From positions 1 to 64,000 of the forward strand of contig NZ_SPQG01000012.1 in NCBI RefSeq assembly GCF_004944975.1: DNA of 64,000 nt, in the 5' to 3' direction. This stretch comes from Halorhabdus amylolytica. Its GTDB lineage: Archaea; Halobacteriota; Halobacteria; Halobacteriales; Haloarculaceae. The notes beneath the pieces were generated by a model. The model was not told where the DNA came from. It saw only the letters and a program-made list of their open reading frames with translations, and did no database searches. A program made the position numbers and the translations under genes. This document shows positions 1-64,000 of the stretch, in pieces (the first letter of the stretch is position 1; each line of letters opens with the position of its first letter).

Positions 1-64
1 TGTGCGTGCAACCCGCGTCCGCCGTCGGTCAAGGGTGGTGCGAAAACCCATCATGGGTGAAAGC

Positions 65-82
65 CCCGCCCTTCAGGGCGGG
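65..82. repeat. GC hairpin with TTCA loop, possible IS200/IS605 right-end relic
   Basis: A perfect 7-bp stem (CCCGCCC at 65-71, GGGCGGG at 76-82) closes on a TTCA loop and follows the text GAAAGC. Hairpins of this shape lie at the right end of haloarchaeal IS200/IS605 (TnpB) elements, where they also form the end of the guide RNA. No tnpB reading frame is visible, since the window starts 64 bases earlier. A simple terminator is the alternative. Positions 1-132 hold nothing else I can support. Confidence 0.3.
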
Positions 83-132
83 CGTAGCTTACATGCGTAG
101 TCTGACGGCCGGCGGTAAACCCGTTTTCGATC

Positions 133-933
133 TCATCGATCCGGTCCGACCGCCAACCCGGTCACGTCCGAGAGGCCCAGCGACCGGGACCGCCAGCCCT
201 CTGCGCCGTCCTTGGCGGCCGGTGGATCGACCAGGATCGTCCCTGCCGACGTGACGGCGACGATTCCCTGTCCGTAGCCGACGTCGACGATCCGCTCGTC
301 TGTCGGCGGTTCGCGTTTCACCCACTCACCGTCCCGCCGTTCGATCAGCCCCTCCTCGCCGACCGCGAGCGACCGCCTCCCGTCGCCGGTGATGGCGTGG
401 AACACCCCCCGCCGCTCGCGTTCCCACTCGCCGTCGGCGAACCGGTAGAGTCCGTCCACGGTCGCCGCTGTCGGGACCGGGTCGGCGGTGACGTCATGGG
501 CCGCGGGGCCACGACGCTCGATCGTCTCGTCCTCGATCCGGTGGAGTCCGTCCCCGGCCGCGATCCACTCGCCGGTGATCGTCTCTGGATCCTCGACCGT
601 TCCGAGCGACCGCCACTCTGGGCCGTCGTAGCGGGCGACTTCGCCGTCCGGTGACGCAGCGATCGGTCCCCCGGCGTCGACAGCGACGGTCGGCCCGAAC
701 CCCAGCGCCTCGAAGGACTCGATTTCTTCAGTCATCGCCCGGTAGACGTCCTCGTCGGTCCCGATCACGACCGTCTCCTCGCTCGCCGCGACCGACTGTA
801 CCCCGCCGCGGCGAATCAGTCGAAACCGACCGACGCGGTCGTCGGAGACCGCGACCAGTGTCAACCCCAGTTCGCTCCCAACGTAGACGTCGGTCTTCCC
901 GCGCCGGTCGGCGTAGATCCGATCCTCCGCCAT
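133..933 (-). CDS. HVO_0234-type beta-propeller protein
   Basis: The 266-residue acidic protein begins MAEDRIYADRRGKTDVYVG and consists of short repeated strands ending in segments such as VGTDEDVYR, AAGDGLHRI, ATVDGLYRF and AVGEEGLIER. That spacing fits a beta-propeller. There is no signal peptide, so it should be cytoplasmic. The start at 933 is chosen because a GAGGAGGT Shine-Dalgarno lies at 943-950, about nine bases upstream; an ATG at 942 would sit on top of it. The family is common in haloarchaea and, as far as I know, lacks a proven function. It is a single gene, convergent with nothing visible to its left. Confidence 0.75.
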   Translation of the reverse strand: MAEDRIYADRRGKTDVYVGSELGLTLVAVSDDRVGRFRLIRRGGVQSVAASEETVVIGTDEDVYRAMTEEIESFEALGFGPTVAVDAGGPIAASPDGEVARYDGPEWRSLGTVEDPETITGEWIAAGDGLHRIEDETIERRGPAAHDVTADPVPTAATVDGLYRFADGEWERERRGVFHAITGDGRRSLAVGEEGLIERRDGEWVKREPPTDERIVDVGYGQGIVAVTSAGTILVDPPAAKDGAEGWRSRSLGLSDVTGLAVGPDR

Positions 934-1246
934 CTCGCCCATACCTCCTCCTTCGCGGGTGCGACCGAAAGAGTATCGACTTGCGGGCCGCCCCGTCGTC
1001 GAGCCCCTCACCAGTGACATCCTCCGTTTCGAGTACTTCGAGTGGAGATACCTTTCCACTGCACCGCCGAGAGCGACATTCCGGTTGTTCCGAGAGCGAC
1101 AGGATCTGAACGTGCCGTCAGTCCACGCTTTCGGCTGTCTGTCCGTAGGTCGTCAATGATTGACGTGGTAACGGATCACGTTCGATCCGAAACAGGGGGG
1201 TTCCGATCACGGTCGTCGTCGTGCGTCTGTCAGACGCCAGTGTGTC
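934..1246. other. Gene-free stretch, nothing recognisable
   Basis: Between the propeller start and the inverted repeat I see no convincing gene. It should hold the promoters of the divergent propeller and MATE genes. Confidence 0.5.
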
Positions 1247-1327
1247 ATACGGATTATTGTCGTGATTTACCGGTATCCGTCGACCCCGGGTCGGCGTCAT
1301 CCGGAAATAATCTACAATAATCCGTAT
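1247..1327. repeat. Long inverted repeat upstream of the MATE gene
   Basis: ATACGGATTATTGT at 1247-1260 is the exact reverse complement of ACAATAATCCGTAT at 1314-1327. Inner CCGG segments also pair, so the 81-bp unit can fold into an extended hairpin. It ends 75 bp before the MATE start. It could be a MITE-like insertion, an operator pair for a TetR/PadR-type regulator, or an RNA leader; nothing here decides between them. Confidence 0.6.
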
Positions 1328-1402
1328 CAACGTCGGGAACGCGGAGGGTTCGGGTCCGGCTGTGCCTCGAAAACGCGCGTCGGAGTCGGAAGGTTGAGTG
1401 TG

Positions 1403-2893
1403 ATGCCGTCCGACGGTCCTCGCACGATGGCCGTCCGTGCGTGGATCAGTCGAGCAATAGAGAGGTTTCCGGCGTTGCTGGCTCGGTTCGGCCTGGTCGA
1501 TCGACGGAAGGGTCTCGAGGCGCTGGACCTGGCGGCGCCGGTGATGGTGACCGGCGGCTTGCGCGTCCTCTTACGGATGGCGGACTTCCTGATGGTCGGG
1601 ATCGCCCTGGGGGACGCGGCGATCGCCGGTCTCGAACTGGGCTTTCAGTATTTCTTTATCGGCTTCGGGCTCTCGCTGGCGGTCACCAGCGGGACAATCA
1701 GTGTCGTCTCACGGTTGAAAGGGGCAGACCGGCACGCCCGGGCGGACCTGGCTGTCAAACAGTCGCTGTGGCTGTCGCTGCTGATCTCCCTCCCGTTGAC
1801 AGCGATCTCCTGGCTGTACGCCGAACCGCTGATCGACCTGCTGACGAACGATCCGGCGGCGATCGACCTCGGCGGGACGTACCTCCGGATCGTGATGCTC
1901 TCGCTTGCGTTCCGGTTCTGGAGCATGATCGCCGCCCGGGCCCTGGCCGGCGGGGCCGACACGCGGACGCCGATGTACGTCCGGTTGCTGACGCTGCCGA
2001 CCAACGTGGTCCTGAACGCCGTCCTGATCTTCGGACTGGGGCCGTTCCCGCGGCTGGAGATCGCGGGAGCAGCTCTAGGGACAGCGATCGCCAACACGGT
2101 CGCTGCGCTGGTGTTCTTCGGGTTGCTCCTCTCCGGGCGGTTCACAGTCTCGCTGCGCCTTGGCGGCCGGCAGATCGACCTCGGGCTGATGGCCGAGATC
2201 GTCCGCGTCGCCACACCGCTGGCCGGGATGCGGCTATTGCAGACCTTCGGCCGGTTCCCGTTCCTGTTCATCCTCGGCGTCCTCGGAACGCCCGTCGTGG
2301 CGGCCTACGCCATCGGCCGGCGGGTGATGCTGCTCGCGTTGATGCCCGCGTGGGGCTACGCGACGGCCGCTTCGACGCTGGTCGGCCAGGCGATCGGGCG
2401 CGGCGAGGATAGCGAAGCGACCGATTACGGCTGGCAGACGCTCCGGATCGGGCTGGCGACCCAGCTCCCGATCGCGGCCATCCTCGTCCTCGCTGCCCGG
2501 CCGATCGCGATCGCGTTCGGGACAGCCCACGTCGATCTGACGGTGACGTTCATCCGCGTGTTCGGCCTCGCAGTCGCCGGATTCTCGATCTCGCGGACGA
2601 TGCGGGGGAGCCTGCGCGGGGCCGGGGACACGCGCTGGCCGCTGTACGGGACCATGCTCGCGACATACGTCGTCCGGTTGCCGATCGCGGCGCTGGCGCT
2701 ACCGGCCGGGTTCGTGGTCACGCTCGGTGGATTCTCGGTCTCGCTTGGGTATGGCTTCGGACTGCCGGCCATCTTCCTCGCACTGGTCGCGGACTTCTAC
2801 GTCAAGGCAGCGGTCAATACGGGGCGGTTCAAGACCGGGAAATGGCGGGCGATCGCCCGCCGGTCCGGCGTCGGTGCCGCAGGCGACGACTGA
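1403..2893 (+). CDS. MATE family multidrug/toxin efflux transporter
   Basis: This 496-residue membrane protein has the two-bundle MATE layout: about twelve hydrophobic helices, with the first bundle starting near LEALDLAAPVMVTGGLRVLLRMADFL and a second half starting near LMAEIVRVATPLAGMRLLQ. MATE proteins export cationic drugs or metabolites in exchange for Na+ or H+; the substrate cannot be read from sequence. The start at 1403 has a GGAAGG Shine-Dalgarno at 1388-1393. A later ATG at 1427 is possible. It stands alone, behind the 81-bp inverted repeat, which may carry its regulation. Confidence 0.9.
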   Translation: MPSDGPRTMAVRAWISRAIERFPALLARFGLVDRRKGLEALDLAAPVMVTGGLRVLLRMADFLMVGIALGDAAIAGLELGFQYFFIGFGLSLAVTSGTISVVSRLKGADRHARADLAVKQSLWLSLLISLPLTAISWLYAEPLIDLLTNDPAAIDLGGTYLRIVMLSLAFRFWSMIAARALAGGADTRTPMYVRLLTLPTNVVLNAVLIFGLGPFPRLEIAGAALGTAIANTVAALVFFGLLLSGRFTVSLRLGGRQIDLGLMAEIVRVATPLAGMRLLQTFGRFPFLFILGVLGTPVVAAYAIGRRVMLLALMPAWGYATAASTLVGQAIGRGEDSEATDYGWQTLRIGLATQLPIAAILVLAARPIAIAFGTAHVDLTVTFIRVFGLAVAGFSISRTMRGSLRGAGDTRWPLYGTMLATYVVRLPIAALALPAGFVVTLGGFSVSLGYGFGLPAIFLALVADFYVKAAVNTGRFKTGKWRAIARRSGVGAAGDD

Positions 2894-2940
2894 ACCACAC
2901 GCGGGGAACGTTTATGCGGCCGCCGGTCGGCCTGTTGCAC

Positions 2941-3030
2941 ATGAGCACGGCAACTAAGGTCGTTCTGGTGACAGTCGGGGTCTCGGCGCTACTGGCGCTG
3001 GCGCTGATCGCGAACGTGGTACTGGCCTGA
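2941..3030 (+). CDS. 29-residue single-span membrane peptide
   Basis: The peptide is MSTATK followed by one hydrophobic helix (VVLVTVGVSALLALALIANV) and ends in VLA. A TATA-like TTTATG at 2908-2915 lies about 28 bases before the ATG, the spacing of a leaderless haloarchaeal transcript. That makes 2941 a better start than the ATG at 2914, which overlaps the box. No function is known to me. It could be a small regulatory or complex-stabilising membrane protein, or simply unstable. Confidence 0.45.
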   Translation: MSTATKVVLVTVGVSALLALALIANVVLA

Positions 3031-3051
3031 AAAACGAGAGACGTAGCAGTC

Positions 3052-4101
3052 CTAGAAGTGGATCAGCGGCTTGATCATCCCGTCTTCTTTCGTTTCCATC
3101 ATCTCGAAAGCCTCCTGGATATCGTCGAACTCGAATTCGTGGGTCGTCATCTTCGTCGGATCGACCTTGCCCTGATCGAGCAAGCGGAGCAGGCGCTGGA
3201 TGCGCAGGCGGCCGCCGGGACAGAGGTCGTTGACGATGTCGATCTCGCTCATGCCGACGCCCCACTCCGCACGCGGGATGTGGCGGAACTCGCCCTCGCC
3301 GTGGTACCCGACGTTCGAGACCGTCCCGCCGGGCTTGGCCACCTTGATGCAGTCCTGGAAGGTCTCGTCGGCGCCCAGCGCCTCGATTGCGACGTCGACA
3401 CCCTCGCCGTCCGTGAGGTCCATGATCTCCTCGGCGGGATCGACCTCGCCGAAGTCGACGACGTCAGTCGCACCGTACTCGCGGGCGAGTTCCTTCCGCT
3501 CGGGAACGGTCTCGACAGCGATGATCCGGCCGGCACCTTGCAACTCGGCGCCCTTCGTCGCCATCAGGCCGACGGGACCTTGCGCGAAGACGGCGACGGT
3601 CCCGCCCATCGGGATGTCGCCGCGTTCGGCACCGGCGAAGCCAGTCGAGAGCATGTCCGCGACGTAGGCCGCCTCGTGGTCGGTGACGCCCTCGGGGATT
3701 TTTGCCATGTTCCCGTCGGCGTCGTTGATGTGGACGTACTCGGCGAAGGTGCCGTCCTTGACGTTGGCGAACTTCCAGCCGCCCAGTGCCTGATTGGACT
3801 GGGAGGGGTGACCGTCCTGTGCGGCCAGGGAGTTCCAGTCGGGCGTGATCGCGCCGATCGCGACGCGGTCTCCCTCTTCGAAGTGCTCGACCTCGCTGCC
3901 GACCTCATCGACGACGCCGACGACCTCGTGTCCCAGCGTCAGGTTCTCGCGCTCGCCGATCGCTCCGTGGACCGTGTGGCAGTCCGACGTGCAGATAAGT
4001 CCTTCCGTGGGCTCGATGATCGCGTCCATCGGCCCCGGCTCGGGTCGTTCTTTCTCAACGATCGCCGTCTCGCCGATCTCACGCATCACAAATGCTTTCA
4101 T
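3052..4101 (-). CDS. Zinc-dependent medium-chain alcohol dehydrogenase
   Basis: The 349-residue protein is an MDR-family NAD(P)-dependent alcohol dehydrogenase. The catalytic zinc motif GHEVVG, with Cys in ICTSDCH as another ligand, and a Rossmann loop GPVGLMATKGAE are visible. The structural four-Cys zinc lobe is absent, as in secondary alcohol dehydrogenases of the Clostridium/Thermoanaerobacter type. Ligand spacing and the WKFANVKDGTFAEYVHI segment also suit that subgroup. The start at 4101 begins MKAFVMREIGETAIVEK, and a TTTATTAG box about 30 bases upstream suggests a short leader. The text GTGAACATTCAAACGAAC just upstream may be a regulator site. The alcohol or aldehyde used is unknown. 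Confidence 0.88.
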   Translation of the reverse strand: MKAFVMREIGETAIVEKERPEPGPMDAIIEPTEGLICTSDCHTVHGAIGERENLTLGHEVVGVVDEVGSEVEHFEEGDRVAIGAITPDWNSLAAQDGHPSQSNQALGGWKFANVKDGTFAEYVHINDADGNMAKIPEGVTDHEAAYVADMLSTGFAGAERGDIPMGGTVAVFAQGPVGLMATKGAELQGAGRIIAVETVPERKELAREYGATDVVDFGEVDPAEEIMDLTDGEGVDVAIEALGADETFQDCIKVAKPGGTVSNVGYHGEGEFRHIPRAEWGVGMSEIDIVNDLCPGGRLRIQRLLRLLDQGKVDPTKMTTHEFEFDDIQEAFEMMETKEDGMIKPLIHF

Positions 4102-4404
4102 AGTGTGAACATTCAAACGAACGGCCCCCTCTCTAATAAAGCTCAGTTCCAATCCAGCGATCTGGGAACGGCACCCTCCTCATCGAGATCCCGCGGTCTT
4201 CCCGTTGGCGAGTATGCTTCCGGAACGAGACCTCGCAATCAGCAATCCCGTACCCGTCGCGATCACGGTCTATGCTGGGAGTGGCACCTTTTGACAGCCT
4301 ACCATGGTCCTGACCGGACGACACGCCGGGGACCGCTCTGGCATCGAGGAAGGGCTGTTCGATCGGGAACGCACGACGAACGTCCTCAACGAGTGGTCCC
4401 AGCC
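4102..4404. other. Gene-free stretch with the ADH promoter
   Basis: About 300 bp hold the leftward promoter of the alcohol dehydrogenase (a TTTATTAG element read on the minus strand near 4134) and the end of the iron operon. No gene is supported in either strand. Confidence 0.5.
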
Positions 4405-4752
4405 TCACTCGCTCAGACTGGGGTGGGTGCGTTGTTCGCCGGGGTGAGGATCGGCAAAGCGCTCCTGCATCACCGCTCGCGATGTTTCAGCACGCCGTCG
4501 ACGCTCTGTCGTGTCGATCTCTGCACACCCGGGCGACAGTTCGCGGTCACGATCCGTGAAATACTCCTCAGGTGCGACCCGGTCGTGATAGAACGGCCGG
4601 TCGTCGTCTTCGAGGATCGTTACGCCGACCACTGCGCCGTAGCCGGCACAGACGATCGCCTGGTAGGGTTTCTCGGCGAGTCGCCCCGCAGCGTACAGAC
4701 CGTCGACGCCGCCCCCGATGACGATCACATCTGCAAGTGTTGGCTTGGTCAC
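4405..4752 (-). pseudogene. Internally deleted FAD-dependent oxidoreductase
   Basis: The 115-residue reading frame starts with an intact FAD-binding fingerprint (VIVIGGGVDGLYAAGRLA). It then jumps after about 35 residues to a charged C-terminal tail (FYHDRVAPEEYFTDRDRELSPG ... VMQERFADPHPGE) of the kind that ends full-length haloarchaeal siderophore-associated reductases. The roughly 150-200 residues carrying the NADPH and substrate domains are missing, although the frame stays open. It starts at a GTG three bases after the binding protein upstream and is the last gene of that operon. A larger relative lies at 10815-11756. I infer an in-frame deletion and probably no enzyme activity. Confidence 0.6.
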
Positions 4753-4755
4753 CGC

Positions 4756-6024
4756 TCAGCGCTCCCCGTTGATGATGTCCGCGACCCGCTGGCGGTCGAA
4801 CAATTCGTCCTCCCCTGTCACGTCGCCAAATGTCTCGGGGTAGAGCTGTTTGGCGGCGCGTTCGGTCAGGAAGAGATTGTGAATCGGGCCCTGGTAGAGA
4901 TATCCACCGCGGTAGACCTGTCCGTTCTGGACCGCCGTCAGCTGACTGCCGACAGGGTGGTCCTCCATGTACGCAAGTACCGTCTGACGGAACGCGTTGG
5001 GGGTTTTGCGTTCGTGGCCCCGAATCAACAGTACGTCCGGATCAACTTCCAGCAGGTTCTCGTAGTCGAGTTCGCCCCGGTCGGTCGTGCTGAGCCCTTC
5101 GATTCCGGTGCCCGCGAGTGCGTCGCCGACGCCCAGGTCGCGCCACTGCTTCTTGCTCGTCCCGCGGTCGTTGAGCCGGTACGGCGAGAACGTGGACGGT
5201 TCGTTTGTCGCCTCGTAAGTAAGCATCACGGTCGGCCGTTCGCTCGCAGGCGGCATCCGGGACTGGATATCCGCGAGGAACTCCTCGTGTAGTCGCTCGA
5301 ACGCCCGGAACCGCTCCTCGCGCTGGAAGACAGCGGCGACCTTCTCGAAGGCCTGATAGAGTGTGTAGTAGCGGTAGTCGTGCCAGGCGTCCTCCCGCCG
5401 GAAGATCAGGTTCGCGAGGAATGGAGCCACGTTCTCGCGGATCTCTTTGAGGTCTGCCGGACCCCAGTCGAACCAGTTGACCAGCATTTGCGGGTCATAG
5501 AAGTGGATATCGCTGTCGAGTTCGTAGAACTGTTCTTTCGTCCGAATCTCGGGGTTGGATTCGACCGTGTTGCGGTCGATGTTGACCCCCGGTAGTTCGT
5601 CGTAGATACCGGTGTAGTAGCGGTCTGCGCCGCCGATTCCGGTGATCCCGTCGGCCTGTCCGAGTGCGACGGCCATGTCGGCATAGTCGCCGCTGTATGC
5701 TACCCACGTCTCCGGGATCGATTCGAAGGTCACCTCGCCAGCGGGGGCCATCGATACCGTGTAAGGGGTGTCCATGCTCGTCTGGGTCGCCGTTTCGGTG
5801 GTCGTCTCCGCCCCCGTGTCGGTGGCCGTTGCCGTCGCCGTTTCGGTGAGCGTCGTGGTTGCCGCCCCCGGGTCGGCCGGTTCGGTCGTCTCGGTACTCT
5901 CCCCACCGGTACAGCCGGCGAGCAGGCCGCCGGTCCCGACTGCCAGGCCGTATTTCAGATAGTCACGTCGTGTCGGTGCGTCGGTCGTGTTCCTGTCGTC
6001 GGTCGTGTCGGTCTCATCAGTCAT
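4756..6024 (-). CDS. Iron-siderophore ABC transporter binding lipoprotein 1
   Basis: This 422-residue protein carries a Tat lipoprotein leader (RRDYLKYG at 19-26, lipobox LLAGC with Cys38), then a Thr-rich linker to about residue 85 and a periplasmic-binding fold of the FepB/BtuF class. The domain starts at VTFESIPETWVAYSGDYADMA and contains the DLKEIRENVAPF and ERAAKQLYPETFG segments. It should sit outside the membrane, anchored by lipid, and deliver ferric chelates to the FecCD permease. It shares layout and the C-terminal LFDRQRVADIINGE with the next two genes; the gap to the gene upstream is two bases. The ligand is inferred from the iron boxes and partners. Confidence 0.85.
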   Translation of the reverse strand: MTDETDTTDDRNTTDAPTRRDYLKYGLAVGTGGLLAGCTGGESTETTEPADPGAATTTLTETATATATDTGAETTTETATQTSMDTPYTVSMAPAGEVTFESIPETWVAYSGDYADMAVALGQADGITGIGGADRYYTGIYDELPGVNIDRNTVESNPEIRTKEQFYELDSDIHFYDPQMLVNWFDWGPADLKEIRENVAPFLANLIFRREDAWHDYRYYTLYQAFEKVAAVFQREERFRAFERLHEEFLADIQSRMPPASERPTVMLTYEATNEPSTFSPYRLNDRGTSKKQWRDLGVGDALAGTGIEGLSTTDRGELDYENLLEVDPDVLLIRGHERKTPNAFRQTVLAYMEDHPVGSQLTAVQNGQVYRGGYLYQGPIHNLFLTERAAKQLYPETFGDVTGEDELFDRQRVADIINGER

Positions 6025-6026
6025 GT

Positions 6027-7256
6027 TCAGAGATCACCGTTTCTGATGGCGGCGATCCGCTGGCGGTCGAACAACTGCTCGTCGGCGTCGAATTCGTCCG
6101 GATACAGCTGTTTTGCGGCCCGTTCGGTCTTGGCGAGATTGATGATCGGCCCCTGGTACATCCCGCCGGCGGGATAGACCGCTCCGTTCTGGACGGCAGT
6201 CAACTGGCTTGCGACGTTGTCCTCCTGCAAAAACGAGAGGTACGTCTCCCGGAACTCGTTGCGTGGCCGGTGTGTGTCGGTGTAGAACATGAGTACCTCG
6301 GGGTCGATTTCAACCAGCGGCTCGAAGTCGATCGACCCACGGTCAGACGTAAAGCTCTGAATATCGCTTCCTGCGAAGGCATCGTCGACGTCCAGGTCGT
6401 GCCAATGCTTGTAGGCGGTCGTCTCGCCCAGTCGATACGGATAGAACTGCGTGGGCTCGGTCGATGCCGGTGACAAGAACCCGATCGCCGGACGCTCGTC
6501 CGCCGGCGGCAACCGGTCGCGGATCCCAGCAATCGTCTCGTCGTGGAGCGTCTTGAGTGCCTCGAATCGGTCCGTTCGCTGGAAGACCGCGGCGACCTTT
6601 TCGGTGGCCTCGTAGAGGTCGAAATATGGATAGTCTTCGTGCCATGGATACGTCGAGAAACTCGTGTTTCCACAGAACGGCCCGACACTGCCGCTGATCT
6701 CTTGGACATCACTCCGATCCCAGTTGGGGATGAGTTCGACCATGTAGTTCGGATCGATGAAGTGAACGCCAGCGTCGATGTCGTAGAGCAACTCCTTGGA
6801 GATGCCGTCCTGCCAGAGCGAGGTCATTTCGTCCTTGCTCGTCGACAGTCCCGGAATCTCTTCGTAGTGCCACGTCCGGTACTCGCCGGTGAGTACGACG
6901 GCGCTTGGCTTCTCGAGTCCGAGTGCGACGCCCATATCGGCCCAACTGGCGTTCTCTGCGACCCACGTTTCCGGGACCGACTCAAAGGTCACTTCGCCAG
7001 CGGGGGCAATCTCAACGGAGTAGGCCCTGTCGGTGGAAGTCTCCGCTGCCGTGTTGGTCGGCGTGTCGGTGGTCGTTTCGGTCGCAGTCTCGGTGGGTGT
7101 TGCGGTCGCCGTTTCCTGGTCGGCTGGTTCGGCCGTCTCGGTACGCGCTCCACCGCTACAGCCAGCCAGAAGTGCGCCCCCGATGACCGCACCGCCGTAT
7201 TTGACGTACTCCCGCCGTGTCGGTGTATCGTTCGCGGTCGTCTCGTCGTCCTCCAT
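6027..7256 (-). CDS. Iron-siderophore ABC transporter binding lipoprotein 2
   Basis: This 409-residue paralogue of its neighbours has a Tat lipobox leader (RREYVKYG, LLAGC with Cys33), a Thr/Glu-rich linker and the same binding fold (VTFESVPETWVAENASWADMG). It ends LFDRQRIAAIRNGDL. I start it at 7256, one base after the stop of the preceding gene at 7258-7260, because this puts the RR motif at residue 14; an upstream ATG at 7289 would overlap the neighbour by 32 bases. It is the middle gene of three co-transcribed copies and probably handles a related ferric chelate. Confidence 0.85.
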   Translation of the reverse strand: MEDDETTANDTPTRREYVKYGGAVIGGALLAGCSGGARTETAEPADQETATATPTETATETTTDTPTNTAAETSTDRAYSVEIAPAGEVTFESVPETWVAENASWADMGVALGLEKPSAVVLTGEYRTWHYEEIPGLSTSKDEMTSLWQDGISKELLYDIDAGVHFIDPNYMVELIPNWDRSDVQEISGSVGPFCGNTSFSTYPWHEDYPYFDLYEATEKVAAVFQRTDRFEALKTLHDETIAGIRDRLPPADERPAIGFLSPASTEPTQFYPYRLGETTAYKHWHDLDVDDAFAGSDIQSFTSDRGSIDFEPLVEIDPEVLMFYTDTHRPRNEFRETYLSFLQEDNVASQLTAVQNGAVYPAGGMYQGPIINLAKTERAAKQLYPDEFDADEQLFDRQRIAAIRNGDL

Positions 7257-7257
7257 T

Positions 7258-8502
7258 CTAGAACTCCCCGTTGATGATGTCCGAAACATGCTGGCGGTCG
7301 AACAGTTGCTCCTCGGCCGGGATTTCGGGATAGGGGCCCTCGGTGTAGGTGGGCCACGCCCCGAACTGGTCGGGATACAGCTGTTTGGCCGTCATCTCCA
7401 ACTGGAAGAGGTTGAGGATGGGGCCCTGATACCGGGCACCCTGGGGGTAGACCCGATCTTGTTGGACGGCAGTGATCTCCGAGGCGACTGGATCGGATCG
7501 GAACTCCTCACGACGCGCGGCGATGTCTGTGTTCGGCTCGAACCCACCCAGGTGCAAAATGACGTCCGGGTCGGCCTCGAGCAACACCTCGTAATCGACG
7601 ACCGACGCGGACTCGACCGCACCCTCGAAGGCGTCCCTAGCACCGAACGGGCGGATGTGTGAAGTCAGGTATCCGGGGTCACTGAGCGTATACGCGTAGA
7701 TCTCGTCGAGGTCCTGGGCGGCGATCATCACGGCCGAGGGTCTTTCGGACTCCTCGGGCAGCTTCTCATCGATGGTTCCTGTCAGCTCCGCGTGGATCGA
7801 CGCGAGTGCCTGATACCGGTCCTGTTCGCCGAACAGTTGTGCGACCCGTTCGAACTGCTCCCACAGCGTGTAGTACTCGTAGCCGTCGGCGTAGGACTCA
7901 GGGGGCTCCTGATGGGTATCACTTAGCGAGTTACCGAACCAGGGTGAGACACCGCTCGCGATCTCCTCGATATCGGATGGATTCCACTTCTCCTGTCTCG
8001 TGATCCAGGCAGGGTCCGCGAGATGGATGTCGTTATCGAGATCGTAGAGCTTCTCTTTGCTGGGCTCCCACGAGGAGTACAGCCCCTCCCAGTCGAGGGT
8101 GACACCGGGTAGTCGTTCGACGAATTGGTTCCACAGCCGATCGTAGTAGCCCGGCGCGTGCATCGCGGTGATGGTGTCACCGCGACCCAGCGCGAAGGCC
8201 ATGTCGGCATGATGCGTGAGCCGCGTGAAGACAGTCTCCGGGGGTTCTTCCAGGCTGACTGTCCCCATCGGGGCGATCGATGCACTGACGGTGTTCGATT
8301 CGGTCTCGGTGGGCGTTTCCGTCCGATCCGACGTGGTCGCTGTTGCACTGTCAGCGGTGGCTGTATCGTCTGTCGCACTGCTCGAACAGCCGGCCAACAG
8401 GCCGCCAACGAGTGCCGTGGTGCCGTATTCGAGCGCCACCCGTCGGGTCGGTGACTTGCGTTCCACGGGTTCGTCTGCTATGGGACTCGAATCGTCTGTC
8501 AT
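7258..8502 (-). CDS. Iron-siderophore ABC transporter binding lipoprotein 3
   Basis: First gene of the leftward binding-protein operon, 414 residues. It has a Tat leader (SPTRRVALEYG) with lipobox LLAGC (Cys39) and a binding domain from about residue 82 (VSLEEPPETVFTRLTHHADMA). The C-terminus LFDRQHVSDIINGEF repeats the motif of the other two copies. Compared with them it has an extra WPTYTEGPYPEIP stretch before that motif. Its ATG lies three bases from a perfect iron box at 8506-8523, so it should be switched on by iron shortage. It is the most diverged of the three. Confidence 0.85.
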   Translation of the reverse strand: MTDDSSPIADEPVERKSPTRRVALEYGTTALVGGLLAGCSSSATDDTATADSATATTSDRTETPTETESNTVSASIAPMGTVSLEEPPETVFTRLTHHADMAFALGRGDTITAMHAPGYYDRLWNQFVERLPGVTLDWEGLYSSWEPSKEKLYDLDNDIHLADPAWITRQEKWNPSDIEEIASGVSPWFGNSLSDTHQEPPESYADGYEYYTLWEQFERVAQLFGEQDRYQALASIHAELTGTIDEKLPEESERPSAVMIAAQDLDEIYAYTLSDPGYLTSHIRPFGARDAFEGAVESASVVDYEVLLEADPDVILHLGGFEPNTDIAARREEFRSDPVASEITAVQQDRVYPQGARYQGPILNLFQLEMTAKQLYPDQFGAWPTYTEGPYPEIPAEEQLFDRQHVSDIINGEF

Positions 8503-8505
8503 CGG

Positions 8506-8557
8506 TTTTAGGCTAGCCTAAAACAACAAAAGCCTACTGATTTTAGGCGAGCCAAAA
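8506..8557 (-). promoter_or_regulatory. Pair of DtxR/Idr-type iron boxes at the binding-protein operon
   Basis: TTTTAGGCTAGCCTAAAA at 8506-8523 is a perfect 18-bp palindrome. A second, imperfect copy TTTTAGGCGAGCCAAAA lies at 8541-8557, 35 bp further. The pair brackets the T-rich TATA region of the leftward promoter and the first box ends three bases before the ATG at 8502. The TTAGGCTAGCCTAA core is the classic target of DtxR/IdeR-family metal repressors, which includes the haloarchaeal Idr proteins. Repression by Fe(II)-loaded repressor is the expected mode. Confidence 0.88.
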
Positions 8558-8695
8558 ATATGGACAACGCCCCCAGGCGGTTGTTGCATCCGTTCCGTCA
8601 GCGTTCGGCTGGACCGGCCGACAGTCCTCGCGATTTGGGGCTGGTGTTTCGATGTGATCGTCGATCGATGCTCGACCGGCAGGTGGGCTCGGCGA

Positions 8696-9637
8696 TCACG
8701 TCTCACCGTCGCTATCAGCCTCGTGGCGGGGCCGGAGTGGTTCGATCCGTGGTCCCCGGGGCGTCCGCTCGACCGCGGCGTCAATCTCGAAGACCTCCGC
8801 CAGTAGCTGTTCGGTGATGACTTCCTCGGGTGTGCCACGAGCCCTGATTTTGCCGTCTTTCAGTGCGACCATCCGATCGGCATGTCGAGCGGCCTGTTGG
8901 ATGTCGTGCAGGACGACAACGACCGTCATGTCGCTGTCGTCCCGGAGGGCCCGGACGATTTCCATCACTTCGAGTTGGTGATGCAGGTCGAGGAACGTCG
9001 TCGGCTCGTCGAGCAGTAGCACGTCGGTTTCCTGGGCGAGCACCATGGCGATCCAGACCAGTTGCTTTTGGCCCCCGCTCAACTGTCCGACCTCACGGTC
9101 GCGTAAGTGATCGACGCCTGCCAGCTCGATCGCCCGATCGATGGCCGTTCGATCCTCGTCGGTGAGCCCGTCAAAAAAGTCCCGGTGGGGGTAACGACCG
9201 TGTTCGACCAGCGTCTCGACTGTGATACTATCGGGGGCGACGTTCTCCTGGGAGAGTAGCCCGAGCTTCCGCGCGAGTTCTTTGGTCTCCATGTCGTGGA
9301 TGTCGGCCCCGTCGAGACGAACCACGCCTGATTCCAGTGCCAGCTGATCTGCCAGCCCTTTCAGGAGCGTACTCTTGCCGCTCCCGTTCGGACCAACCAG
9401 GGCGGTCACTTCGCCGGGCGCGACGCTGATCGACGCGCCGTCGATGACCGGCTGCTCGCTCGACGGATAGCCGACGACCAGGTCCTCGCCCCGGAAGTCG
9501 CTGCCCCCCGTCTCGCTGTCGGCGTGTCCGTCGTCCGTCTGTGCTCCGTCGGCCGGCGTCTCGCCGTTCTCCCGTGATGCGGGCTCCGTGATCACCTGGC
9601 TGACACCGCCGTCCGGCCCGGGCGTTTTCCCGGGCAT
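8696..9637 (-). CDS. Iron-siderophore ABC transporter ATP-binding protein (FecE/FepC type)
   Basis: The 313-residue ATPase has Walker A GPNGSGKST (82-90), the signature LSGGQKQ, Walker B VLLLDEPT and a switch His in VVLHDIQQAA. An unusual acidic extension of about 45 residues precedes the domain. It powers the FecCD permease encoded just upstream, whose stop overlaps this start by one base (TGATG at 9635-9639). The C-terminus ends with a short tail (RTPRGPRIEPLRP). With the permease and the lipoproteins it forms a complete importer for ferric siderophores, possibly shared by the three binding proteins. Confidence 0.9.
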   Translation of the reverse strand: MPGKTPGPDGGVSQVITEPASRENGETPADGAQTDDGHADSETGGSDFRGEDLVVGYPSSEQPVIDGASISVAPGEVTALVGPNGSGKSTLLKGLADQLALESGVVRLDGADIHDMETKELARKLGLLSQENVAPDSITVETLVEHGRYPHRDFFDGLTDEDRTAIDRAIELAGVDHLRDREVGQLSGGQKQLVWIAMVLAQETDVLLLDEPTTFLDLHHQLEVMEIVRALRDDSDMTVVVVLHDIQQAARHADRMVALKDGKIRARGTPEEVITEQLLAEVFEIDAAVERTPRGPRIEPLRPRHEADSDGET

Positions 9638-10812
9638 CAGATCTCACCCATCGTGTCTTGTTTTCGCATCAGATACAGGAAGTACGGGCCGCCGAGCAGA
9701 CCGGTGACGATGCCGACGGGCATCTGCTCGCTGCTGCCTGCAAGCACCATCAGGCCCAGTCTTGCGCCGACATCGGCGGCGACCATCAGCGCCGGGCCCG
9801 CAAACAGACAGCCGATGACGAGTCGTCTGTAGTCGCTTCCGACGATATTGCGGACCATGTGTGGGACGATCAGCCCGACGAAGCCGACGATGCCAGCTAC
9901 TGCGATGGATGCCGCGGCGGCCACTACTGCGACCGCCGAGAGGGCAAAACGCATTCGCTCGACGTTCATCCCGAGCGACGACGCCGTCCGCTCGCCCAAC
10001 AACAACACGTTCAGCTGTCGGGCACTGATAACCGAGAGTACGAGTACCGGAATCGTCCAGGGAAGCGCCATCCGGACCTCTTCCCATTCGACTCCGGTGA
10101 GCGATCCGGTCGTCCACGCGATTGCTGACTGGACGACGCCGATGTCGTTCGCGAAGAAGAACAGCCCAGTCTGGAGGCTCTGAAAGACAGTGCCGACGAT
10201 AACCCCCGCCAGCACCAGTCGGACTGGCGAGGTCCCGTTCTTCCAGGCGATCGCGTAGACAAGCACAAACGCCCCGATACCGCCCAGTGCGGCGATGATC
10301 GGGAGCAACGAGGAAATACCCAGCCTTAGGGACCCGACGACGTACGGGATCACGAGTGTCGCGCCGGAAAAGACCACGAGCACGAGGAGGATCATCAGGC
10401 CCGCCCCCGAGGAGACCCCGAGGATGAACGGACTCGCGAGTTCGTTGCGGGTCACCGCCTGGAAGATTGCCCCGGAAACGGCCAGGTTCATCCCTACCAG
10501 GACGGCGACGATCACCCTGGGCAGCCGCATGTTCCAGACGATCAGGCTCTGTCGGTTCATCTCCGGCAATTCTCCGCCAAGCAGGAACGCCTGCCAGGAC
10601 TGCAGGTTGAAAATAACGTCCGGATTGACTAGCGCCTGCCAGGCCTCGACCGGCGTCGTCGAGAACGCGCCGTTACTCACCTGCACCAGGGTTCCCCCCG
10701 CGATGACGAGGAGACTGCCGACGACCACCGTCCACAACGACTCCGACAACCAGTCGAATGCGCGACGACGCCGGGACATCGAATCCGTAACTGTCGTTGA
10801 TTCGCTCGCCAT
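9637..10812 (-). CDS. FecCD-family iron-siderophore permease
   Basis: This 391-residue polytopic protein shows the FecCD signature run: MRLPRVIVAVLVGMNLAVSG near residue 140, GVSSGAGL, then LLLGERTASSLGMNVERMR, GFVGLIVPHMVRNIVGSDYRR and the final LLGGPYFLYLMRK. Nine to ten membrane helices are expected, with the first starting after a basic stretch near residue 30. It forms the transmembrane channel, probably as a homodimer, since no second permease is present. It lies between the FAD reductase (gap two bases) and the ATPase (one-base overlap), so the three are one transcript. Confidence 0.92.
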   Translation of the reverse strand: MASESTTVTDSMSRRRRAFDWLSESLWTVVVGSLLVIAGGTLVQVSNGAFSTTPVEAWQALVNPDVIFNLQSWQAFLLGGELPEMNRQSLIVWNMRLPRVIVAVLVGMNLAVSGAIFQAVTRNELASPFILGVSSGAGLMILLVLVVFSGATLVIPYVVGSLRLGISSLLPIIAALGGIGAFVLVYAIAWKNGTSPVRLVLAGVIVGTVFQSLQTGLFFFANDIGVVQSAIAWTTGSLTGVEWEEVRMALPWTIPVLVLSVISARQLNVLLLGERTASSLGMNVERMRFALSAVAVVAAAASIAVAGIVGFVGLIVPHMVRNIVGSDYRRLVIGCLFAGPALMVAADVGARLGLMVLAGSSEQMPVGIVTGLLGGPYFLYLMRKQDTMGEI

Positions 10813-10814
10813 TC

Positions 10815-11756
10815 TCAGTCACCCCCTCCGTTATCACGTTCGGTGTCGGCGTCACGGGCGGCCTCGATCTCGCGGGCACGGGCGAGGACCCGATCGTTGT
10901 CGACGTGTTCGAGCAGGCGATCCTGGCCGCGTTCGCGGCGGTTTGCGATCTCATCGTCGTCGATATAGCTAGCGAGGATGCGATCGATCTCGCTCTCTCT
11001 GGTTGCCACATTCCATTGCTCGCCGGTCGCCTCCTCCACGCGATCGTCCAGATACTCGCGCCACGTCTCGCGGTCATGCCACTCCTCGTCCAGTTCCGCC
11101 CGTTGGCGGACCCAGTCGTAGTGGTCGGCCAGCGTCTCGGGGATTCCCGAGGCGCGGCGGTGATCCCGCAGGAGCGTGCGCGCCGTTACCCCACCACGGC
11201 CGGCGGCGATGATGGCTTGCTCGTCAGCCCCTGATGGTGTGGCGACGTACAGTCCCTCTATCGGCGTCGAGCCGTCGGCGTTGGGATAGTCCTTCTTGAA
11301 CTGTTCAGTTTTGTCGCCATCCTCCGCACTGGTGGCGACCATCTCTCCGTCGGCGTCGAGGGGCCAGAGGTACTCCCCGTCGTAGCGCGTCGCCGCGACC
11401 ACCCGGCGGGCCGTAACCTGTTCCCCGTCTTGTGGATCGACGACGAACCCTCCTGCTGCGGGAGTCTCAAAGGCCGTGACGGACTCGACGAGGTCCTCAC
11501 GAAGGGTACACCCGCCCTCACGGATGTGGTCGTGGAGTAGTCCGTAGAACGTCTCGATATCGATGCCAGCGGGGAAGCCGGGGTAATTTTTGAGATGTGC
11601 ACACCGCCGGATCGAGGAGCGACCCCGGTCGAACACTAGCGTGTCCAGGCCGTACCGAGCGGTGAATATCCCCACTGTCGAGCCGGCCGGTCCGCCACCG
11701 ATGACAACCACGTCGTGGTCGTACTCGCCAGCCGGTTCGTGGTCGGCCCCAGTCAT
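10815..11756 (-). CDS. FAD-dependent NAD(P)H oxidoreductase, thioredoxin-reductase-like
   Basis: The 313-residue protein opens with an FAD fingerprint (VVVIGGGPAGS, 17-27). It has the RCAHLKNYPGF segment seen in thioredoxin-reductase relatives and an ATPSGADEQAIIAAGRGG FAD-contact motif. The CxxC redox pair of true thioredoxin reductases is absent. The C-terminal 100 residues are charged and helical (EEWHDRETWREYLDDRVEE). Placed between an iron-box promoter and the permease, it may reduce or release iron from imported siderophore in the cytoplasm; this is inference. Its ATG overlaps the stop of the small gene upstream (ATGA at 11753-11756). Confidence 0.8.
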   Translation of the reverse strand: MTGADHEPAGEYDHDVVVIGGGPAGSTVGIFTARYGLDTLVFDRGRSSIRRCAHLKNYPGFPAGIDIETFYGLLHDHIREGGCTLREDLVESVTAFETPAAGGFVVDPQDGEQVTARRVVAATRYDGEYLWPLDADGEMVATSAEDGDKTEQFKKDYPNADGSTPIEGLYVATPSGADEQAIIAAGRGGVTARTLLRDHRRASGIPETLADHYDWVRQRAELDEEWHDRETWREYLDDRVEEATGEQWNVATRESEIDRILASYIDDDEIANRRERGQDRLLEHVDNDRVLARAREIEAARDADTERDNGGGD

Positions 11757-11956
11757 GCTTCGCGGGTACCAGAAGGGCCGTTCGGAACCTGGCTGCCACC
11801 GTTAGAGTACCGTCCGCGTCGCTCGAAGCGTCCGTCGGCGCCTGGCCAGCGCCCTGACTGTCGGTCTACCGTGTCCGTCGCTCGTCGCTGCTCGTTTTGC
11901 CGCCGTTCACGTACGCTCTGCGCGTCGGGTTCGCCGGGTCGCGTTCTCTCATCCAT
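11753..11956 (-). CDS. 67-residue Arg-rich leader protein of the iron operon
   Basis: This short frame begins at the ATG three bases from an iron box, exactly as the lipoprotein gene at 8502 does, and its stop overlaps the reductase start in an ATGA coupling. Both facts argue that it is translated. The product is rich in Arg, Gly and Gln (QSVRERRQNEQRRATDTVDR, then PNGPSGTREA), with no Cys, no membrane span and no known domain. It could be a real small protein or a leader whose translation drives the reductase gene. I do not recognise a family. Confidence 0.55.
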   Translation of the reverse strand: MDERTRPGEPDAQSVRERRQNEQRRATDTVDRQSGRWPGADGRFERRGRYSNGGSQVPNGPSGTREA

Positions 11957-11959
11957 GAG

Positions 11960-12012
11960 TTTAGGCTAGCCTAAAGAATATAAATGCGTTCCGGATTTTA
12001 GGCTAGCCAAAA
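11960..12012 (-). promoter_or_regulatory. Pair of DtxR/Idr-type iron boxes at the transporter operon
   Basis: TTTAGGCTAGCCTAAA at 11960-11975 is a perfect palindrome ending three bases from the ATG at 11956. TTTTAGGCTAGCCAAAA follows at 11996-12012, 36 bp away. On the minus strand a clear TATA element (TTTATATTC, about 11979-11987) lies between the two boxes, so repressor bound to both would cover the start site and the upstream promoter element. The layout copies the pair at 8506-8557, arguing that the two operons are switched together by iron. Confidence 0.9.
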
Positions 12013-12055
12013 CTCACTGGAGTGGGGGATCGACGCCCGTTCGTCGGGAATCCGT

Positions 12056-12507
12056 TTAGCGCGCCACCCCACATCGATGACACACTGGTGGTCCCGCTGC
12101 TGGCAAAGAGAGGCCGCAGTGTAGACACTCCTGGTCTCCGTCCGGGGCCGTAATCTCGTCGATAGCCGCCTCTGTCGTCTCTCGAATGGATTCGACCGAC
12201 CCGAACTCCGGGTCTGGTTCCGCCCCGTCACGGTCGTTGCCAGCAGTGTCGACTTCTGAGGCGACGGACTTGGCCCGCTTCGTGACGAACAATTTGGCGC
12301 TTGTCAACCTGACGGCACGCTCGGGATCTCTCAAAAAGTCCGTCAGAGGGCCGGCGAGTCCATCGAACGAATCCGCTCGTTCCTCGGCCCGATCTCCAAG
12401 CGCCCGCAGAACGCGCTTTCGGGCCTCCGTGTCTGGGCTTCGAGTCGATCAAATCCGGACACCACGGCTTCGCGACCACTGTCCGCGTCGACGACGAGTT
12501 CCGGCAA
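12056..12507 (-). pseudogene. Frameshifted zinc-ribbon protein
   Basis: The minus strand reads LPELVVDADSGREAVVSGFD in one frame. Near 12428-12445 the sensible protein text switches frame to DTEARKRVLRALGDRAEERA, continuing to a C-terminal zinc ribbon (CLHCG ... CHRCG). Neither frame alone has a convincing ATG start; the first part could start at a TTG at 12507. The downstream part alone could be read from a TTG at 12334, giving 92 residues. A one-base indel in a single gene is the simplest reading, either a true mutation or a sequence error. No function is known to me. Confidence 0.5.
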
Positions 12508-12731
12508 TCTATCGGGCGATGGCGGCTGGTCCGGCGGTGTTACCTGTCGGGGATACGTGGTTCGGTTCCACGAGTAGTCGCTTCAAACCAGTGATCCGGC
12601 ACCACCGGACTGTCCAGTTCCAACCCCGTTCGACCGCCCGCTTGCCGAACATGTCTCCCGAGTGATAGACAACATCCAAATGACTGCCCGGAGAGTGTCA
12701 TTCCAATGAGCACGCAAGAGAGCGACCAGCC

Positions 12732-13589
12732 ATGGTGACCGATATCTTCGTCGATCTGATCGGCGACAACGCCATCGTCCAGGCGCTGGTGGGTGGGACC
12801 GTTATTGCGTTGCTCAACCTTCTGGGCGCGTCGCTCGTCCTCGTCTGGCGGGACCCAAGCGAGCGCGCCCTGGACGGTGCCCTGGGTTTCGCAGCCGGAG
12901 TGATGATGGCTGCGGCGTTCACCAGTCTGATCGTCCCCGGGATCGACGCGACCGAGATCCTGGTGCCGGGCTTTCCTGCCGACGGACTCCTCCGGCCGCT
13001 GCCCGTCTTGATCGGGATCGCTCTCGGGGTCCTCGTGCTGGACCGCGGTGACGCCTTCGTCCCACACGCTCACATTCTCTTGACCGGCCGCAGGCGAGCG
13101 GACGCTGCCGGCCAGTCCGAACGCCTCCCGATCGACGACCCACGAATCGCCTCCGTCGTGTTGTTCATTCTGGCGATCACCCTTCACAACGTGCCGGAGG
13201 GACTGGCCGTTGGCGTCGGATTCGGGTCGGGTGACGTCGGTGGCGCGCTGGCCTTGATGCTCGCGATCGGCATCCAGAACGTTCCGGAGGGGCTGGCGGT
13301 GTCGATCGCGGCGATCAACGCCGGACTCGATCGACGACTCTACGCCGCAATTGCCGGGGTCCGTGCGGGTGTCGTGGAGATCCCACTTGCCGTGATCGGT
13401 GCCGTGGCGGTGACAGTCGTCGAGCCGCTGCTCCCCTACGCGATGGGCTTTGCGGCGGGTGCAATGTTGTTCGTCATCAGCGACGAGATCGTTCCCGAAA
13501 CCCACACCCGCGGTCACGAGCGCGTTGCGACACTTGGGACGATGAGTGGGGTGCTCGTCATGCTGTATCTGGACGTCGCGCTGGGGTGA
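12732..13589 (+). CDS. ZIP family divalent metal transporter
   Basis: The 285-residue membrane protein has about eight helices and the two ZIP metal-site motifs in consecutive helices: HNVPEG near residue 155 and QNVPEG near residue 182. The second has Gln where most ZIPs have His. A variable loop between helices 3 and 4 (HAHILLTGRRRADAAGQSER) is His-poor. ZIP proteins move Zn, Fe or Mn into the cytoplasm. It is transcribed away from the iron region, and I see no iron box in its 5' region, so zinc or manganese is as likely as iron. Confidence 0.88.
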   Translation: MVTDIFVDLIGDNAIVQALVGGTVIALLNLLGASLVLVWRDPSERALDGALGFAAGVMMAAAFTSLIVPGIDATEILVPGFPADGLLRPLPVLIGIALGVLVLDRGDAFVPHAHILLTGRRRADAAGQSERLPIDDPRIASVVLFILAITLHNVPEGLAVGVGFGSGDVGGALALMLAIGIQNVPEGLAVSIAAINAGLDRRLYAAIAGVRAGVVEIPLAVIGAVAVTVVEPLLPYAMGFAAGAMLFVISDEIVPETHTRGHERVATLGTMSGVLVMLYLDVALG

Positions 13590-13614
13590 ATCCGACAGCA
13601 GCCGTGATCCTCGA

Positions 13615-14592
13615 TTACGATCCGAGGGCAGCGTCGGGCCGTTCCTCGAACAGCATATCGAGGAACATCGCCTCGAAGCGCTCGCTGTCGAGGGACTCGA
13701 CGACGCGGGTCCGAGGGTCACTGTCGGTAACGTCGTTTTCGTCGACCGCTGTGTACCCGCGGGTTAACCCCTCGCGTTCGTCCACATCAACCGCGTACAT
13801 TCCCGTCTCCTCGATGAGATCGGGTTCGACGAGCGCCGCCACCAGGGCCGAATCAGGCTGCGTGACTGCGTCCCGGCCCATCGTCTCGCGGTTGAATTCC
13901 CGTACCTGCGTCGTGATGTCGGTGAAAAACTCCGCGAGGGGAGTATCCGGGCCGGATTCGATCCGTTCGAGCGTTTCGGGACCGAACTCGGTATCCCGAA
14001 CGGTTAACCCCCAGTCGAACAACGTCACGTCAAAGTTGTTCATGACGATCTTCGCGGCGTCGGGGTCGACCCAGAAGTTGTACTCAGCGGCCGGGGTGAT
14101 GTTGCCCAGGCAATTAACCGCCCCGCCCATCACCCACACCTCGTCGAGCAACTCGTCGAGATTCGGCTCCTTCTTGTAGGCGAGGGCGACGTTGGTCAGC
14201 GGGGCGATACACGCGAGCGTGATCTCACCAGGGTTCGCTCGGGCCTGCTCGACGATGTAATCGACGGCGAATTGCTCGCCCGACTCGATCCCGGTCTCGG
14301 GGAAACGGTCGCCGCCGAGTCCGCCTTCCCCGTGGATGTGGTGGGCGAGCTCGTGATCTTTCTGGAGCGGCGATCTGGCACCTTCGTAGACGGGTACGTC
14401 GTCTTCGGCACCCGCAAGTTCGAGGGTCCGTTTCGCGTTCTCGACCTGGTGATCGAACGCGACGTTGCCCGCACAGATCGTAATGCCGGTGACGTCGATT
14501 CGGTCGGATAACAGACCCATCAGCAGGGCCTGCGTGTCGTCACCAGCCGTGTCCGTATCGATAATAACCGGTCGCTCGTTGCGGAGAGACAT
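13615..14592 (-). CDS. Nucleoside hydrolase (IUNH family)
   Basis: This 325-residue protein has the N-terminal calcium-binding signature DTDTAGDD (IIDTDTAGDDTQALL), the MGGAV loop and the AAEYNFWVDPDAA segment of inosine-uridine hydrolases. It splits N-glycosidic bonds of (deoxy)ribonucleosides to base and sugar. At the usual catalytic His site before the last metal Asp I read QPDSALVAAL, so that His is not evident and specificity may differ. The start at 14592 (MSLRNERPVIIDTD) is preferred over the ATG at 14649, which adds an unrelated tail. It is the last gene of a leftward cluster with the kinase and aldolase. Confidence 0.85.
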   Translation of the reverse strand: MSLRNERPVIIDTDTAGDDTQALLMGLLSDRIDVTGITICAGNVAFDHQVENAKRTLELAGAEDDVPVYEGARSPLQKDHELAHHIHGEGGLGGDRFPETGIESGEQFAVDYIVEQARANPGEITLACIAPLTNVALAYKKEPNLDELLDEVWVMGGAVNCLGNITPAAEYNFWVDPDAAKIVMNNFDVTLFDWGLTVRDTEFGPETLERIESGPDTPLAEFFTDITTQVREFNRETMGRDAVTQPDSALVAALVEPDLIEETGMYAVDVDEREGLTRGYTAVDENDVTDSDPRTRVVESLDSERFEAMFLDMLFEERPDAALGS

Positions 14593-14661
14593 GCCCCAAG
14601 CCTGGGACACTGGACAAATGATTGTTTGGCTCTCCTGTGGCGAGACCACGTCCCCCTCGCG

Positions 14662-15597
14662 TCACGTCGAGGTGAGCAATTCGACCGCGTCCCGGTCGGG
14701 GAGTGCCGGGACGACCTCGTAGTCCGTACACGCGAGCCCATCGGCCAGGCTGGCGAATTTCGCGGCCTCGACGGGATCGGCTCCTTCGGCGAGTGCAACT
14801 GCGAACCCCGCGTTGAACGCGTCCCCGGCACCCGTCGTATCGACAACCTCGATGTCGGGGGCAGGGATCGACGTCACCTCCGAGGCAGTCACGACCAGCG
14901 CGCCGTCGGCGCCCTGTGTGAGGACGACCACGTTCGCTCCCATTTCGACCAGGTCGCGGGCGAGGTCGATGTCCTCGATGTCGGCGTCCGGGTCGACCCC
15001 GGTAAGGAGGCGTGCCTCGCTCCGATTCGGTGTCAGAAAGTCGGCCTGCTCAAGCAGATCGGGTGGCAACTCGGTCGCCGGGACCGGGTTGAGGATCGCC
15101 GACGTCCCGGCCGCTGTCGCGAGCGACAGCGTCGTCTCCACCGGCTCGATCTCGGTTTCGAGTTGCGTCAGGACGACGTCAGCAGCCTCGACGGCCCCGG
15201 CGGCGTCACGGACGTCACCTGCATCGAGAGTCCCGTTTGCGCCGGGCGCGACACCGATGGCGTTCTCTCCTGCGTCCTCGACGAGAACGATCCCGACGCC
15301 GGTGTGAATGCCGTCGGTTCTGGTGACGGCCGTCGCGTCGACGCCCTCGCGATCCCAGAGGTCGAAGGCGCGATCTGCGTAGCGGTCCTCGCCAACGCGC
15401 CCCACAAAGGAGGCGTCCGCGCCGAGACGAGACGCAGCGATCGCCTGGTTCGACCCTTTCCCGCCGACGCCCTCCGTGAAGTCCTCCCCGAGCACTGTCT
15501 CTCCAGGGACCGGAATAGAGTCGATGGTCATCGTGATCCCATGGTTGTCGCTCCCGACGACGGCGACCGTTGGAGACCCCGATTGCTCAGTACTCAT
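14662..15597 (-). CDS. PfkB-family ribokinase/deoxyribokinase
   Basis: The 311-residue kinase has the GGKGSNQAIAASRLGA motif near residue 45 and the PfkB C-terminal signature DTTGAGDAFNAGFA with the catalytic Asp of GAGD. It should phosphorylate ribose or deoxyribose at C5. The neighbours favour deoxyribose: the aldolase gene overlaps it by 11 bases and the hydrolase follows 70 bases downstream. Together they would turn deoxyribonucleosides into glyceraldehyde 3-phosphate and acetaldehyde. The start at 15597 (MSTEQSGSPTVAVVGS) is the first that leaves the sugar-binding strand intact. Confidence 0.88.
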   Translation of the reverse strand: MSTEQSGSPTVAVVGSDNHGITMTIDSIPVPGETVLGEDFTEGVGGKGSNQAIAASRLGADASFVGRVGEDRYADRAFDLWDREGVDATAVTRTDGIHTGVGIVLVEDAGENAIGVAPGANGTLDAGDVRDAAGAVEAADVVLTQLETEIEPVETTLSLATAAGTSAILNPVPATELPPDLLEQADFLTPNRSEARLLTGVDPDADIEDIDLARDLVEMGANVVVLTQGADGALVVTASEVTSIPAPDIEVVDTTGAGDAFNAGFAVALAEGADPVEAAKFASLADGLACTDYEVVPALPDRDAVELLTST

Positions 15598-16306
15598 CGC
15601 CGGTCTCCGCCCCGGCCGTCGAGTCGCTTCCGTCACGAGACCCTGGCTCACCATCGGTCACGATCTCGACCCCACTGGACGCGCCCAGAAGGTCAGCCCC
15701 CGCCTCCAGCAGTGCTTGGGCGTCTGAGGCCGTTTTGATCCCACCGCTGGCTTTCACGCCGACGTTCTCGGGTACTCGTTCGGCAATGAACCCCACGCGA
15801 TCGACAGTTGCCTTCCCGCCCACGCCGAATCCACTTGAGTTCTTCAGGTAGTCGAACCCCGCCTCGACGGCGTATTCGATCTCCCGTTCGGCCTCCGCGT
15901 CGGTGAGACCGCCCAGTTCCAGCATGAGCTTGATCGTCGCGTCACCGGAGGCGTCGACAAGCGCTTCGAGTTCCTCGTTGAACGCCTCGTAGTCACCGGA
16001 TTTCAGGTAGCCGATGTTCGCCATCACACCGATCTCGTCGGCACCGGCCGCGACGGTGTCTCGAATCCCGGTCACCTTCGCGATAGTGCGATCGCCGCCC
16101 AGCGGATATCCAAGCGCCGTGCAGACGCTGACGTCCGTCCCGTCGAGTGTTTCGGCGGCAAGATCGACCCAACACGGCTGGACCATCGCCCCGTCGAACC
16201 CGTAGTCGACACATTCCTGAAGCACCGTTTCGATCCGATCGCGGTCGGCCGTCGCGCTGACTTCCGTGTGCTAGATGACACTCGCGAGGTCCGCTGGCTC
16301 TGACAT
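15587..16306 (-). pseudogene. deoC: Deoxyribose-phosphate aldolase with in-frame amber at codon 12
   Basis: Reading from the ATG at 16306 gives MSEPADLASVI, a TAG codon at 16271-16273, then HTEVSATADRDRIETVLQEC and a full DeoC barrel. The amber replaces the conserved Asp of the IDHT motif. The rest is intact, with the Schiff-base Lys in YLKNSSGFG and the second Lys in VKASGGIKT. Translation could restart at a GTG (16225) to give 212 residues, but that loses the first strand and IDHT. The enzyme cleaves deoxyribose 5-phosphate to acetaldehyde and glyceraldehyde 3-phosphate. It is a broken gene, a sequencing error, or a case of read-through. Confidence 0.8.
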
Positions 16307-16432
16307 ACCCACACCCATCGCCGCCGCGAGTGAAAAGGATTTGCCGGCGGCTGGCCGAGACGCGGACTTCGGCCCTCTGTGGTGTCACCGGACTAGCCAG
16401 CGATCAGTGGAATGACGGGGCCGGGCGACGAC

Positions 16433-16570
16433 TCAGATCCGGCCACCAAGCATGCCGGCCGATCCCTGGCTCTTGCCGCCTAGTCGACTGAAGTCCATAT
16501 CTTCGAAGAATTCGGGAGCCTGATCGTCGGTCGCGTAGACGGACAGCGCGGTCTTGGCGATGCCAGTCAG
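16433..16570 (-). pseudogene. C-terminal relic of the DUF6159-like membrane protein gene
   Basis: The minus strand encodes LTGIAKTALSVYATDDQAPE and continues to MLGGRI and a TGA stop at 16433-16435. This matches the last 46 residues of the intact gene at 18651-19508 almost word for word. Upstream of 16570 the similarity ends abruptly. The piece is a leftover of a duplicated or replaced copy, about 2 kb from its parent and on the same strand. Confidence 0.8.
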
Positions 16571-16722
16571 CCACCGGTAGTTTGCATCCTCATCCTCAAA
16601 TGGGTTATTTCAACCGTACGTAGTGAAACACTGTTGACGAAACATAACCATTACTTTTTAACTACAGTTTTGAATTCCATTCTATAGGTGGATTACCTAT
16701 AACAAAAACGACAGTCACCAAG

Positions 16723-16803
16723 ATGAACTTGCTGAGCATATCAGTGATGGCGGCGGTTGCTGCGGCGCTTGGGAAGCAACTAGCAAAATCCGTGATTCCG
16801 TGA
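16723..16803 (+). CDS. Possible 26-residue hydrophobic peptide
   Basis: An ATG at 16723 opens MNLLSISVMAAVAAALGKQL followed by AKSVIP and a stop. The peptide is a hydrophobic helix with a basic end. About 22 bases before it lies the inverted repeat TATAGGT-ggatt-ACCTATA (16683-16701), which doubles as a TATA-like element in unusually AT-rich DNA. Nothing else supports translation, and the frame is short enough to occur by chance. Confidence 0.25.
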   Translation: MNLLSISVMAAVAAALGKQLAKSVIP

Positions 16804-16827
16804 CCGGGGCGAAAACCGGAGTTGGCT

Positions 16828-17886
16828 CTAGAACTCGTTACAGACCGGCAGGCCGATCGTGTTGAAATCGCTCATGTCTTCGAGCGTGCCAGGAATCTCG
16901 TCGAGGCTGATCGTCTCGGAGACGAGCTCAGTGGGATTGAGTTTGCCTGTTTCGATCATGTCGAGCATCTCCGAGTAGTGTGAGGGTTGCAGCCCAAGTG
17001 AGCCGACAAAGTCGATCTCCGTCGCGACGAACAGGTCGACCGGGAGCGGGATCTCGCCACTCTCTTCTTCGGTCGTCAGGCCCAGCTGGACGTGGCGACC
17101 GTTCTTCGCGAGCGAGTGGACGGCGTTTCGCGTTGTTTCTTCGATCCCCAGAGCGTCGACGGATACGTCGGCGCCGCCGTTCGTGATCGCGGTGACCTCG
17201 TCGACGGGATCGACCTCGGTAGCATTGACCGTCTCGACGGCGCCGAGATCCTCTGCCTTCTCGAGCTTTTTGTCGTCAAGGTCGACACCGATCACGTTCG
17301 CCCCCAGTGCATCGGCGATCTGCACACCTGAAAGTCCGACCCCACCCAGTCCGTAGATCACGACGTCTTGGCCGCGTCCGACATCGCCACGATGGGCGAG
17401 CCCGTGATATGAGGTCATGAACCGACAGCCGATTCCAGCGGCCGTCTTCGGATCGATCGAGTCCGGGAGCGGGACGGCATTGACGTCTGCGGTCGGGATA
17501 TGGACCTTCTCTGCGAACGCACCCGGAGCCTCGTCCGAAAAGCCGAGGCCGATGTGGTTCTCGCAGATGTTCTCGTGGCCGGTACGGCAGAGATGGCAGT
17601 GTCCACACCCGAAGTTGAACGGGATCGCGACTTGCTGGCCGACCTCTACCTCTTCGACCTGTGGGCCTGTCTCGACGATCGTCCCGACGGGCTCGTGGCC
17701 AAGGATGTGCGGCGGCTCAGGTCGATAGTCGATCCAGTCCCAGTGGCCTTGCCAGGCGTGCCAGTCAGATCGGCATACGCCGACACTGTCGACCCGGGCA
17801 ACAGCCCCGTCCGGTTCGGGCTCTGGATCATCGACTTCTTTGACACTCAACGGCTCTTGAAACGCCTCCATCACAGCTGCCTGCAT
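16828..17886 (-). CDS. Zinc-dependent alcohol dehydrogenase with structural zinc lobe
   Basis: This 352-residue MDR dehydrogenase has the catalytic zinc set (CRSDWH, GHEPVG), the four-Cys structural zinc lobe CGHCHLCRTGHENIC near residues 93-107 and a Rossmann loop GLGGVGLSGVQ followed by VIGVDLDD. The acidic residue after the second strand indicates NAD rather than NADP. It is closer to classical and sorbitol/threonine-type dehydrogenases than the gene at 3052. Its position near the nucleoside cluster would suit removal of acetaldehyde made by DeoC, but a 520-bp gap separates them, so this link is weak. Confidence 0.88.
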   Translation of the reverse strand: MQAAVMEAFQEPLSVKEVDDPEPEPDGAVARVDSVGVCRSDWHAWQGHWDWIDYRPEPPHILGHEPVGTIVETGPQVEEVEVGQQVAIPFNFGCGHCHLCRTGHENICENHIGLGFSDEAPGAFAEKVHIPTADVNAVPLPDSIDPKTAAGIGCRFMTSYHGLAHRGDVGRGQDVVIYGLGGVGLSGVQIADALGANVIGVDLDDKKLEKAEDLGAVETVNATEVDPVDEVTAITNGGADVSVDALGIEETTRNAVHSLAKNGRHVQLGLTTEEESGEIPLPVDLFVATEIDFVGSLGLQPSHYSEMLDMIETGKLNPTELVSETISLDEIPGTLEDMSDFNTIGLPVCNEF

Positions 17887-18164
17887 ATCAAATCGATTTG
17901 TCGAGTGGATATGAGTTAAAATTTAGGGGTTAGAATAGTTTCTGGGTTCGACCGCTCGCCAGTGTCCGGTTTTGTGAGAATCGTCCGATCATAGCCTCAT
18001 GTCGGGATCTAGAATGATACTTGAGGGCGGTACGCAAGCTGGATGGAGGATTTATCATCCCCTTCGTGGTAGAACTCTCGCATGCCACCACAATGGCTCC
18101 GAGAACCCGGATCTCTGTCTTTCTCTCCTTCGAACATTTATATGAGAGTGAGAAGAAGGATATT

Positions 18165-18509
18165 GTGAACGATGACGGGTTATTGGTCGGCATCGTCGGT
18201 TGGTCAGTGATATTAACCAGGACCGAATCCTTGCCGACGAACGGCTTCACAGCCGTCGGTCTCCCTATCGCGACGGCGATCATAGGGATCGTCGGTATGA
18301 CAGCCATCTGGATTGCTACCGGACGAGAGTTGAAGGGTGACGCTGCTTCGAAACTTCTTATCGGTTTTCTCTCAGACGCAGTCATCGGATTCTATCTGAT
18401 TTGGCGGTTTTTCTCTGGCACATGGACGACAATGAAAAGCGTGCTAGCCGTGATCGTCCTGCTTTCGCCGGTCGGGTACGCAGTATCTCTGCGCGAAGCC
18501 AACGAGTAG
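18165..18509 (+). CDS. Four-helix membrane protein of unknown function
   Basis: From a GTG at 18165 the frame gives 114 residues with four hydrophobic stretches (LLVGIVGWSVIL, AVGLPIATAIIGIVGMTAIW, LLIGFLSDAVIGFYLIW, SVLAVIVLLSPVGYAV). A TTTATATG box at 18138-18145 lies about 24 bases before that GTG, so a leaderless transcript from it fits best. Longer versions starting at 18021 or at ATG 18093 would begin upstream of the promoter. I recognise no family. It runs against the DUF6159-like gene, which converges on it. Confidence 0.55.
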   Translation: MNDDGLLVGIVGWSVILTRTESLPTNGFTAVGLPIATAIIGIVGMTAIWIATGRELKGDAASKLLIGFLSDAVIGFYLIWRFFSGTWTTMKSVLAVIVLLSPVGYAVSLREANE

Positions 18510-18650
18510 CGTCCCGTCACCTTGGAACGGTCAATTTTGCGTCTGGCATCCGACAATCCGTCGACGTGATTCAACGCCGTTTCAGCGGCGATCTGTTTCG
18601 TTTTGCATTGCGGGAGATCCACTCGCCAGAGACAAAACCACTTGTTACTG

Positions 18651-19508
18651 TTAGATCCGGCCGCCCAGCATCCCAGATGACCCCTGACTCCCGCCACCCA
18701 GTCGGTTGAAGTCCATGTCCTCGAAGAACTCGGGCGCCTCGTCCTCGGTCGCGTAGACGTACAGTGCGGTCTTTGCGATGCCGGTCAGCGCTTGGCCGAT
18801 CAGGTACGCGAGCACGATGGCCGTGCCGCCGATCGCGATCGTCACCAGAATCCCCACCAGTCCCGCCCCTGCGAACGTCAGGAACGTCACGCCCGCCACG
18901 GCAACCCCACCGAGTACGAGTACGAACGTGACGATAGAGATCGCCGACAGCGTCCCGAGCGACTCTCCCCACGTCCGCTTGATCGTGTGGCCGCTCTCCC
19001 TGAACATGCCTGTGATCGAGGTCTCCTCGAAGACGATCACTGGCACGACGAAGTAGGTCATCACGCCCCATGCGAGGCTGAAGAGGGCTGCCAGGATCGT
19101 CCCGCCGATCTCACTCGACTCCTCGATCCCCCGGATGATCACACCAACGATCGCGGCGACGATCGACCACGCCAGCAACTGCCAGCGCTTCTCCCAGGCG
19201 ATTGCCAGACTCGCCCGGATCGTCGGTTCTCTCCCGCGGAAGGTCTCTCGGGTCGCCGCGACCAGCGCTGCCGTGAAGAACGACGCGATGAACGTTTCGA
19301 CGACGTAGATGACGAACAGCGTGGCGTACATGATCGGTCCCGACCCGAGGTCGGCCAAGAACAACCCGCCGAAGACCGTCATGACGAACGCCAGCCCGGC
19401 GAGGCCACCCAACAGCGGGAACGCAAGTAGATTCGGGTGTGCCCGCAACACCCGGCCGCTGCGCCGTGCCAACCCGAACCCGATCGAGATGCGTCTGAAG
19501 ATTCCCAT
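18651..19508 (-). CDS. DUF6159-like polytopic membrane protein
   Basis: The 285-residue protein has an N-terminal amphipathic stretch (GIFRRISIGFGLARRSGRVLRAHP) and about six membrane helices. A soluble C-tail (VYATEDEAPEFFEDMDFNRL) ends in a Gly/Ser-rich run and MLGGRI. The layout resembles haloarchaeal DUF6159 proteins, whose role is unknown; the family number is from memory. The start at 19508 (MGIFRR) is preferred over an ATG at 19559. A relic of its last 46 codons lies at 16433-16570. Confidence 0.7.
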   Translation of the reverse strand: MGIFRRISIGFGLARRSGRVLRAHPNLLAFPLLGGLAGLAFVMTVFGGLFLADLGSGPIMYATLFVIYVVETFIASFFTAALVAATRETFRGREPTIRASLAIAWEKRWQLLAWSIVAAIVGVIIRGIEESSEIGGTILAALFSLAWGVMTYFVVPVIVFEETSITGMFRESGHTIKRTWGESLGTLSAISIVTFVLVLGGVAVAGVTFLTFAGAGLVGILVTIAIGGTAIVLAYLIGQALTGIAKTALYVYATEDEAPEFFEDMDFNRLGGGSQGSSGMLGGRI

Positions 19509-19622
19509 CGTGCAGGATACCCATCTCTCGTCGATCGTATGAACGTTCCCTTTCAGCACCAGTCCGTTTCGCCTCGTCGCAACGTCGCCGCCCTTGAGGA
19601 TTAACTGTCGTCCCCGGCGTCA

Positions 19623-19940
19623 CTAGCCGTACTTGTAGGAGACGCCGCTGCCGTTCTCGGGGTACTCCCAGACGACGTTGCCGTGCTGGCAGGCCCACCG
19701 GCAACTGCCACACTCCAGGCAGTTCTCGTAGGCGATCGTCGGGACCCCGTCGTCGCCTTCCATCCGCCAGACGTTGGCGGGACAGACCGAGACACAGTCC
19801 TGGGTGACGCACTTCTCCTCGCAGATCCCGGGCAGTTTCACGTCGAGGTGTGACTCGCCGGGGTCCTCGTACTTGACGGTGTATAGGCGGTCCTCGATCG
19901 ATGGCTGTTCGACGTCTGGGGTCTTCGGTTGTGCACTCAT
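19623..19940 (-). CDS. fixX: Ferredoxin-like protein FixX
   Basis: The 105-residue ferredoxin carries Cys in EEKCVTQDCVSVCPANVW and YENCLECGSCRWACQHG. It is the FixX type that passes electrons from the ETF to the FixC quinone oxidoreductase. It is the last gene of a leftward fixABCX-order operon and starts two bases after fixC. The four-Cys CxxCxxC set near residues 74-84 would hold one [4Fe-4S] cluster. The N-terminal 40 residues are acidic and lack a cluster motif. Confidence 0.92.
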   Translation of the reverse strand: MSAQPKTPDVEQPSIEDRLYTVKYEDPGESHLDVKLPGICEEKCVTQDCVSVCPANVWRMEGDDGVPTIAYENCLECGSCRWACQHGNVVWEYPENGSGVSYKYG

Positions 19941-19942
19941 TG

Positions 19943-21355
19943 TTAGCTGAACAGCTTGCGGTATTTCCAGGCTTTCTTCGCCGCCCCGAGGTACCCGCCC
20001 ATCGCGCCGACGAGGCGCTTGCGGGCGGATTTCGTGTGGCGGGTCTTCGGCTCGTCGTTCATCCGGAAGTAGTCGGTCTCGGCGTCGGCGATGGCTCGGG
20101 GCAGGTCATCAAAGAGGAATTCCTTGTCTTCCGCGGCGGCGTCGAGGAACCACCCGTAGTGGTTCAGGTTGTCAATCACCCACGAGTCGTTCATGGCCTC
20201 CTCGTAGGCCGACAGCGCCGCCGCATCCGTCCGACCCGACGCGACCGCGTCGGCGACGGCTTTCCCGGCCTGGTAACCGCTCTCGACGGCCATGTTCGTC
20301 CCTTCGAGGTGCAGACCGTTGTTGAGCACCAGACCCGCCGCGTCGCCCGTGATCACCGCGCCGTCGTGGACGAGGTCGGGCATCGCGTCGGGGCCACCCT
20401 CGGGGATCGCGTGGGCGGAGTACTCGATCATCCGGCCACCCGTGACCAGCGGTGCGACCGCCGGGTGGGACTTGAAATCGTCGAGCACCTCGTCAGGGCT
20501 CCGCTCGTCGTGGACGGCGTCCTCGATGGAGTAGACGACGCCGATGGATAGCGTCCGTTTGTTCGTGTAGATGAACCCGCCGCCGACGGCGTCGCCGACC
20601 GCGCCGTCGCCGAAGTAGTGCATCGCTGCCCCCTCCTCGTCGGTGAGGTGGAAGCGATCCTCGATCGTCTCGCGATCGTACTTCCGGACCTCCTTCGCGG
20701 AGACCGCGACGTCCGTGCGCTGCTGGGATTCGGCCAAGCCCGCTCCCTCACTCACGAGGGAGTTCGCCCCCTCGGCGAGCACCACCGTCGGCGCGTGCAG
20801 CCTACCGTCCGGGCGGTCGGTCTCGACACCGGCGATGGCCCCCTTCTCGCGGACGAGATCGGTCACAGTCGTTTCGGTGATGAGCGTCGCGCCGGCGTCG
20901 ACGGCCTGCTCGGCGAACCACTCGTCGAAATCTCCGCGCAACACCATCCAGGAGTCGTTGTGTGGCTCTTCCTTCCAGGCCGCCGGCTGCATCGAGACTT
21001 CGGTGGCGTCGCCCTCCTCGGAGAGCATCGAGAAGGTCTTCTGGGCGACGAAACGCTGCTTGGGAGCGTCCTCGAAGTCCGTCAGCTCCCGGATCCGTGG
21101 GGTGAACATGATCCCGCCGAAGACGTTCTTCGTCCCCGGGGAATTCCCGCGTTCGAGCATGATGACGTCCAGACCCTCCTCGGCCATCGTCAACGCGGCG
21201 GCACTCCCGGCCAGCCCCGCACCGACGACGATCGCATCGAACTCGCCGTCGTAGCTCGGCGTCTCGCTCGTGGACTGGGGCATCGGTGGCCCCTCGCTCT
21301 CCTCGGGCTCGGGTTCGACGCCGGCGTCCTCGCCTGACTGGGCGTCCGTGCTCAT
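19943..21355 (-). CDS. fixC: Electron-transfer flavoprotein-quinone oxidoreductase FixC
   Basis: This 470-residue flavoprotein has an acidic leader of about 35 residues, then the FAD fingerprint AIVVGAGLAGSAAALTMAEEG and a GDAAGLVLNNG FAD-contact motif near residue 340. It accepts electrons from FixAB through FixX and reduces quinone at the membrane. Its start overlaps the fixB stop by four bases (21352-21355), so the two are translationally coupled. Length and domain order match bacterial and archaeal FixC. Confidence 0.93.
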   Translation of the reverse strand: MSTDAQSGEDAGVEPEPEESEGPPMPQSTSETPSYDGEFDAIVVGAGLAGSAAALTMAEEGLDVIMLERGNSPGTKNVFGGIMFTPRIRELTDFEDAPKQRFVAQKTFSMLSEEGDATEVSMQPAAWKEEPHNDSWMVLRGDFDEWFAEQAVDAGATLITETTVTDLVREKGAIAGVETDRPDGRLHAPTVVLAEGANSLVSEGAGLAESQQRTDVAVSAKEVRKYDRETIEDRFHLTDEEGAAMHYFGDGAVGDAVGGGFIYTNKRTLSIGVVYSIEDAVHDERSPDEVLDDFKSHPAVAPLVTGGRMIEYSAHAIPEGGPDAMPDLVHDGAVITGDAAGLVLNNGLHLEGTNMAVESGYQAGKAVADAVASGRTDAAALSAYEEAMNDSWVIDNLNHYGWFLDAAAEDKEFLFDDLPRAIADAETDYFRMNDEPKTRHTKSARKRLVGAMGGYLGAAKKAWKYRKLFS

Positions 21356-22398
21356 GCTGTCACCTCCTGGGCGTCATCACCGAGACGCTCCCCCAAGAGT
21401 TCGATCAGTTCCGGTAGGACCTCCGCATAATCCTCGACGATGCCGTAGTCGGCGTTCTCGAAGATCGGCGCGTTGGCATCGTTGTTGATAGCGATCACAG
21501 TCTCGGAGTCGTCCATCCCTTCGACGTGCTGGATCGCCCCTGAGATCCCCACGGCGATATAGAGCTTCGGACGGACGGTCTTGCCGGTCTGGCCGACCTG
21601 TCGGGACGGTTCGATCCAGCCTTCCTCGACGGCCTCGCGAGTCGCTGCGACTTCGCCGCCGAGCAGATCCGCGAGTTCCCACAGTGGATCGAAGTCCCCT
21701 TCCAGTCCCATGCCGCCAGCGACGACGACTTCGGCGTCGGTGATGTCCGCGACGTCGCCGACCTCGCGTTCGAGCACCTCCGTCATCGTCTCCTCCTCGC
21801 TGACAACGACGTCGACCTCTTCGATCTCGCCCTCCCGGCTCTCGTCGCGTTCAGGCGTGTCGAAGACGCCCGGACGGACGGTCGACATTTGCGGGCGGTG
21901 ATTCGGGCAGATGATCGTCGCCAGCGCGTCCCCGCCGAAGGCCGGCCGGCGCATCTCGTAGCGTTCGTCGGTGATTTCTAGTTCCGTCGTGTCGGCGGTC
22001 AGGCCCGCGTGAGTCGGGACGGCGACGCGACCGGCGAAGTCCCGGCCGGTGTGGGTCCCGCCGATCAGCGCGATGTCCGGCTTGCGGACCTCCACGAGGT
22101 GACGGAACTGCTCGCCGTAGGGGTCGGCACGGTAGGGCTCGAAGATCGGATCGTCGGCAATCAGGACGCGATCCGCGCCGCGGGCGATGGCTTCTTGGGG
22201 AATTTCTGACTCCCGGATGTCTTCGCCCATGACCAGTGCCACCAGATCCTCGTTCTTCTGGTCGGCGAGTTCGCGACCCTTGGCGAGCAATTCCCAGGCG
22301 ACCTTCGCGACCTCGCCGTCGTGTTGTTCGACGAACACCCAGACGTCGCTGTGAGCCTCGATGTCGGCGGCCGTGTCGGCGTCGGCTCCGGCCGCCAT
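21352..22398 (-). CDS. fixB: Electron-transfer flavoprotein alpha subunit FixB
   Basis: The 348-residue subunit has the ETF N-terminal domain (VWVFVEQHDGEVAKVAWELL) and the conserved FAD-binding C-terminal domain. The latter includes SRQVGQTGKTVRPKLYIAVG, ISGAIQHVEGM and AINNDANAPIFENADYGIV. It carries the FAD that receives electrons from acyl-CoA or other dehydrogenases, possibly by flavin bifurcation as in characterised FixABCX complexes. It starts one base after the fixA stop, with no intervening promoter. Confidence 0.93.
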   Translation of the reverse strand: MAAGADADTAADIEAHSDVWVFVEQHDGEVAKVAWELLAKGRELADQKNEDLVALVMGEDIRESEIPQEAIARGADRVLIADDPIFEPYRADPYGEQFRHLVEVRKPDIALIGGTHTGRDFAGRVAVPTHAGLTADTTELEITDERYEMRRPAFGGDALATIICPNHRPQMSTVRPGVFDTPERDESREGEIEEVDVVVSEEETMTEVLEREVGDVADITDAEVVVAGGMGLEGDFDPLWELADLLGGEVAATREAVEEGWIEPSRQVGQTGKTVRPKLYIAVGISGAIQHVEGMDDSETVIAINNDANAPIFENADYGIVEDYAEVLPELIELLGERLGDDAQEVTA

Positions 22399-22399
22399 C

Positions 22400-23179
22400 T
22401 CAGCTCACCTCCGCGATGCGATCGGCCAGGTTCTCGACGTCGTCGACGAGCTCTTGCTCGCGCGGGACTGGTTCGGCGGTGGCCATCCCGCCGACCTGCG
22501 TCGGCGAGACCGCCAGGCCGACCTCGTCCTCGACGCCGATGTCGGCGGCCGACCACTCGACCGGCTCGAAATCGGTCTCGGCGTAGATCTTCCGGTGGAG
22601 TCCTGCCGTCCGGGGCTCGTTCTCGCCGAACTCCATGGCGACGACGACGGGCAGTTCGGCGGCGACCCGCTCGTAGCCGCCCTCGACGTCGCGTTTCGCG
22701 ACGAGCTGGTCCTCCTCGGGGCGTGGCTCGAGTTCCTCGACGTAGGTGAGCTGTGCCCAGTCGTTGTGGGCGGCGATGCCCGGCGGAACCTGGCCCGTCG
22801 AGGAGTCGGTCGTCTCCTCGCCCCCGAAAACCACGTCGGCGTCGAGTTCCTCGGCTGCCCGAGCCAGCGCGAGGCTCGTCGGCCAGGTGTCGCTACCCCC
22901 GAAGGCACGATCCGTTAGCAACACGGCGTCGTCGGCGCCCATACCGACGGCCGCGCGCAGTACCTCGTGGGCGCTGGCTGGCCCCATCGTGAGGGCCGTG
23001 ACCGTGCCACCGACTGCGTCCCGCACTTCCAGGGCCGCCTCGACGGCGTTGTAGTCCGGTGCGTTCATCACCGCGTCGGCGTCCGCCCGGTTGAGCGTCC
23101 CCGTATCGGGGTCGATCGACACCTCTGCGGCGTCCGGTACCTGCTTGACGCAGACGACAATCGTCCAGTCGTCGCTCAT
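22400..23179 (-). CDS. fixA: Electron-transfer flavoprotein beta subunit FixA
   Basis: First gene of the fixABCX operon, 259 residues, opening TIVVCVKQVPDAAEVSIDPD with the typical NRADADAVMNAPDYNAVEAAL. The adenine-nucleotide site VFGGEETTDSSTGQVPPGIA is intact. FixA pairs with FixB to make the ETF heterodimer. The second bound nucleotide (FAD in bifurcating ETFs, AMP in others) cannot be told by eye. About 120 bp upstream are three near-identical GAGATRCRT elements that could control the operon. Confidence 0.93.
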   Translation of the reverse strand: MSDDWTIVVCVKQVPDAAEVSIDPDTGTLNRADADAVMNAPDYNAVEAALEVRDAVGGTVTALTMGPASAHEVLRAAVGMGADDAVLLTDRAFGGSDTWPTSLALARAAEELDADVVFGGEETTDSSTGQVPPGIAAHNDWAQLTYVEELEPRPEEDQLVAKRDVEGGYERVAAELPVVVAMEFGENEPRTAGLHRKIYAETDFEPVEWSAADIGVEDEVGLAVSPTQVGGMATAEPVPREQELVDDVENLADRIAEVS

Positions 23180-23297
23180 CGCTACTTTGACCCCCTATAT
23201 AGTGGGATTGACGTTCGGTTCACATCGGGAGAACTGTCCCTAACGATAGTAAATGACAACCCGATTCCCAGCACGTGAAAACGGTGTCTGCCCGTAT

Positions 23298-23380
23298 TTG
23301 AGATGCATCACGGCATCTCCAATCTCATATTCGAGATACGTCACGCACACCCTAATTCACGATTTCGAGATGCGTATCGC
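23298..23380. repeat. Three GAGATRCRT direct repeats upstream of fixA
   Basis: TTGAGATGCATCACGG near 23299, TCGAGATACGTCACGC near 23331 and TCGAGATGCGTATCGC near 23365 repeat at 32-34 bp steps, about three helical turns. They lie between the fixA start at 23179 and the end of the next gene at 23409. Regular phasing suggests binding sites for a regulator of fixABCX. The first copy begins about 120 bp from the ATG. Confidence 0.5.
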
Positions 23381-23408
23381 ACGTGTCCCCCACATATTTG
23401 GGGTATCG

Positions 23409-23678
23409 TCACTCCAGGCGATCGGCGTGTTCGTGGAGTTCCTCGGCGAGTTCGCGGGCCTGGTCGGCCGTCAGTTCGACCGTCTCGGCGTGAGCAGCGA
23501 GTTCCTCCACCTCGGTGTTGTCGAGTTCGAGTTCGAGTCGGACGCGGTCGGGGTCCGTCCGGTCGGTCGTGACGTTCAGGACGGCCGGTGCCTTCGCGTC
23601 GAAGCCGTGACCTTCGACCTGAGCGGAAAGGAAATCGAAGGTCGTGTACGCGTTGACCGTGAGGATGCGGTCGGCCAT
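23409..23678 (-). CDS. DUF6360-like small conserved protein
   Basis: An 89-residue acidic protein starting MADRILTVNAYTTFDFLSAQ, with a beta-rich middle (VRLELELDNTEVEELA) and a helical end (ELAEELHEHADRLE). It has no Cys or membrane span and looks like a haloarchaeal family filed, from memory, as DUF6360. It is leftward and ends about 230 bp before fixA starts, so it could be read into fixABCX but probably has its own promoter. No function is known. Confidence 0.7.
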   Translation of the reverse strand: MADRILTVNAYTTFDFLSAQVEGHGFDAKAPAVLNVTTDRTDPDRVRLELELDNTEVEELAAHAETVELTADQARELAEELHEHADRLE

Positions 23679-23761
23679 ACGCGGATTGACGGCCGGGCGG
23701 ACTTAGCCGTGTCGCCCACCAGAAAAACGGAGAGCGAAGAGGTCGAAATCGGCCGGGACGC

Positions 23762-24055
23762 CTACGAGATGTCTTCGACGATCTCCCTGAATTCTCCTTC
23801 GTTGAAGCCCCGAAGGGTCTCGGTCCGGACGTTGCCCCCTTTCCCGAGGATCAGCGCGTACTCGGCGGCGGTCTCGTCGTCCGGGAACTCGGCGATTGCG
23901 ACCCCGTCGTACTGCCCCATCGTGACGTAAAAGTCCACGAATTCTCCACCGAGATCGGCGACGAGATCCTTGTGGGCCTCGACGCGGTCCGGACTCGATT
24001 CCACTGTCGAAATTCCCTGCTCCGTGTACTCTAGCAGGGTCACGTACGTTGGCAT
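23762..24055 (-). CDS. GYD domain protein
   Basis: The 97-residue protein MPTYVTLLEYTEQGISTVES follows the GYD pattern, with a ferredoxin-like fold and the GQYDGVAIAEFPDDETAAEYAL segment near residue 50 that gives the family its name. GYD proteins are small, probably dimeric and of unknown role. The start at 24055 matches the family length; the frame upstream of it is not conserved-looking. It is a lone leftward gene downstream of the nitrite/sulfite reductase. Confidence 0.85.
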   Translation of the reverse strand: MPTYVTLLEYTEQGISTVESSPDRVEAHKDLVADLGGEFVDFYVTMGQYDGVAIAEFPDDETAAEYALILGKGGNVRTETLRGFNEGEFREIVEDIS

Positions 24056-24289
24056 TGGTGATCTCTCCCTGTCAGTTGCGCCCTCCGACTGGCCACGCCG
24101 GACACCCTCTTTTCGACGGGCGCATGTTTGACGTTGACACGCCACGACCATAAGTATGGACCCGGCAATCAGTGTTGGTTCCCCTCTAGGTGTCTTGACA
24201 GCATTGCTGACTTCGTCCGTGCCCGTCCGACAATCGCCGTTGGTCTCGCCCGTCGGCACGACGGGCGGAACACCGTAGACTCCCTCCGA

Positions 24290-26065
24290 TCAGTCGTCGG
24301 CCGGCAGCGGATCACCCTGGCTGTCAGTCGGCGCGGGCGAGGCGTCCATGTCGTCATCCTCGGCATAGGGATACCAGGTCTTCTTGGTGTTGTGCATGTA
24401 GGGGTCCTCGTAGTCGGTCTCTTCGGGTTCCAGCAGGTCGGCGAGTTCCTCCTCGTCATGGTCTGCCACGAACTCCCGGAACGTCTCGCCGTTCGCCCGG
24501 CGCTCCGCGAAGGTCTCGATCAGGTTGGCGATGGCACCCGGTACTTCGTCGGCGGGGACGCGCATCGCGATCCAGTCGGCGAACCGGGGATCCTCGCCCA
24601 GGCCGCCGCCCAGGCCGACGTCGAAGGCCTCGACCGGATCGCCGTTCTTGCGAGTCTTCATCCCGCGTAAGGAGACGTCGGCGATCTGGGGCTGGGCACA
24701 CGAGGCCGTACACCCCGAGAGGTGGATGTGGAACTCCTCGTGATCGTCGGGCAACTCGACGTTTTCCTTCAGCCAGCGGGCGTACCGGACCTGGCGGTTC
24801 TTCGTTTCGACGATCGACAGCGAGCAAAACTCCGTGCCCGTACAGGCGATCGACCCGCGCATGAACGGCGATGGATCCGGTGAGTACTCATCCAGCAGCG
24901 GCTCGTCCAGCAGCTCGTCGAGGTTCTCTTCGGGGACATCGGTGACGATGACGTTCTGCCGTTGGGTCAGTCGGACCTCGCCGCTGCCGTACTCCTCGGC
25001 GAGATCGGCGAGTTCGAGGACGTCCGCGGCACCCATCCGACCGACCAGTACGTTCAGGCCCACGTAGTAGTTGCCGTCGACCTGCTCGTGAACGCCGACG
25101 TGGTCGTTGTGGCCCTCCTGAATCCCGGTATTGTAGGTGTACTCCTCGCGGAGATCCTCGCCCGCGGTGTGGAGATCGAAGTCAACGAAATCCTCCTGGA
25201 GAGTCGATCGGATCTTCTCGGCCCCCCACTCGTCGACGAGGAACTTGATCCGGGCGTTGTAGCGGTTCTCGCGGTCGCCGTGTTCGCGGAAGAGTGCGGA
25301 GAGGCCGCCCGCCACTTCGTCGGCCTTCTCCGGCCGGACGAACACGTCGATGTCCCGCGCTAGACGAGGTTCCTTCCGGGAGAGGCCGCCACCGACCCGG
25401 ACGTTGAAGCCGGTGACTTCTTCGCCCTCGATTTCCTTGCGTGCGGGTTCGAGCGCCAGGTCGTTGATGTCGCCCTGGCCACAGCCCTCGGTACAACCAG
25501 TCACGGAGACCTTCCACTTCCGGGGCAGGTTCGTGTGGTCCTCGTCACCTTTGAACGTGTCATGGAGGTCCCGGGCGATCGGCCAGGCGTCGATCAGCTC
25601 GTGTTTGTCCTTGCCCGCGACCGGACAGCCGACGATGTTCCGCCAGGAGTCCCCGCAGGCCTGTTGGGTCGAGAGGCCGTTATCCTCCAGTTTCTCGAAG
25701 ATCTCGGGAACGTCTTCGAGTTTGATCCAGTGTAGCTGGATCGACTGGCGGGTCGTCCAGTCGCAGTAGGCCCCGCCGAACTCGGGGTTCTCGGCGGGCC
25801 CGGTCGCGTACTCTTCGGCAATTTCGCCGATGACCTCGAGTTGTCCAGGCTCGATGACGCCGTTGGGCGTCCCGATGCGCATCATGAAGTAGCTCTCCTG
25901 GCCGGCGCGCTGGTGGTACAGCCCCCACCACTTGAAGCGCTCGAACCAGGCATCCTGTTCGTCCTCCGGGATGGATTCCCAGCCCGTCTCGGCGAACTCC
26001 ATGAGGTGCTCGCGTATCTCCTCGCCGTAGACTTCGTCTTTCCAGCGTTCCACGTCAGTCGGCAT
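24290..26065 (-). CDS. Ferredoxin-dependent nitrite/sulfite reductase
   Basis: This 591-residue enzyme has two tandem ferrite-like halves. The canonical siroheme-[4Fe-4S] ligands are in the second half (ACTGTEFC and SGCTASC, about 40 residues apart). It reduces nitrite to ammonia or sulfite to sulfide with six electrons from ferredoxin; haloarchaeal sequences of both types are too alike to separate by eye. The first half also carries Cys pairs in ACGDSWRNIVGCP and TGCTEGCG. The start at 26065 (MPTDVERWKDEVYG) fits the family. A Cys-containing small gene lies upstream; no nitrate reductase or transporter is visible. Confidence 0.85.
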   Translation of the reverse strand: MPTDVERWKDEVYGEEIREHLMEFAETGWESIPEDEQDAWFERFKWWGLYHQRAGQESYFMMRIGTPNGVIEPGQLEVIGEIAEEYATGPAENPEFGGAYCDWTTRQSIQLHWIKLEDVPEIFEKLEDNGLSTQQACGDSWRNIVGCPVAGKDKHELIDAWPIARDLHDTFKGDEDHTNLPRKWKVSVTGCTEGCGQGDINDLALEPARKEIEGEEVTGFNVRVGGGLSRKEPRLARDIDVFVRPEKADEVAGGLSALFREHGDRENRYNARIKFLVDEWGAEKIRSTLQEDFVDFDLHTAGEDLREEYTYNTGIQEGHNDHVGVHEQVDGNYYVGLNVLVGRMGAADVLELADLAEEYGSGEVRLTQRQNVIVTDVPEENLDELLDEPLLDEYSPDPSPFMRGSIACTGTEFCSLSIVETKNRQVRYARWLKENVELPDDHEEFHIHLSGCTASCAQPQIADVSLRGMKTRKNGDPVEAFDVGLGGGLGEDPRFADWIAMRVPADEVPGAIANLIETFAERRANGETFREFVADHDEEELADLLEPEETDYEDPYMHNTKKTWYPYAEDDDMDASPAPTDSQGDPLPADD

Positions 26066-26142
26066 GTGTCCACACCTGGGTCGGGCCACGTATACGACCG
26101 CGTATCTCGTCAAGCTTCCCGCCCTCTCCCCGGAAGTGGACG

Positions 26143-26466
26143 TTATTGCCTCCTTCGTCTCTGTGGTGTGCGAACGTCACCCGAAGATAGCGGGGCGAAG
26201 CGACGATCCGGACCGACGATCCGGCCGACAGGGAGCCAGCCGGAGACGGCACTGGCTCCACAGGTCACACACTGACCCGCAGCCCGGGCGAGGATCGTGG
26301 TCTCAGTCACGTCGACCTCGACGAACCCCTCGATCAGGAAATCCGCTGTCGTACAGTTACAGACGTCGTGGTCTGTGAGCCGCCATAGTTCGCTCACCGA
26401 AACGACGCGTTCGTCGTCGACACTGATCCAGGCACCATCGTCGAGGATCCGGACGGCCGTCGGCAT
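26143..26466 (-). CDS. Small Cys-containing protein of unknown function
   Basis: The 107-residue frame starts MPTAVRILDDGAWISVDDER and contains CNC and CVTCG near the middle, which could hold one metal, then a basic tail ending RRRRQ. I start it at 26466; an upstream GTG at 26526 would add 20 residues. It lies 77 bp upstream of the siroheme reductase on the same strand, so co-regulation is possible. I recognise no family. Confidence 0.6.
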   Translation of the reverse strand: MPTAVRILDDGAWISVDDERVVSVSELWRLTDHDVCNCTTADFLIEGFVEVDVTETTILARAAGQCVTCGASAVSGWLPVGRIVGPDRRFAPLSSGDVRTPQRRRRQ

Positions 26467-26703
26467 TATCCCGTTTTGGGGATCGGACTTCGAGTAGGCG
26501 TCGACCCGGACAAGTCTCGCCGTCACTCGCGTTCAGTGTCGGGATCCGTCGGTGCTTCCGCCGGTCATCTCCGTTGTCGACTCTCGAAGTTCGACGATAC
26601 GACGGCGCCAGCAATTGCGGCAAGTATCCCCTCCAGGCGGGAGTTCGGGTAGGCATTACCCGTGTGAGCGGCCTTTTGAGGGTGTGACCGGTATAGAGAG
26701 GTG

Positions 26704-26787
26704 ATGATTGACAGCGCAGACGACGCCGTCCAGACGCCGACCGAGGTCGCGGTGACTGGCGGGTCGAACGGAGGGATCGACCGATGA
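26704..26787 (+). CDS. Possible 27-residue leader peptide
   Basis: The frame MIDSADDAVQTPTEVAVTGG plus SNGGIDR ends in a TGA that overlaps the ATG of the next small gene (ATGA at 26784-26787). Tight coupling and an acidic haloarchaeal composition argue for translation. The peptide has no recognisable domain and may serve mainly to bring ribosomes to the next frame. Confidence 0.35.
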   Translation: MIDSADDAVQTPTEVAVTGGSNGGIDR

Positions 26788-26903
26788 GTGACGCCGAAAC
26801 CGCGGAAACCGACCACCTCGACAACGTCGAGGACGGGTGTGGATGCGCCGAGGTCTGGGAGCACCTCTCCGAGGAACGCGAGCGAGATGCCGCGGGTGAC
26901 TGA
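26784..26903 (+). CDS. 39-residue conserved-looking small protein with CGC motif
   Basis: The product begins MSDAETAETDHLDNVEDGCG, then CAEVWEHLSEERERDAAGD. I recall haloarchaeal miniproteins with a similar DGCGCAEVWEHLSE core; this is memory, not a search. Two Cys two residues apart could bind metal or form a redox pair. It is translationally coupled to the 27-residue frame and lies 47 bp before the HTH protein at 26951, which runs the same way. Confidence 0.6.
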   Translation: MSDAETAETDHLDNVEDGCGCAEVWEHLSEERERDAAGD

Positions 26904-26950
26904 TCCTCGACCGGACGTTTTTACCTACGCATCACGAGTCTGGTTCACAC

Positions 26951-27649
26951 ATGAGTGACGAGCCGGAGCAGGCCGGGCTGCCAACCGATCGGGAGTCTCC
27001 GGTCGGACAGCCGGTGGTCCGGGGAGACCCGGACGCGACCGGTGAACATGCCGACCGTGCAGTGGCGTTCGAGCCAGACGATCCCGACAGTCTCACGGAG
27101 GCTGCCGAGACCGTCCGCTCGTTCGCCGAGAACACTGCTGGGGACGAGGACAGCGTCTACATGCTGCGCGGCGCAGCGGCGTGTGCGGCGCTCGTTCGCG
27201 GTATGGGTTCCTACAAGGCCGCCGCCGAACGGGCTGGTGGGGCGGCGACAGTCTCGTTTATCCGCAAGTGGTCGCGGGTGCATGACCTCCCACGATCGGT
27301 CCGTCGACACGTCGCCAAGGGTGAGATCGCGCCAACGGCGGCCAAGCACATCGCCCGTGTCGGCGGTACGGCCAGGTTCCTGCTGGCGTTTGCGGCTCTC
27401 GATCACGGTCTGACAGTCCGGGAGATTCGGTCGCTGGCCAGCGAGATCAACGACGGTGCTGATCCCGTGGCTGTGATTTCAGGTGCCGGGTTTCGCCTCG
27501 GCGAGATCACTGTCACGCTCCCCATCGACGCGTACTGTGAGCTACGGCGGCGCGCTTCCCTGGAAGACGAATCTCCCGGAGAATTGATCGCTGCGGCACT
27601 TTCCGAGCACTACGACGCCGTCGGCGACCCGGACCGTCGACAACCGTAA
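26951..27649 (+). CDS. DUF7119-like HTH protein
   Basis: The 232-residue protein has an N-terminal acidic region, a helix-turn-helix-like core (GSYKAAAERAGGAATVSFIRKWSRVHDLP, about 95-125), then a helical domain (VAKGEIAPTAAKHIARVGG). Its C-terminal ribbon-helix-type stretch is EITVTLPIDAYCELRRRASL. It resembles a haloarchaeal family I remember as DUF7119. DNA binding is likely from the motifs; target genes are unknown. It ends 34 bp before the tRNA-Lys gene. Confidence 0.7.
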   Translation: MSDEPEQAGLPTDRESPVGQPVVRGDPDATGEHADRAVAFEPDDPDSLTEAAETVRSFAENTAGDEDSVYMLRGAAACAALVRGMGSYKAAAERAGGAATVSFIRKWSRVHDLPRSVRRHVAKGEIAPTAAKHIARVGGTARFLLAFAALDHGLTVREIRSLASEINDGADPVAVISGAGFRLGEITVTLPIDAYCELRRRASLEDESPGELIAAALSEHYDAVGDPDRRQP

Positions 27650-27683
27650 GGACTTAGCCGGCGACTCCCCCAGATCTCAGTGA

Positions 27684-27757
<74 letters not shown>

Positions 27758-27803
27758 CTCACGATGGCGCTCACAAATTCGTGAGCGCCTGCTGTGCGTT
27801 GCC

Positions 27804-28292
27804 GGTGGAATTGAACCCTGGGAGTCGCAGCCCCGGAATGGCCGAGCGAAGGGAGGCCACATGCCCGGAACGTCTCCATCCGGTTCAATCCCCATCCGGC
27901 CCGCTAAACTTTTCGGCGTCGGGTTTCCTCGCGAGCCTCCGGCTCGCTGCGGGAACCTCTCCTTGAAAACTTTAGTATTCAAAAACCGGACGCTCACTCC
28001 GTTCGCGTCCGGCGAAACGACTCGCTTCGCTCGTCGTATACTTCTCTTGGGAATTGAGCCCTGGAAGTCACAACCCGCGTAGCGAAGCGAGCAGAAATGT
28101 CTTCACTCGGTTCAATTCTCATCTGGCCCGTGAGACTTCTTCGAGCGATAGCGAGCAGTGTCGAACGCATGGGGTGGGAATTGAAGTAGACGAATCACAG
28201 CCCGCACAGTGACTGTAGGAAGAGAGCAGGACTGTCTCGGCGTCGTTCGGCGTTCGCGGATTCTTCGAATCCGCTCTCCCATCCGGTCCGCT
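27804..28292. repeat. Three degenerate tRNA-Lys 3'-end copies, integration footprints
   Basis: GGTTCAATCCCCATCCGGCC (27882-27904, one mismatch to the tRNA), GGTTCAATTCTCATCTGGCC (28109-28130, two mismatches) and CTCCCATCCGGTCCGC (from 28276) are copies of the tRNA end. Each is preceded 60-100 bp upstream by an inverted T-arm copy such as GGAATTGAACCC (27807), GGAATTGAGCCC (28050) and GGAATTGAAG (28176). They look like attachment sites left by elements that integrated at this tRNA and were lost. No integrase gene remains. Confidence 0.75.
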
Positions 28293-28604
28293 ACTCCATT
28301 TTCGCTGGCCGTTTTCGCATACTCCCGGTCCCTCATACTCGTCTATGATAAATTCTTGAAGCGTCCATACGCAGTTTCGGCGTTGTGTCGTATCGCCAGA
28401 TGACGTTCGAATCCGATGGAATCAGCGATGGAATCAGATACAATATCTGTATTTGATGCAAGAATTTCCCGTTAAATTGCATCCTACAGATATAAATAGT
28501 GGGCAATAATATTGCGGCCCAAGCCACGTAGGTGGGGAAAACACGGAGTCGGGGTACAGGGGCCGCGGATTGGCTAGACTCACCTGAGTGGTTAAACCGC
28601 GACG
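28293..28604. other. AT-rich gene-free stretch with a promoter
   Basis: No gene is visible between the last tRNA-end copy and the zinc-finger gene. A strong TATA element GATATAAATAG sits near 28488-28498 and would start a transcript near 28520, giving the zinc-finger gene a leader of about 85 nt. Confidence 0.4.
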
Positions 28605-28760
28605 ATGACGATGAACACCAATGAACTAATCACGGAGCTGTCTGGAACTCGAAACTGCATAGTGGAGGCGTGTTCCGGGTGTCTGATGCCTGGGACGTAC
28701 AAGAGTACGCGCGCGCTCGTCTGCAACGAGTGTGGGACGCCAGCGATTCGGGTGTGGTAA
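28605..28760 (+). CDS. Single zinc-finger miniprotein (HVO_A0556-like)
   Basis: The 51-residue protein is MTMNTNELITELSGTRNCIV, then two Cys pairs (CSGC and CNEC) 18 residues apart, ending CGTPAIRVW. This is one treble-clef or ribbon zinc finger and nothing else. The layout and the GTYK...CGTPA text resemble the small haloarchaeal zinc-finger family typified by HVO_A0556, from memory. Starts at 28605 and 28611 are equally possible. It lies upstream of the glycan cluster in the same direction, with 218 bp between. Confidence 0.75.
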   Translation: MTMNTNELITELSGTRNCIVEACSGCLMPGTYKSTRALVCNECGTPAIRVW

Positions 28761-28978
28761 TAATGTCGGGTTTTCGGGGTGCTGTCGGCTCCATTCGCAT
28801 GAATCGTTCCGCTGTACCGTCGTGGCGAAATCGCTCACGAGGCTCTCGCCAACAGTACGAGTGCCTGCCAGTTGCCAGTGCGTCCGGGTGTGTGCCAGTT
28901 GAGCGGTTGGCGCATACCCGGCGGAGGGGGTATCGAGGGGAAGCTAACGCGTCGATTCAGGCACCGTAAACTGACAAC

Positions 28979-30199
28979 ATGTTCAACGAAACCAAGCCAG
29001 TAGATCGAACGACATCACAACCACGTCCAGCCCAGTCACCCGTCGCAACTGTCGATTCCTCCCCGGAGACCACTGGCGTGTCAGTCCTCATTCCAACGTA
29101 CAACGAGCGAGAAAATATCACCACAGTTGTCACTGAGTGTCTCAAAGCCCTTCCATCGTCGGCGTTCGAGCTGGAAGTGATCGTCGTTGACGACGATTCC
29201 GAGGACTATACGTGGCAGTATCCCGAGCGGCTGTTCGGTGATGATCCGCGAGTGCGGGTCATCCGCCGTCAGTCGAGCGAGAAAGGGTTGGCTCAGTCGA
29301 TTACTGACGGCTTTGGGGCCGCGACACACGATTTCTGTGCGGTTATCGACGCCGATCTACAGCACCCGCCAGAGAAACTCCCTGAACTCCTTGACGCCCT
29401 CAAAGAGGGGGCAGATGTCGCTATCGGGAGTCGTCACGTCGCCGGTGGCGGTATCGAGAACTGGCCCCTGTGGCGAAAGATCGTCAGCAGGGGGGCAACG
29501 ACCTGCGCGGGCGTGGCAATCCCCGACGCACGCCGGATATCGGACCCGATGTCGGGATTTTTCGCCGTTCGACGGAGCGTCATCGAGGATGTCGATCTCG
29601 ACCCCCAGGGGTACAAGATCCTCTTGGAGATCCTCGGCAAAGGTGACTACGATGCGGTGACGGAAGTCCCCTACCGCTTTAGGCAGCGAGAACGCGGCGA
29701 GAGCAAACTGACCGCCGAGGAGTATCAGAATTTCCTCGAACACGTCGGACAACTCGCCGTCGCCAGCCGCAATCTCGACGAGGTCATCGATCCGATGCGA
29801 GCGGTTCGCGGTGCCGAGTTCGCCTTCGTCGGCGCGACCGGCTCGGCCGTGAATATGCTCGTGTTCGTTCTGGTGGTCAGTACGAACGCACACTTTCTGC
29901 TGGCCGGATTGGTCGCGTTTCTGGCAGCGGTGAACTGGAACTTCGCCGGCAACTGGCTGGTGACCTACGACCGCCCGTCCGGGAATCTTCTCAGGCAGTA
30001 CGCGACGTTCCATGGCGTCTCAGTCGTCGGTTTTGTCGCGTATACAGGCACGCTCACGGTGGGGGCAATCAGTGGCCTCCCGTTGCTGATTGCCAACCTG
30101 TTCGCGATCATCGCCGGCTCTGGTATCAATTTCTTCGGGACGGAGACGTCGGTCTTCCCGACCGGGGCAACACGCGAGCCCGTATCGGGGCAGGTGTAA
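28979..30199 (+). CDS. GT2 dolichyl-phosphate sugar transferase fused to GtrA
   Basis: The 406-residue protein joins a DPM1-like GT2 domain (VSVLIPTYNERENI at 34-47, VVDDDSED, catalytic DADLQHPPE near 120) to a GtrA domain with four membrane helices from about residue 275. DPM1-type enzymes move mannose or glucose from a nucleotide sugar to dolichyl phosphate. GtrA helps flip or present the lipid-linked sugar. It would feed lipid-linked donor to the GT39-type half of the fusion two genes downstream. The epimerase gene follows after three bases. Confidence 0.87.
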   Translation: MFNETKPVDRTTSQPRPAQSPVATVDSSPETTGVSVLIPTYNERENITTVVTECLKALPSSAFELEVIVVDDDSEDYTWQYPERLFGDDPRVRVIRRQSSEKGLAQSITDGFGAATHDFCAVIDADLQHPPEKLPELLDALKEGADVAIGSRHVAGGGIENWPLWRKIVSRGATTCAGVAIPDARRISDPMSGFFAVRRSVIEDVDLDPQGYKILLEILGKGDYDAVTEVPYRFRQRERGESKLTAEEYQNFLEHVGQLAVASRNLDEVIDPMRAVRGAEFAFVGATGSAVNMLVFVLVVSTNAHFLLAGLVAFLAAVNWNFAGNWLVTYDRPSGNLLRQYATFHGVSVVGFVAYTGTLTVGAISGLPLLIANLFAIIAGSGINFFGTETSVFPTGATREPVSGQV

Positions 30200-30202
30200 T
30201 GC

Positions 30203-31186
30203 ATGGATGGTCTTCACGATGAGTCGGCGACGGGATCGACGCCGGCGGTATCGGCCGCGACGATAGCAGGCAACGATATACTCGTCACTGGCGGCGCAGG
30301 CTTTATCGGCTCGAACCTGGCGAACGCGCTCGCCGGGCGAAACGATGTCGTCGTCGTCGACGACGGATCGCTCGGAATCGAAGAGGCGCTCGATGAGGAT
30401 GTCGAACTCGTCGAACGGAGCGTCCTCGAACCGGATCTCCCGACGGCTGTCGACGTGTGCTTTCATCTCGCCGGACTGTCGTCGTACTCGGCACACGAAT
30501 CGGATCAGACGGCTGGTGTCCGGGTGAACCTGGAAGGGTTCGTGAACGTCCTCGAACAGGCTCGAAAAGACGGCTGTAGTGACGTCGTCTATGCCTCTAC
30601 GATCTCGGTTTACGACGATCCGACGGCACCCACCGAGACGGCGGTCGCGGCCACGACCGGCTGTGAGGCATCGTGCCTCGCACGCGAGCGTTACGCGGAG
30701 TATTTCGCGTCTCACTACGGACTGAACGTGGCCGGACTGCGACTGACGACGGTCTATCAGGCATACCGGAACAGTCACGCTGGGGGGCCAGCGTACCCGA
30801 ACGTCGTCGCGGAGCTGGCCGACACAATCGCACACGGTCGGCGACCGGTGCTGTACGGGAGTGGCGAACGGGTCCGGGATTTCACCCACGTCGAAGACGT
30901 GGTCAGTGGCCTCATCGCGGCAGCGAACCACCGATTGACGGGTGTCTACGACCTCGGAACCGGACGGGGAGTAACGAGCAACGAGTTGGTGGCGATGCTC
31001 ACGGACACTCTCGACAGGCCGGTACAGCCAACGTACGTCGACCGACCGACGCCGGATGGCGTGCTCCCGGCCTGCGGCGTCGCAGACCCCTCGAAATTCC
31101 ACGCAGCAACCGGGTGGGAACCGGAGATTCCGCTCGAATCGGGAATCGAACGTGTGTGTCGTCAACACGAGGTGCCGTCGCCATGA
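30203..31186 (+). CDS. NAD-dependent epimerase/dehydratase-like protein lacking YxxxK
   Basis: The 327-residue protein is an extended SDR with a normal NAD loop (VTGGAGFIGS, 28-37), ASTISVY strand and VRDFTHVEDVV sugar-nucleotide motif. The catalytic YxxxK, expected before LARERYAEYF, reads CEASC: Cys154 and Cys158 take the places of Tyr and Lys. Normal 4-epimerase or 4,6-dehydratase chemistry should fail. It may be a binding or regulatory subunit, or use new chemistry. The stop overlaps an ATG (ATGA, 31183-31186), but that frame is closed after 42 codons. Confidence 0.82.
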   Translation: MDGLHDESATGSTPAVSAATIAGNDILVTGGAGFIGSNLANALAGRNDVVVVDDGSLGIEEALDEDVELVERSVLEPDLPTAVDVCFHLAGLSSYSAHESDQTAGVRVNLEGFVNVLEQARKDGCSDVVYASTISVYDDPTAPTETAVAATTGCEASCLARERYAEYFASHYGLNVAGLRLTTVYQAYRNSHAGGPAYPNVVAELADTIAHGRRPVLYGSGERVRDFTHVEDVVSGLIAAANHRLTGVYDLGTGRGVTSNELVAMLTDTLDRPVQPTYVDRPTPDGVLPACGVADPSKFHAATGWEPEIPLESGIERVCRQHEVPSP

Positions 31187-31217
31187 GCGGCACTGTTTCC
31201 GTTGACCTACCCGACCA

Positions 31218-34200
31218 GTGCGAGGTCTCGATTTGCCGACGATCGTCGCGACGACAGTTGCACAGGATCGAGAAACGACGGCGAAAGCGGCCACAGAGCG
31301 GACTATGCTGACAGGAATAACCGCCGCCGACGCGTTGCTCACACTGTCGGTCTTCTACGGAGTTGCATGGCTGATGACCAATACGTACATTTTCTCTCCA
31401 GTGGTCGGGGCAGTCCTTACCCGTGTTTGGACTGGTGTCAGGACCCGGGATGTGGCGTTCGTCTCGACCGAGAACATCACGATCAAGGACCCGTCGGTCT
31501 ATCCGGAAATAGATGTCCTGGTACCTGGATACGAGGAACACGAGGTGATCCATCAGGCGATCCAGTCGATCCGGGAGACCGCTTACCCGGACGGGAAGAT
31601 CAATTTGACTGTCCTGCTGGAGCCGGACGATCAGCGGACGATAGAACGGGTCAGGTCACTGCAAGAGGAGTACACACTCGATCTCGTCATCGTGCCAGCG
31701 GCGTATCCGGGGTCGCCGAACAAGCCACGGGCGCTCAACTACGGCTACGAACAGACGACCGCGGAAATCGTGGGAATCATCGATGCCGAGAACGTTGTCA
31801 GTTCTGATCTCTTCGAGAAGGTTGCCAAGGCGATCACAGTCGAGGGTAACGACTACGTCCAGGGGATGGTCGATATGGCCAACGAAGACGACGGCTGGAA
31901 GAACCTCGTTTTTCGAGCCGAGTACGGATGCTGGTACCGGCTTATCGTCCCGGCGTTCAAGCGTATGGGGTTTCCGATCCCACTCAGCGGGACGACGTGC
32001 TTTTTCACCCGCGACTTGCTCGCGGATATCGCGACCCGACGCGACGATCGCAAGGGAAGTCCCCACAGCGACAGCGACCGGTCGTGGCTCGCTGAGAACG
32101 GGCTCACGGGGGTCACGCCCTGGGACCCGAAGAACGTCACCGAGGACTTCGAGATGGGGCTGTATCTCTGGCTTACCGATTACGAGTTCGGACTCCTCGA
32201 TGCAGTCACCAAGGAGGAATCACCCCAGACAGTTACGAACTGGATGAAACAGCGAACCAGGTGGCAGAAGGGCAAGCTGTTCACCTTTCTGGACTTCCTC
32301 AAGAATCCGGCAGGATCGGCTCGACAGCGATTTCACGTCCTCTGGCAATCGTTTCTGCCACACGTCGGTCCGCTGAATATCATCGGGCTCACGCTACTGG
32401 TCGGCATCGGGACGGCGCTACAGTTCTCCCCCGGAATCACCGCCGTCGAGTGGCTTTTGCAGCTGTCATTGACGTTTCTGGTCGCCGGGCTGCTTTCCTT
32501 TAGCGTCGGCTACTGGCTGGCTTCGACCAAGCCAAGCGGGGGGAAAGCGCTTCGGTCGGTGCTGGTCGGCGTGACGGTCCCGGTCTACTGGCTCCTCCAG
32601 TGGGCGGCAGACGTCCGGGCATTCAAACAAACTGCAGTCGGCGACCTCGACTGGGAGAAGACAGTCCATAAAGACAGCGGTCGGTTCAGGGCACTACAGG
32701 GCGGCGCCGAGGGGCCGAGCACGTCGCTTCGGGCTAGCCTCGGCAGCACGCTCCGGCGACACGTCCTGTTGGTTCCGATACTCGGGGCGGGGCTCCTGTT
32801 GCGGCTTCCGCAACTCGGACGAAGTCTCTGGCTCGATGAGGCCTACTCGATCGTCGTCCGGGGCTCACAGCCACTGTACGGAGTTATCGCGATGGTCGAA
32901 CCCCATCCACCGCTGTACTACATGCTGTTGCACGGCTGGATGGGACTGTTCGGGCAGTCCGAACTGGTGACACGGTCCCTGTCGGTCCTCATCGGACTCT
33001 GTTCGATCGCGGCGATGTACGCGCTGTCGTCATATGTCTACGACCGGCGGGCCGGCCTGGTCGCGGCGCTAGTCATGGCGACCTCGACGCTGCAGATCCA
33101 GTACTCCCAGACGGTTCGAATGTACATTCTGATCGTTCTGCTGACGGCGCTGTCGTGTTATCTCTACCTCCGCCTGCTGGACTCGAAATCCCTGGAAAAC
33201 CAGTTCGGATACGGGATCGTGACGCTGGCGCTACTGTACACCCACATCTACGGGAGTTTCATTCTGCTCGCACAGTGTCTCCATCTCGGAATTTTTCTCG
33301 TCCAGCATCGGCGGCGGGCGATCGTGCCCGTCGCACGAGTATTCAAGGTGGCCGTCGCAGCGGGCTTGCTGTTCCTTCCGTGGGTACTCCTCATGCTCGT
33401 GCCGAACTTCATCCTCGCCGACAGCGGCGGTCCGACGGCGTGGGTGACACTGCCCGACCTCCACACGCTCCGTGACATCAGCTACGCCTACGCGAACGTG
33501 CCAGTAAACTACCCGATCATCGATTATACCGGGCAACAGCAACTCGCTTCGAGAGTAATCCTTGGCGGGTTCGCACTCGGGCTCGGCTATCTCGTTGTCC
33601 GGTCGATACGAAAGCGAGTAGCGCTGTGGCGTGAGACTGCCGAGGACGGACTCCTCCTCACCGATGGTCAGGGTAAACAGTCCCCAGACGGCGGTCTCGC
33701 TGGTCTCGAACCGCCAGGGGGCGTAAGTCTTGCAACCTGCGTGATCGTCTCGACAACGCTGGTTCCGTATCTCCTCTCGTATCTCCTGTTCCCGCTGTTG
33801 GTGGTGCGATACGCCGTCGCTGGGTTCGTCGGGTTCACGCTGATCCTGTCACGGATCGTCTCGGCGCTGTCAAGCAAGAAGGTACAGATCGGAGTGGCCC
33901 TGGTAGTGGTCTTGCTGGCCGCTCCCGGTATCGGGACCTACTACGGGTCGGACACTGCCGAGGACTGGCAGACTGTGGGCGACAAGCTGTCGGGAGCGAA
34001 CCTGACGGAGGACGACCTCGTGGTGTACTCTCCCAACTCGAAACTTCCGTTGTCGTACTATCTGCCGGCTTCCGAGCGGTCCCGAGCAAGTAACGTCACT
34101 TACGCCAACGGGTCAAAGGTCCCTCGAGCTCTCTCGAAGGGGAACTTCACGACGGTCTGGGTCGTTGCCTACGACAACAACCCGACCGAGGGACAACTGG

Positions 34201-34376
34201 TTTCCCACCAAGCGTACGAGTTCGAAAACGTCACACAGGCTGGCGAGAACCTCGCGTTGATGCGGTACGCCCGGACAGACCCGCCGGCCAACGAGACGTC
34301 GAAACCCCGTCAGCGCGGCACCACGTCGCTCAGCGACTCGTTGCGCGCTCGACCCGGGCTTACAAGAGGTTGGTGA
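31218..34376 (+). CDS. GT2 glycan synthase fused to GT39/PMT-type glycosyltransferase
   Basis: A 1052-residue two-enzyme membrane protein. Residues 35-60 are a membrane helix. A processive-type GT2 follows with DAEN (189-192), EDFEMG (309-314) and QRTRW (345-349), then helices to about 470. From about 510 comes a second polytopic domain of the PMT/ArnT class with LWLDEAYS (538-545) and HPPLYY (563-568), then many helices and a C-terminal outside loop. The GT2 half resembles cellulose/hyaluronan-type synthases, while the second half uses lipid-linked sugars. I use GTG 31218; ATG 31305 is possible. Confidence 0.82.
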   Translation: MRGLDLPTIVATTVAQDRETTAKAATERTMLTGITAADALLTLSVFYGVAWLMTNTYIFSPVVGAVLTRVWTGVRTRDVAFVSTENITIKDPSVYPEIDVLVPGYEEHEVIHQAIQSIRETAYPDGKINLTVLLEPDDQRTIERVRSLQEEYTLDLVIVPAAYPGSPNKPRALNYGYEQTTAEIVGIIDAENVVSSDLFEKVAKAITVEGNDYVQGMVDMANEDDGWKNLVFRAEYGCWYRLIVPAFKRMGFPIPLSGTTCFFTRDLLADIATRRDDRKGSPHSDSDRSWLAENGLTGVTPWDPKNVTEDFEMGLYLWLTDYEFGLLDAVTKEESPQTVTNWMKQRTRWQKGKLFTFLDFLKNPAGSARQRFHVLWQSFLPHVGPLNIIGLTLLVGIGTALQFSPGITAVEWLLQLSLTFLVAGLLSFSVGYWLASTKPSGGKALRSVLVGVTVPVYWLLQWAADVRAFKQTAVGDLDWEKTVHKDSGRFRALQGGAEGPSTSLRASLGSTLRRHVLLVPILGAGLLLRLPQLGRSLWLDEAYSIVVRGSQPLYGVIAMVEPHPPLYYMLLHGWMGLFGQSELVTRSLSVLIGLCSIAAMYALSSYVYDRRAGLVAALVMATSTLQIQYSQTVRMYILIVLLTALSCYLYLRLLDSKSLENQFGYGIVTLALLYTHIYGSFILLAQCLHLGIFLVQHRRRAIVPVARVFKVAVAAGLLFLPWVLLMLVPNFILADSGGPTAWVTLPDLHTLRDISYAYANVPVNYPIIDYTGQQQLASRVILGGFALGLGYLVVRSIRKRVALWRETAEDGLLLTDGQGKQSPDGGLAGLEPPGGVSLATCVIVSTTLVPYLLSYLLFPLLVVRYAVAGFVGFTLILSRIVSALSSKKVQIGVALVVVLLAAPGIGTYYGSDTAEDWQTVGDKLSGANLTEDDLVVYSPNSKLPLSYYLPASERSRASNVTYANGSKVPRALSKGNFTTVWVVAYDNNPTEGQLVSHQAYEFENVTQAGENLALMRYARTDPPANETSKPRQRGTTSLSDSLRARPGLTRGW

Positions 34377-34560
34377 CGGACCGTGACCGGCCCATACCGC
34401 TGGCTGTGAGAGGCTAACGATATTCTCCATCCCGAAGTGAGGTTCCATCAGTTGTGGTCGTGGCATCGGATTCTCCCTCTGAGAGCCGGTAGTATCACAG
34501 GGGGTCGACACAGCGTGTATCGGCGTCGGTCAGAAGGCGACTCCGAGCGAGCGAGAGCTG

Positions 34561-35655
34561 TCAGTTGTCGGCAAGCAATTGTTTGACGAACCCGCCCATG
34601 TACCGGTCGCCCGTACGGAGCGACCCGTCGGTATCGAACATTGCCGGGCTCCACAGCGAGTCTGCACACCAGGCCGTCCAGTTTACGTTCGGAATCGAGT
34701 CGAAGTACTCCGCGATTGACTCGCCGAAGCCGGAAGTCGTACCGACGATATACTCGGGTTTGTCGTCGTCATTCACGTAGCCCCATTCGGTGACGAAAAG
34801 CGGGACCTCCTCGGCAGCAGCGGCGATCGCGTCCACGTCGTAGGATTCGAAGTGACCGGGATACAGATGCACCGAATAGAGGATATTCTCGTCCTCGAAC
34901 GGATTGTCGTCGGCGTACTTTACGTACGACGACCATCGGGGAGATCCAACGATGATCGGCGTTTCGGGCGCGTGTAATCGGATTTGGTCGACCCACGGTT
35001 GTGCAGTCTCTCGCCAGGCGTCCCAGTCCGCTCTCCCGTCTCCGCTGGGTTTTGTCGGTTCGTTGAATAGCTCGAACAGTACGTGCTCGTCGTCGGCGAA
35101 CGCGGGTGCGACGGCGTTCCAGAACGTCCGTATCTGCTGGTCGATCTCTTCGGTGTCCCACCGTTCGACCTGGTGGTAATCGAGGATGACGTAACAGCCC
35201 CGATCGCCGAGCAGATCCACGGTCGGTCGGAGATACTCGTCGATCGTCCGCTGGAGTCCGACCGATTCGAGAGAATGCTGAACAGGAACCCGGATGACGC
35301 GCGGATGCCACCCTCTTTCGGGATCGGTGAGCCGATGGAGAGTGTCTCCGTAGCTCGCATCCCCCATCTCCTGGTAGTTCCGTCCCCAGTACGGGTCGAC
35401 GGTATTGAGTCCGTATAGTGACACGCGGTCTCCGTTCGGGTCTTTCAACCACTTCCCTTCGACGTGGAGTCGAGGTGTTGGCATCGACTGGCCCGAACCG
35501 GATGTCGGCACACCCCCAGCAAACACAGTCGACGAAGAAACCACTGCCCATGACAGCATACCACCGCTTGCCACACCGGCCAGAAACCGTCTTCGGGTGG
35601 CCGAGATGTCGCCGCGGCCGGCAGATTCCTGCCGTGGGACAGTTTGGTCTGTCAT
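34561..35655 (-). CDS. Secreted GH5 endoglucanase-like hydrolase
   Basis: The 364-residue enzyme has a Tat signal (RRRFLAGVASGGMLSWAVVS, from residue 21) without lipobox, then a GH5 barrel. The acid/base Glu is in LFNEP (E199) and the nucleophile Glu in FVTEWG (E290); VRVPV and LDYHQ motifs are also in place. It should cut beta-1,4-glucan or related beta-glycans outside the cell. No carbohydrate-binding module is present. It converges on the GT fusion gene 184 bp away, the sort of synthase-plus-hydrolase pair seen in bacterial cellulose loci (BcsA with BcsZ). Confidence 0.88.
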   Translation of the reverse strand: MTDQTVPRQESAGRGDISATRRRFLAGVASGGMLSWAVVSSSTVFAGGVPTSGSGQSMPTPRLHVEGKWLKDPNGDRVSLYGLNTVDPYWGRNYQEMGDASYGDTLHRLTDPERGWHPRVIRVPVQHSLESVGLQRTIDEYLRPTVDLLGDRGCYVILDYHQVERWDTEEIDQQIRTFWNAVAPAFADDEHVLFELFNEPTKPSGDGRADWDAWRETAQPWVDQIRLHAPETPIIVGSPRWSSYVKYADDNPFEDENILYSVHLYPGHFESYDVDAIAAAAEEVPLFVTEWGYVNDDDKPEYIVGTTSGFGESIAEYFDSIPNVNWTAWCADSLWSPAMFDTDGSLRTGDRYMGGFVKQLLADN

Positions 35656-35840
35656 TACTACTGATTTTTGATCACATGGCCAAGAGCGTTCAGCCTGTAT
35701 TATCAAAATTGATTCTAAGAATTAATTTTCGCAGATATAAAGTATGGAATATTGTGATTGCCCGATCAAAACCCAGCTAATGCGACTGAGATATTACAGT
35801 GATAGCGAGGTGAAAGCCCATCGTCTGTTGCCGTGTGTAG

Positions 35841-36070
35841 AATCTCAGTGATGATATCACTGACGCACTCGCAGACTTCAACATTGGGGTCGACGGAACG
35901 TTGGCTGACCTCGTCAAGGCGAGTAGTGAAACCACCCTGATTAGAGTCGGCGTAGCCGTCTTTCTCGCCGCGTCATCGCTGCGGGCTACGCGTTCATCTC
36001 TCGCTTCTCGAAAAATTCGAAAGCCAAAAATAGTGGCTCACTCCGTTCGCGCCCGGCACCCCCGGAGTAA
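35841..36070 (+). pseudogene. Frameshifted small membrane protein relic
   Basis: After a stop at 35838-35840 the frame reads DDITDALADFNIGVDGTLAD then LVKASSETTLIRVGVAVFLA; near 35980 the sensible text shifts by one base to VIAAGYAFISRFSKNSKAKN and stops at 36070. Joined, it is a short soluble head with one membrane helix and a basic tail. There is no ATG. Such small C-anchored proteins occur in haloarchaeal proviruses, but I cannot name the family. Confidence 0.45.
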
Positions 36071-36861
36071 CGGCGAACGCAGGTCCGGGGAAAGCGGCGT
36101 ACGGGTGTCGTCATTATATAATATTTACAGTAATATATAAAATCTTATTATTAACTTTAATAGACGATATACAGATATATTGTTCATTCCGACGATTGAG
36201 CGAAAGTGCATTGCAACAACCTCGTGAACGAAGGCACGGAGCCTCGTTTCGTCCTGTCTAGGTCGTGTGGGTACATACTCTGGGAGCGCGATCGTCGCTC
36301 AAGTGCGCGAGTGCTCGATCCCTGTCGTTGACACCGATCCTTGTCGTTGGCTCCTCGTTTGGGAACGAGAAACGAAAAACAGGATGAGCGACCAGTGGGG
36401 TGTCTCCGGTTCCACCCATTTCGCTGGCTGAAGAGGCGGTACTGTTTACGATCGCTGGACCGTCGCAAACGGCCCGATCTCGACTGATCAACTCTCTCCT
36501 CCGGCGTTTCCCCGGCGGATATCTCCTCGGTCCATCTGGTGATTGGGTTCGAATCGTCGGCCCAGTTCCTCGGTCGTCGTCCCATTAGTGAGTCTTGTGG
36601 CTCCATCGTTAAAAGGAACAAATATAAGAATTAGAGTATAATAGAGTAACTAATGTAATGTACAAAATACCGATTGAAGATAAGTTCTAATTCTGTTCGG
36701 GTTCCGTCTGCTCGATCCACCTCAATCCATCTATCGAGCGGTGCAGGGGCGAGTGAACGATGGGAGAAATCACCTTCCAGAACACCCTCATCCGATTCAT
36801 CGCAATCGCTGCTGAGGGATATGATCGCTGGCTTAAACCGACGTGACATCCTCCTCCGGAT
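36071..36861. other. AT-rich gene-poor stretch
   Basis: Two AT-rich islands (36115-36185 and 36600-36670) flank GC-normal DNA with no convincing gene. A minus-strand frame 36184-36621 has uncoded-looking composition, and another frame over 36258-36491 competes with it. It may be the worn remains of an inserted element. Confidence 0.4.
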
Positions 36862-36881
36862 GAACAGGTTTGTGCCTGTTC
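36862..36881. promoter_or_regulatory. Palindromic operator upstream of the sugar ABC operon
   Basis: GAACAGG-tttgtg-CCTGTTC is a perfect 7-bp inverted repeat with six bases between, about 98 bp before the ATPase start. Its half-site, read outward as TGAACA/TGTTC, recurs near the IclR gene and the GH51 genes. A TATA element (TTTAATAT at 36950-36957) 26 bp before the ATG makes the ATPase transcript leaderless. Confidence 0.5.
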
Positions 36882-36978
36882 GGCCTATAAATTCCTATGC
36901 TGTCACTGGTCGTGTAACTACACTCTCTTTGCAACCCCTTCCCCCAAAATTTAATATCAGGAAGTCGGAGTTGCGTGT

Positions 36979-38151
36979 ATGGGCCAGCTAGAGACGCGAA
37001 ATCTGACAAAGATATTTCAGGACAGTGGGCAGGAGATCGTCGCCGTCGACGATCTCGATATCACCATCGAAGACGGGGAGTTCATCACCTTGGTCGGCCC
37101 TTCCGGTTGTGGGAAGTCGACAACGTTGCGTAGCATCGCCGGACTGGAAACCCCGACGACGGGAGAGGTGTATCTCGACGGTCAGGAGATCACCGACCGG
37201 AAGCCCAAGGCACGGGACATGGCGATGGTGTTCCAGTCGTACGCGCTGTATCCCCACATGACGGCACGGGAGAACATGGCGTTCGGATTGCGGATGGCGA
37301 CGGATCTCTCCGCCGAGGAGATCGATCGACAGGTGACGGAGACAGCGGAAATGATGGAGATAGGTAATCTCTTGGACAAGAAACCTGGCGACCTCTCGGG
37401 TGGTCAACAACAGCGGGTTGCGCTGGGACGAGCGATCGTCCGTGATCCCGAGGTGTTCCTGATGGACGAGCCACTGTCGAACCTGGATGCGAAACTACGG
37501 ACTCAGATGCGAACGGAACTGCAGGCACTGCAGCAGGATCTCGATATTACGACGCTGTATGTAACACACGACCAGACGGAAGCGATGACGATGAGTGACC
37601 GGATCGTGATTCTCGACGATGGTCGACTCCAGCAGATCGGAACGCCATTGGAGTGTTACCACCAACCGGTAAACCAGTTCGTCGCAGGGTTCATCGGTTC
37701 ACCCTCGATGAACTTCTTCGAAATCGAGCTGAACACGCAGGGAGAGCCGACGTTCGTCCACGACGGATTCGAGATGAAGATCGACGAGGATGTCCTGACT
37801 GATGTCGAGGGCCACGAGTCACTGACACTCGGGATCCGGCCGGAGGACATCGAGGTCGTCAAAGCCGATGCACGGAACGCGATAACGAAGCAGGTCCAGG
37901 TCGCAGAGCCACTCGGTGAAGTGACATACGTCCACCTAGAGATCGGTCAGCAGCAGTGTACAGCGACCCTGCAGGGCGACCTCGTATTCGACGCCGGACA
38001 GACGTTGTCGATCCGGTTCCCGCAGGACCGCATCCACGTTTTCGACGGCCAAACTGGTAACGCACTTCGGAACCGTGAGCCACCGGCCCGAGATGATATC
38101 GAGGCGTTCGCCGAGGGGCAAGTCGACGAGACGGCCAGAAGCGACGCGTGA
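36979..38151 (+). CDS. Sugar ABC transporter ATP-binding protein (UgpC/MsmK type)
   Basis: This 390-residue ATPase has Walker A GPSGCGKST (40-48), LSGGQQQR, Walker B VFLMDEPLSNLD and switch VTHDQTEA. A C-terminal OB-like MalK regulatory domain follows from about residue 240 (FIGSPSMNFFEIEL ... LTLGIRPEDIEV). It energises the importer encoded just downstream. Transcription is probably leaderless from the TATA element at 36950. Unlike most haloarchaeal sugar operons, the ATPase gene comes first, 150 bp ahead of the binding protein, which has its own promoter. Confidence 0.92.
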   Translation: MGQLETRNLTKIFQDSGQEIVAVDDLDITIEDGEFITLVGPSGCGKSTTLRSIAGLETPTTGEVYLDGQEITDRKPKARDMAMVFQSYALYPHMTARENMAFGLRMATDLSAEEIDRQVTETAEMMEIGNLLDKKPGDLSGGQQQRVALGRAIVRDPEVFLMDEPLSNLDAKLRTQMRTELQALQQDLDITTLYVTHDQTEAMTMSDRIVILDDGRLQQIGTPLECYHQPVNQFVAGFIGSPSMNFFEIELNTQGEPTFVHDGFEMKIDEDVLTDVEGHESLTLGIRPEDIEVVKADARNAITKQVQVAEPLGEVTYVHLEIGQQQCTATLQGDLVFDAGQTLSIRFPQDRIHVFDGQTGNALRNREPPARDDIEAFAEGQVDETARSDA

Positions 38152-38300
38152 CGTATTGAGTAGTGTGTCTTCGCCCGTGGGATAACGTTTCGCTGTGATT
38201 CTACCGGGGACGATACTCGAATCCCGCTGGGGATCGGCCTCGTCATATAACTTAACTTTATCGAAGATTATTTACTATATAAGTTCGAACGCCACTCTGT

Positions 38301-39695
38301 ATGCCACAGAACCAGAGCGGGACAGGTATCACTCGGCGGCGGATGATCGGCGTGACTGGCGCTGGTGTCGCAACGACATTGCTCGCCGGCTGTGGGAGTG
38401 GGGGTACAGCAGAGACCGACTCCGACGGTGGAACGGAAGAGAGTACAGATAGTGGCGGTGGCAGTGGCGAACAAGCACTCATGTGGGAGTACGGGTTCCC
38501 GAACACACAGGGTGTGGAGCCCGTCTGGCGAAACACGTTCGAGGCCAAATACGAGGAGCTGGCCGGGGAGGAACTCACGATCAGTCGCTTCGCCTACGAG
38601 GACCTGCGCCAGAAGTTCCTGACTGGTGCACGTACGGGCGATCCGGACGCGATCGAAGGGACGTTGAGCCACTTCTCGGAGTATCTGGCTGCGGGCCACC
38701 TCGCGCAACTCGACGACCTGGCGAACGAACTCGATTACTTCGACGGCTACATCGACAATGCGATCGACGCGATGCGGTATCAGGGTGACCTCTACGCGCT
38801 TCCCTACGAGGGCAACGCCAGAGCCTTCTTCGTCCGGCAGGACATTCTCGACGAACTCGGACAGGACATCCCGGAAACGGTGTCGGACTTCCACGAGGTC
38901 GGCCGGATGATCAACGAGGAATACGACGACGTCGTCGCCTATCACAACTGCACGAAAGACGGCAGCGTCCGGGCGTTCCAGGAGTTCATGAGCCACATCT
39001 ACCAGCATACGGACAACATGTACGTCCCGGAAGGGGACTCGTGGTCGCTCAACGTCGAGGCGGAGACGATCGGACAGGTGTTCGACAACTGGTACTACCA
39101 GATGTACGCTGTCGACAACCCGGTCGCGGACCCAGACGACCTCGGGACGGGTTGGCAGACGAACGATCCTGGGTACATCAATGGAAATTACGCGTTCATC
39201 GAGGGCGGGACCTGGATTCGTAACTGGACGTCCGGGGAGAACATCAACGACAGCGACACGGCCCAGGATATACTGGACAACAAGACCCAGATCGCACACT
39301 TCCCGCGCGGTGAGGGTGCATCCAAGGGGACGTTCCTGGAGATCAAGCCGGTCATGGCCAACGCCCATTCCGATCAGCTCGAGAAAGCCAAGACAGCGGT
39401 GCAGGCGTATACCCACCCTGATGTCCTCAGCGAGGGCATGGCACAGGATCCTGAAGCGTCCGGATCGGCGATGACGCCCGTCCACGAGGATGTCGAGTCG
39501 ACGATCGACAGCGAAAACTGGGAGGCGCTCACGGAAATCTTCGAGACCGGCAGGGCCCTGGCACAAGTTACGTGGGGACCAGTCAGAGAAGAGTTCTACA
39601 CGTATATGCAACAAGTGGCCTACGGCGAGACGGATCCGTACGATGCCGGCGAACAGTTCCACTCGGCTCTCCAGGACTTAGAGAGCGAAATATAG
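38301..39695 (+). CDS. Sugar ABC transporter binding lipoprotein
   Basis: The 464-residue protein has a Tat lipoprotein leader (TRRRMIGVTGAGVATTLLAG, Cys31), a Ser/Gly/Glu-rich linker to about 60, then a family-1 sugar-binding fold (FAYEDLRQKFLTGARTGDPD, YALPYEGNARAFFV, SGEN, FPRGEGASKGTFLEIKP). It is lipid-anchored outside the cell and brings oligosaccharide to the two permeases. The neighbours (GH27, GH4) suggest alpha-galactosides. A TATA element ACTATATAAG at 38273-38282 predicts a leaderless message starting at the ATG. Confidence 0.9.
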   Translation: MPQNQSGTGITRRRMIGVTGAGVATTLLAGCGSGGTAETDSDGGTEESTDSGGGSGEQALMWEYGFPNTQGVEPVWRNTFEAKYEELAGEELTISRFAYEDLRQKFLTGARTGDPDAIEGTLSHFSEYLAAGHLAQLDDLANELDYFDGYIDNAIDAMRYQGDLYALPYEGNARAFFVRQDILDELGQDIPETVSDFHEVGRMINEEYDDVVAYHNCTKDGSVRAFQEFMSHIYQHTDNMYVPEGDSWSLNVEAETIGQVFDNWYYQMYAVDNPVADPDDLGTGWQTNDPGYINGNYAFIEGGTWIRNWTSGENINDSDTAQDILDNKTQIAHFPRGEGASKGTFLEIKPVMANAHSDQLEKAKTAVQAYTHPDVLSEGMAQDPEASGSAMTPVHEDVESTIDSENWEALTEIFETGRALAQVTWGPVREEFYTYMQQVAYGETDPYDAGEQFHSALQDLESEI

Positions 39696-39706
39696 GCCTG
39701 CCATAG

Positions 39707-40618
39707 ATGTCCACGCAATCTGCAGGACTGAGCCGGTACGGAGAGGAGTTCAAGACGTTTCTCTCGGAGACGTGGCTCGGCTACGTGATGGTCATTCCGG
39801 CGACGCTTATCCTGGCTGTCATCATCGGATACCCGATTCTCCGTGGGATCCAACTGGCGTTTTACGAGGCGTCACTGCTCAATCCGGAACAGATGCAGTA
39901 CATCGGTCTGGAGAACTTCCTTCGCCTCCTGGAGGATACGACGTTCCAGGGCGCACTGTGGCGGACGATCCTGTTGACGGGGATCGTCGTCTCGCTGCAG
40001 TATCTGCTCGGTCTCGGTCTCGCACTGGTACTCCGTGAGAAGGTGCCGGGTGTCGAGATATTCCGGAGCCTCTCGATGGTGACCTGGGTGATCCCGGTCA
40101 TCGTGATGGTGATCATCTTTCGGTTCCTCGTCCAGAACGGGTTCGGACCCGTGAACATCATTCTCGGGAACCTGGGAATGGAGACGTCCTACTGGTTCGG
40201 ACAGCGGGGTCCGGCGTTCATCCTGGTGATCATCATGCACGTCTGGCGCAACGTCCCGTTTTACGCGATCGCGTTGCTCGCCGGCATGACGGCGATCCCG
40301 AAAGAACAGTACGAGGCCGCCCGGCTGGACGGTGCCGGTGCACTCCAGCGGTTCCGGTACGTCACGCTGCCCCAGATATCGACGGTGTCGATGATCATGA
40401 TCATCCTGCACGTGACGTTCACGTTCAAGAACTTCGACATCGTGTATCTGTCGACGGGTGGCGGACCCCTGGGGTCGACGGAAGTACTCGCCACGTACGT
40501 TTACAAACAGGCATTCGAACAGTACGCGCTCGGCTACGGTGCCAGTATCGGCGTGGTGATGTTGATCATCATGCTCGTGTTCACCGTCGTCTACGTACAG
40601 TACGAGAGTGCAGAATAG
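39707..40618 (+). CDS. Sugar ABC transporter permease, MalF/UgpA type
   Basis: The 303-residue permease has six membrane helices and the coupling EAA loop (YEAARLDGAGALQRFRYVTLP, near 206-226) that docks onto the ATPase. It starts 11 bases after the binding-protein stop. Together with the next gene it forms the heterodimeric channel. The helix order and length are those of MalF-class permeases without the extra periplasmic P2 domain. Confidence 0.92.
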   Translation: MSTQSAGLSRYGEEFKTFLSETWLGYVMVIPATLILAVIIGYPILRGIQLAFYEASLLNPEQMQYIGLENFLRLLEDTTFQGALWRTILLTGIVVSLQYLLGLGLALVLREKVPGVEIFRSLSMVTWVIPVIVMVIIFRFLVQNGFGPVNIILGNLGMETSYWFGQRGPAFILVIIMHVWRNVPFYAIALLAGMTAIPKEQYEAARLDGAGALQRFRYVTLPQISTVSMIMIILHVTFTFKNFDIVYLSTGGGPLGSTEVLATYVYKQAFEQYALGYGASIGVVMLIIMLVFTVVYVQYESAE

Positions 40619-40630
40619 GAGCGAAATCCA

Positions 40631-41524
40631 ATGGCAAACACTGACGACGCTTCCACCGGAGTGGTACAGCGTATCGACGCGTGGCTGGACGAAGACATGT
40701 CGGTCCGGCGTGCAGGGATCGTCTACGTCGTGCTGGGTCTGTATTTCGCGTTCCTGTTGTTACCGATCGTCTACATGCTTCTGGCGTCGTTCACGTCCCA
40801 GGACTTCCTGTTCTCGCCCGAGTTGATCCCGTCGCTGAGCGATCTGACGATCAACAACTACGTCTCGGTACTGACGATCGGCGAGTTTCAGCGGTACTTC
40901 GTCAATTCGACGATCATCGCCGTCGCCACGACTGCACTTGTATTGACAGTCGGAATCCTGGCCGGGTACTCGATGAGTCGGTTCGAGTATCCTGGCCGAA
41001 GAGGACTGCTCTATGCGTTTCTCTCGACGCAGATGCTTCCGATCGTCCTCATCCTTATTCCGTTCTTCCTGCTGATGTACGATCTGAACTTGATAGACTC
41101 ACACCTCGGGATTGTCGTCGCCCATTCGGTCATCGGCATCCCGCTCGGCACGTGGCTGTTGAAAGGCTACATCGACGATATCCCCGAATCGCTCGACGAA
41201 GCAGCCATGATGGACGGGGGTTCTCGATTTGACGTTCTCGTCCGGATCATCATTCCGCTGTCGATGCCCGGGATCGCAGTCGCCGGGTTCTATACGTTCA
41301 TCCTCTCGTGGAACGACTTCCTGCTCGTCTCGATTCTCTCACAGACGGAAGCGACGCGTACACTCCCGTTCGGTCTCCAGCTGTTCCAGGCCCAGAATGC
41401 TGTCGCCTGGAACCTGCTCATCACCGCCGCGATCATCACGATGGTCCCCGTCGTCTTGTTGTTCGCGCTCGCCCAGAAGTGGGTCGTCGAAGGGCTCGCC
41501 AGCGGCGGCATGAAAGGGATGTGA
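40631..41524 (+). CDS. Sugar ABC transporter permease, MalG/UgpE type
   Basis: The second permease, 297 residues, has six helices and the EAA loop near LDEAAMMDGGSRFDVLVRII (about 188-207). Its C-terminal run of WNDFLLVSILSQTEATRTLP and the GLASGGMKGM end are typical of MalG-class partners. It follows the first permease by 12 bases, completing a four-gene importer. No terminator is obvious before the GH27 gene 195 bp on. Confidence 0.92.
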   Translation: MANTDDASTGVVQRIDAWLDEDMSVRRAGIVYVVLGLYFAFLLLPIVYMLLASFTSQDFLFSPELIPSLSDLTINNYVSVLTIGEFQRYFVNSTIIAVATTALVLTVGILAGYSMSRFEYPGRRGLLYAFLSTQMLPIVLILIPFFLLMYDLNLIDSHLGIVVAHSVIGIPLGTWLLKGYIDDIPESLDEAAMMDGGSRFDVLVRIIIPLSMPGIAVAGFYTFILSWNDFLLVSILSQTEATRTLPFGLQLFQAQNAVAWNLLITAAIITMVPVVLLFALAQKWVVEGLASGGMKGM

Positions 41525-41719
41525 CGAGCCTCGCGGTCTTTTTCGCGGTGTCACAAGACAGTGTCGCCGAACACGCCCCGTCGTCGACGGGCCAGTATTC
41601 CGTCGAACGTCGGACCGGACCCCTCACTGTCGCTATACGCGACGGTTCTCGACGTAGTATGTGGATAGATTGTTATGGTTTTAGCCAAATTTAAATATCA
41701 GCCTTTCCCATTTCGATCC

Positions 41720-42898
41720 GTGTTCGCAACAGGATCCCGCGCGTTAGCAGCGACGCCACCGATGGGCTGGAACTCGTGGAACGCGTTCAGTTGTGCTGTG
41801 ACCGAAGAGGACATCCGATCGGCAGCGGACAGACTCGTCGAGACCGGCCTCCGGGACGCGGGCTACGAGTATCTCGTCGTCGACGATTGCTGGATGGACG
41901 ACGAACTGGACGACGGTTACCTGCGGCCACATCCCGAGGACTTCCCGAGTGGGATCGAGGCGCTGGCCGAGTACGTCCACGATCGCGATCTGAAGTTCGG
42001 GATCTACTCGTCCGCCGGGCGGGTCACGTGTCAGGGATATCCGGCGAGTCTCGGCCACGAACGTAAACACGCCCGGCAGTTCGCCGACTGGGGCGTCGAC
42101 TATCTCAAGTACGACAACTGTGGCGATCACGAGGGGAAAGACGCGCTCGCACGCTACAGCGCGATGGGGAAAGCACTCGCCAAAGTCGATCGCGATATCG
42201 TCTACAGCATCTGTGAGTGGGGTCGAAACGAACCGTGGCGCTGGGGTCGAAACGCCGGAGGCCACCTCTGGCGGGCGACCCACGATATCGTCGCGAAGTG
42301 GTCGACGGAGGACACGGAGTTCGGACTCGGGATCGCCGACATTATCGATCAGATGGACGACAGAGACATCGCACCCTCCCATGGGCCGGGAGGATGGAAC
42401 GACCCGGACATGCTACAGATCGGCAACGGACCGGACTCCGGGCAGTCCAAACTGGAAGACGTCACTGTCGAGCGGGGACTGACACCGGCAGAAGAACGCA
42501 CGCACTTCAGCTTCTGGTGTCTGTTTGCCGCGCCGTTGATGGCGGGGAACGACCTCGTGGAGATGGATGACCGCACGCTGGCACTGCTGACCAACGAGGA
42601 CGCAGTAGCGATCAATCAGGACCCGCTGGGTATCCAGGGAACGAGAGACGGCCGTCTCGGTGAGACCGAAGTGTGGAGCAAGCGACTCACCGACGGGAGG
42701 TGTGCAGTGATACTGTTCAATCGTGGACGGACTCCGGCAACGATCGAAACGACCGTCGAAACGGTCGACATGTCAGTCGACGCCGCGACGTACACCGTCG
42801 AGGACGTCTGGGAGGACGACGAGTGGCAGACGAGCGGTACTCTGCACGCGACAGTCGACCCACACGATGTCGCGTTGTTCCGGGTTTCACCCGAGTGA
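41720..42898 (+). CDS. GH27 alpha-galactosidase
   Basis: The enzyme begins near TPPMGWNSWNAF, the GH27 hallmark. The nucleophile Asp is in YLKYDNC (D132) and the acid/base Asp in WRATHDI (D189). It hydrolyses terminal alpha-galactose from oligosaccharides with retention. The C-terminal beta domain starts near residue 290. I start it at GTG 41720, about 26 bases after the TATA element TTTAAATA (41690-41697), giving 392 residues and a leaderless message; an ATG at 41675 precedes that box. There is no signal peptide, so it acts on imported sugars. Related family members with alpha-N-acetylgalactosaminidase or isomaltosidase activity cannot be excluded. Confidence 0.87.
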   Translation: MFATGSRALAATPPMGWNSWNAFSCAVTEEDIRSAADRLVETGLRDAGYEYLVVDDCWMDDELDDGYLRPHPEDFPSGIEALAEYVHDRDLKFGIYSSAGRVTCQGYPASLGHERKHARQFADWGVDYLKYDNCGDHEGKDALARYSAMGKALAKVDRDIVYSICEWGRNEPWRWGRNAGGHLWRATHDIVAKWSTEDTEFGLGIADIIDQMDDRDIAPSHGPGGWNDPDMLQIGNGPDSGQSKLEDVTVERGLTPAEERTHFSFWCLFAAPLMAGNDLVEMDDRTLALLTNEDAVAINQDPLGIQGTRDGRLGETEVWSKRLTDGRCAVILFNRGRTPATIETTVETVDMSVDAATYTVEDVWEDDEWQTSGTLHATVDPHDVALFRVSPE

Positions 42899-42977
42899 CG
42901 ATCGACCGACGTGTCGCACCTAGCTTCGGTCGTTCGAAGAGTGAAACACTTTTATTCAACGCTGACGAATACGAACT

Positions 42978-44360
42978 ATGCCGACGATAACGTTTATCGG
43001 AGCAGGAAGTATGGTGTTCGCGACGAACCTCGTCGGGGATCTGTTGTCCTACGACGCTCTTTCGGACAGCGAAATCAGGTTGATGGACGTCGACGAACAC
43101 CGACTGGAACAGACCTACCAGGTCGCCACGGCCATGGTGGAAAACGAAGGGCTGGAAGCCAGTGTGGAGGCGACGACGGACCGTCATGCAGCGCTCGAGG
43201 GGGCGGATTACGTCCTCAACATGATCAACGTCGGCGGGACCGACCCCTTCGAAAACGAGATCAGAATACCCGAGAAGTACGGGATCAAGCAGGCGATCGG
43301 TGATACGACAGGGCCGGGTGGTGTGTTCCGTGGTCTCCGGACGATTCCGACGGTCCTCGACATCGCGACCGACATGGAAGCACTGTGTCCCGACGCACTG
43401 TTGATGAACTACACCAATCCGATGTCGATCGTGTGTAAGGCCGTCTACGAGGCAACCGACATCGACGTTGTCGGGCTCTGTCACTCGGTCCCGCATACAG
43501 TCGAGGCCATCGCCGAGTACGTCGGGGTCCCGGAAGAGGAGCTAGATTACTGGGTTGCAGGGATCAACCACATGGCGTTCTTCCTGGAGTTGACCCGCGA
43601 CGGGGAGTCGCTCTATCCTGCACTGTGTGAGGCCTCTCTGGAGGAGGAGACGTACCGCGAGGATACGGTGCGCTTCGAAATGATGCGCCACTTCGGGTTG
43701 TTCCCGACCGAATCGAGCCACCACATGAGCGAGTACGTCCCGTACTTCCGCACCGACGAGGCGACGATCGAGAAGATGACTGGGACGGGTTATGCCGAGC
43801 GCATGCCGACAGCGACGTATCTGAACGGTTGGAAGGAACGCTCCGAACAGCGCGACGAACCGGAACTCGACATCGACCTCTCGACAGTCGGGGTCGAACG
43901 ATCCGACGAGTACGCCGCACGCCTGATCCACTCCCTGGAAACCGACACGGAACGACGGTTCAATCTCAACGTCCCTAACCACGACGATATGATCACTAAT
44001 TTGCCCAACGACGCCTGTGTCGAGGTCCCGGTGTTCGCTGACGGGGCAGGCCTGCACCCGTGTGCGATCGGTGAACTCCCGACCCAATTAGCCCCACTCG
44101 TACAGCAACACACGGCCGTCTACGAACTGGCTGTCGACGCAGCACTGGAAGGGGATCGTGAAAAAGTCCACAGAGCGATCAAGCTCGATCCTCTCTCGTC
44201 GGCAGCCTGTACGCTATCGGAACTTCACGAGATGACCGAGGAGTTGATACAGGCCAACAGCGCATATCTCCCCACCCTGGAGTTCTCCGACGGAATCGAG
44301 GGGGACTCTCGATCGCGAATGGTCAGTGACGCGGACCTCGGCCAGGGACCTTCTCGATAG
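42978..44360 (+). CDS. GH4 alpha-galactosidase (MelA type)
   Basis: The 460-residue protein belongs to GH4, which uses NAD+ and a divalent metal. It shows an N-terminal Rossmann loop (FIGAGSMVFA), NYTNPM (144-149), the metal-binding Cys in GLCHS (C168) and His in INHMAFF (H198). Its mechanism is redox elimination and addition, unrelated to the GH27 enzyme upstream. GH4 also contains glucosidases and glucuronidases; the CHS motif fits the MelA group. A TATA element CTTTTATTC at 42950 predicts a leaderless transcript. It stops inside the operator at 44360. Confidence 0.87.
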   Translation: MPTITFIGAGSMVFATNLVGDLLSYDALSDSEIRLMDVDEHRLEQTYQVATAMVENEGLEASVEATTDRHAALEGADYVLNMINVGGTDPFENEIRIPEKYGIKQAIGDTTGPGGVFRGLRTIPTVLDIATDMEALCPDALLMNYTNPMSIVCKAVYEATDIDVVGLCHSVPHTVEAIAEYVGVPEEELDYWVAGINHMAFFLELTRDGESLYPALCEASLEEETYREDTVRFEMMRHFGLFPTESSHHMSEYVPYFRTDEATIEKMTGTGYAERMPTATYLNGWKERSEQRDEPELDIDLSTVGVERSDEYAARLIHSLETDTERRFNLNVPNHDDMITNLPNDACVEVPVFADGAGLHPCAIGELPTQLAPLVQQHTAVYELAVDAALEGDREKVHRAIKLDPLSSAACTLSELHEMTEELIQANSAYLPTLEFSDGIEGDSRSRMVSDADLGQGPSR

Positions 44361-44493
44361 TTCATACGACATGAACGCGTGGGCCAGGTAGATCCCTAAA
44401 TCACCCCGAAGATGCTGAGAATATTGCCCCAGACCGCACCGATGACGCTACAAGGACGAAGATGGCTCGACAGATGGTTCATACAACATGAAC
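44360..44493. promoter_or_regulatory. Two GTTCAT-N5-ATGAAC operators before the IclR gene
   Basis: GTTCAT-acgac-ATGAAC (44360-44376) and GTTCAT-acaac-ATGAAC (44477-44493) are perfect 6-bp inverted repeats, 117 bp apart. Both lie between the GH4 stop and the IclR start at 44525. The placement suggests autoregulation by the IclR protein, with DNA looping possible between the two sites. Confidence 0.7.
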
Positions 44494-44524
44494 AATTATG
44501 TTGCCTCAGCCGTACACCTCCGAT

Positions 44525-45304
44525 ATGAAATCAGCCACGATCCCGGCGGCAGGGGAGTTCGACCGCCAAACTGCGAAGACGTCCGTCACGACGTTTCGTA
44601 TAATCGAGGCTCTGGAACGGCGTTCGAAGGCACGTGTGAGCGACCTCGCGAGGGAGCTGGATCTGGCAAAAGGGACCGTACACAAGCACCTCACGACGTT
44701 ACAGAAAGTGAACTACGTGGTTCAGGAGGACGATAGTTACCGGTTGAGTCTTCGATTCCTCGGGCTCGGAACCACTACGCGGGCTACTCTCGACGTGTAC
44801 CAGATCGCCTACTCTTCACTGGAGAAACTGGCCGAAGCGACGGGAGAGGTCGCGAGCATCATGATTCCCGAACACGGATACGGCGTGTACGTCGTCAGGG
44901 TGAGCTCGGAGGGGCGTCCCGATATCGATATTCAGGAGGGTGAAACGGTGCCGCTGACGGCGACGGCGGGCGGAAAGGCGATCCTCTCTTACATGGACGA
45001 CGAAGCTCGCACCCGGATTTTCGAGCAACACGGGCTTCCGGAGCTGACGGATAACACGATCACCGAGCTCGACGAACTAAAGACTGAACTCCAGCGCATT
45101 CGGAACAAACGACTGTCCTTCGATAGGGGGGAGTACCGGACCGACCAGCACTGTGTCGGGGCCCCGCTGACCGACTTCGGGGGGAACATTTTGGGTGCCG
45201 TGACGGTATCGGGTCCGGCGTCCCGGATGACCGAGAAGTCGACGACGGCCGATTTCGCGAGTCTCGTCGGCAGCACCGCCGATGCGATCCAGAGTCGCCT
45301 CTAG
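44525..45304 (+). CDS. IclR family transcriptional regulator
   Basis: The 259-residue regulator has an N-terminal winged helix (TTFRIIEALERRSKARVSDLA, recognition helix AKGTVHKHLTTL) and an IclR effector domain ending near PASRMTEKSTTADFASLVGS. It probably senses a sugar released from the imported galactoside and controls the ABC and glycosidase genes. Start 44525 (MKSATIPAAGE) is preferred over 44498 because the longer N-terminus overlaps the operator region. Haloarchaeal IclR proteins (for example the pentose regulator XacR) commonly act on nearby sugar genes; the ligand is unknown here. Confidence 0.88.
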   Translation: MKSATIPAAGEFDRQTAKTSVTTFRIIEALERRSKARVSDLARELDLAKGTVHKHLTTLQKVNYVVQEDDSYRLSLRFLGLGTTTRATLDVYQIAYSSLEKLAEATGEVASIMIPEHGYGVYVVRVSSEGRPDIDIQEGETVPLTATAGGKAILSYMDDEARTRIFEQHGLPELTDNTITELDELKTELQRIRNKRLSFDRGEYRTDQHCVGAPLTDFGGNILGAVTVSGPASRMTEKSTTADFASLVGSTADAIQSRL

Positions 45305-45364
45305 GAGATCCCGCATGAACGTATCGAGGACTACATACAAGTCACTCCGTGCCAATCATAGCGT

Positions 45365-46696
45365 ATGAACAGCGAGGAAACCCCACCGAATGTCGTCGTC
45401 GTGGTGACGGACCAACAGCGGTGGGACAGCCTGGGGACGTACGGGAACCCGATGGGGTTGACCCCGACGCTAGACGAACTCGCCCGGGACGGAACGACTC
45501 TCGAAGTCGCGATCTCTCCACAACCGGTGTGTGGGCCGTTCCGGGCTACCTTTCAGACAGGCAAATACGCCACGGAAACGGGCGTCTGGAAGAGCGCGAT
45601 TCCGCTAGAAGGCGAACAAACCCTCGCAGAGATATTCAAAGAAGCCGGGTACGACGTCGGGTACGTCGGTAACTGGCACCTTGCGAGTACCTTCGACGAC
45701 CCGGTCCCGCCCGCACAGCGCGGCGGGTACGACGATTTCTGGCTTGCCGCAGACGTCCCGGAGTTCACGACCCAGCCCAACGACGGGACGCTGTACGATG
45801 CGGACGGGCAAGCAGTCACCTTCGATCAGTACCGCGTCGACGCGTTCACCGAGTTCGCGATCGAGGGCATCGAACAACTCTCGGAGCCGTTTTTCCTCGT
45901 CGTGGGATACGTCGAACCACACGACCAGAACGACAGGTGGACGTTCGTCGCTCCGGAGGACGCTACCCGTCACGACAAGGATCCGTTCGTCCCCGATGAT
46001 CTCCGGAACCGTCCCGGTGAGTGGTACCACGAGTTGCCGGACTATTACGGTATCGTCGAGCGTCTCGACGAAAACGTCGCACGTATTCTCGAAGCGTTGT
46101 CCGCCCGTGGGATTCGGGACAACACGCTGTTCGTCTATACGTCCGATCACGGCTGTCACTTTCGGACTCGGCCCGGAGAACACAAGCGGACGCCGCACGA
46201 ATCCGCGGTCAGAGTTCCCGGGATCCTCTCCGGCCCTGGATTCACCGACGGAGTAGACATCCAGCGCGTGACGAGCGTACTCGATATCCCACCGACGCTA
46301 CTCGACGTGGCTGGGGTCGAGATCCCAGAGACGATGCGCGGGTCGAGCCTGCGTCCGGTCGTCGAGCACGATATCCCCGACGAGGACGGTGCGGCGTTCA
46401 TACAGATCAGCGAGTCTCAGATCGGACGAGCGTTGCGGACAGAGCGCTGGAAGTACGCAGTCGCCGCCCCGACGATGACCGGCTGGCAGGGCGGAAGCGG
46501 CGAACAGTCGAGTGACGTATACGTCGAACGGTACCTCTACGATCTACAGCGTGATCCAGGGGAAACGGTCAATCTCGTCGGTCGACCGGATCACCGTGAC
46601 ATCGCTGACGACCTTCAGAATCGATTGCTGGCCCACATTCGCGAGGTCGAAAACGAATCACCGGATATCAAACCGTTCGACAAAGGTTATCCTTGA
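45365..46696 (+). CDS. Arylsulfatase-family sulfatase
   Basis: The 443-residue enzyme has the type I sulfatase layout: metal-site VVVTDQQRWD near residue 16 and the CxPxR signature CGPFR (56-60), whose Cys must be oxidised to formylglycine. TSDHGCHF provides the second metal site, and an H..K pair follows. It cleaves sulfate esters from sugars. It has no signal, so it should act on small imported sulfated oligosaccharides. No formylglycine-generating enzyme gene is visible in the window. It follows the alpha-galactosidase genes and the IclR gene by 60 bp, suggesting a sulfated galactoside substrate. Confidence 0.88.
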   Translation: MNSEETPPNVVVVVTDQQRWDSLGTYGNPMGLTPTLDELARDGTTLEVAISPQPVCGPFRATFQTGKYATETGVWKSAIPLEGEQTLAEIFKEAGYDVGYVGNWHLASTFDDPVPPAQRGGYDDFWLAADVPEFTTQPNDGTLYDADGQAVTFDQYRVDAFTEFAIEGIEQLSEPFFLVVGYVEPHDQNDRWTFVAPEDATRHDKDPFVPDDLRNRPGEWYHELPDYYGIVERLDENVARILEALSARGIRDNTLFVYTSDHGCHFRTRPGEHKRTPHESAVRVPGILSGPGFTDGVDIQRVTSVLDIPPTLLDVAGVEIPETMRGSSLRPVVEHDIPDEDGAAFIQISESQIGRALRTERWKYAVAAPTMTGWQGGSGEQSSDVYVERYLYDLQRDPGETVNLVGRPDHRDIADDLQNRLLAHIREVENESPDIKPFDKGYP

Positions 46697-47868
46697 GGAG
46701 ACAATCGTCGCGATGATCGGGCTGTGTGGATACACGCCGATGAGTACCTATAGCCGTCCTCGACATGCATTGAACGAACAGTCTGACGATACCCCAATAC
46801 GACTAATCAGGTGGCTTGCAAAGTACCGTCCACATAACAAGGGTACGTTTGTTATTGGAATGGGCACCACGACAGACAGGGGCGTCACTGTTCCACAACC
46901 AGTGACGTCGTGTCCGCTCCCGGATCGTTCACGGGGGCATTTCCTGTGGAGTCATCGTGTTCGTTCGACCATCGGTTCCGAACCGTCCACGTGGCTTCCT
47001 TCGCACAGACTCCTTCGTGATCGCCGGCTACGAAACATAACAACTGTACAATCGTCATTGTACACCTCGGTGTCGGCGTTCAAGGGGACGGAGCGCCTCG
47101 TTGTCGTCTCGGTTTTCGGGTGATCCATCGCGTCATGACGTCATGCAGTCTGCCAATTCAGTGGGGTGATCGCCCCTGGGTGTCACCGCGTGGGATCGTT
47201 CTCACGGTCGTGGCTCCCGCCTGGCCCGAACGAGACGTTGACGTGGAGTGGAAAATTGATTGAACACCTTTCAAGACGGGTGATTTTCCGTGTGACGAGT
47301 GAAACAATATGTTTCGTGAGAGAGGAGTAACTGGGTTGGCAATAAATAATTGTACATAATACCTGTTTTCCGGACCATCGCAGGACGTGTTGTTCGTGTG
47401 CAGTGGATCCTTTGCAAATCGGCGCTTACTGCCGATTCGGCCCGGTTAACCCGTAGTCATAGTCCGTATCCGGACGCGTTCATGATAGCAACGGTCTGCG
47501 CTGGCATGTGGGTGATACGAACGTCTTCTCGGAACGTCTCTCGGCCGAGAGATCATCATTAACGATTGTTCATCCACTAATCGCGGACATGTGCAGACAA
47601 AACTATCGACCCAGAGTGAGTATGGATTCACGTGAACAGCCAGGGCTCGGTCTTGTCGTGATCGAATCACAGTATGCCTCTGTTTGCGTGCGATTTGTTC
47701 ATCTCAGTGGATCCGACGTACTCCAGGTCCGGAACTGCGGACGCTCCGGTCGCGAAGCGATTCGTGATCTCGTTGGCTACTGAATTGTCGCGGTTCCTCC
47801 TTTCGAGTAGTAGTGTCCCTCATTCGGTCGGTTCGTCAGAGTGTCGTCGTGAGGGGTGGATTAGTTTT
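46697..47868. other. 1.2 kb of the gene-free gap, with palindromes
   Basis: No frame in either strand looks coding. Marked structures are the palindrome TGTACAAT-cgtc-ATTGTACA (47045-47064), CATGACGTCATG (47134-47145) and GAAAC-aatat-GTTTC (47301-47315). This unusual length between sulfatase and GH51 may hold a non-coding RNA or an eroded gene. Confidence 0.45.
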
Positions 47869-48089
47869 TGAACATTCCCGTACCAACTATGATGTTCACT
47901 AACGATTATCGATGGCTCGAGTTTTTCGTCTCAGACGGATCGAGGACTCGCGGGGTATTCTTACGGATCGAACCTGCGCTCGATACTGTGATCGGTTTGG
48001 TTGACGTCCCGGACGATGTAGGGGTGGCCTTCGTCGTCGTGCGGCTATCGGATTAGTGTTTGAACATCTCGGATCGAGAACTGTGTTCA
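47869..48089. promoter_or_regulatory. Two TGAACAT...ATGTTCA operators before the first GH51 gene
   Basis: TGAACAT (47869-47875) with ATGTTCA (47892-47898), and TGAACA (48061-48066) with TGTTCA (48084-48089), make two 29-30-bp inverted repeats. Both are preceded by TTAGTKTTTGAACAT, spaced 191-192 bp. They lie 98 and 289 bp before the GH51 start. The half-site is that of the operators near the IclR gene but faces the other way. Confidence 0.65.
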
Positions 48090-48186
48090 CTCCGTGGTAT
48101 TGCTTCGGCTGGTCGTCGATCCGGTCCTGTCACTCGGTGGGGTGGTGTCCGTAATCGTTATGCTTGTCCTGGGGGTATCTGGTCGT

Positions 48187-49725
48187 ATGTCGTCCGATAT
48201 TAGCGTCCACGGACAGCGAACTGTCGACCGTATTTCGAAACACGTCTACGGCCATTTCGCCGAACACCTCGGCCGCTGCATCTATGGGGGACTCTGGGTC
48301 GGGGACGATAACCGGGTCGAAACGGCCGATGGTATCCGGATGGACACCGTGTCTCTTCTCCGCGAGCTGGGGATCCCGGTCCTCCGGTGGCCGGGCGGTT
48401 GTTTCGCCGACGACTACCACTGGGAGGACGGCGTCGGGCCGCGCGAGGAACGGCCCACGCGACGAAACCTCTGGTGGGCACAGGGCCGCGAGGAGGAGTT
48501 CGTCGAACCGAACGACTTCGGCACCGACGAGTTCCTGCACCTGTGTGAGATGCTCGACACCGAGCCGTATCTCGCCGTCAACGTCGGTTCGTCGACCCCG
48601 GAGGAGGCTCTCGACTGGATCGAATACTGCAACAACGACGACGAGACCGACCTGACCGAGCGCCGCGCCGAGAACGGCCATCCCGAACCCTACGGCGTGA
48701 AATACTGGGGTATCGGCAACGAGAACTGGGGCTGTGGTGGCCGGTTCGCCCCCGACGAGTACGGCGACGAGTACCGGCGGTTCGCCAACTACCTCCGTGG
48801 GTTCAACAACCACCTCGACCCGGACGGCGACATGGAGTTCATTGCCTGCGGGCACCTCACTGACGAGTGGAACGAGGCGTTCTTCGAGAACTTAGAGAAG
48901 GGCATGGAGTTCGGTCCCGGAACGTTCCTCGGAATGGGGTCGCCGTACGAACTACTGGATCACTTTTCGGTCCACCGGTATTACCAGGCCGGTAGCGACA
49001 CGGATTTCGACGAGGATCAACACTACCGTATCTTCGCTCGCACCCGGAAGCTCGCTGACGACATCGACCGGGCGGCCGCGACCCTCGAAGAGTACGTTCC
49101 GACTGGAGACGTCGGGATCATCGTCGACGAGTGGGGCGTCTGGCACCCCGAGGCAACCCCGGATAACGGCCTCGAACAGGCCAACACCGTCCGTGACGCA
49201 CTCACGGCCGCGGCCGCCTTCGACATCATGCACGAGCGCGCCGACGTGATCTCGATGGCGAACATCGCCCAGACGGTCAACGTTCTGCAGTGTCTCGTCG
49301 AGACCGACGAGGACGACGCCTGGAAGACCCCGACCTACCAGGTCTTCGATCTCTACGGGGGCCACGCCGGCAACACCGCCGTCGAGGTCGACGTCGAAAG
49401 CGAGACAAAGACCTTCGACGGGGAAGCCCACGCGGTCGAGATGGTGTCGGCCTCCGCCTCTCGGAACGACGAGGAGTTGTTCGTCACCGCGTCGAACCGC
49501 CGCTACGAGGAGAGCGAGACGATCGAGATCGACGTCGACACCGAGTACTCGACGGCGTCGGCGACTGTGCTGTTCGACGGGCAGGACTCCCATGCTTACT
49601 CCCGAAAGGACAACGCCGAGGCGTTCGAACCCGAGACGCTCGACGTCGAAGTTTCCGAAGACGGGAATTACGTACTCGAAGTACCGCCGTCTTCGGTCGT
49701 CGGGCTGACGCTGGAGCGGGCCTGA
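48187..49725 (+). CDS. GH51 alpha-L-arabinofuranosidase, copy 1
   Basis: The 512-residue enzyme has the GH51 barrel: HFAEHLGRCIYGG near residue 23, acid/base Glu in GNENWG (E179), nucleophile Glu in VDEWG (E315), and a C-terminal beta-sandwich. It removes alpha-L-arabinofuranosyl groups from arabinan, arabinoxylan or arabinogalactan pieces. It lacks a signal peptide. The start at 48187 (MSSDISVHGQ) aligns with the other two copies; the frame runs on upstream to 48094 but that extension is hydrophobic and unrelated. Operators with TGAACAT halves lie just upstream. Confidence 0.9.
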   Translation: MSSDISVHGQRTVDRISKHVYGHFAEHLGRCIYGGLWVGDDNRVETADGIRMDTVSLLRELGIPVLRWPGGCFADDYHWEDGVGPREERPTRRNLWWAQGREEEFVEPNDFGTDEFLHLCEMLDTEPYLAVNVGSSTPEEALDWIEYCNNDDETDLTERRAENGHPEPYGVKYWGIGNENWGCGGRFAPDEYGDEYRRFANYLRGFNNHLDPDGDMEFIACGHLTDEWNEAFFENLEKGMEFGPGTFLGMGSPYELLDHFSVHRYYQAGSDTDFDEDQHYRIFARTRKLADDIDRAAATLEEYVPTGDVGIIVDEWGVWHPEATPDNGLEQANTVRDALTAAAAFDIMHERADVISMANIAQTVNVLQCLVETDEDDAWKTPTYQVFDLYGGHAGNTAVEVDVESETKTFDGEAHAVEMVSASASRNDEELFVTASNRRYEESETIEIDVDTEYSTASATVLFDGQDSHAYSRKDNAEAFEPETLDVEVSEDGNYVLEVPPSSVVGLTLERA

Positions 49726-49858
49726 CGGATCGGTCGCGGTCGACTCTCTGTTTCGATCGTTCAGGTTGCTTTGACTGGGTGCCCTTCGAGGCGTTTGCGG
49801 AAGAACTGTAACGCGGGTTTCGAGAGTGCGGGCGGGTTTCCCGGATATCGTCGCCTTC

Positions 49859-51367
49859 TCAGTTGAGCCGGTGGTACGTCTCGTTCCACTGCAGTTCCCG
49901 CTCGAAGTCGTCCAGGTCGGTTTCTTCGTCGACGTGGAGGAATTCGATGTCGGCCATCTCGGCGAAGTCCTTGAGGTGCTGGGCGGTCACGGCCTGACTG
50001 TAGCCCGTGTGGTGGGCGCCACCGGCCTTGATCCAGGCTTCGATCGCCGTCTCGAAGCCCGGCTGTGGGTCCCAGAGTGCTCTCGCGACGGGGAGATTCG
50101 GCAGGTCTTCGGCCGGTTCGACCGTCTCGACGTCGTTGACGATCATGCGGAAGCGATCGCCCACGTCCACAACCGTCGCGTTCACGGCCGGCCCGGCGGC
50201 CGCGTCGAAGACCGATCGAACCGGGTCGGCTTTCCCGCCGATGTCGAGCGGATGTATCTCCAGTCGGGGCTGTTCGCCGGCAATCGACTCACAGATCTCC
50301 AGCATGTGCGCCCCGAGGACTGTCTCGTCAGCGAGGTCGTAGGTGTAGTGCTCCATGAGGGACGTGCCGCCTTCCAGTCCCCGACCCATGACCTTCATCG
50401 CCCTGGTCAACAGTGCCGACTTCCAGTCGCCCTCGGGTCCGAAACCGTATCCGTCGGCCATCAGTCGCTGGACGGCCAGACCGGGCAGTTGGGTCAGACC
50501 AGTCAGGTTTTCGAAGGTCGTCGTAAAGCCCACGAATTCGCCGTCTTCCAGGAACGCCCGGATCCCGAGTTCGATCCGGGCAGCTTCCCTGAGGGAGTCA
50601 CGCTTCTCGCCGTCTTCGGCGAGTTCCGGGGCGAGTTCGTACTCGTCCTCGTAGGTCGCCACGAGATCGTCGATCTCCGCCGTGGAGACGGCGTCGACGT
50701 ACTCGACGAGGTCGCCGAGTCCGTATCCGTCGACGGTGGCGCCAAACGTCATCTCCGCCGCGACCTTGTCGCCTTCCGTGACGGCGACGTCGCGCATATT
50801 GTCCCCGAAGCGGGCGATTTTCGCCCCGCGGAGGTCGTACCACGCACAGGCGGCCCGCGTCCAGGTTCCCAGCTGTTCGAGGACCGCGTCGTCCTCCCAG
50901 TGGCCGACGACGACCTTGCGATCGACGTCGAGCCGGGAGACGATGTGCCCGAACTCGCGACCGCCGTGGGCGGACTGGTTGACGTTCATGAAGTCCATGT
51001 CGATCTCCGAGTAGGGGAGCCGTTCGTTGTACTGGGTGTGGAGATGGACGAACGGCTTTTCCAGGGCCTGGAGGCCACGGATCCACATCTTCGCCGGCGA
51101 GAACGTATGCATCCACGTGATCAACCCGACGCAGTTTTCCGTCGCGTTGGCCTCCATGACGATCTCTTCGATGGCGTCACGCGTCGTCAGGACGGGTTTG
51201 TGAACCACATCTACCGGAATCTGGTCTGACGCCGAGAGGGAAGCCGCGATCTCCCCGGAGTGCTCGTCGACGATCTCCAGTGCCTCTTCGCCATAGAGGT
51301 GTTGACTCCCCGTGACGAACCACAGTTCCAGGTCGCCGAATTCGGTGTCGTGCGGTATGTCCGTCAT
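49859..51367 (-). CDS. araA: L-arabinose isomerase
   Basis: This 502-residue protein is a full bacterial-type AraA. The four metal/active-site positions are in place: Glu312 in FGPEGDWK, Glu339 in [10 protein letters not shown], His354 in GAHMLE and His452/453 in GGAHHTGYS. It turns L-arabinose into L-ribulose with Mn2+. Haloarchaea mostly oxidise L-arabinose instead, so this is a rare isomerase route. No araB or araD is visible here. The start at 51367 matches the family; an upstream frame to 51484 is unsupported. It converges with GH51 copy 1, 133 bp away. Confidence 0.93.
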
Positions 51368-51684
51368 AAGTACACGTTCACGTTCCACTACCAGCGACAA
51401 AAAGGAATCGGTCATACGCTCCCGATCCGACTGATTCTCGACTCGTTCGACCCACGACGGTACTCTCGGGGCCGTCGGTCCCAACCCCTCTCGACGAGAT
51501 CATACACTGAAATAATATAATTATTGATTTACAAAGATTCGTCCAGTCAGACGGGAACAATGGGTTGAAAATTTCATCATCGGCTGCGGACTGATTGGGG
51601 TGAGAACTCCTCCACGAGCAGCCCAACCGGTCATCGAACTGTAGTACCGAAAAGTAATTGAATATTCTATCCTAATACGGGAAT
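51368..51684. other. Divergent promoter region, araA and HTH gene
   Basis: AT-rich DNA includes a perfect palindrome AATAAT-ata-ATTATT (51511-51525), possibly an operator or the araA promoter. The rightward gene has a TATA-like GAATATTC (about 51659) 25 bp before its ATG. Confidence 0.45.
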
Positions 51685-52428
51685 ATGCCCCGGGCACGAA
51701 ACGCGGCTCGACCGAAGAACGTCACGGTCGAAGAACTCCGTGATTACCTGACCGAGGTGGAGGGGAAGACAGCCACCCAGCGGATCATGGTCGGGATCAA
51801 TCACAAGGAGGGAATCCCGCAGACGAAGCTGGCAGACTGGTACAACGTGTCCCGGACGACGATTCACAACTGGCTCAGCCGGCTCGAACGCCTCGACGAG
51901 GAACCGCTCGAGGAGGTCATCTACGACGAGGAGCGGCCGGGCCGGCCGTCGAAACTCGATCCGGACGAACGCGACCGCCTGGCGGCGGTACTCCAGTCGT
52001 CCCCGAGCGCCGTCGGGTACGACGCCTCGACGTGGACACCACGGCTCGTGCACATGTACATCGAGGAGACCTTCGATGTCGAATACAGCCTCAGCTACGT
52101 CCGGGAACTCATGCACGACAGCGATGTGTCCTGGCAGACGATGAGGATGACGGAGGGTGAGAACGTCGCTCGAACTGGTCGAGGACCGACTCAGGACGAG
52201 TCCGAAGATACCCGCTCGAAGGACACTAACTCGGAAGATACCCGCTCGAAAGACACTAACTCGGAAGATACCCGCTCTGAAGCTACCAATACGGACGATA
52301 CTCACTCGAAAGATACTAACTCGGAGGATATCCACTCTGAAGATACCCATTCGAAGAATACCCACTCCGGGGACACCAACTCGGAGGACGATTCGGTTCC
52401 CCACCGGGTCCACGGCTGTCGGAGTTGA
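51685..52428 (+). CDS. IS630-type HTH protein with pentapeptide-repeat tail
   Basis: The 247-residue protein has two HTH segments of the IS630/Tc1 transposase N-terminus (GIPQTKLADWYNVSRTTIHNW and YDASTWTPRLVHMYIEETFD) but no DDE catalytic domain. From about residue 172 it consists of 5-residue repeats D-T-x-S-(K/E), such as DTRSK, DTNSE, DTHSK and DTHSE, ending in a short tail. It may be a domesticated DNA-binding protein or a truncated transposase. The divergent araA gene suggests a regulatory role, but a solo transposon remnant is as likely. Confidence 0.72.
   Translation: MPRARNAARPKNVTVEELRDYLTEVEGKTATQRIMVGINHKEGIPQTKLADWYNVSRTTIHNWLSRLERLDEEPLEEVIYDEERPGRPSKLDPDERDRLAAVLQSSPSAVGYDASTWTPRLVHMYIEETFDVEYSLSYVRELMHDSDVSWQTMRMTEGENVARTGRGPTQDESEDTRSKDTNSEDTRSKDTNSEDTRSEATNTDDTHSKDTNSEDIHSEDTHSKNTHSGDTNSEDDSVPHRVHGCRS
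52200..52395 (+). repeat. 15-bp tandem repeats coding for DTxSx units
   Basis: About 13 imperfect 15-bp units (consensus near GAYACYMACTCGRAA) run head to tail with nearly no gaps. They keep frame with the HTH gene, so copy-number change would lengthen or shorten the tail without a frameshift. The tandem order suggests growth by slippage. Confidence 0.75.
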
Positions 52429-52779
52429 GTTGGTAGCCGGGCACGATGTCCCTCGTCTGTTGTTTCTCGGTACGGCGACGTTCTTTCTATGTCGTAGCCA
52501 CTCGCCGTCGGCCTGTTCGGAACGCGGCCCGTCCATTCTCTCGCCATTCCGGCTCGGATCGAATATTTGATGCGGTCGTCACTTCGGATCGATCGCATGG
52601 TCCGGATTTCGGATCCCAGCGACGACCTCGTCGAACGGTTCTGATTGACCCTTCTGGCGGTTTTCTCCGCCAGGTACCTCCTCCGGGGGCTCGGACAGCC
52701 CGATTGGACCTCCGGGAGCAGCCCTCACCACTCTCACGAATACACAATCTTTTTATATTAGTTTCTGTTGTGTAGAACT

Positions 52780-54294
52780 ATGGGTTCAGAGATTCATGTC
52801 CATCGGCATGACCCGATCGACGAGATAGCCCCTGACGTTTACGGACACTTCGCCGAACACCTCGGTCGCTGTATTTACGGCGGGGTCTGGGTCGGCGAGG
52901 ACGAAGATCGCGTGCCGACAGAGGACGGCATCCGCATGGACACCGTCGAACTGCTGGCCGACCTCGATATGCCGGTCCTCCGGTGGCCGGGCGGCTGTTT
53001 CGCCGACGACTATCACTGGGAGGACGGCGTCGGCCCGCGCGAGGAGCGGCCGACGCGGCGCAACGCCTTCTGGACGCAGGGCCGCGAGGAGATCCCGGAG
53101 GACCCGAATACTTTCGGGACTGACGAGTTCATGCGGCTGTGTGACATGCTCGATACCGAGCCGTACCTCGCCGTCAACGTCGGCAACGGGACGCCCGGCG
53201 AAGGGGCCGACTGGGCGGAGTACTGCAACTACGACGGCGATACAGAACTCGCTCAACGCCGCGAGGAGAACGGTTCCGAGGAGCCTTACGGTGTGAAGTA
53301 CTGGGGTGTCGGCAACGAGAACTGGGGCTGTGGTGGTCGGTTCAGCCCCGAGCAATACGCCGAGCAGTACCGCCGGTACGCGACGTATCTCCGTAGCGTC
53401 AATGGGATGCTCAGCGATCGCGAGATGGAACTGATCGCGGTCGGGCACATCGGCGAGGACTGGAACCGGGACTTCCTCCGGGCGCTCCGGGACTGTTCGG
53501 AGTGGATCGAGGGTCCCTACGACCTGATGGAGCACATGTCGGTCCACCGCTACTACGAGGCCGGGCCCGACACTGACTTCGACGACGAGCAGTACTTCAA
53601 GTTGCTGGCCCGTTCGCGGCAGGTCGGTCAGGACATCGACAACACTGTCGACGCGTTGTCGACCTACGCCCGCGAGAGCGACATCAGTATCATCGTCGAC
53701 GAGTGGGGCGTCTGGCACCCCGAGGCGACCAACACGAACGGGCTCGAACAGGCAAACACCGTCCGTGACGCGATTTCGGCGGCCGGGGTCTTCGACGACT
53801 TCCACGATCGCGCCGACGTCGTCGCGATGGCGAACATCGCCCAGACGGTCAACGTCCTGCAGTGTCTCGTCCAGACTGACGAGGACGAGGCGTGGCCGAC
53901 CCCGACCTACCAGGTCTTTGATTTCTACAAGGATCACATGGGTGGGACTGCCCTGAAGACTGTCGTCGACAGCGAGAAGGAAGCGGTCGAGGACGAACCT
54001 CTCGATGTGCCGCTGGTCAGTGCGTCGGCCTCCGAGCAGGACGGAGAGGTCTTCGTGACGCTGTCGAACCGTGATCTGGAGAGCGAGACCGTCGAGATCG
54101 AGACCGATCTCGAAGACGCCTCGGTCGTCGATAGCGAGGTACTGTTCGAAGACAAGGGCGTCAGGGAACATTCGACTGCCGAGAACGCAGCGGCGTTCGA
54201 ACCCGACGCGATCGACGTCGACGCCGAGGGTGACGGCGTCTTCGTCGTCGAGGCGCCCGCGAGTTCTGTCGTGAGTGTGACTCTTTCCGCCTGA
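52780..54294 (+). CDS. GH51 alpha-L-arabinofuranosidase, copy 2
   Basis: The 504-residue paralogue opens MGSEIHVHRHDPIDEIAPDV and keeps HFAEHLGRCIYGG, GNENWG and VDEWG, so acid/base and nucleophile Glu are present. A TATA element TTTTATATTA at 52751-52760 lies about 25 bp before ATG 52780, giving a leaderless message and excluding the upstream in-frame ATG at 52768. It is closest to copy 3 in tail and linker text. Different copies may prefer different linkages (alpha-1,2, 1,3 or 1,5), which cannot be read here. Confidence 0.9.
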   Translation: MGSEIHVHRHDPIDEIAPDVYGHFAEHLGRCIYGGVWVGEDEDRVPTEDGIRMDTVELLADLDMPVLRWPGGCFADDYHWEDGVGPREERPTRRNAFWTQGREEIPEDPNTFGTDEFMRLCDMLDTEPYLAVNVGNGTPGEGADWAEYCNYDGDTELAQRREENGSEEPYGVKYWGVGNENWGCGGRFSPEQYAEQYRRYATYLRSVNGMLSDREMELIAVGHIGEDWNRDFLRALRDCSEWIEGPYDLMEHMSVHRYYEAGPDTDFDDEQYFKLLARSRQVGQDIDNTVDALSTYARESDISIIVDEWGVWHPEATNTNGLEQANTVRDAISAAGVFDDFHDRADVVAMANIAQTVNVLQCLVQTDEDEAWPTPTYQVFDFYKDHMGGTALKTVVDSEKEAVEDEPLDVPLVSASASEQDGEVFVTLSNRDLESETVEIETDLEDASVVDSEVLFEDKGVREHSTAENAAAFEPDAIDVDAEGDGVFVVEAPASSVVSVTLSA

Positions 54295-54431
54295 CAGCTT
54301 CGCCCGTTGGGTTCCCGATACTCGGTGTCAGTCCGCTTTTCGATCCCGTGTCGGCGACGAATGCAGACCGTGGTTCGTCACGGCTCTAAACAAGTCCGTA
54401 TCTATTTGGCCTCTTGGCCGTAGGGTAGCGT

Positions 54432-55976
54432 ATGAACGCAGCGATCCACGTCGCGCGGCACGATCCGATCGATCGAATCGATCCGAACGTGTACGGTCAT
54501 CTTTCGGAACACCTCGGCAGGTGTATTTACGGCGGGGTCTGGGTCGGCGAGGACGAGAATCGTGTGCCGACTGAGGGCGGGATACGGCTGGATACGGCCG
54601 AGTTACTCCACGATATCGAAGTGCCGGTCTTGCGATGGCCGGGCGGCTGTTTCGCCGATGACTACCACTGGCGTAACGGGATCGGTCCGCGCGAGGATCG
54701 CCCTCGGCGTCGAAACATGTGGTGGGTCCAGGGCCGTGAGGACCTCCCCGAGGAATCCAACGCCTTCGGGACCGAGGAGTTCATGCAGTTGTGTGAGATG
54801 ATCGATACCGAGCCGTATCTCGCCGTCAACGTCGGATCGGGCGAGCCCGACGAGGCAGTCGACTGGGCGGAATACTGCAACTACGACGGCGATACGGAGA
54901 TGACGCGACTCCGTGCGGCAAACGGGAGCCAGGAGCCACACGACGTCACGTGGTGGGGCGTCGGCAACGAGAACTGGGGTTGTGGCGGGCGATTCAGTCC
55001 CGAACTGTACGCCGAGCAGTTCCGTAGTCACGCGAACTACCTCAAGGCGTTCGACCGTGTGATGTGTGACGGGGACATCCAACTGGTCGCCTGCGGACAC
55101 ATCACCGACAACTGGAACCGCCGATTCCTGGAGCACCTCGCCGAGTGCGTCTCCTTCGGCCAGGGGACAGCCTACGATCTCATCGATCACCTCTCGGTCC
55201 ACCGCTATTACTACGCCGGCGGCGACACGGATTTCACCGAAACCCAGTACTACCGATTGTTGGCCCGCGCGGCGAAGATCGGTGACGACATCGATCGAGC
55301 GGCCGAGGCTATCGAGATGTTCGCGCCCGCTTCCGATATCGGGATCGTCGTCGACGAGTGGGGGGTCTGGCACCCCGAGGCGGTCTTCGCGAACGGGCTC
55401 GAACAGGCCAACACCGTCCGGGACGCGCTGGCGGCTGCTGCCGTTCTCGATGATCTCAACGAACGGGCGGACGTGGTTTCGATGGCGAACATCGCTCAGA
55501 CGGTCAACGTCCTGCAGTGTCTCGTCCAGACGAACGAGGCGGAAGCCTGGCCGACCCCGACTTACCAGGTGTTCGATCGCTACATGGGTCATATGGGTGC
55601 CACGGCCCTCCGAACGGTCGTCGACGCCGACACTTGGTCCGTCGAGAGTCAGGGCAGCGAGTTCGGCCCGGAGGATACCCACGAAGTCCCGCTGGTCAGC
55701 GCCTCAGCCTCCGAGACCGACGGTCGCCTCCACGTCACGCTTTCGAACCGCGACCTGGACGCCGCCTGTGCGGTCACTGTCCACCCCGACGCCGAAGACG
55801 TGACCGTCGTCGACGCGTCGGTGTTGTTCGACGGGCTCGCAGTCGACATCCACTCCACGGTGGACAACGCTGCCGTGTTCGAACCGGAGTCCATAGACGT
55901 CGAGGACGAGGGTGACGGTCGGCTTGTCCTCGAGGCACCCCCGAGCTCCGTCGTGAGTCTGACGCTCGACCTGTAA
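54432..55976 (+). CDS. GH51 alpha-L-arabinofuranosidase, copy 3
   Basis: The 514-residue paralogue opens MNAAIHVARHDPIDRIDPNV and retains HLSEHLGRCIYGG, GNENWG and VDEWG. It carries an insert (EFGPEDTHEVP) in the C-terminal beta domain absent from copy 2. A weak TATA-like TCTATTT at 54401 lies 28 bp before the ATG. The three copies keep the same direction as each other and frame the araA and HTH genes, so they probably arose by tandem duplication before those two were inserted. Confidence 0.9.
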   Translation: MNAAIHVARHDPIDRIDPNVYGHLSEHLGRCIYGGVWVGEDENRVPTEGGIRLDTAELLHDIEVPVLRWPGGCFADDYHWRNGIGPREDRPRRRNMWWVQGREDLPEESNAFGTEEFMQLCEMIDTEPYLAVNVGSGEPDEAVDWAEYCNYDGDTEMTRLRAANGSQEPHDVTWWGVGNENWGCGGRFSPELYAEQFRSHANYLKAFDRVMCDGDIQLVACGHITDNWNRRFLEHLAECVSFGQGTAYDLIDHLSVHRYYYAGGDTDFTETQYYRLLARAAKIGDDIDRAAEAIEMFAPASDIGIVVDEWGVWHPEAVFANGLEQANTVRDALAAAAVLDDLNERADVVSMANIAQTVNVLQCLVQTNEAEAWPTPTYQVFDRYMGHMGATALRTVVDADTWSVESQGSEFGPEDTHEVPLVSASASETDGRLHVTLSNRDLDAACAVTVHPDAEDVTVVDASVLFDGLAVDIHSTVDNAAVFEPESIDVEDEGDGRLVLEAPPSSVVSLTLDL

Positions 55977-56329
55977 TTCCCACTTCCGGCCGGCCAGAAG
56001 TCCCTGGAAATCACAGAGTACGTCGACGCGTCCTGAAACAACCCACGAACAGCCGAATCGGGTCACACCAACCCGGGAGTGCGATCCCGGGCCGTCGGCA
56101 CTACTGCGATGGCTCGCTATCCCCGTTCTCGATCGCGATCGTGACCGTCGATCGACTCCGATCTCGCGATAGGTCTGGGGGAGAGGGCCAGGGGGCGGTG
56201 ACGTCCATCCGTAGATCCTATGGGTGTCGAGTGTATTGGTTGATATATGTTCAGTCAGCCGCCCGAGTCTCGTATAGCTGTCGTCGTTTCGATTCACGAG
56301 TTCCTCACGGCCGTCGAGGGGTGTCCGTG
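55977..56329. other. Gene-free spacer before the GH93-like gene
   Basis: About 350 bp contain no gene. A TATA-like GATATATG near 56243 and a GAGGGG Shine-Dalgarno at 56316-56321 belong to the next gene. Confidence 0.45.
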
Positions 56330-57526
56330 ATGTCCGAAGGTGAACACACCGACGAGACACCTCCCTCCCCGTCCGGTCGTGGCGCTGGGCAGACACTGTA
56401 CCGACCCCCGGAAGGGGCGCCAGAACCGGGTGCGATGTATCCCCGCGTCGAGCGATTGACCCACGACGATGCTGGCGATGTGTTGCTCGCGACGTTCGAA
56501 CACTACTGGAGCACGGACCTCGACAACGCCGCACAGCCGTTCTTCCCGGTCTATCGAAGCACCGATGGCGGTGACACCTGGCGAAAGTGCTCGGAGATCC
56601 ACGACACCGAGAACGACTGGGGGCTGCGATATCAGCCGACGCTGTTCGAACTCCCGACGGACGTCGGACCGTGGTCGGCCGGGACAGTGATCGCCGCCGG
56701 GAACTCGATCCCCGACGACCTTTCGCGGACGCAGATCGACGTTTACGCCAGCGAGGACCACGGCCAGACCTGGGAGTACGTCAGTACCGTCGCCGAGGGG
56801 GGCAAAGCCGTCCCCCAGACCGGATCGACGCCGGTCTGGGAGCCCGAACTGGCGCTCGACTCCGACGGGAACCTCGTCGTTTACTTCGCCGACGAGCGTC
56901 ACCGCGAGGACGGCTACAACCAGTTGATCGGCCACCGTGTCTCCGAAGACGGCGGCCAGACCTGGGCGGAGGAAGTCTTCGACGCTGCGATCCCGAACGG
57001 CGAGGATCGCCCCGGAATGCCGGTCGTGACCCGACTCCCGGACGGACGGTACGTGATGGTCTACGAGATCGTCGGTCCCACCTACGAGGGTGGCGTCTTC
57101 CTTAAGGTCTCGCCGGACGGGCGATCCTGGGGCGATCCGGCTGACGTGGGATCACCTGTCCGGACCGACGAGGGATACCAGGGGTGTAACGGACCGTACG
57201 TCACGTGGACGCCGGCAGGTGGCCCGGACGGGACCGTGCTCGTTTCGGCGAAGACGGTTCGGGACGAGGACCGCGAGCCAGCGCCGGGCAGCGGTGAGGT
57301 TCTTTTCGCGACACAGGACTTCACTGATTTCGCCGACTGGACGACGATTCCGGCCCCACTGCCGTACGACGACGAACTCGATGTCGACTACCAGATGGTC
57401 GCCTGGACGACACCACTACTGCCCTCCCCCGACGGCGATCGACTCCTGGAGATGACTGGCACGTACGTCGACGAGGAGCGCCTGGAGATCGTCTACGCGA
57501 TCGAGGATCTCTATTTGAACCTCTGA
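56330..57526 (+). CDS. GH93-like sialidase-fold exo-arabinanase
   Basis: The 398-residue protein is a six-bladed propeller with four Asp-box/BNR motifs (STDGGDTW, SEDHGQTW, SEDGGQTW and SPDGRSWG). Its size and the arabinan neighbours point to GH93, which releases arabinobiose from the ends of alpha-1,5-arabinan. A true sialidase or an unrelated BNR protein is possible. There is no signal peptide, odd for a polymer-acting enzyme. I start it at 56330 because GAGGGG (56316-56321) gives a Shine-Dalgarno eight bases upstream. Confidence 0.65.
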   Translation: MSEGEHTDETPPSPSGRGAGQTLYRPPEGAPEPGAMYPRVERLTHDDAGDVLLATFEHYWSTDLDNAAQPFFPVYRSTDGGDTWRKCSEIHDTENDWGLRYQPTLFELPTDVGPWSAGTVIAAGNSIPDDLSRTQIDVYASEDHGQTWEYVSTVAEGGKAVPQTGSTPVWEPELALDSDGNLVVYFADERHREDGYNQLIGHRVSEDGGQTWAEEVFDAAIPNGEDRPGMPVVTRLPDGRYVMVYEIVGPTYEGGVFLKVSPDGRSWGDPADVGSPVRTDEGYQGCNGPYVTWTPAGGPDGTVLVSAKTVRDEDREPAPGSGEVLFATQDFTDFADWTTIPAPLPYDDELDVDYQMVAWTTPLLPSPDGDRLLEMTGTYVDEERLEIVYAIEDLYLNL

Positions 57527-57792
57527 GATCGTCACTTTCGCGGACTTTGCCTGTAATGTTGTGGTCCCGTTGAGGTGTGTCTCCCGCGAGAACCCACAGC
57601 ACACCTACACGAAGCTCCTCATGTGGGCCACGCCGAACCTCGATGCCGCCGCCCAGGGTGAGACGATGTCACCGCTCCGGAAGATCACGCATACTGGGAC
57701 AGTTCGGAGATCGAAGACGGAGACGACGACATCCTTCGACAACGGCGATCGGCCTCCGGTCTTCCGTTACAGTCCCCGCCCCGGGAACGACG

Positions 57793-58671
57793 TCAGATCC
57801 CGTCGGGTTGGACGGTGGCGGCTTGCGCCGGGTCGTCGACGTCTTCGGCCAACGTCCACGTTTCGACGTGAGTGACGGTCTCATCGGGGTCGACTGTACG
57901 GAGCGGGCCGACCGTCTCCAGTTCCAGGATCTCCGAACTCGTGTACACCTGGGCGCCGCTATCGAGGTCGGGGTAGTTACCGCCGGGAACGTACTCGAAG
58001 TCCTTCCGGAAGACGTGGCCGTCGTTGACGTACGCGACCCAGCTGTCTCCCGCGGAGGTCCCGATCTTCAGTGGCCCGTCACACCCGGTGTCCTGGCTGA
58101 CGTAGACGTTGTCCTCGCCATAGGAGAGGCGGTCATCGCCGGGCCGCGTGTACGGCCAGAAGGTGATCGACCGATCGGGCAACAGCGAGTCGGCTTCCGC
58201 CTGGGGCGTCAACGGCATGACGGCCGTTCCGTCGGGTTCGAGAACGCTGAGGGCCCAGGGGGCGAATTCGATGGGCCACACTCCACGGTTGGTGAGTTCG
58301 TGAGTGATCTCGACGGACGATCCGGACCCCGTACGGACCGTCACTGCCTTTTCGATACCCGTCCGCTCGTGGGTGGAGCGGCGGAGTTCGACGCCGTCTT
58401 CGAGAAGGTCGACCTCGACGGGATCGGTGTCGGGGATGTGGGTCCGGGACTCGTCCTCGGGGGAGTGCCAGAGCCGATGGCCGCCGATCAGCGGCCACTC
58501 CTCGCGTTGGTGATCGAACAGCCGGAACTCGTTGCGATCTCCCTCGAACCCGAAGTGGACGATCCGTGGTCCGATCGACGTCGGCGCGAGGAGCTCGATC
58601 GTCCCGTTGGCGACCCGGACCACGTCCTCCCACCGTTCGTCGGAGATACGTTCGACTGTCACTCCGCTCAT
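57793..58671 (-). CDS. DUF4380/aldose-epimerase-like beta-sandwich protein
   Basis: The 292-residue protein starts MSGVTVERISDERWEDVVRV and has the GPRIVHFGF and RLWHSPED segments of galactose-mutarotase-like folds. The pattern PRI-x-FGF...GG-HR-W fits DUF4380 better than GalM. If it is a mutarotase, it would interconvert sugar anomers made by the neighbouring glycosidases. It is divergent from the solute-binding gene, 181 bp apart, so the two may share control. No signal peptide or membrane span is seen. Confidence 0.68.
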   Translation of the reverse strand: MSGVTVERISDERWEDVVRVANGTIELLAPTSIGPRIVHFGFEGDRNEFRLFDHQREEWPLIGGHRLWHSPEDESRTHIPDTDPVEVDLLEDGVELRRSTHERTGIEKAVTVRTGSGSSVEITHELTNRGVWPIEFAPWALSVLEPDGTAVMPLTPQAEADSLLPDRSITFWPYTRPGDDRLSYGEDNVYVSQDTGCDGPLKIGTSAGDSWVAYVNDGHVFRKDFEYVPGGNYPDLDSGAQVYTSSEILELETVGPLRTVDPDETVTHVETWTLAEDVDDPAQAATVQPDGI

Positions 58672-58852
58672 GGCAGATCACTGTCCGGTTTGGATTGCTG
58701 CATGACGATCAGACGTTCTCACAGATACCGTAAAATGTTTGCGGGGGAGACACCCGGACAGTGGCGACGATCACTGCGGCCTCCGACATTTGCAAATATG
58801 ATAAATTGAGGGATATTATTATACACGTTCCCCGTCTACCGGACCGGTAGAA

Positions 58853-60025
58853 ATGGCACAAACGATGCGATCGATCGAGGTCATGCACGACTGGGAGGAT
58901 GGCGACGGTCGGGCAGCAATCGATGGGTTATTGGACGTTTATCGCCGGAATAGCGGGGGATCGGCGGACGAACGGACGGCTGATAGCGTCCGCCTGTCAG
59001 CGAAGACGGGGTTGTTGCGCGAGGATCCACCCGACGTGTGGTTCGATTGGCCGGGGAAGAACCTCGAACCGTACCTCGAGGCGGACGTCCTGGCCGACCT
59101 CACGGACGTCTGGCAGGAACACGACCTCGAATCACGCTACATCTCCGGTGCTCGCGATGTCGCCCGCGACGAGGACCGTTACGTCGCCCTCCCCATGAAC
59201 ATCCACCGGCTCAACAACCTCTTCTATGACGTCGAGACCGTCGAATCGGCCGGCGTCGATCCCTCGGACGCTGGATCGCCACGCGAATTCCTCGAAGTCT
59301 TAGAGCAGGTCGTCGACGCGACCGACGCCGTCGGTCTGATCCAGCCCTGGAAGAACCCGGTCCCGGTCCTCCAGCTGTGGGAAACGACATTGATCGGGGA
59401 GTTCGGTGCCGATACTTACCGATCCATCGTTGACGGTGACGTGAGAGCCAATCGCGGACAGATCGAGGAAGCGCTCGAACTCGTCCGGGGGATCGCCGAC
59501 TTCGTGCCCGAACGATCACTGTTCCTGGATATTGCGGAAGCGCCGGTCGAGTTCGTCTCCAGTAACGCCGCCTTCTACGTCCAGGGTGACTGGTCGACTT
59601 CGGTGTTCAATGCGGCCGAGGACTTCTCCTTCCGGGCGGACTGGGGACACGCCGCGTTCCCCGGGACCGAGGGCCTCTACCAGATGAACATGGATGCCAC
59701 GCTCGTCCCGAAGATGATCGGACGAACGGACGCGATGGATGCGTTTCTGGCGACTGTTGGCTCGGTCGAGGGCCAGGTTGCGTTCAACGCCCAGAAGGGT
59801 TCGATCCCGCCGCGGACGGACGTCCCCGACGACGAGTTCTCGCCGTTCCAGCGGATGCAGATGGACGCCTTCGAACACTCACGCTCCCAGCCTGCGTCAG
59901 TCGCCCACGGGCTCGCAGTGCGACCCGACCGCTACATCGAACTACTGACTACGTTCGTCTCCTTTACGGAAACCTGGGATGTCGACGCGACGACGCGGGC
60001 CGTCGTCGACGTACTCGGTAACTGA
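58853..60025 (+). CDS. Family-1 solute-binding protein without a signal peptide
   Basis: The 390-residue protein has a complete family-1 sugar-binding fold (VMHDWEDGDGRAAIDGLLDVY, PMNIHRLNNLFYD, VYFVQGDWS-like FYVQGDWS, GSIPPRTDVP). It begins directly at MAQTMRSIEVMHDW: no RR, no lipobox, no hydrophobic leader. An in-frame stop 49 bp upstream (58802-58804) rules out a missed leader. No permease or ATPase genes adjoin it. It is either a cytoplasmic sugar sensor or a decayed transporter part. A TATA-like TTATTATAC precedes it at 58816-58824. Confidence 0.82.
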   Translation: MAQTMRSIEVMHDWEDGDGRAAIDGLLDVYRRNSGGSADERTADSVRLSAKTGLLREDPPDVWFDWPGKNLEPYLEADVLADLTDVWQEHDLESRYISGARDVARDEDRYVALPMNIHRLNNLFYDVETVESAGVDPSDAGSPREFLEVLEQVVDATDAVGLIQPWKNPVPVLQLWETTLIGEFGADTYRSIVDGDVRANRGQIEEALELVRGIADFVPERSLFLDIAEAPVEFVSSNAAFYVQGDWSTSVFNAAEDFSFRADWGHAAFPGTEGLYQMNMDATLVPKMIGRTDAMDAFLATVGSVEGQVAFNAQKGSIPPRTDVPDDEFSPFQRMQMDAFEHSRSQPASVAHGLAVRPDRYIELLTTFVSFTETWDVDATTRAVVDVLGN

Positions 60026-60434
60026 TCGGTCACAAGTACGGCATATCGTTTGTTGGTTGGGCGGACTCAGCTCGAATCTGATCCGGTTGCCGGCTGATTG
60101 AGACCTGAGTTTCTTGTGAAGAAATACACGTCCTGAAAACCTTCTACCAGTTACATCACTCGATAGAACGGCCGATCGTCAGGAATTCAATGATAAAACA
60201 TCCACTTTAGTTCGTCTATTGGGCCGATATTGAGATAGGGATCCTTCTCGATGCCATGAGTAGTAATAAACGGGCGCCGAATTACCGCTATCGATTGATT
60301 ACTACAATAGCGAGAATAGCGGAAATGAAGGTGAGATTATTTCCCAGAAAGATACACCTTACTTGAAATGATATTTTCATGCTGCCACATCGCGAGGGGT
60401 AACACATTCGATGTCGTAACTTCGAGAGTGTGTA
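60026..60434. other. AT-rich gene-free spacer
   Basis: About 400 bp of AT-rich DNA separate two convergent genes. A 36-codon frame from ATG 60257 is basic and unremarkable; I do not annotate it. Terminators for both genes are expected here, but no clear hairpin stands out. Confidence 0.45.
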
Positions 60435-63110
60435 TTATTGACTCAGCTCGGCGAGTAGTCGATCCACCACGAGTGTCGCGACCGGATGGTCGGCGTAATG
60501 ATCCCGCACGCGGAAGGTGAATGCTGTAACAGAGCCATCACCGTACGAGCGGGTGACGAGCGGGCTGGCCCAGTTGGCCAGCCATCCTTCGACGTAGCCC
60601 GCGTGGATCTTGTCTGTATTTGGATCGAGATCGGTCGCAACCGCGAAGGGGTAGACGTTTTCGAAAGCCCATCCGAGACGGGATCCCGGACACAGATCCT
60701 CGAAAATCGGCGAATCAGTGTAGAGGAAACTGGCACTTTCGGACCAACTTTCGTGTTCCGGCAGGTGGTGGTAGTCGAATGGACCCTCGTTGGCCATGCG
60801 TCCGTCACCGCTCGGGGCGTGGATTACCGCTCCGCCGGCATCGGCGAAGGACTCGACATCGTCGGTGATCTGTTCGACGATCGCCAGGTCTGCGTTCTCG
60901 AGGTCGTGGGTGACTGAGACGTTCCGTCGCGTGAGGCGGGACGCGAGTGTCCCCTCCGCGAACACCGTCGCGTCCGGCGTCGGTAACGCCTGGGCCGGCA
61001 CAATCGTGATCGGTTCTGTCGTCGAGACGGTACTATCAGTAGAGTCGAACGTAGTCGAGAGCGTTTCACGAGTGACTGACTCCGCTTTTGGAGACTCGAG
61101 TGTGATCGCCTCGTCCAGCGAGGCGACGGCATGAGACGGGACCGACAGTGTTGCTGATCCCGAGCGATCGGAGAGCGACCACTCGACGGTCCCAGACAAC
61201 TCCTCATCAGTGTCGTTGACGACTGTCACCCCGACCGAGAGCGCGTCCTCGTCGTAAACGACGTGACTATCGAGGTCAACGACGACAGCGATCGGCGCGT
61301 TGACCGCGGCGAACTCGTCGTGGAAGTTCTTCTGTTCGCGCCGGTAGTCGAGGATCCCGTTGAATTCCCACTCGATATCGGACAATTCGGTTAGGACGTA
61401 CCCGGCAACCTCCTCGTGGGTACGCACTTCTTCAAGGATGTGCTTGAGGGAAACGTACTCGCGTTGCTGCCACGCGTCAGCGAGCGCCTCGTAGTCGTCA
61501 AACACTGCCGAGAGATCGGTGGACCGGAAGCGCTCGTCGACGCCGGCCGGCCGCTTGAATTCCTCCGTGAGGTATTCATGAGTGAACCAGGGTGGATCAC
61601 CTCCATAGTGGGCGCGTAACGCGGGCACGTCACAGAATCCCCACGTTCCCAGCTCCGAGAGAACTATCGGCGCGCCCTTATCGTCGAACGCCCGCGTCGC
61701 GTAGTTATCATATGGGTGGTGACAGATATGATCGAGGTCGGTTGACCATTCTTCCGCCCGGTCGGGACTGACGAAGTAGCGGTGAAAGTCGTTGATATCT
61801 GTCCCAACGTGGGCCCACCCGGAGTTGTCACAGACTAGCCGAGTCGGATCTCGTTCCCTGAGATCGCGGTACTGATCGGCGAGATACTGTTGTTTGCTCT
61901 CGTCTGTCCATAGCGTCTCCTCGCCGTTGGCGTGACCGAAGCCCCACTCCTCATTGTAAATCGACCAGACGACGACGCTGGGGTGGTTGTAGTCCCGGTC
62001 GACCATCCCGAGGAGCTGCTCGCGGACGGCTGCTCGCGAGTTCTCAGTCGATAGCGTCGGGCTTGCGGGTTCCTCCCAGACAAGCATCCCCAGACGATCA
62101 GCCGCCTCGAGGAACTCGGGGTGGGCCGGCTTGATGTGCTTGCGGATGAGGTTGAATCCCAGTTCCTTCGCGATGGCGACCTCCTGCTCGAAGGTATCGG
62201 GATCGCCAGGTCGGTAGAGTGTGTCCGGATAGTACCCCTGTTCGAGAACCCCACGCATCGTGATCGGTTCCTCGTTAAGCAGGAACTGTCGGCCGTCAGT
62301 GTCGAAACTTCGGAGCCCGAAGGGCTCTGTCAGGCTGTCGAACGTCGTTCCGTCGACCAAAAGTTCGATCTCGAGTTCGTACAGCGTCGGGTCGTCGGGC
62401 GACCAGTAGTCCGGCGAATCGAACGAGAGGACCGCCTCGACGGGACTCGTCCCTCCGGTCGTCGCCTCGGCAACGGCTTTTCCATCCTGGTTGCGCGCAC
62501 GCATATGAATATCAATGTCGGCACGGTCGTGGGGTCCAGGCTGAACGTCGACCTCCACGGTAGCGGTGTCGGTCGAGAGATCAGGTGTCACCCAAACGTC
62601 CGTGACCCGGGCCGGTGGACGCAGATCGAGCCCCACCGATTGCCAGATCCCGCTGACTCGAGTGTACCAGGGGTCACCCTGCTTGCCGTGGGGAATCTCC
62701 GAGACGTCGTCGGGATCGGTGACGGCGATGACGACCGTGTTCTCGCCCTCGGTAATAGCGTCGGTGACATCGAACTCGAACGGGAGGTATCCTCCTTCGT
62801 TGGTGCCCACTTTTCGGCTGTTGACCCAGACAACGCTCTTGTAGTCGACTGCGCCGAACCGGAGAATCGCGTCGCGGTCGCCCAGCGGAGTCTCGAGGGT
62901 GAACGTCCGCCGGTACCACGCCCGCCCGGTGTACTCGCGAAACTCGTCGAGTTCCTCCCAGGCCAGGGGAACGTCGACGGTTTGAGCCTGGTCGGGCCAC
63001 TCCATCGCGGGATCCATCCAACCGTCGTCGATACCGCTTTCGGTTGGATCCGTCACGAATTCCCAGCGACCATCGAGGTCGATCGATCGACGCGGACGGA
63101 ACTCGGTCAT
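60435..63110 (-). CDS. GH2 glycoside hydrolase (beta-galactosidase-like)
   Basis: The 891-residue enzyme has the GH2 jelly-roll (WYRRTFTL, VWVNSRKVGTNEGGYLPFEFDVT), an Ig-like domain and a TIM barrel. The acid/base Glu is in YNEEW (E387) and the nucleophile Glu in LSELGTWG (E486). GH2 covers beta-galactosidases, glucuronidases, mannosidases and arabinopyranosidases; the location in an arabinan/galactan region favours a beta-galactosidase or arabinosidase. The C-terminal 250 residues are an unusual ThuA/glutaminase-like sheet (ADAGGAVIHAPSGDGRMAN). No signal peptide. It is divergent from the IclR gene at 63266. Confidence 0.88.
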   Translation of the reverse strand: MTEFRPRRSIDLDGRWEFVTDPTESGIDDGWMDPAMEWPDQAQTVDVPLAWEELDEFREYTGRAWYRRTFTLETPLGDRDAILRFGAVDYKSVVWVNSRKVGTNEGGYLPFEFDVTDAITEGENTVVIAVTDPDDVSEIPHGKQGDPWYTRVSGIWQSVGLDLRPPARVTDVWVTPDLSTDTATVEVDVQPGPHDRADIDIHMRARNQDGKAVAEATTGGTSPVEAVLSFDSPDYWSPDDPTLYELEIELLVDGTTFDSLTEPFGLRSFDTDGRQFLLNEEPITMRGVLEQGYYPDTLYRPGDPDTFEQEVAIAKELGFNLIRKHIKPAHPEFLEAADRLGMLVWEEPASPTLSTENSRAAVREQLLGMVDRDYNHPSVVVWSIYNEEWGFGHANGEETLWTDESKQQYLADQYRDLRERDPTRLVCDNSGWAHVGTDINDFHRYFVSPDRAEEWSTDLDHICHHPYDNYATRAFDDKGAPIVLSELGTWGFCDVPALRAHYGGDPPWFTHEYLTEEFKRPAGVDERFRSTDLSAVFDDYEALADAWQQREYVSLKHILEEVRTHEEVAGYVLTELSDIEWEFNGILDYRREQKNFHDEFAAVNAPIAVVVDLDSHVVYDEDALSVGVTVVNDTDEELSGTVEWSLSDRSGSATLSVPSHAVASLDEAITLESPKAESVTRETLSTTFDSTDSTVSTTEPITIVPAQALPTPDATVFAEGTLASRLTRRNVSVTHDLENADLAIVEQITDDVESFADAGGAVIHAPSGDGRMANEGPFDYHHLPEHESWSESASFLYTDSPIFEDLCPGSRLGWAFENVYPFAVATDLDPNTDKIHAGYVEGWLANWASPLVTRSYGDGSVTAFTFRVRDHYADHPVATLVVDRLLAELSQ

Positions 63111-63265
63111 TGATGAGTCACCCGGTGAGCGTCTGATCCAGTCATACTTCGGGAGTCATGACCCCAAAGCAAAAACGTCACGCCGGGTGGTTTCTCGACG
63201 GGAAATATCCCTCTCTCTGTATCCTGACGAGAAACGATTTGGGCCAGGGGTCCGTAGGACGGGTA

Positions 63266-64000
63266 ATGACGACGCCCACACACCACGTCGACGCGGTCGT
63301 GACCTGTTTTACGATCATCGACGCGCTCGCGCGCGGCGAGCAACTCGGCGTGACGGAACTCGCAAAACGGACAGGTGTCGCCAAGAGTTCGGTGTACAAG
63401 CATCTTGATACGCTCCGGGCCGCCGGCTACGTCACAAAGACGGAGACCGGGTCGTATGGGCTCTCTCTGCGGTGGTTCGAGGCTGGGACCGCCGTCAGGG
63501 AGCGCCAGGAGGTGTATCAACTGGCGATCGAGGACCTCGATCGGTTGGCTTCCCGGACCGGAGAGACGGTGTCGTTGGTCGTCGAGGAGGACGGCGACGC
63601 AGTGTACATCTACCAGTCGACTGAGAGCGACACGGTCGATGCGCCGGTGACCGTCGGTGAACGGTTCCCTGCGCCCCTTTCCGTTGGCGGGAAGGCACTC
63701 CTCTCCCACCGGCCACGCGCCGAGATCGAGGCGCTGATGAAGGTCAACGACTTGGGGGACGAAGTCGATGAACTTCTCACGGAACTAGAGGCCATTCGAT
63801 CCCAGCGGATGGTGATCGAGCGTGATAGCCCCCTGCAGGGAACGTTTAGCGCGGGTGAATTCGAGGGCCACCGCCACGTCGTCGACCACGCCGAGCCCTA
63901 TCGGGACCTCCACAGCGTTGCCGTCCCTATCCGGGACCCCGACGACTACGCCGTCGCCGCCATCGAGGTCAGCGGGACCGAGTCCACCTTCTACGGGCGA
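63266..64000 (+). CDS. IclR family regulator, cut by the window edge
   Basis: From ATG 63266 the frame stays open to the last base (245 codons). It begins MTTPTHHVDAVVTCFTIIDA, with a winged helix (LGVTELAKRTGVAKSSVYKH) and an IclR effector domain (ERFPAPLSVGGKALLSHRP). It shares the layout but not the detailed text of the IclR at 44525. It starts 155 bp from the divergent GH2 gene and is the natural candidate to control it. The last residues, including the end of the effector domain, lie outside the window. Confidence 0.88.
   Translation, partial: MTTPTHHVDAVVTCFTIIDALARGEQLGVTELAKRTGVAKSSVYKHLDTLRAAGYVTKTETGSYGLSLRWFEAGTAVRERQEVYQLAIEDLDRLASRTGETVSLVVEEDGDAVYIYQSTESDTVDAPVTVGERFPAPLSVGGKALLSHRPRAEIEALMKVNDLGDEVDELLTELEAIRSQRMVIERDSPLQGTFSAGEFEGHRHVVDHAEPYRDLHSVAVPIRDPDDYAVAAIEVSGTESTFYGR

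Follow-up and report, generated by a model that had tools for sequence, protein, structure and literature searches.

A haloarchaeal GT2-GT39 fusion glycosyltransferase encoded with a DPM1-GtrA protein and a predicted secreted GH5 beta-glucanase: a candidate surface-polysaccharide locus

Introduction

What would be made by a locus in which a cellulose-synthase-like glycosyltransferase is fused to a second, lipid-linked-sugar-dependent transferase and is faced by a glucan-cutting enzyme? This question is raised by four genes in a 64,000-nucleotide stretch of Halorhabdus amylolytica DNA (i.e. the window). An original prediction, made from the window's sequence, described a processive GT2 synthase joined to a PMT/ArnT-type domain, supplied by a DPM1-GtrA protein and opposed by a secreted beta-glucanase. 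The literature searched contained little about the genes behind haloarchaeal surface polysaccharides, and the module described here gives a name to a recurrent gene set, which probably makes a branched surface polysaccharide.

Results

Layout of the locus

The locus comprises the following features.

28979-30199, + strand: DPM1-type GT2 fused to GtrA (406 aa; Pfam PF00535, E 1.6e-33; PF04138, E 5e-14)
30203-31186, + strand: SDR/epimerase-like protein (327 aa; Pfam PF01370, Epimerase, E 1.2e-38)
31218-34376, + strand: GT2-GT39 fusion (1052 aa, or 1023 aa from a probable ATG start at 31305; one open frame)
31308-32690, + strand: GT2 half of the fusion, residues 2-462 of the 1023-aa form (cellulose/hyaluronan-synthase-like fold from structure matches)
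32745-34280, + strand: GT39 half of the fusion, residues 481-992 of the 1023-aa form (PF13231, PMT_2, E 9.1e-12; GT-C fold)
34561-35655, - strand: GH5 beta-glucanase, predicted to be secreted, with a Tat-type signal (364 aa; PF00150, Cellulase, E 2.1e-34; a longer frame reaches 35706)

The Pfam domains of all four genes scored above their curated cut-offs (i.e. Glycos_transf_2 and GtrA_DPMS_TM, Epimerase, Glyco_tranf_2_3 and PMT_2, and Cellulase), confirming the gene parts of the original prediction at the places given for them. Its reasoning covered the DPM1-GtrA, fusion and GH5 genes but left out the SDR gene that lies between the first two. The DPM1-GtrA, SDR and fusion genes are co-directional with short gaps, the SDR gene starting 3 bases after DPM1-GtrA, and the GH5 gene is convergent with this operon, 184 bases past the fusion stop codon. 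Beyond GH5, the window encodes a sugar ABC transporter cluster (36979-41524), an alpha-galactosidase, a GH4 protein, an IclR regulator and a sulfatase (36979-46696).

Integrity and distribution of the fusion

One uninterrupted frame encodes the fusion, which is present in one copy in its own genome and has full-length homologues of 33-51% identity in other haloarchaea. A frame join of two genes during assembly, named in the original prediction as grounds for abandoning it, was therefore rejected: the frame is open and full-length homologues recur in many genomes. Homologous loci were found by an alignment-based contig scan, a single-protein query having given no match. Full-length or almost full-length homologues were present in approximately 10 of 391 haloarchaeal genomes. 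The fusion is conserved in at least three haloarchaeal families, and among the named carriers are Halorientalis pallida (two copies), Halonotius roseus, Halohasta salina, Haloferax profundi, Haloferax marisrubri, Haloarcula pellucida, Salinigranum salinum and the MAG QS_1_68_20. An alignment of 12 homologues contained >100 invariant residues, most of them in the GT2 half, and the catalytic residues of both halves were retained in nearly all copies; only L054 lacked the GT39 Asp along with other GT39 residues. The predicted joining of a GT2 carrying QRTRW to a PMT/ArnT-type domain was thus borne out by one frame, both Pfam domains and conserved homologues.

In non-exhaustive searches, the best 80 of 146 named relatives with a whole-readable GT2 frame included no two-half fusion from outside Halobacteria. 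A search of 295 genomes of the phylum likewise gave no fusion outside the class, and the matches there covered one half only, nearly all being stand-alone GT39 proteins of ~500-570 aa. GT2-only relatives occur in Haloferax marinum, the MAG Ods04, DPANN archaea and bacteria. Three further candidate fusions (L006, L032 and L035) were rejected: each is a stand-alone GT39 protein (~550 aa) lying within a frame that is over-long or reads through.

An AlphaFold model of the fusion (pLDDT 75.5, pTM 0.50) contained two full enzyme folds. The structure prediction proposed with the original claim thus supplied two complete enzymes, but with an unreliable mutual placement.

Processivity of the GT2 half

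In the 1023-aa form, the GT2 half carries DAE at residues 160-162 (31782-31790), TED at 279-281 (32139-32147) and QRTRW at 316-320 (32250-32264), and a W-x-K-T-x-H motif is present as WEKTVH (32652-32669). QRTRW was invariant in the 12 aligned homologues, with TED and KPRALNYG-type motifs also kept. The top structural match was PcManGT, a mannosyltransferase of the crenarchaeon Pyrobaculum calidifontis (Z 25.6, rmsd 3.8, 329 aligned), level with BcsA (Z 24.6, rmsd 3.5, 372 aligned; model versus structure); hyaluronan synthase also matched (Z 22.1, rmsd 4.7, 382 aligned). These motifs and fold matches provide the DxD-type, TED and QxxRW features of processive membrane GT2 enzymes of the BcsA/HAS/PgaC/NfrB kind. 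PcManGT (17% identity) was also the best PDB sequence match. E. coli NfrB could be aligned over the whole GT2 half (~450 residues) at no more than ~24% identity, and W-x-K-T-x-H is common to both. The score against the CelA/BcsA equivalog model (NCBIfam TIGR03030) was far below the threshold (27.2 versus 699 bits), PilZ was not found by Pfam, and in a tree that included BcsA, PgaC and NfrB the branches of these three were too long to place the fusion family.

The model of the GT2 half has approximately four membrane helices, the first N-terminal and the other three further along. BcsA and hyaluronan synthase have more, making a translocation channel within one chain doubtful; in a dimer, or with help from the GT39 half, this membrane part could be larger. 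Its small size is the chief ground for caution over processivity, since PcManGT, which has a similarly compact fold, is published as an N-glycan enzyme, being assigned by its authors to N-glycan biosynthesis in the title of Gandini 2020 (cited in PMC8993221). From motifs and modelled fold, the GT2 half may be a processive enzyme that makes a polymer from nucleotide sugar and exports it. The original term "processive synthase" therefore holds for the motifs and the BcsA/HAS-like fold, but sits less easily with the few membrane helices and with a top match that is an N-glycan enzyme. On the possibility of non-processive GT2 homologues, which had been named as a second ground for abandoning the prediction, the PcManGT match speaks in favour and the invariant QRTRW against.

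The GT39 half and its sugar donor

The GT39 half exceeded the PF13231 cut-off (45.9 versus 26.1 bits) and resembled AglB (Z 27.1, rmsd 5.5, 405 aligned), Pmt4 (Z 26.9, rmsd 3.5, 353 aligned) and ArnT (Z 26.1, rmsd 6.4, 417 aligned). The DE pair of GT-C enzymes is present in the first outer loop (D511/E512; 32835-32840) and conserved in the 12-homologue alignment apart from the Asp of L054, placing this half among GT39/PMT_2 GT-C enzymes. Its acceptor may be the backbone made by the GT2 half, which would then be decorated by the same polypeptide.

The DPM1 part of DPM1-GtrA contains a DADLQHP motif, and a 64% identical counterpart occupies the equivalent position in Haloferax marisrubri. This protein is predicted to be a polyprenyl-phosphate sugar synthase with a flippase-like domain. 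Scores of 56.5 of 325 bits for the NCBIfam AglJ model and 47.9 of 375 bits for the haloarchaeal dolichyl-phosphate hexose transferase model set the window's DPM1 part apart from the Agl enzymes. GtrA, DPM1 and GT-C components are all co-encoded in the window and in L046, L047, L048, L053, L058, L063 and L138. The notion that DPM1-GtrA supplies the fusion accords with this recurrent adjacency of a donor-type enzyme with GtrA, the two being fused or separate depending on the locus.

The SDR protein, present in only some fusion loci, retains the glycine-rich nucleotide motif. In an alignment by eye, the YxxxK position is C..C in the window and L..S in the L053 homologue; this protein is thus probably something other than an ordinary epimerase.

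GH5 and the exchange of hydrolases

The GH5 protein starts with a Tat-type signal, RRRFLAGVASGG, as read from the sequence. Its catalytic residues are an acid/base Glu (35059-35061, - strand) and a nucleophile Glu (34786-34788, - strand), and the NEP and TEWG glutamates were invariant. Signal, glutamate pair and conserved linkage are those of a synthase-associated endo-glucanase (i.e. a secreted beta-1,4-glucanase encoded beside a synthase). The nearest structures were beta-glucanases (4hty Cel5A, CjCel5C and SdGluc5_26A), with Z of ~30 versus ~24 for mannanases, in agreement with the secreted beta-glucanase that had been predicted opposite the fusion. An endoglycoceramidase identity was set aside, as the GH5 scores against that model (17.3 and 22.7 of 700 bits) were far below the cut-off.

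Three Halorientalis-type loci each have an orthologue, of 60-63% identity, next to the fusion or to what remains of it. Other hydrolases occupy the same address elsewhere: the GH5 of L046-L048 is an endoglucanase type closely resembling Thermobifida Cel5A (E 8e-99) and in L047 carries CBM5/12 modules; that of L063 is a beta-mannanase type (E 5e-60), to which the L057 GH5 is 35% identical; and L057 also encodes a GH10. The fusion is therefore accompanied by three GH5 types and GH10, all of beta-1,4-glycanase families. In the GT2 tree, the five glucanase-bearing fusions grouped in a single clade with full support, outside which lay the two mannanase-bearing fusions. This swapping of beta-1,4-glycanase type at one address provides the strongest indirect indication of a hydrolase serving the synthase product, and GH5 may accordingly be read, from gene sequence and context, as acting on the polymer of its own synthase.

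Conservation of the neighbourhood

DPM1 and GtrA lay next to the fusion in 8 of 15 loci, as did GH5 in 8 of 15. GH5 is convergent with a fusion-DPM1-GtrA set in L058, L048 and L138 (the fusion of the last being cut by a contig end) and divergent from it in L046 and L047. Upstream placement of GH5, GtrA and DPM1 was observed in L063; L057 has GH5 and GH10 on one side of the fusion and GtrA on the other; L053 combines the fusion with DPM1-GtrA and SDR without GH5; and L141 has kept only a GtrA remnant and GH5. The combination of the fusion with DPM1, GtrA and GH5 thus recurs in other haloarchaea, but its order varies and only some loci include the SDR gene.

GH5 genes scored above the cut-off in only 39 of 292 haloarchaeal genomes; some relatives in the window's genus have 6-7. 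On a rough estimate that uses ~130 GH5 hits and an assumed mean genome of 3.7 Mb, the chance of a GH5 within 5 kb of a fusion is ~0.0014 per locus (~0.1%), giving ~7e-20 for 8 of 15 loci, or ~2e-7 if the count is reduced to three independent associations in nine lineages.

Two observations run counter to a self-contained module: six fusion loci (L049, L050, L051, L052, L054 and L061) have no GH5 or GtrA nearby, and the window GH5 borders a sugar-uptake/alpha-galactosidase cluster.

Discussion

Proposed mechanism and alternatives

From the observed gene content, domain identities, active-site residues and conserved neighbourhood, we infer the identity of the polymer, its backbone sugar and linkage, and what the hydrolase does. 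The GT2 half would build a beta-1,4-linked backbone, glucan-like in the window's clade, from a cytoplasmic nucleotide sugar and pass it across the membrane. On the outer face, the GT39 half would add single sugars from a polyprenyl-phosphate sugar to the emerging chain, the donor being made by the DPM1 part and helped across the membrane by the GtrA part. The secreted GH5 would cut the backbone for trimming, release or editing, as do CcsZ in Clostridium and BcsZ in E. coli, and the fusion would couple chain making with decorating in one polypeptide (cf. the BcsA-BcsG complex). That the locus is a self-contained surface-polysaccharide module of this kind, with a GT2 backbone, GT39 decoration and GH5 trimming, is to our minds an even bet.

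The GT2 half might instead be non-processive, like PcManGT, and extend a lipid- or protein-linked oligosaccharide (i.e. an S-layer N-glycan, an O-glycan or a glycolipid) which then receives a terminal sugar from the GT39 half outside the cell, with a dolichol-phosphate sugar as donor, as AglS does after AglD and AglR in Haloferax volcanii. The rank of PcManGT in both structure and sequence comparisons, the small membrane part and the haloarchaeal AglD-AglR-AglS precedent (PMC3871713) all favour this arrangement. It is nevertheless judged unlikely, as the alignable region of PcManGT has no QxxRW whereas QRTRW is invariant in the fusions, an N-glycan gives little reason for three types of secreted beta-1,4-glycanase next to the fusion, the DPM1 parts fall far under the cut-offs of the Agl-type models, and no oligosaccharyltransferase or other glycan-assembly genes adjoin.

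Two other readings alter a single component. With the synthase and GT39-DPM1-GtrA acting as proposed, GH5 could be a feeding enzyme of the adjacent sugar-uptake/alpha-galactosidase cluster, a role suited to the genes that follow it in the window and to the multiple GH5 genes of same-genus relatives. This is improbable given that GH5 adjoins the fusion operon without such a cluster in Halorientalis pallida, G383, Halohasta, Halonotius and G320, and that the locus GH5 is the sole one of the genome in G178, G254 and G320. Even less credence is given to a GT39 half that modifies proteins or lipids rather than the GT2 product, the fusion being a mere co-localisation device: protein mannosyltransferases and oligosaccharyltransferases are among its nearest GT-C structures and the phylum has many stand-alone GT39 homologues, but ArnT, a glycolipid modifier, is equally close in fold, and conservation of the fusion across families suggests coupled action of the halves.

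A wider proposal, made tentatively and with some doubt, is that these fusions are single-chain synthase-decorators, so far confined to haloarchaea, in which beta-1,4 polymerisation and branching from lipid-linked sugars are united in one protein and the type of endo-glycanase reports the backbone. If the proposed roles are true, one protein performs chain synthesis and lipid-dependent branching. The paired hydrolase offers a testable prediction of the polymer and, if it reports the backbone, the glucanase/mannanase swap beside related synthases would allow archaeal polysaccharides to be predicted from sequence.

Comparison with known systems

Each part of the locus is of a known kind, and the fusion and gene set are, as far as found, apparently undescribed. 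Literature searches on haloarchaeal cellulose synthase, GtrA and exopolysaccharide found no description of the GT2-GT39 fusion or of the whole gene set, a weak negative given partial open-access coverage.

Three-component glycosylation by a cytoplasmic polyprenyl-phosphate-sugar synthase, GtrA and an outer-face GT-C enzyme is established (PMC8035078, PMC11127046). These GtrA/GtrB (CsbB-type)/GT-C systems likewise co-encode the three components; here, however, the GT-C enzyme is fused to a backbone-type GT2 and, in the window, the donor synthase to GtrA. AglD, AglR and AglS, which add mannose to the Haloferax volcanii N-glycan on the outer face (PMC3871713), resemble the locus in combining an archaeal lipid-phosphate sugar donor, its membrane crossing and an outer-face transferase, but they target the S-layer N-glycan, AglS has no fused GT2 and no hydrolase is described. 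PcManGT shares the compact cellulose-synthase-like fold of the GT2 half and differs as a lone enzyme of N-glycan synthesis without a GT39 half.

Among bacterial synthases, NfrB (the E. coli exopolysaccharide synthase of NfrBA-YbcH) is a GT2 with TED, QxxRW and W-x-K-T-x-H, but has a C-terminal MshEN c-di-GMP domain in place of GT39 and no paired GH5. Clostridial Ccs is tied to CcsZ, a secreted GH5 endo-beta-1,4-glucanase, whose authors reasoned likewise from hydrolase to synthase product; its candidate modifiers are O-acetylation proteins, with no GT-C fusion or GtrA/DPM1 partner described (PMC7710045). The E. coli cellulose system (BcsA/BcsZ/BcsG) offers the same GT2 fold, a paired endo-1,4-glucanase gene and decoration of the nascent chain by a separate membrane enzyme (PDB titles, gene table). 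It differs in that PilZ is absent from the fusion, the Bcs decorator is a phosphoethanolamine transferase rather than a fused sugar transferase, and BcsZ belongs to GH8 rather than GH5. If real, the synthase-decorator class would parallel, in archaea, the secretion of modified cellulose by bacteria, with different parts doing the decorating.

Genomic setting of the glycan locus

The glycan locus is preceded by a tRNA gene with degenerate copies of its 3' end, and its GH5 gene, encoding a secreted beta-glucanase-type hydrolase, is adjoined by a catabolic cluster.

27684-28131: tRNA-Lys and two degenerate 3'-end copies
36979-46696: catabolic cluster with a sugar ABC transporter and its binding protein, an alpha-galactosidase, a GH4, an IclR-type regulator and a sulfatase

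Downstream of the tRNA-Lys, degenerate copies of its 3' end were found at 27882-27904 (one mismatch) and 28109-28131 (three mismatches); by chance, none would be expected. GC content drops to 0.57 across 27684-28131 as compared to about 0.63-0.65. By appearance these copies look like old integration scars; the glycan locus may be sited at an island hotspot.

Apparent loss and degeneration at the glycan locus and comparison loci

Both the GH5 and a truncated GtrA frame are still present at L141:4821-6235 while DPM1 and the GT2-GT39 fusion are missing, which suggests that parts of this remnant locus were lost. A further GT2-GH5 pairing, without the fusion, was observed at L142:8910-12805, where a GH5 with 35-37% identity to that of the window is adjacent to two other membrane GT2 genes.

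The YxxxK catalytic pair is gone from both the epimerase-like SDR (30203-31186) and its Haloferax marisrubri homologue (L053:7669-8595), with retention of the glycine-rich motif. A third homologue (57%) in L139 is close to a GH5, with the fusion absent. In another fusion copy (L054:8511-11612), the GT2 half is intact and the GT39 half is degenerate, with the catalytic DE changed to SE and RMY lost; it looks as though this copy had given up its decorating role.
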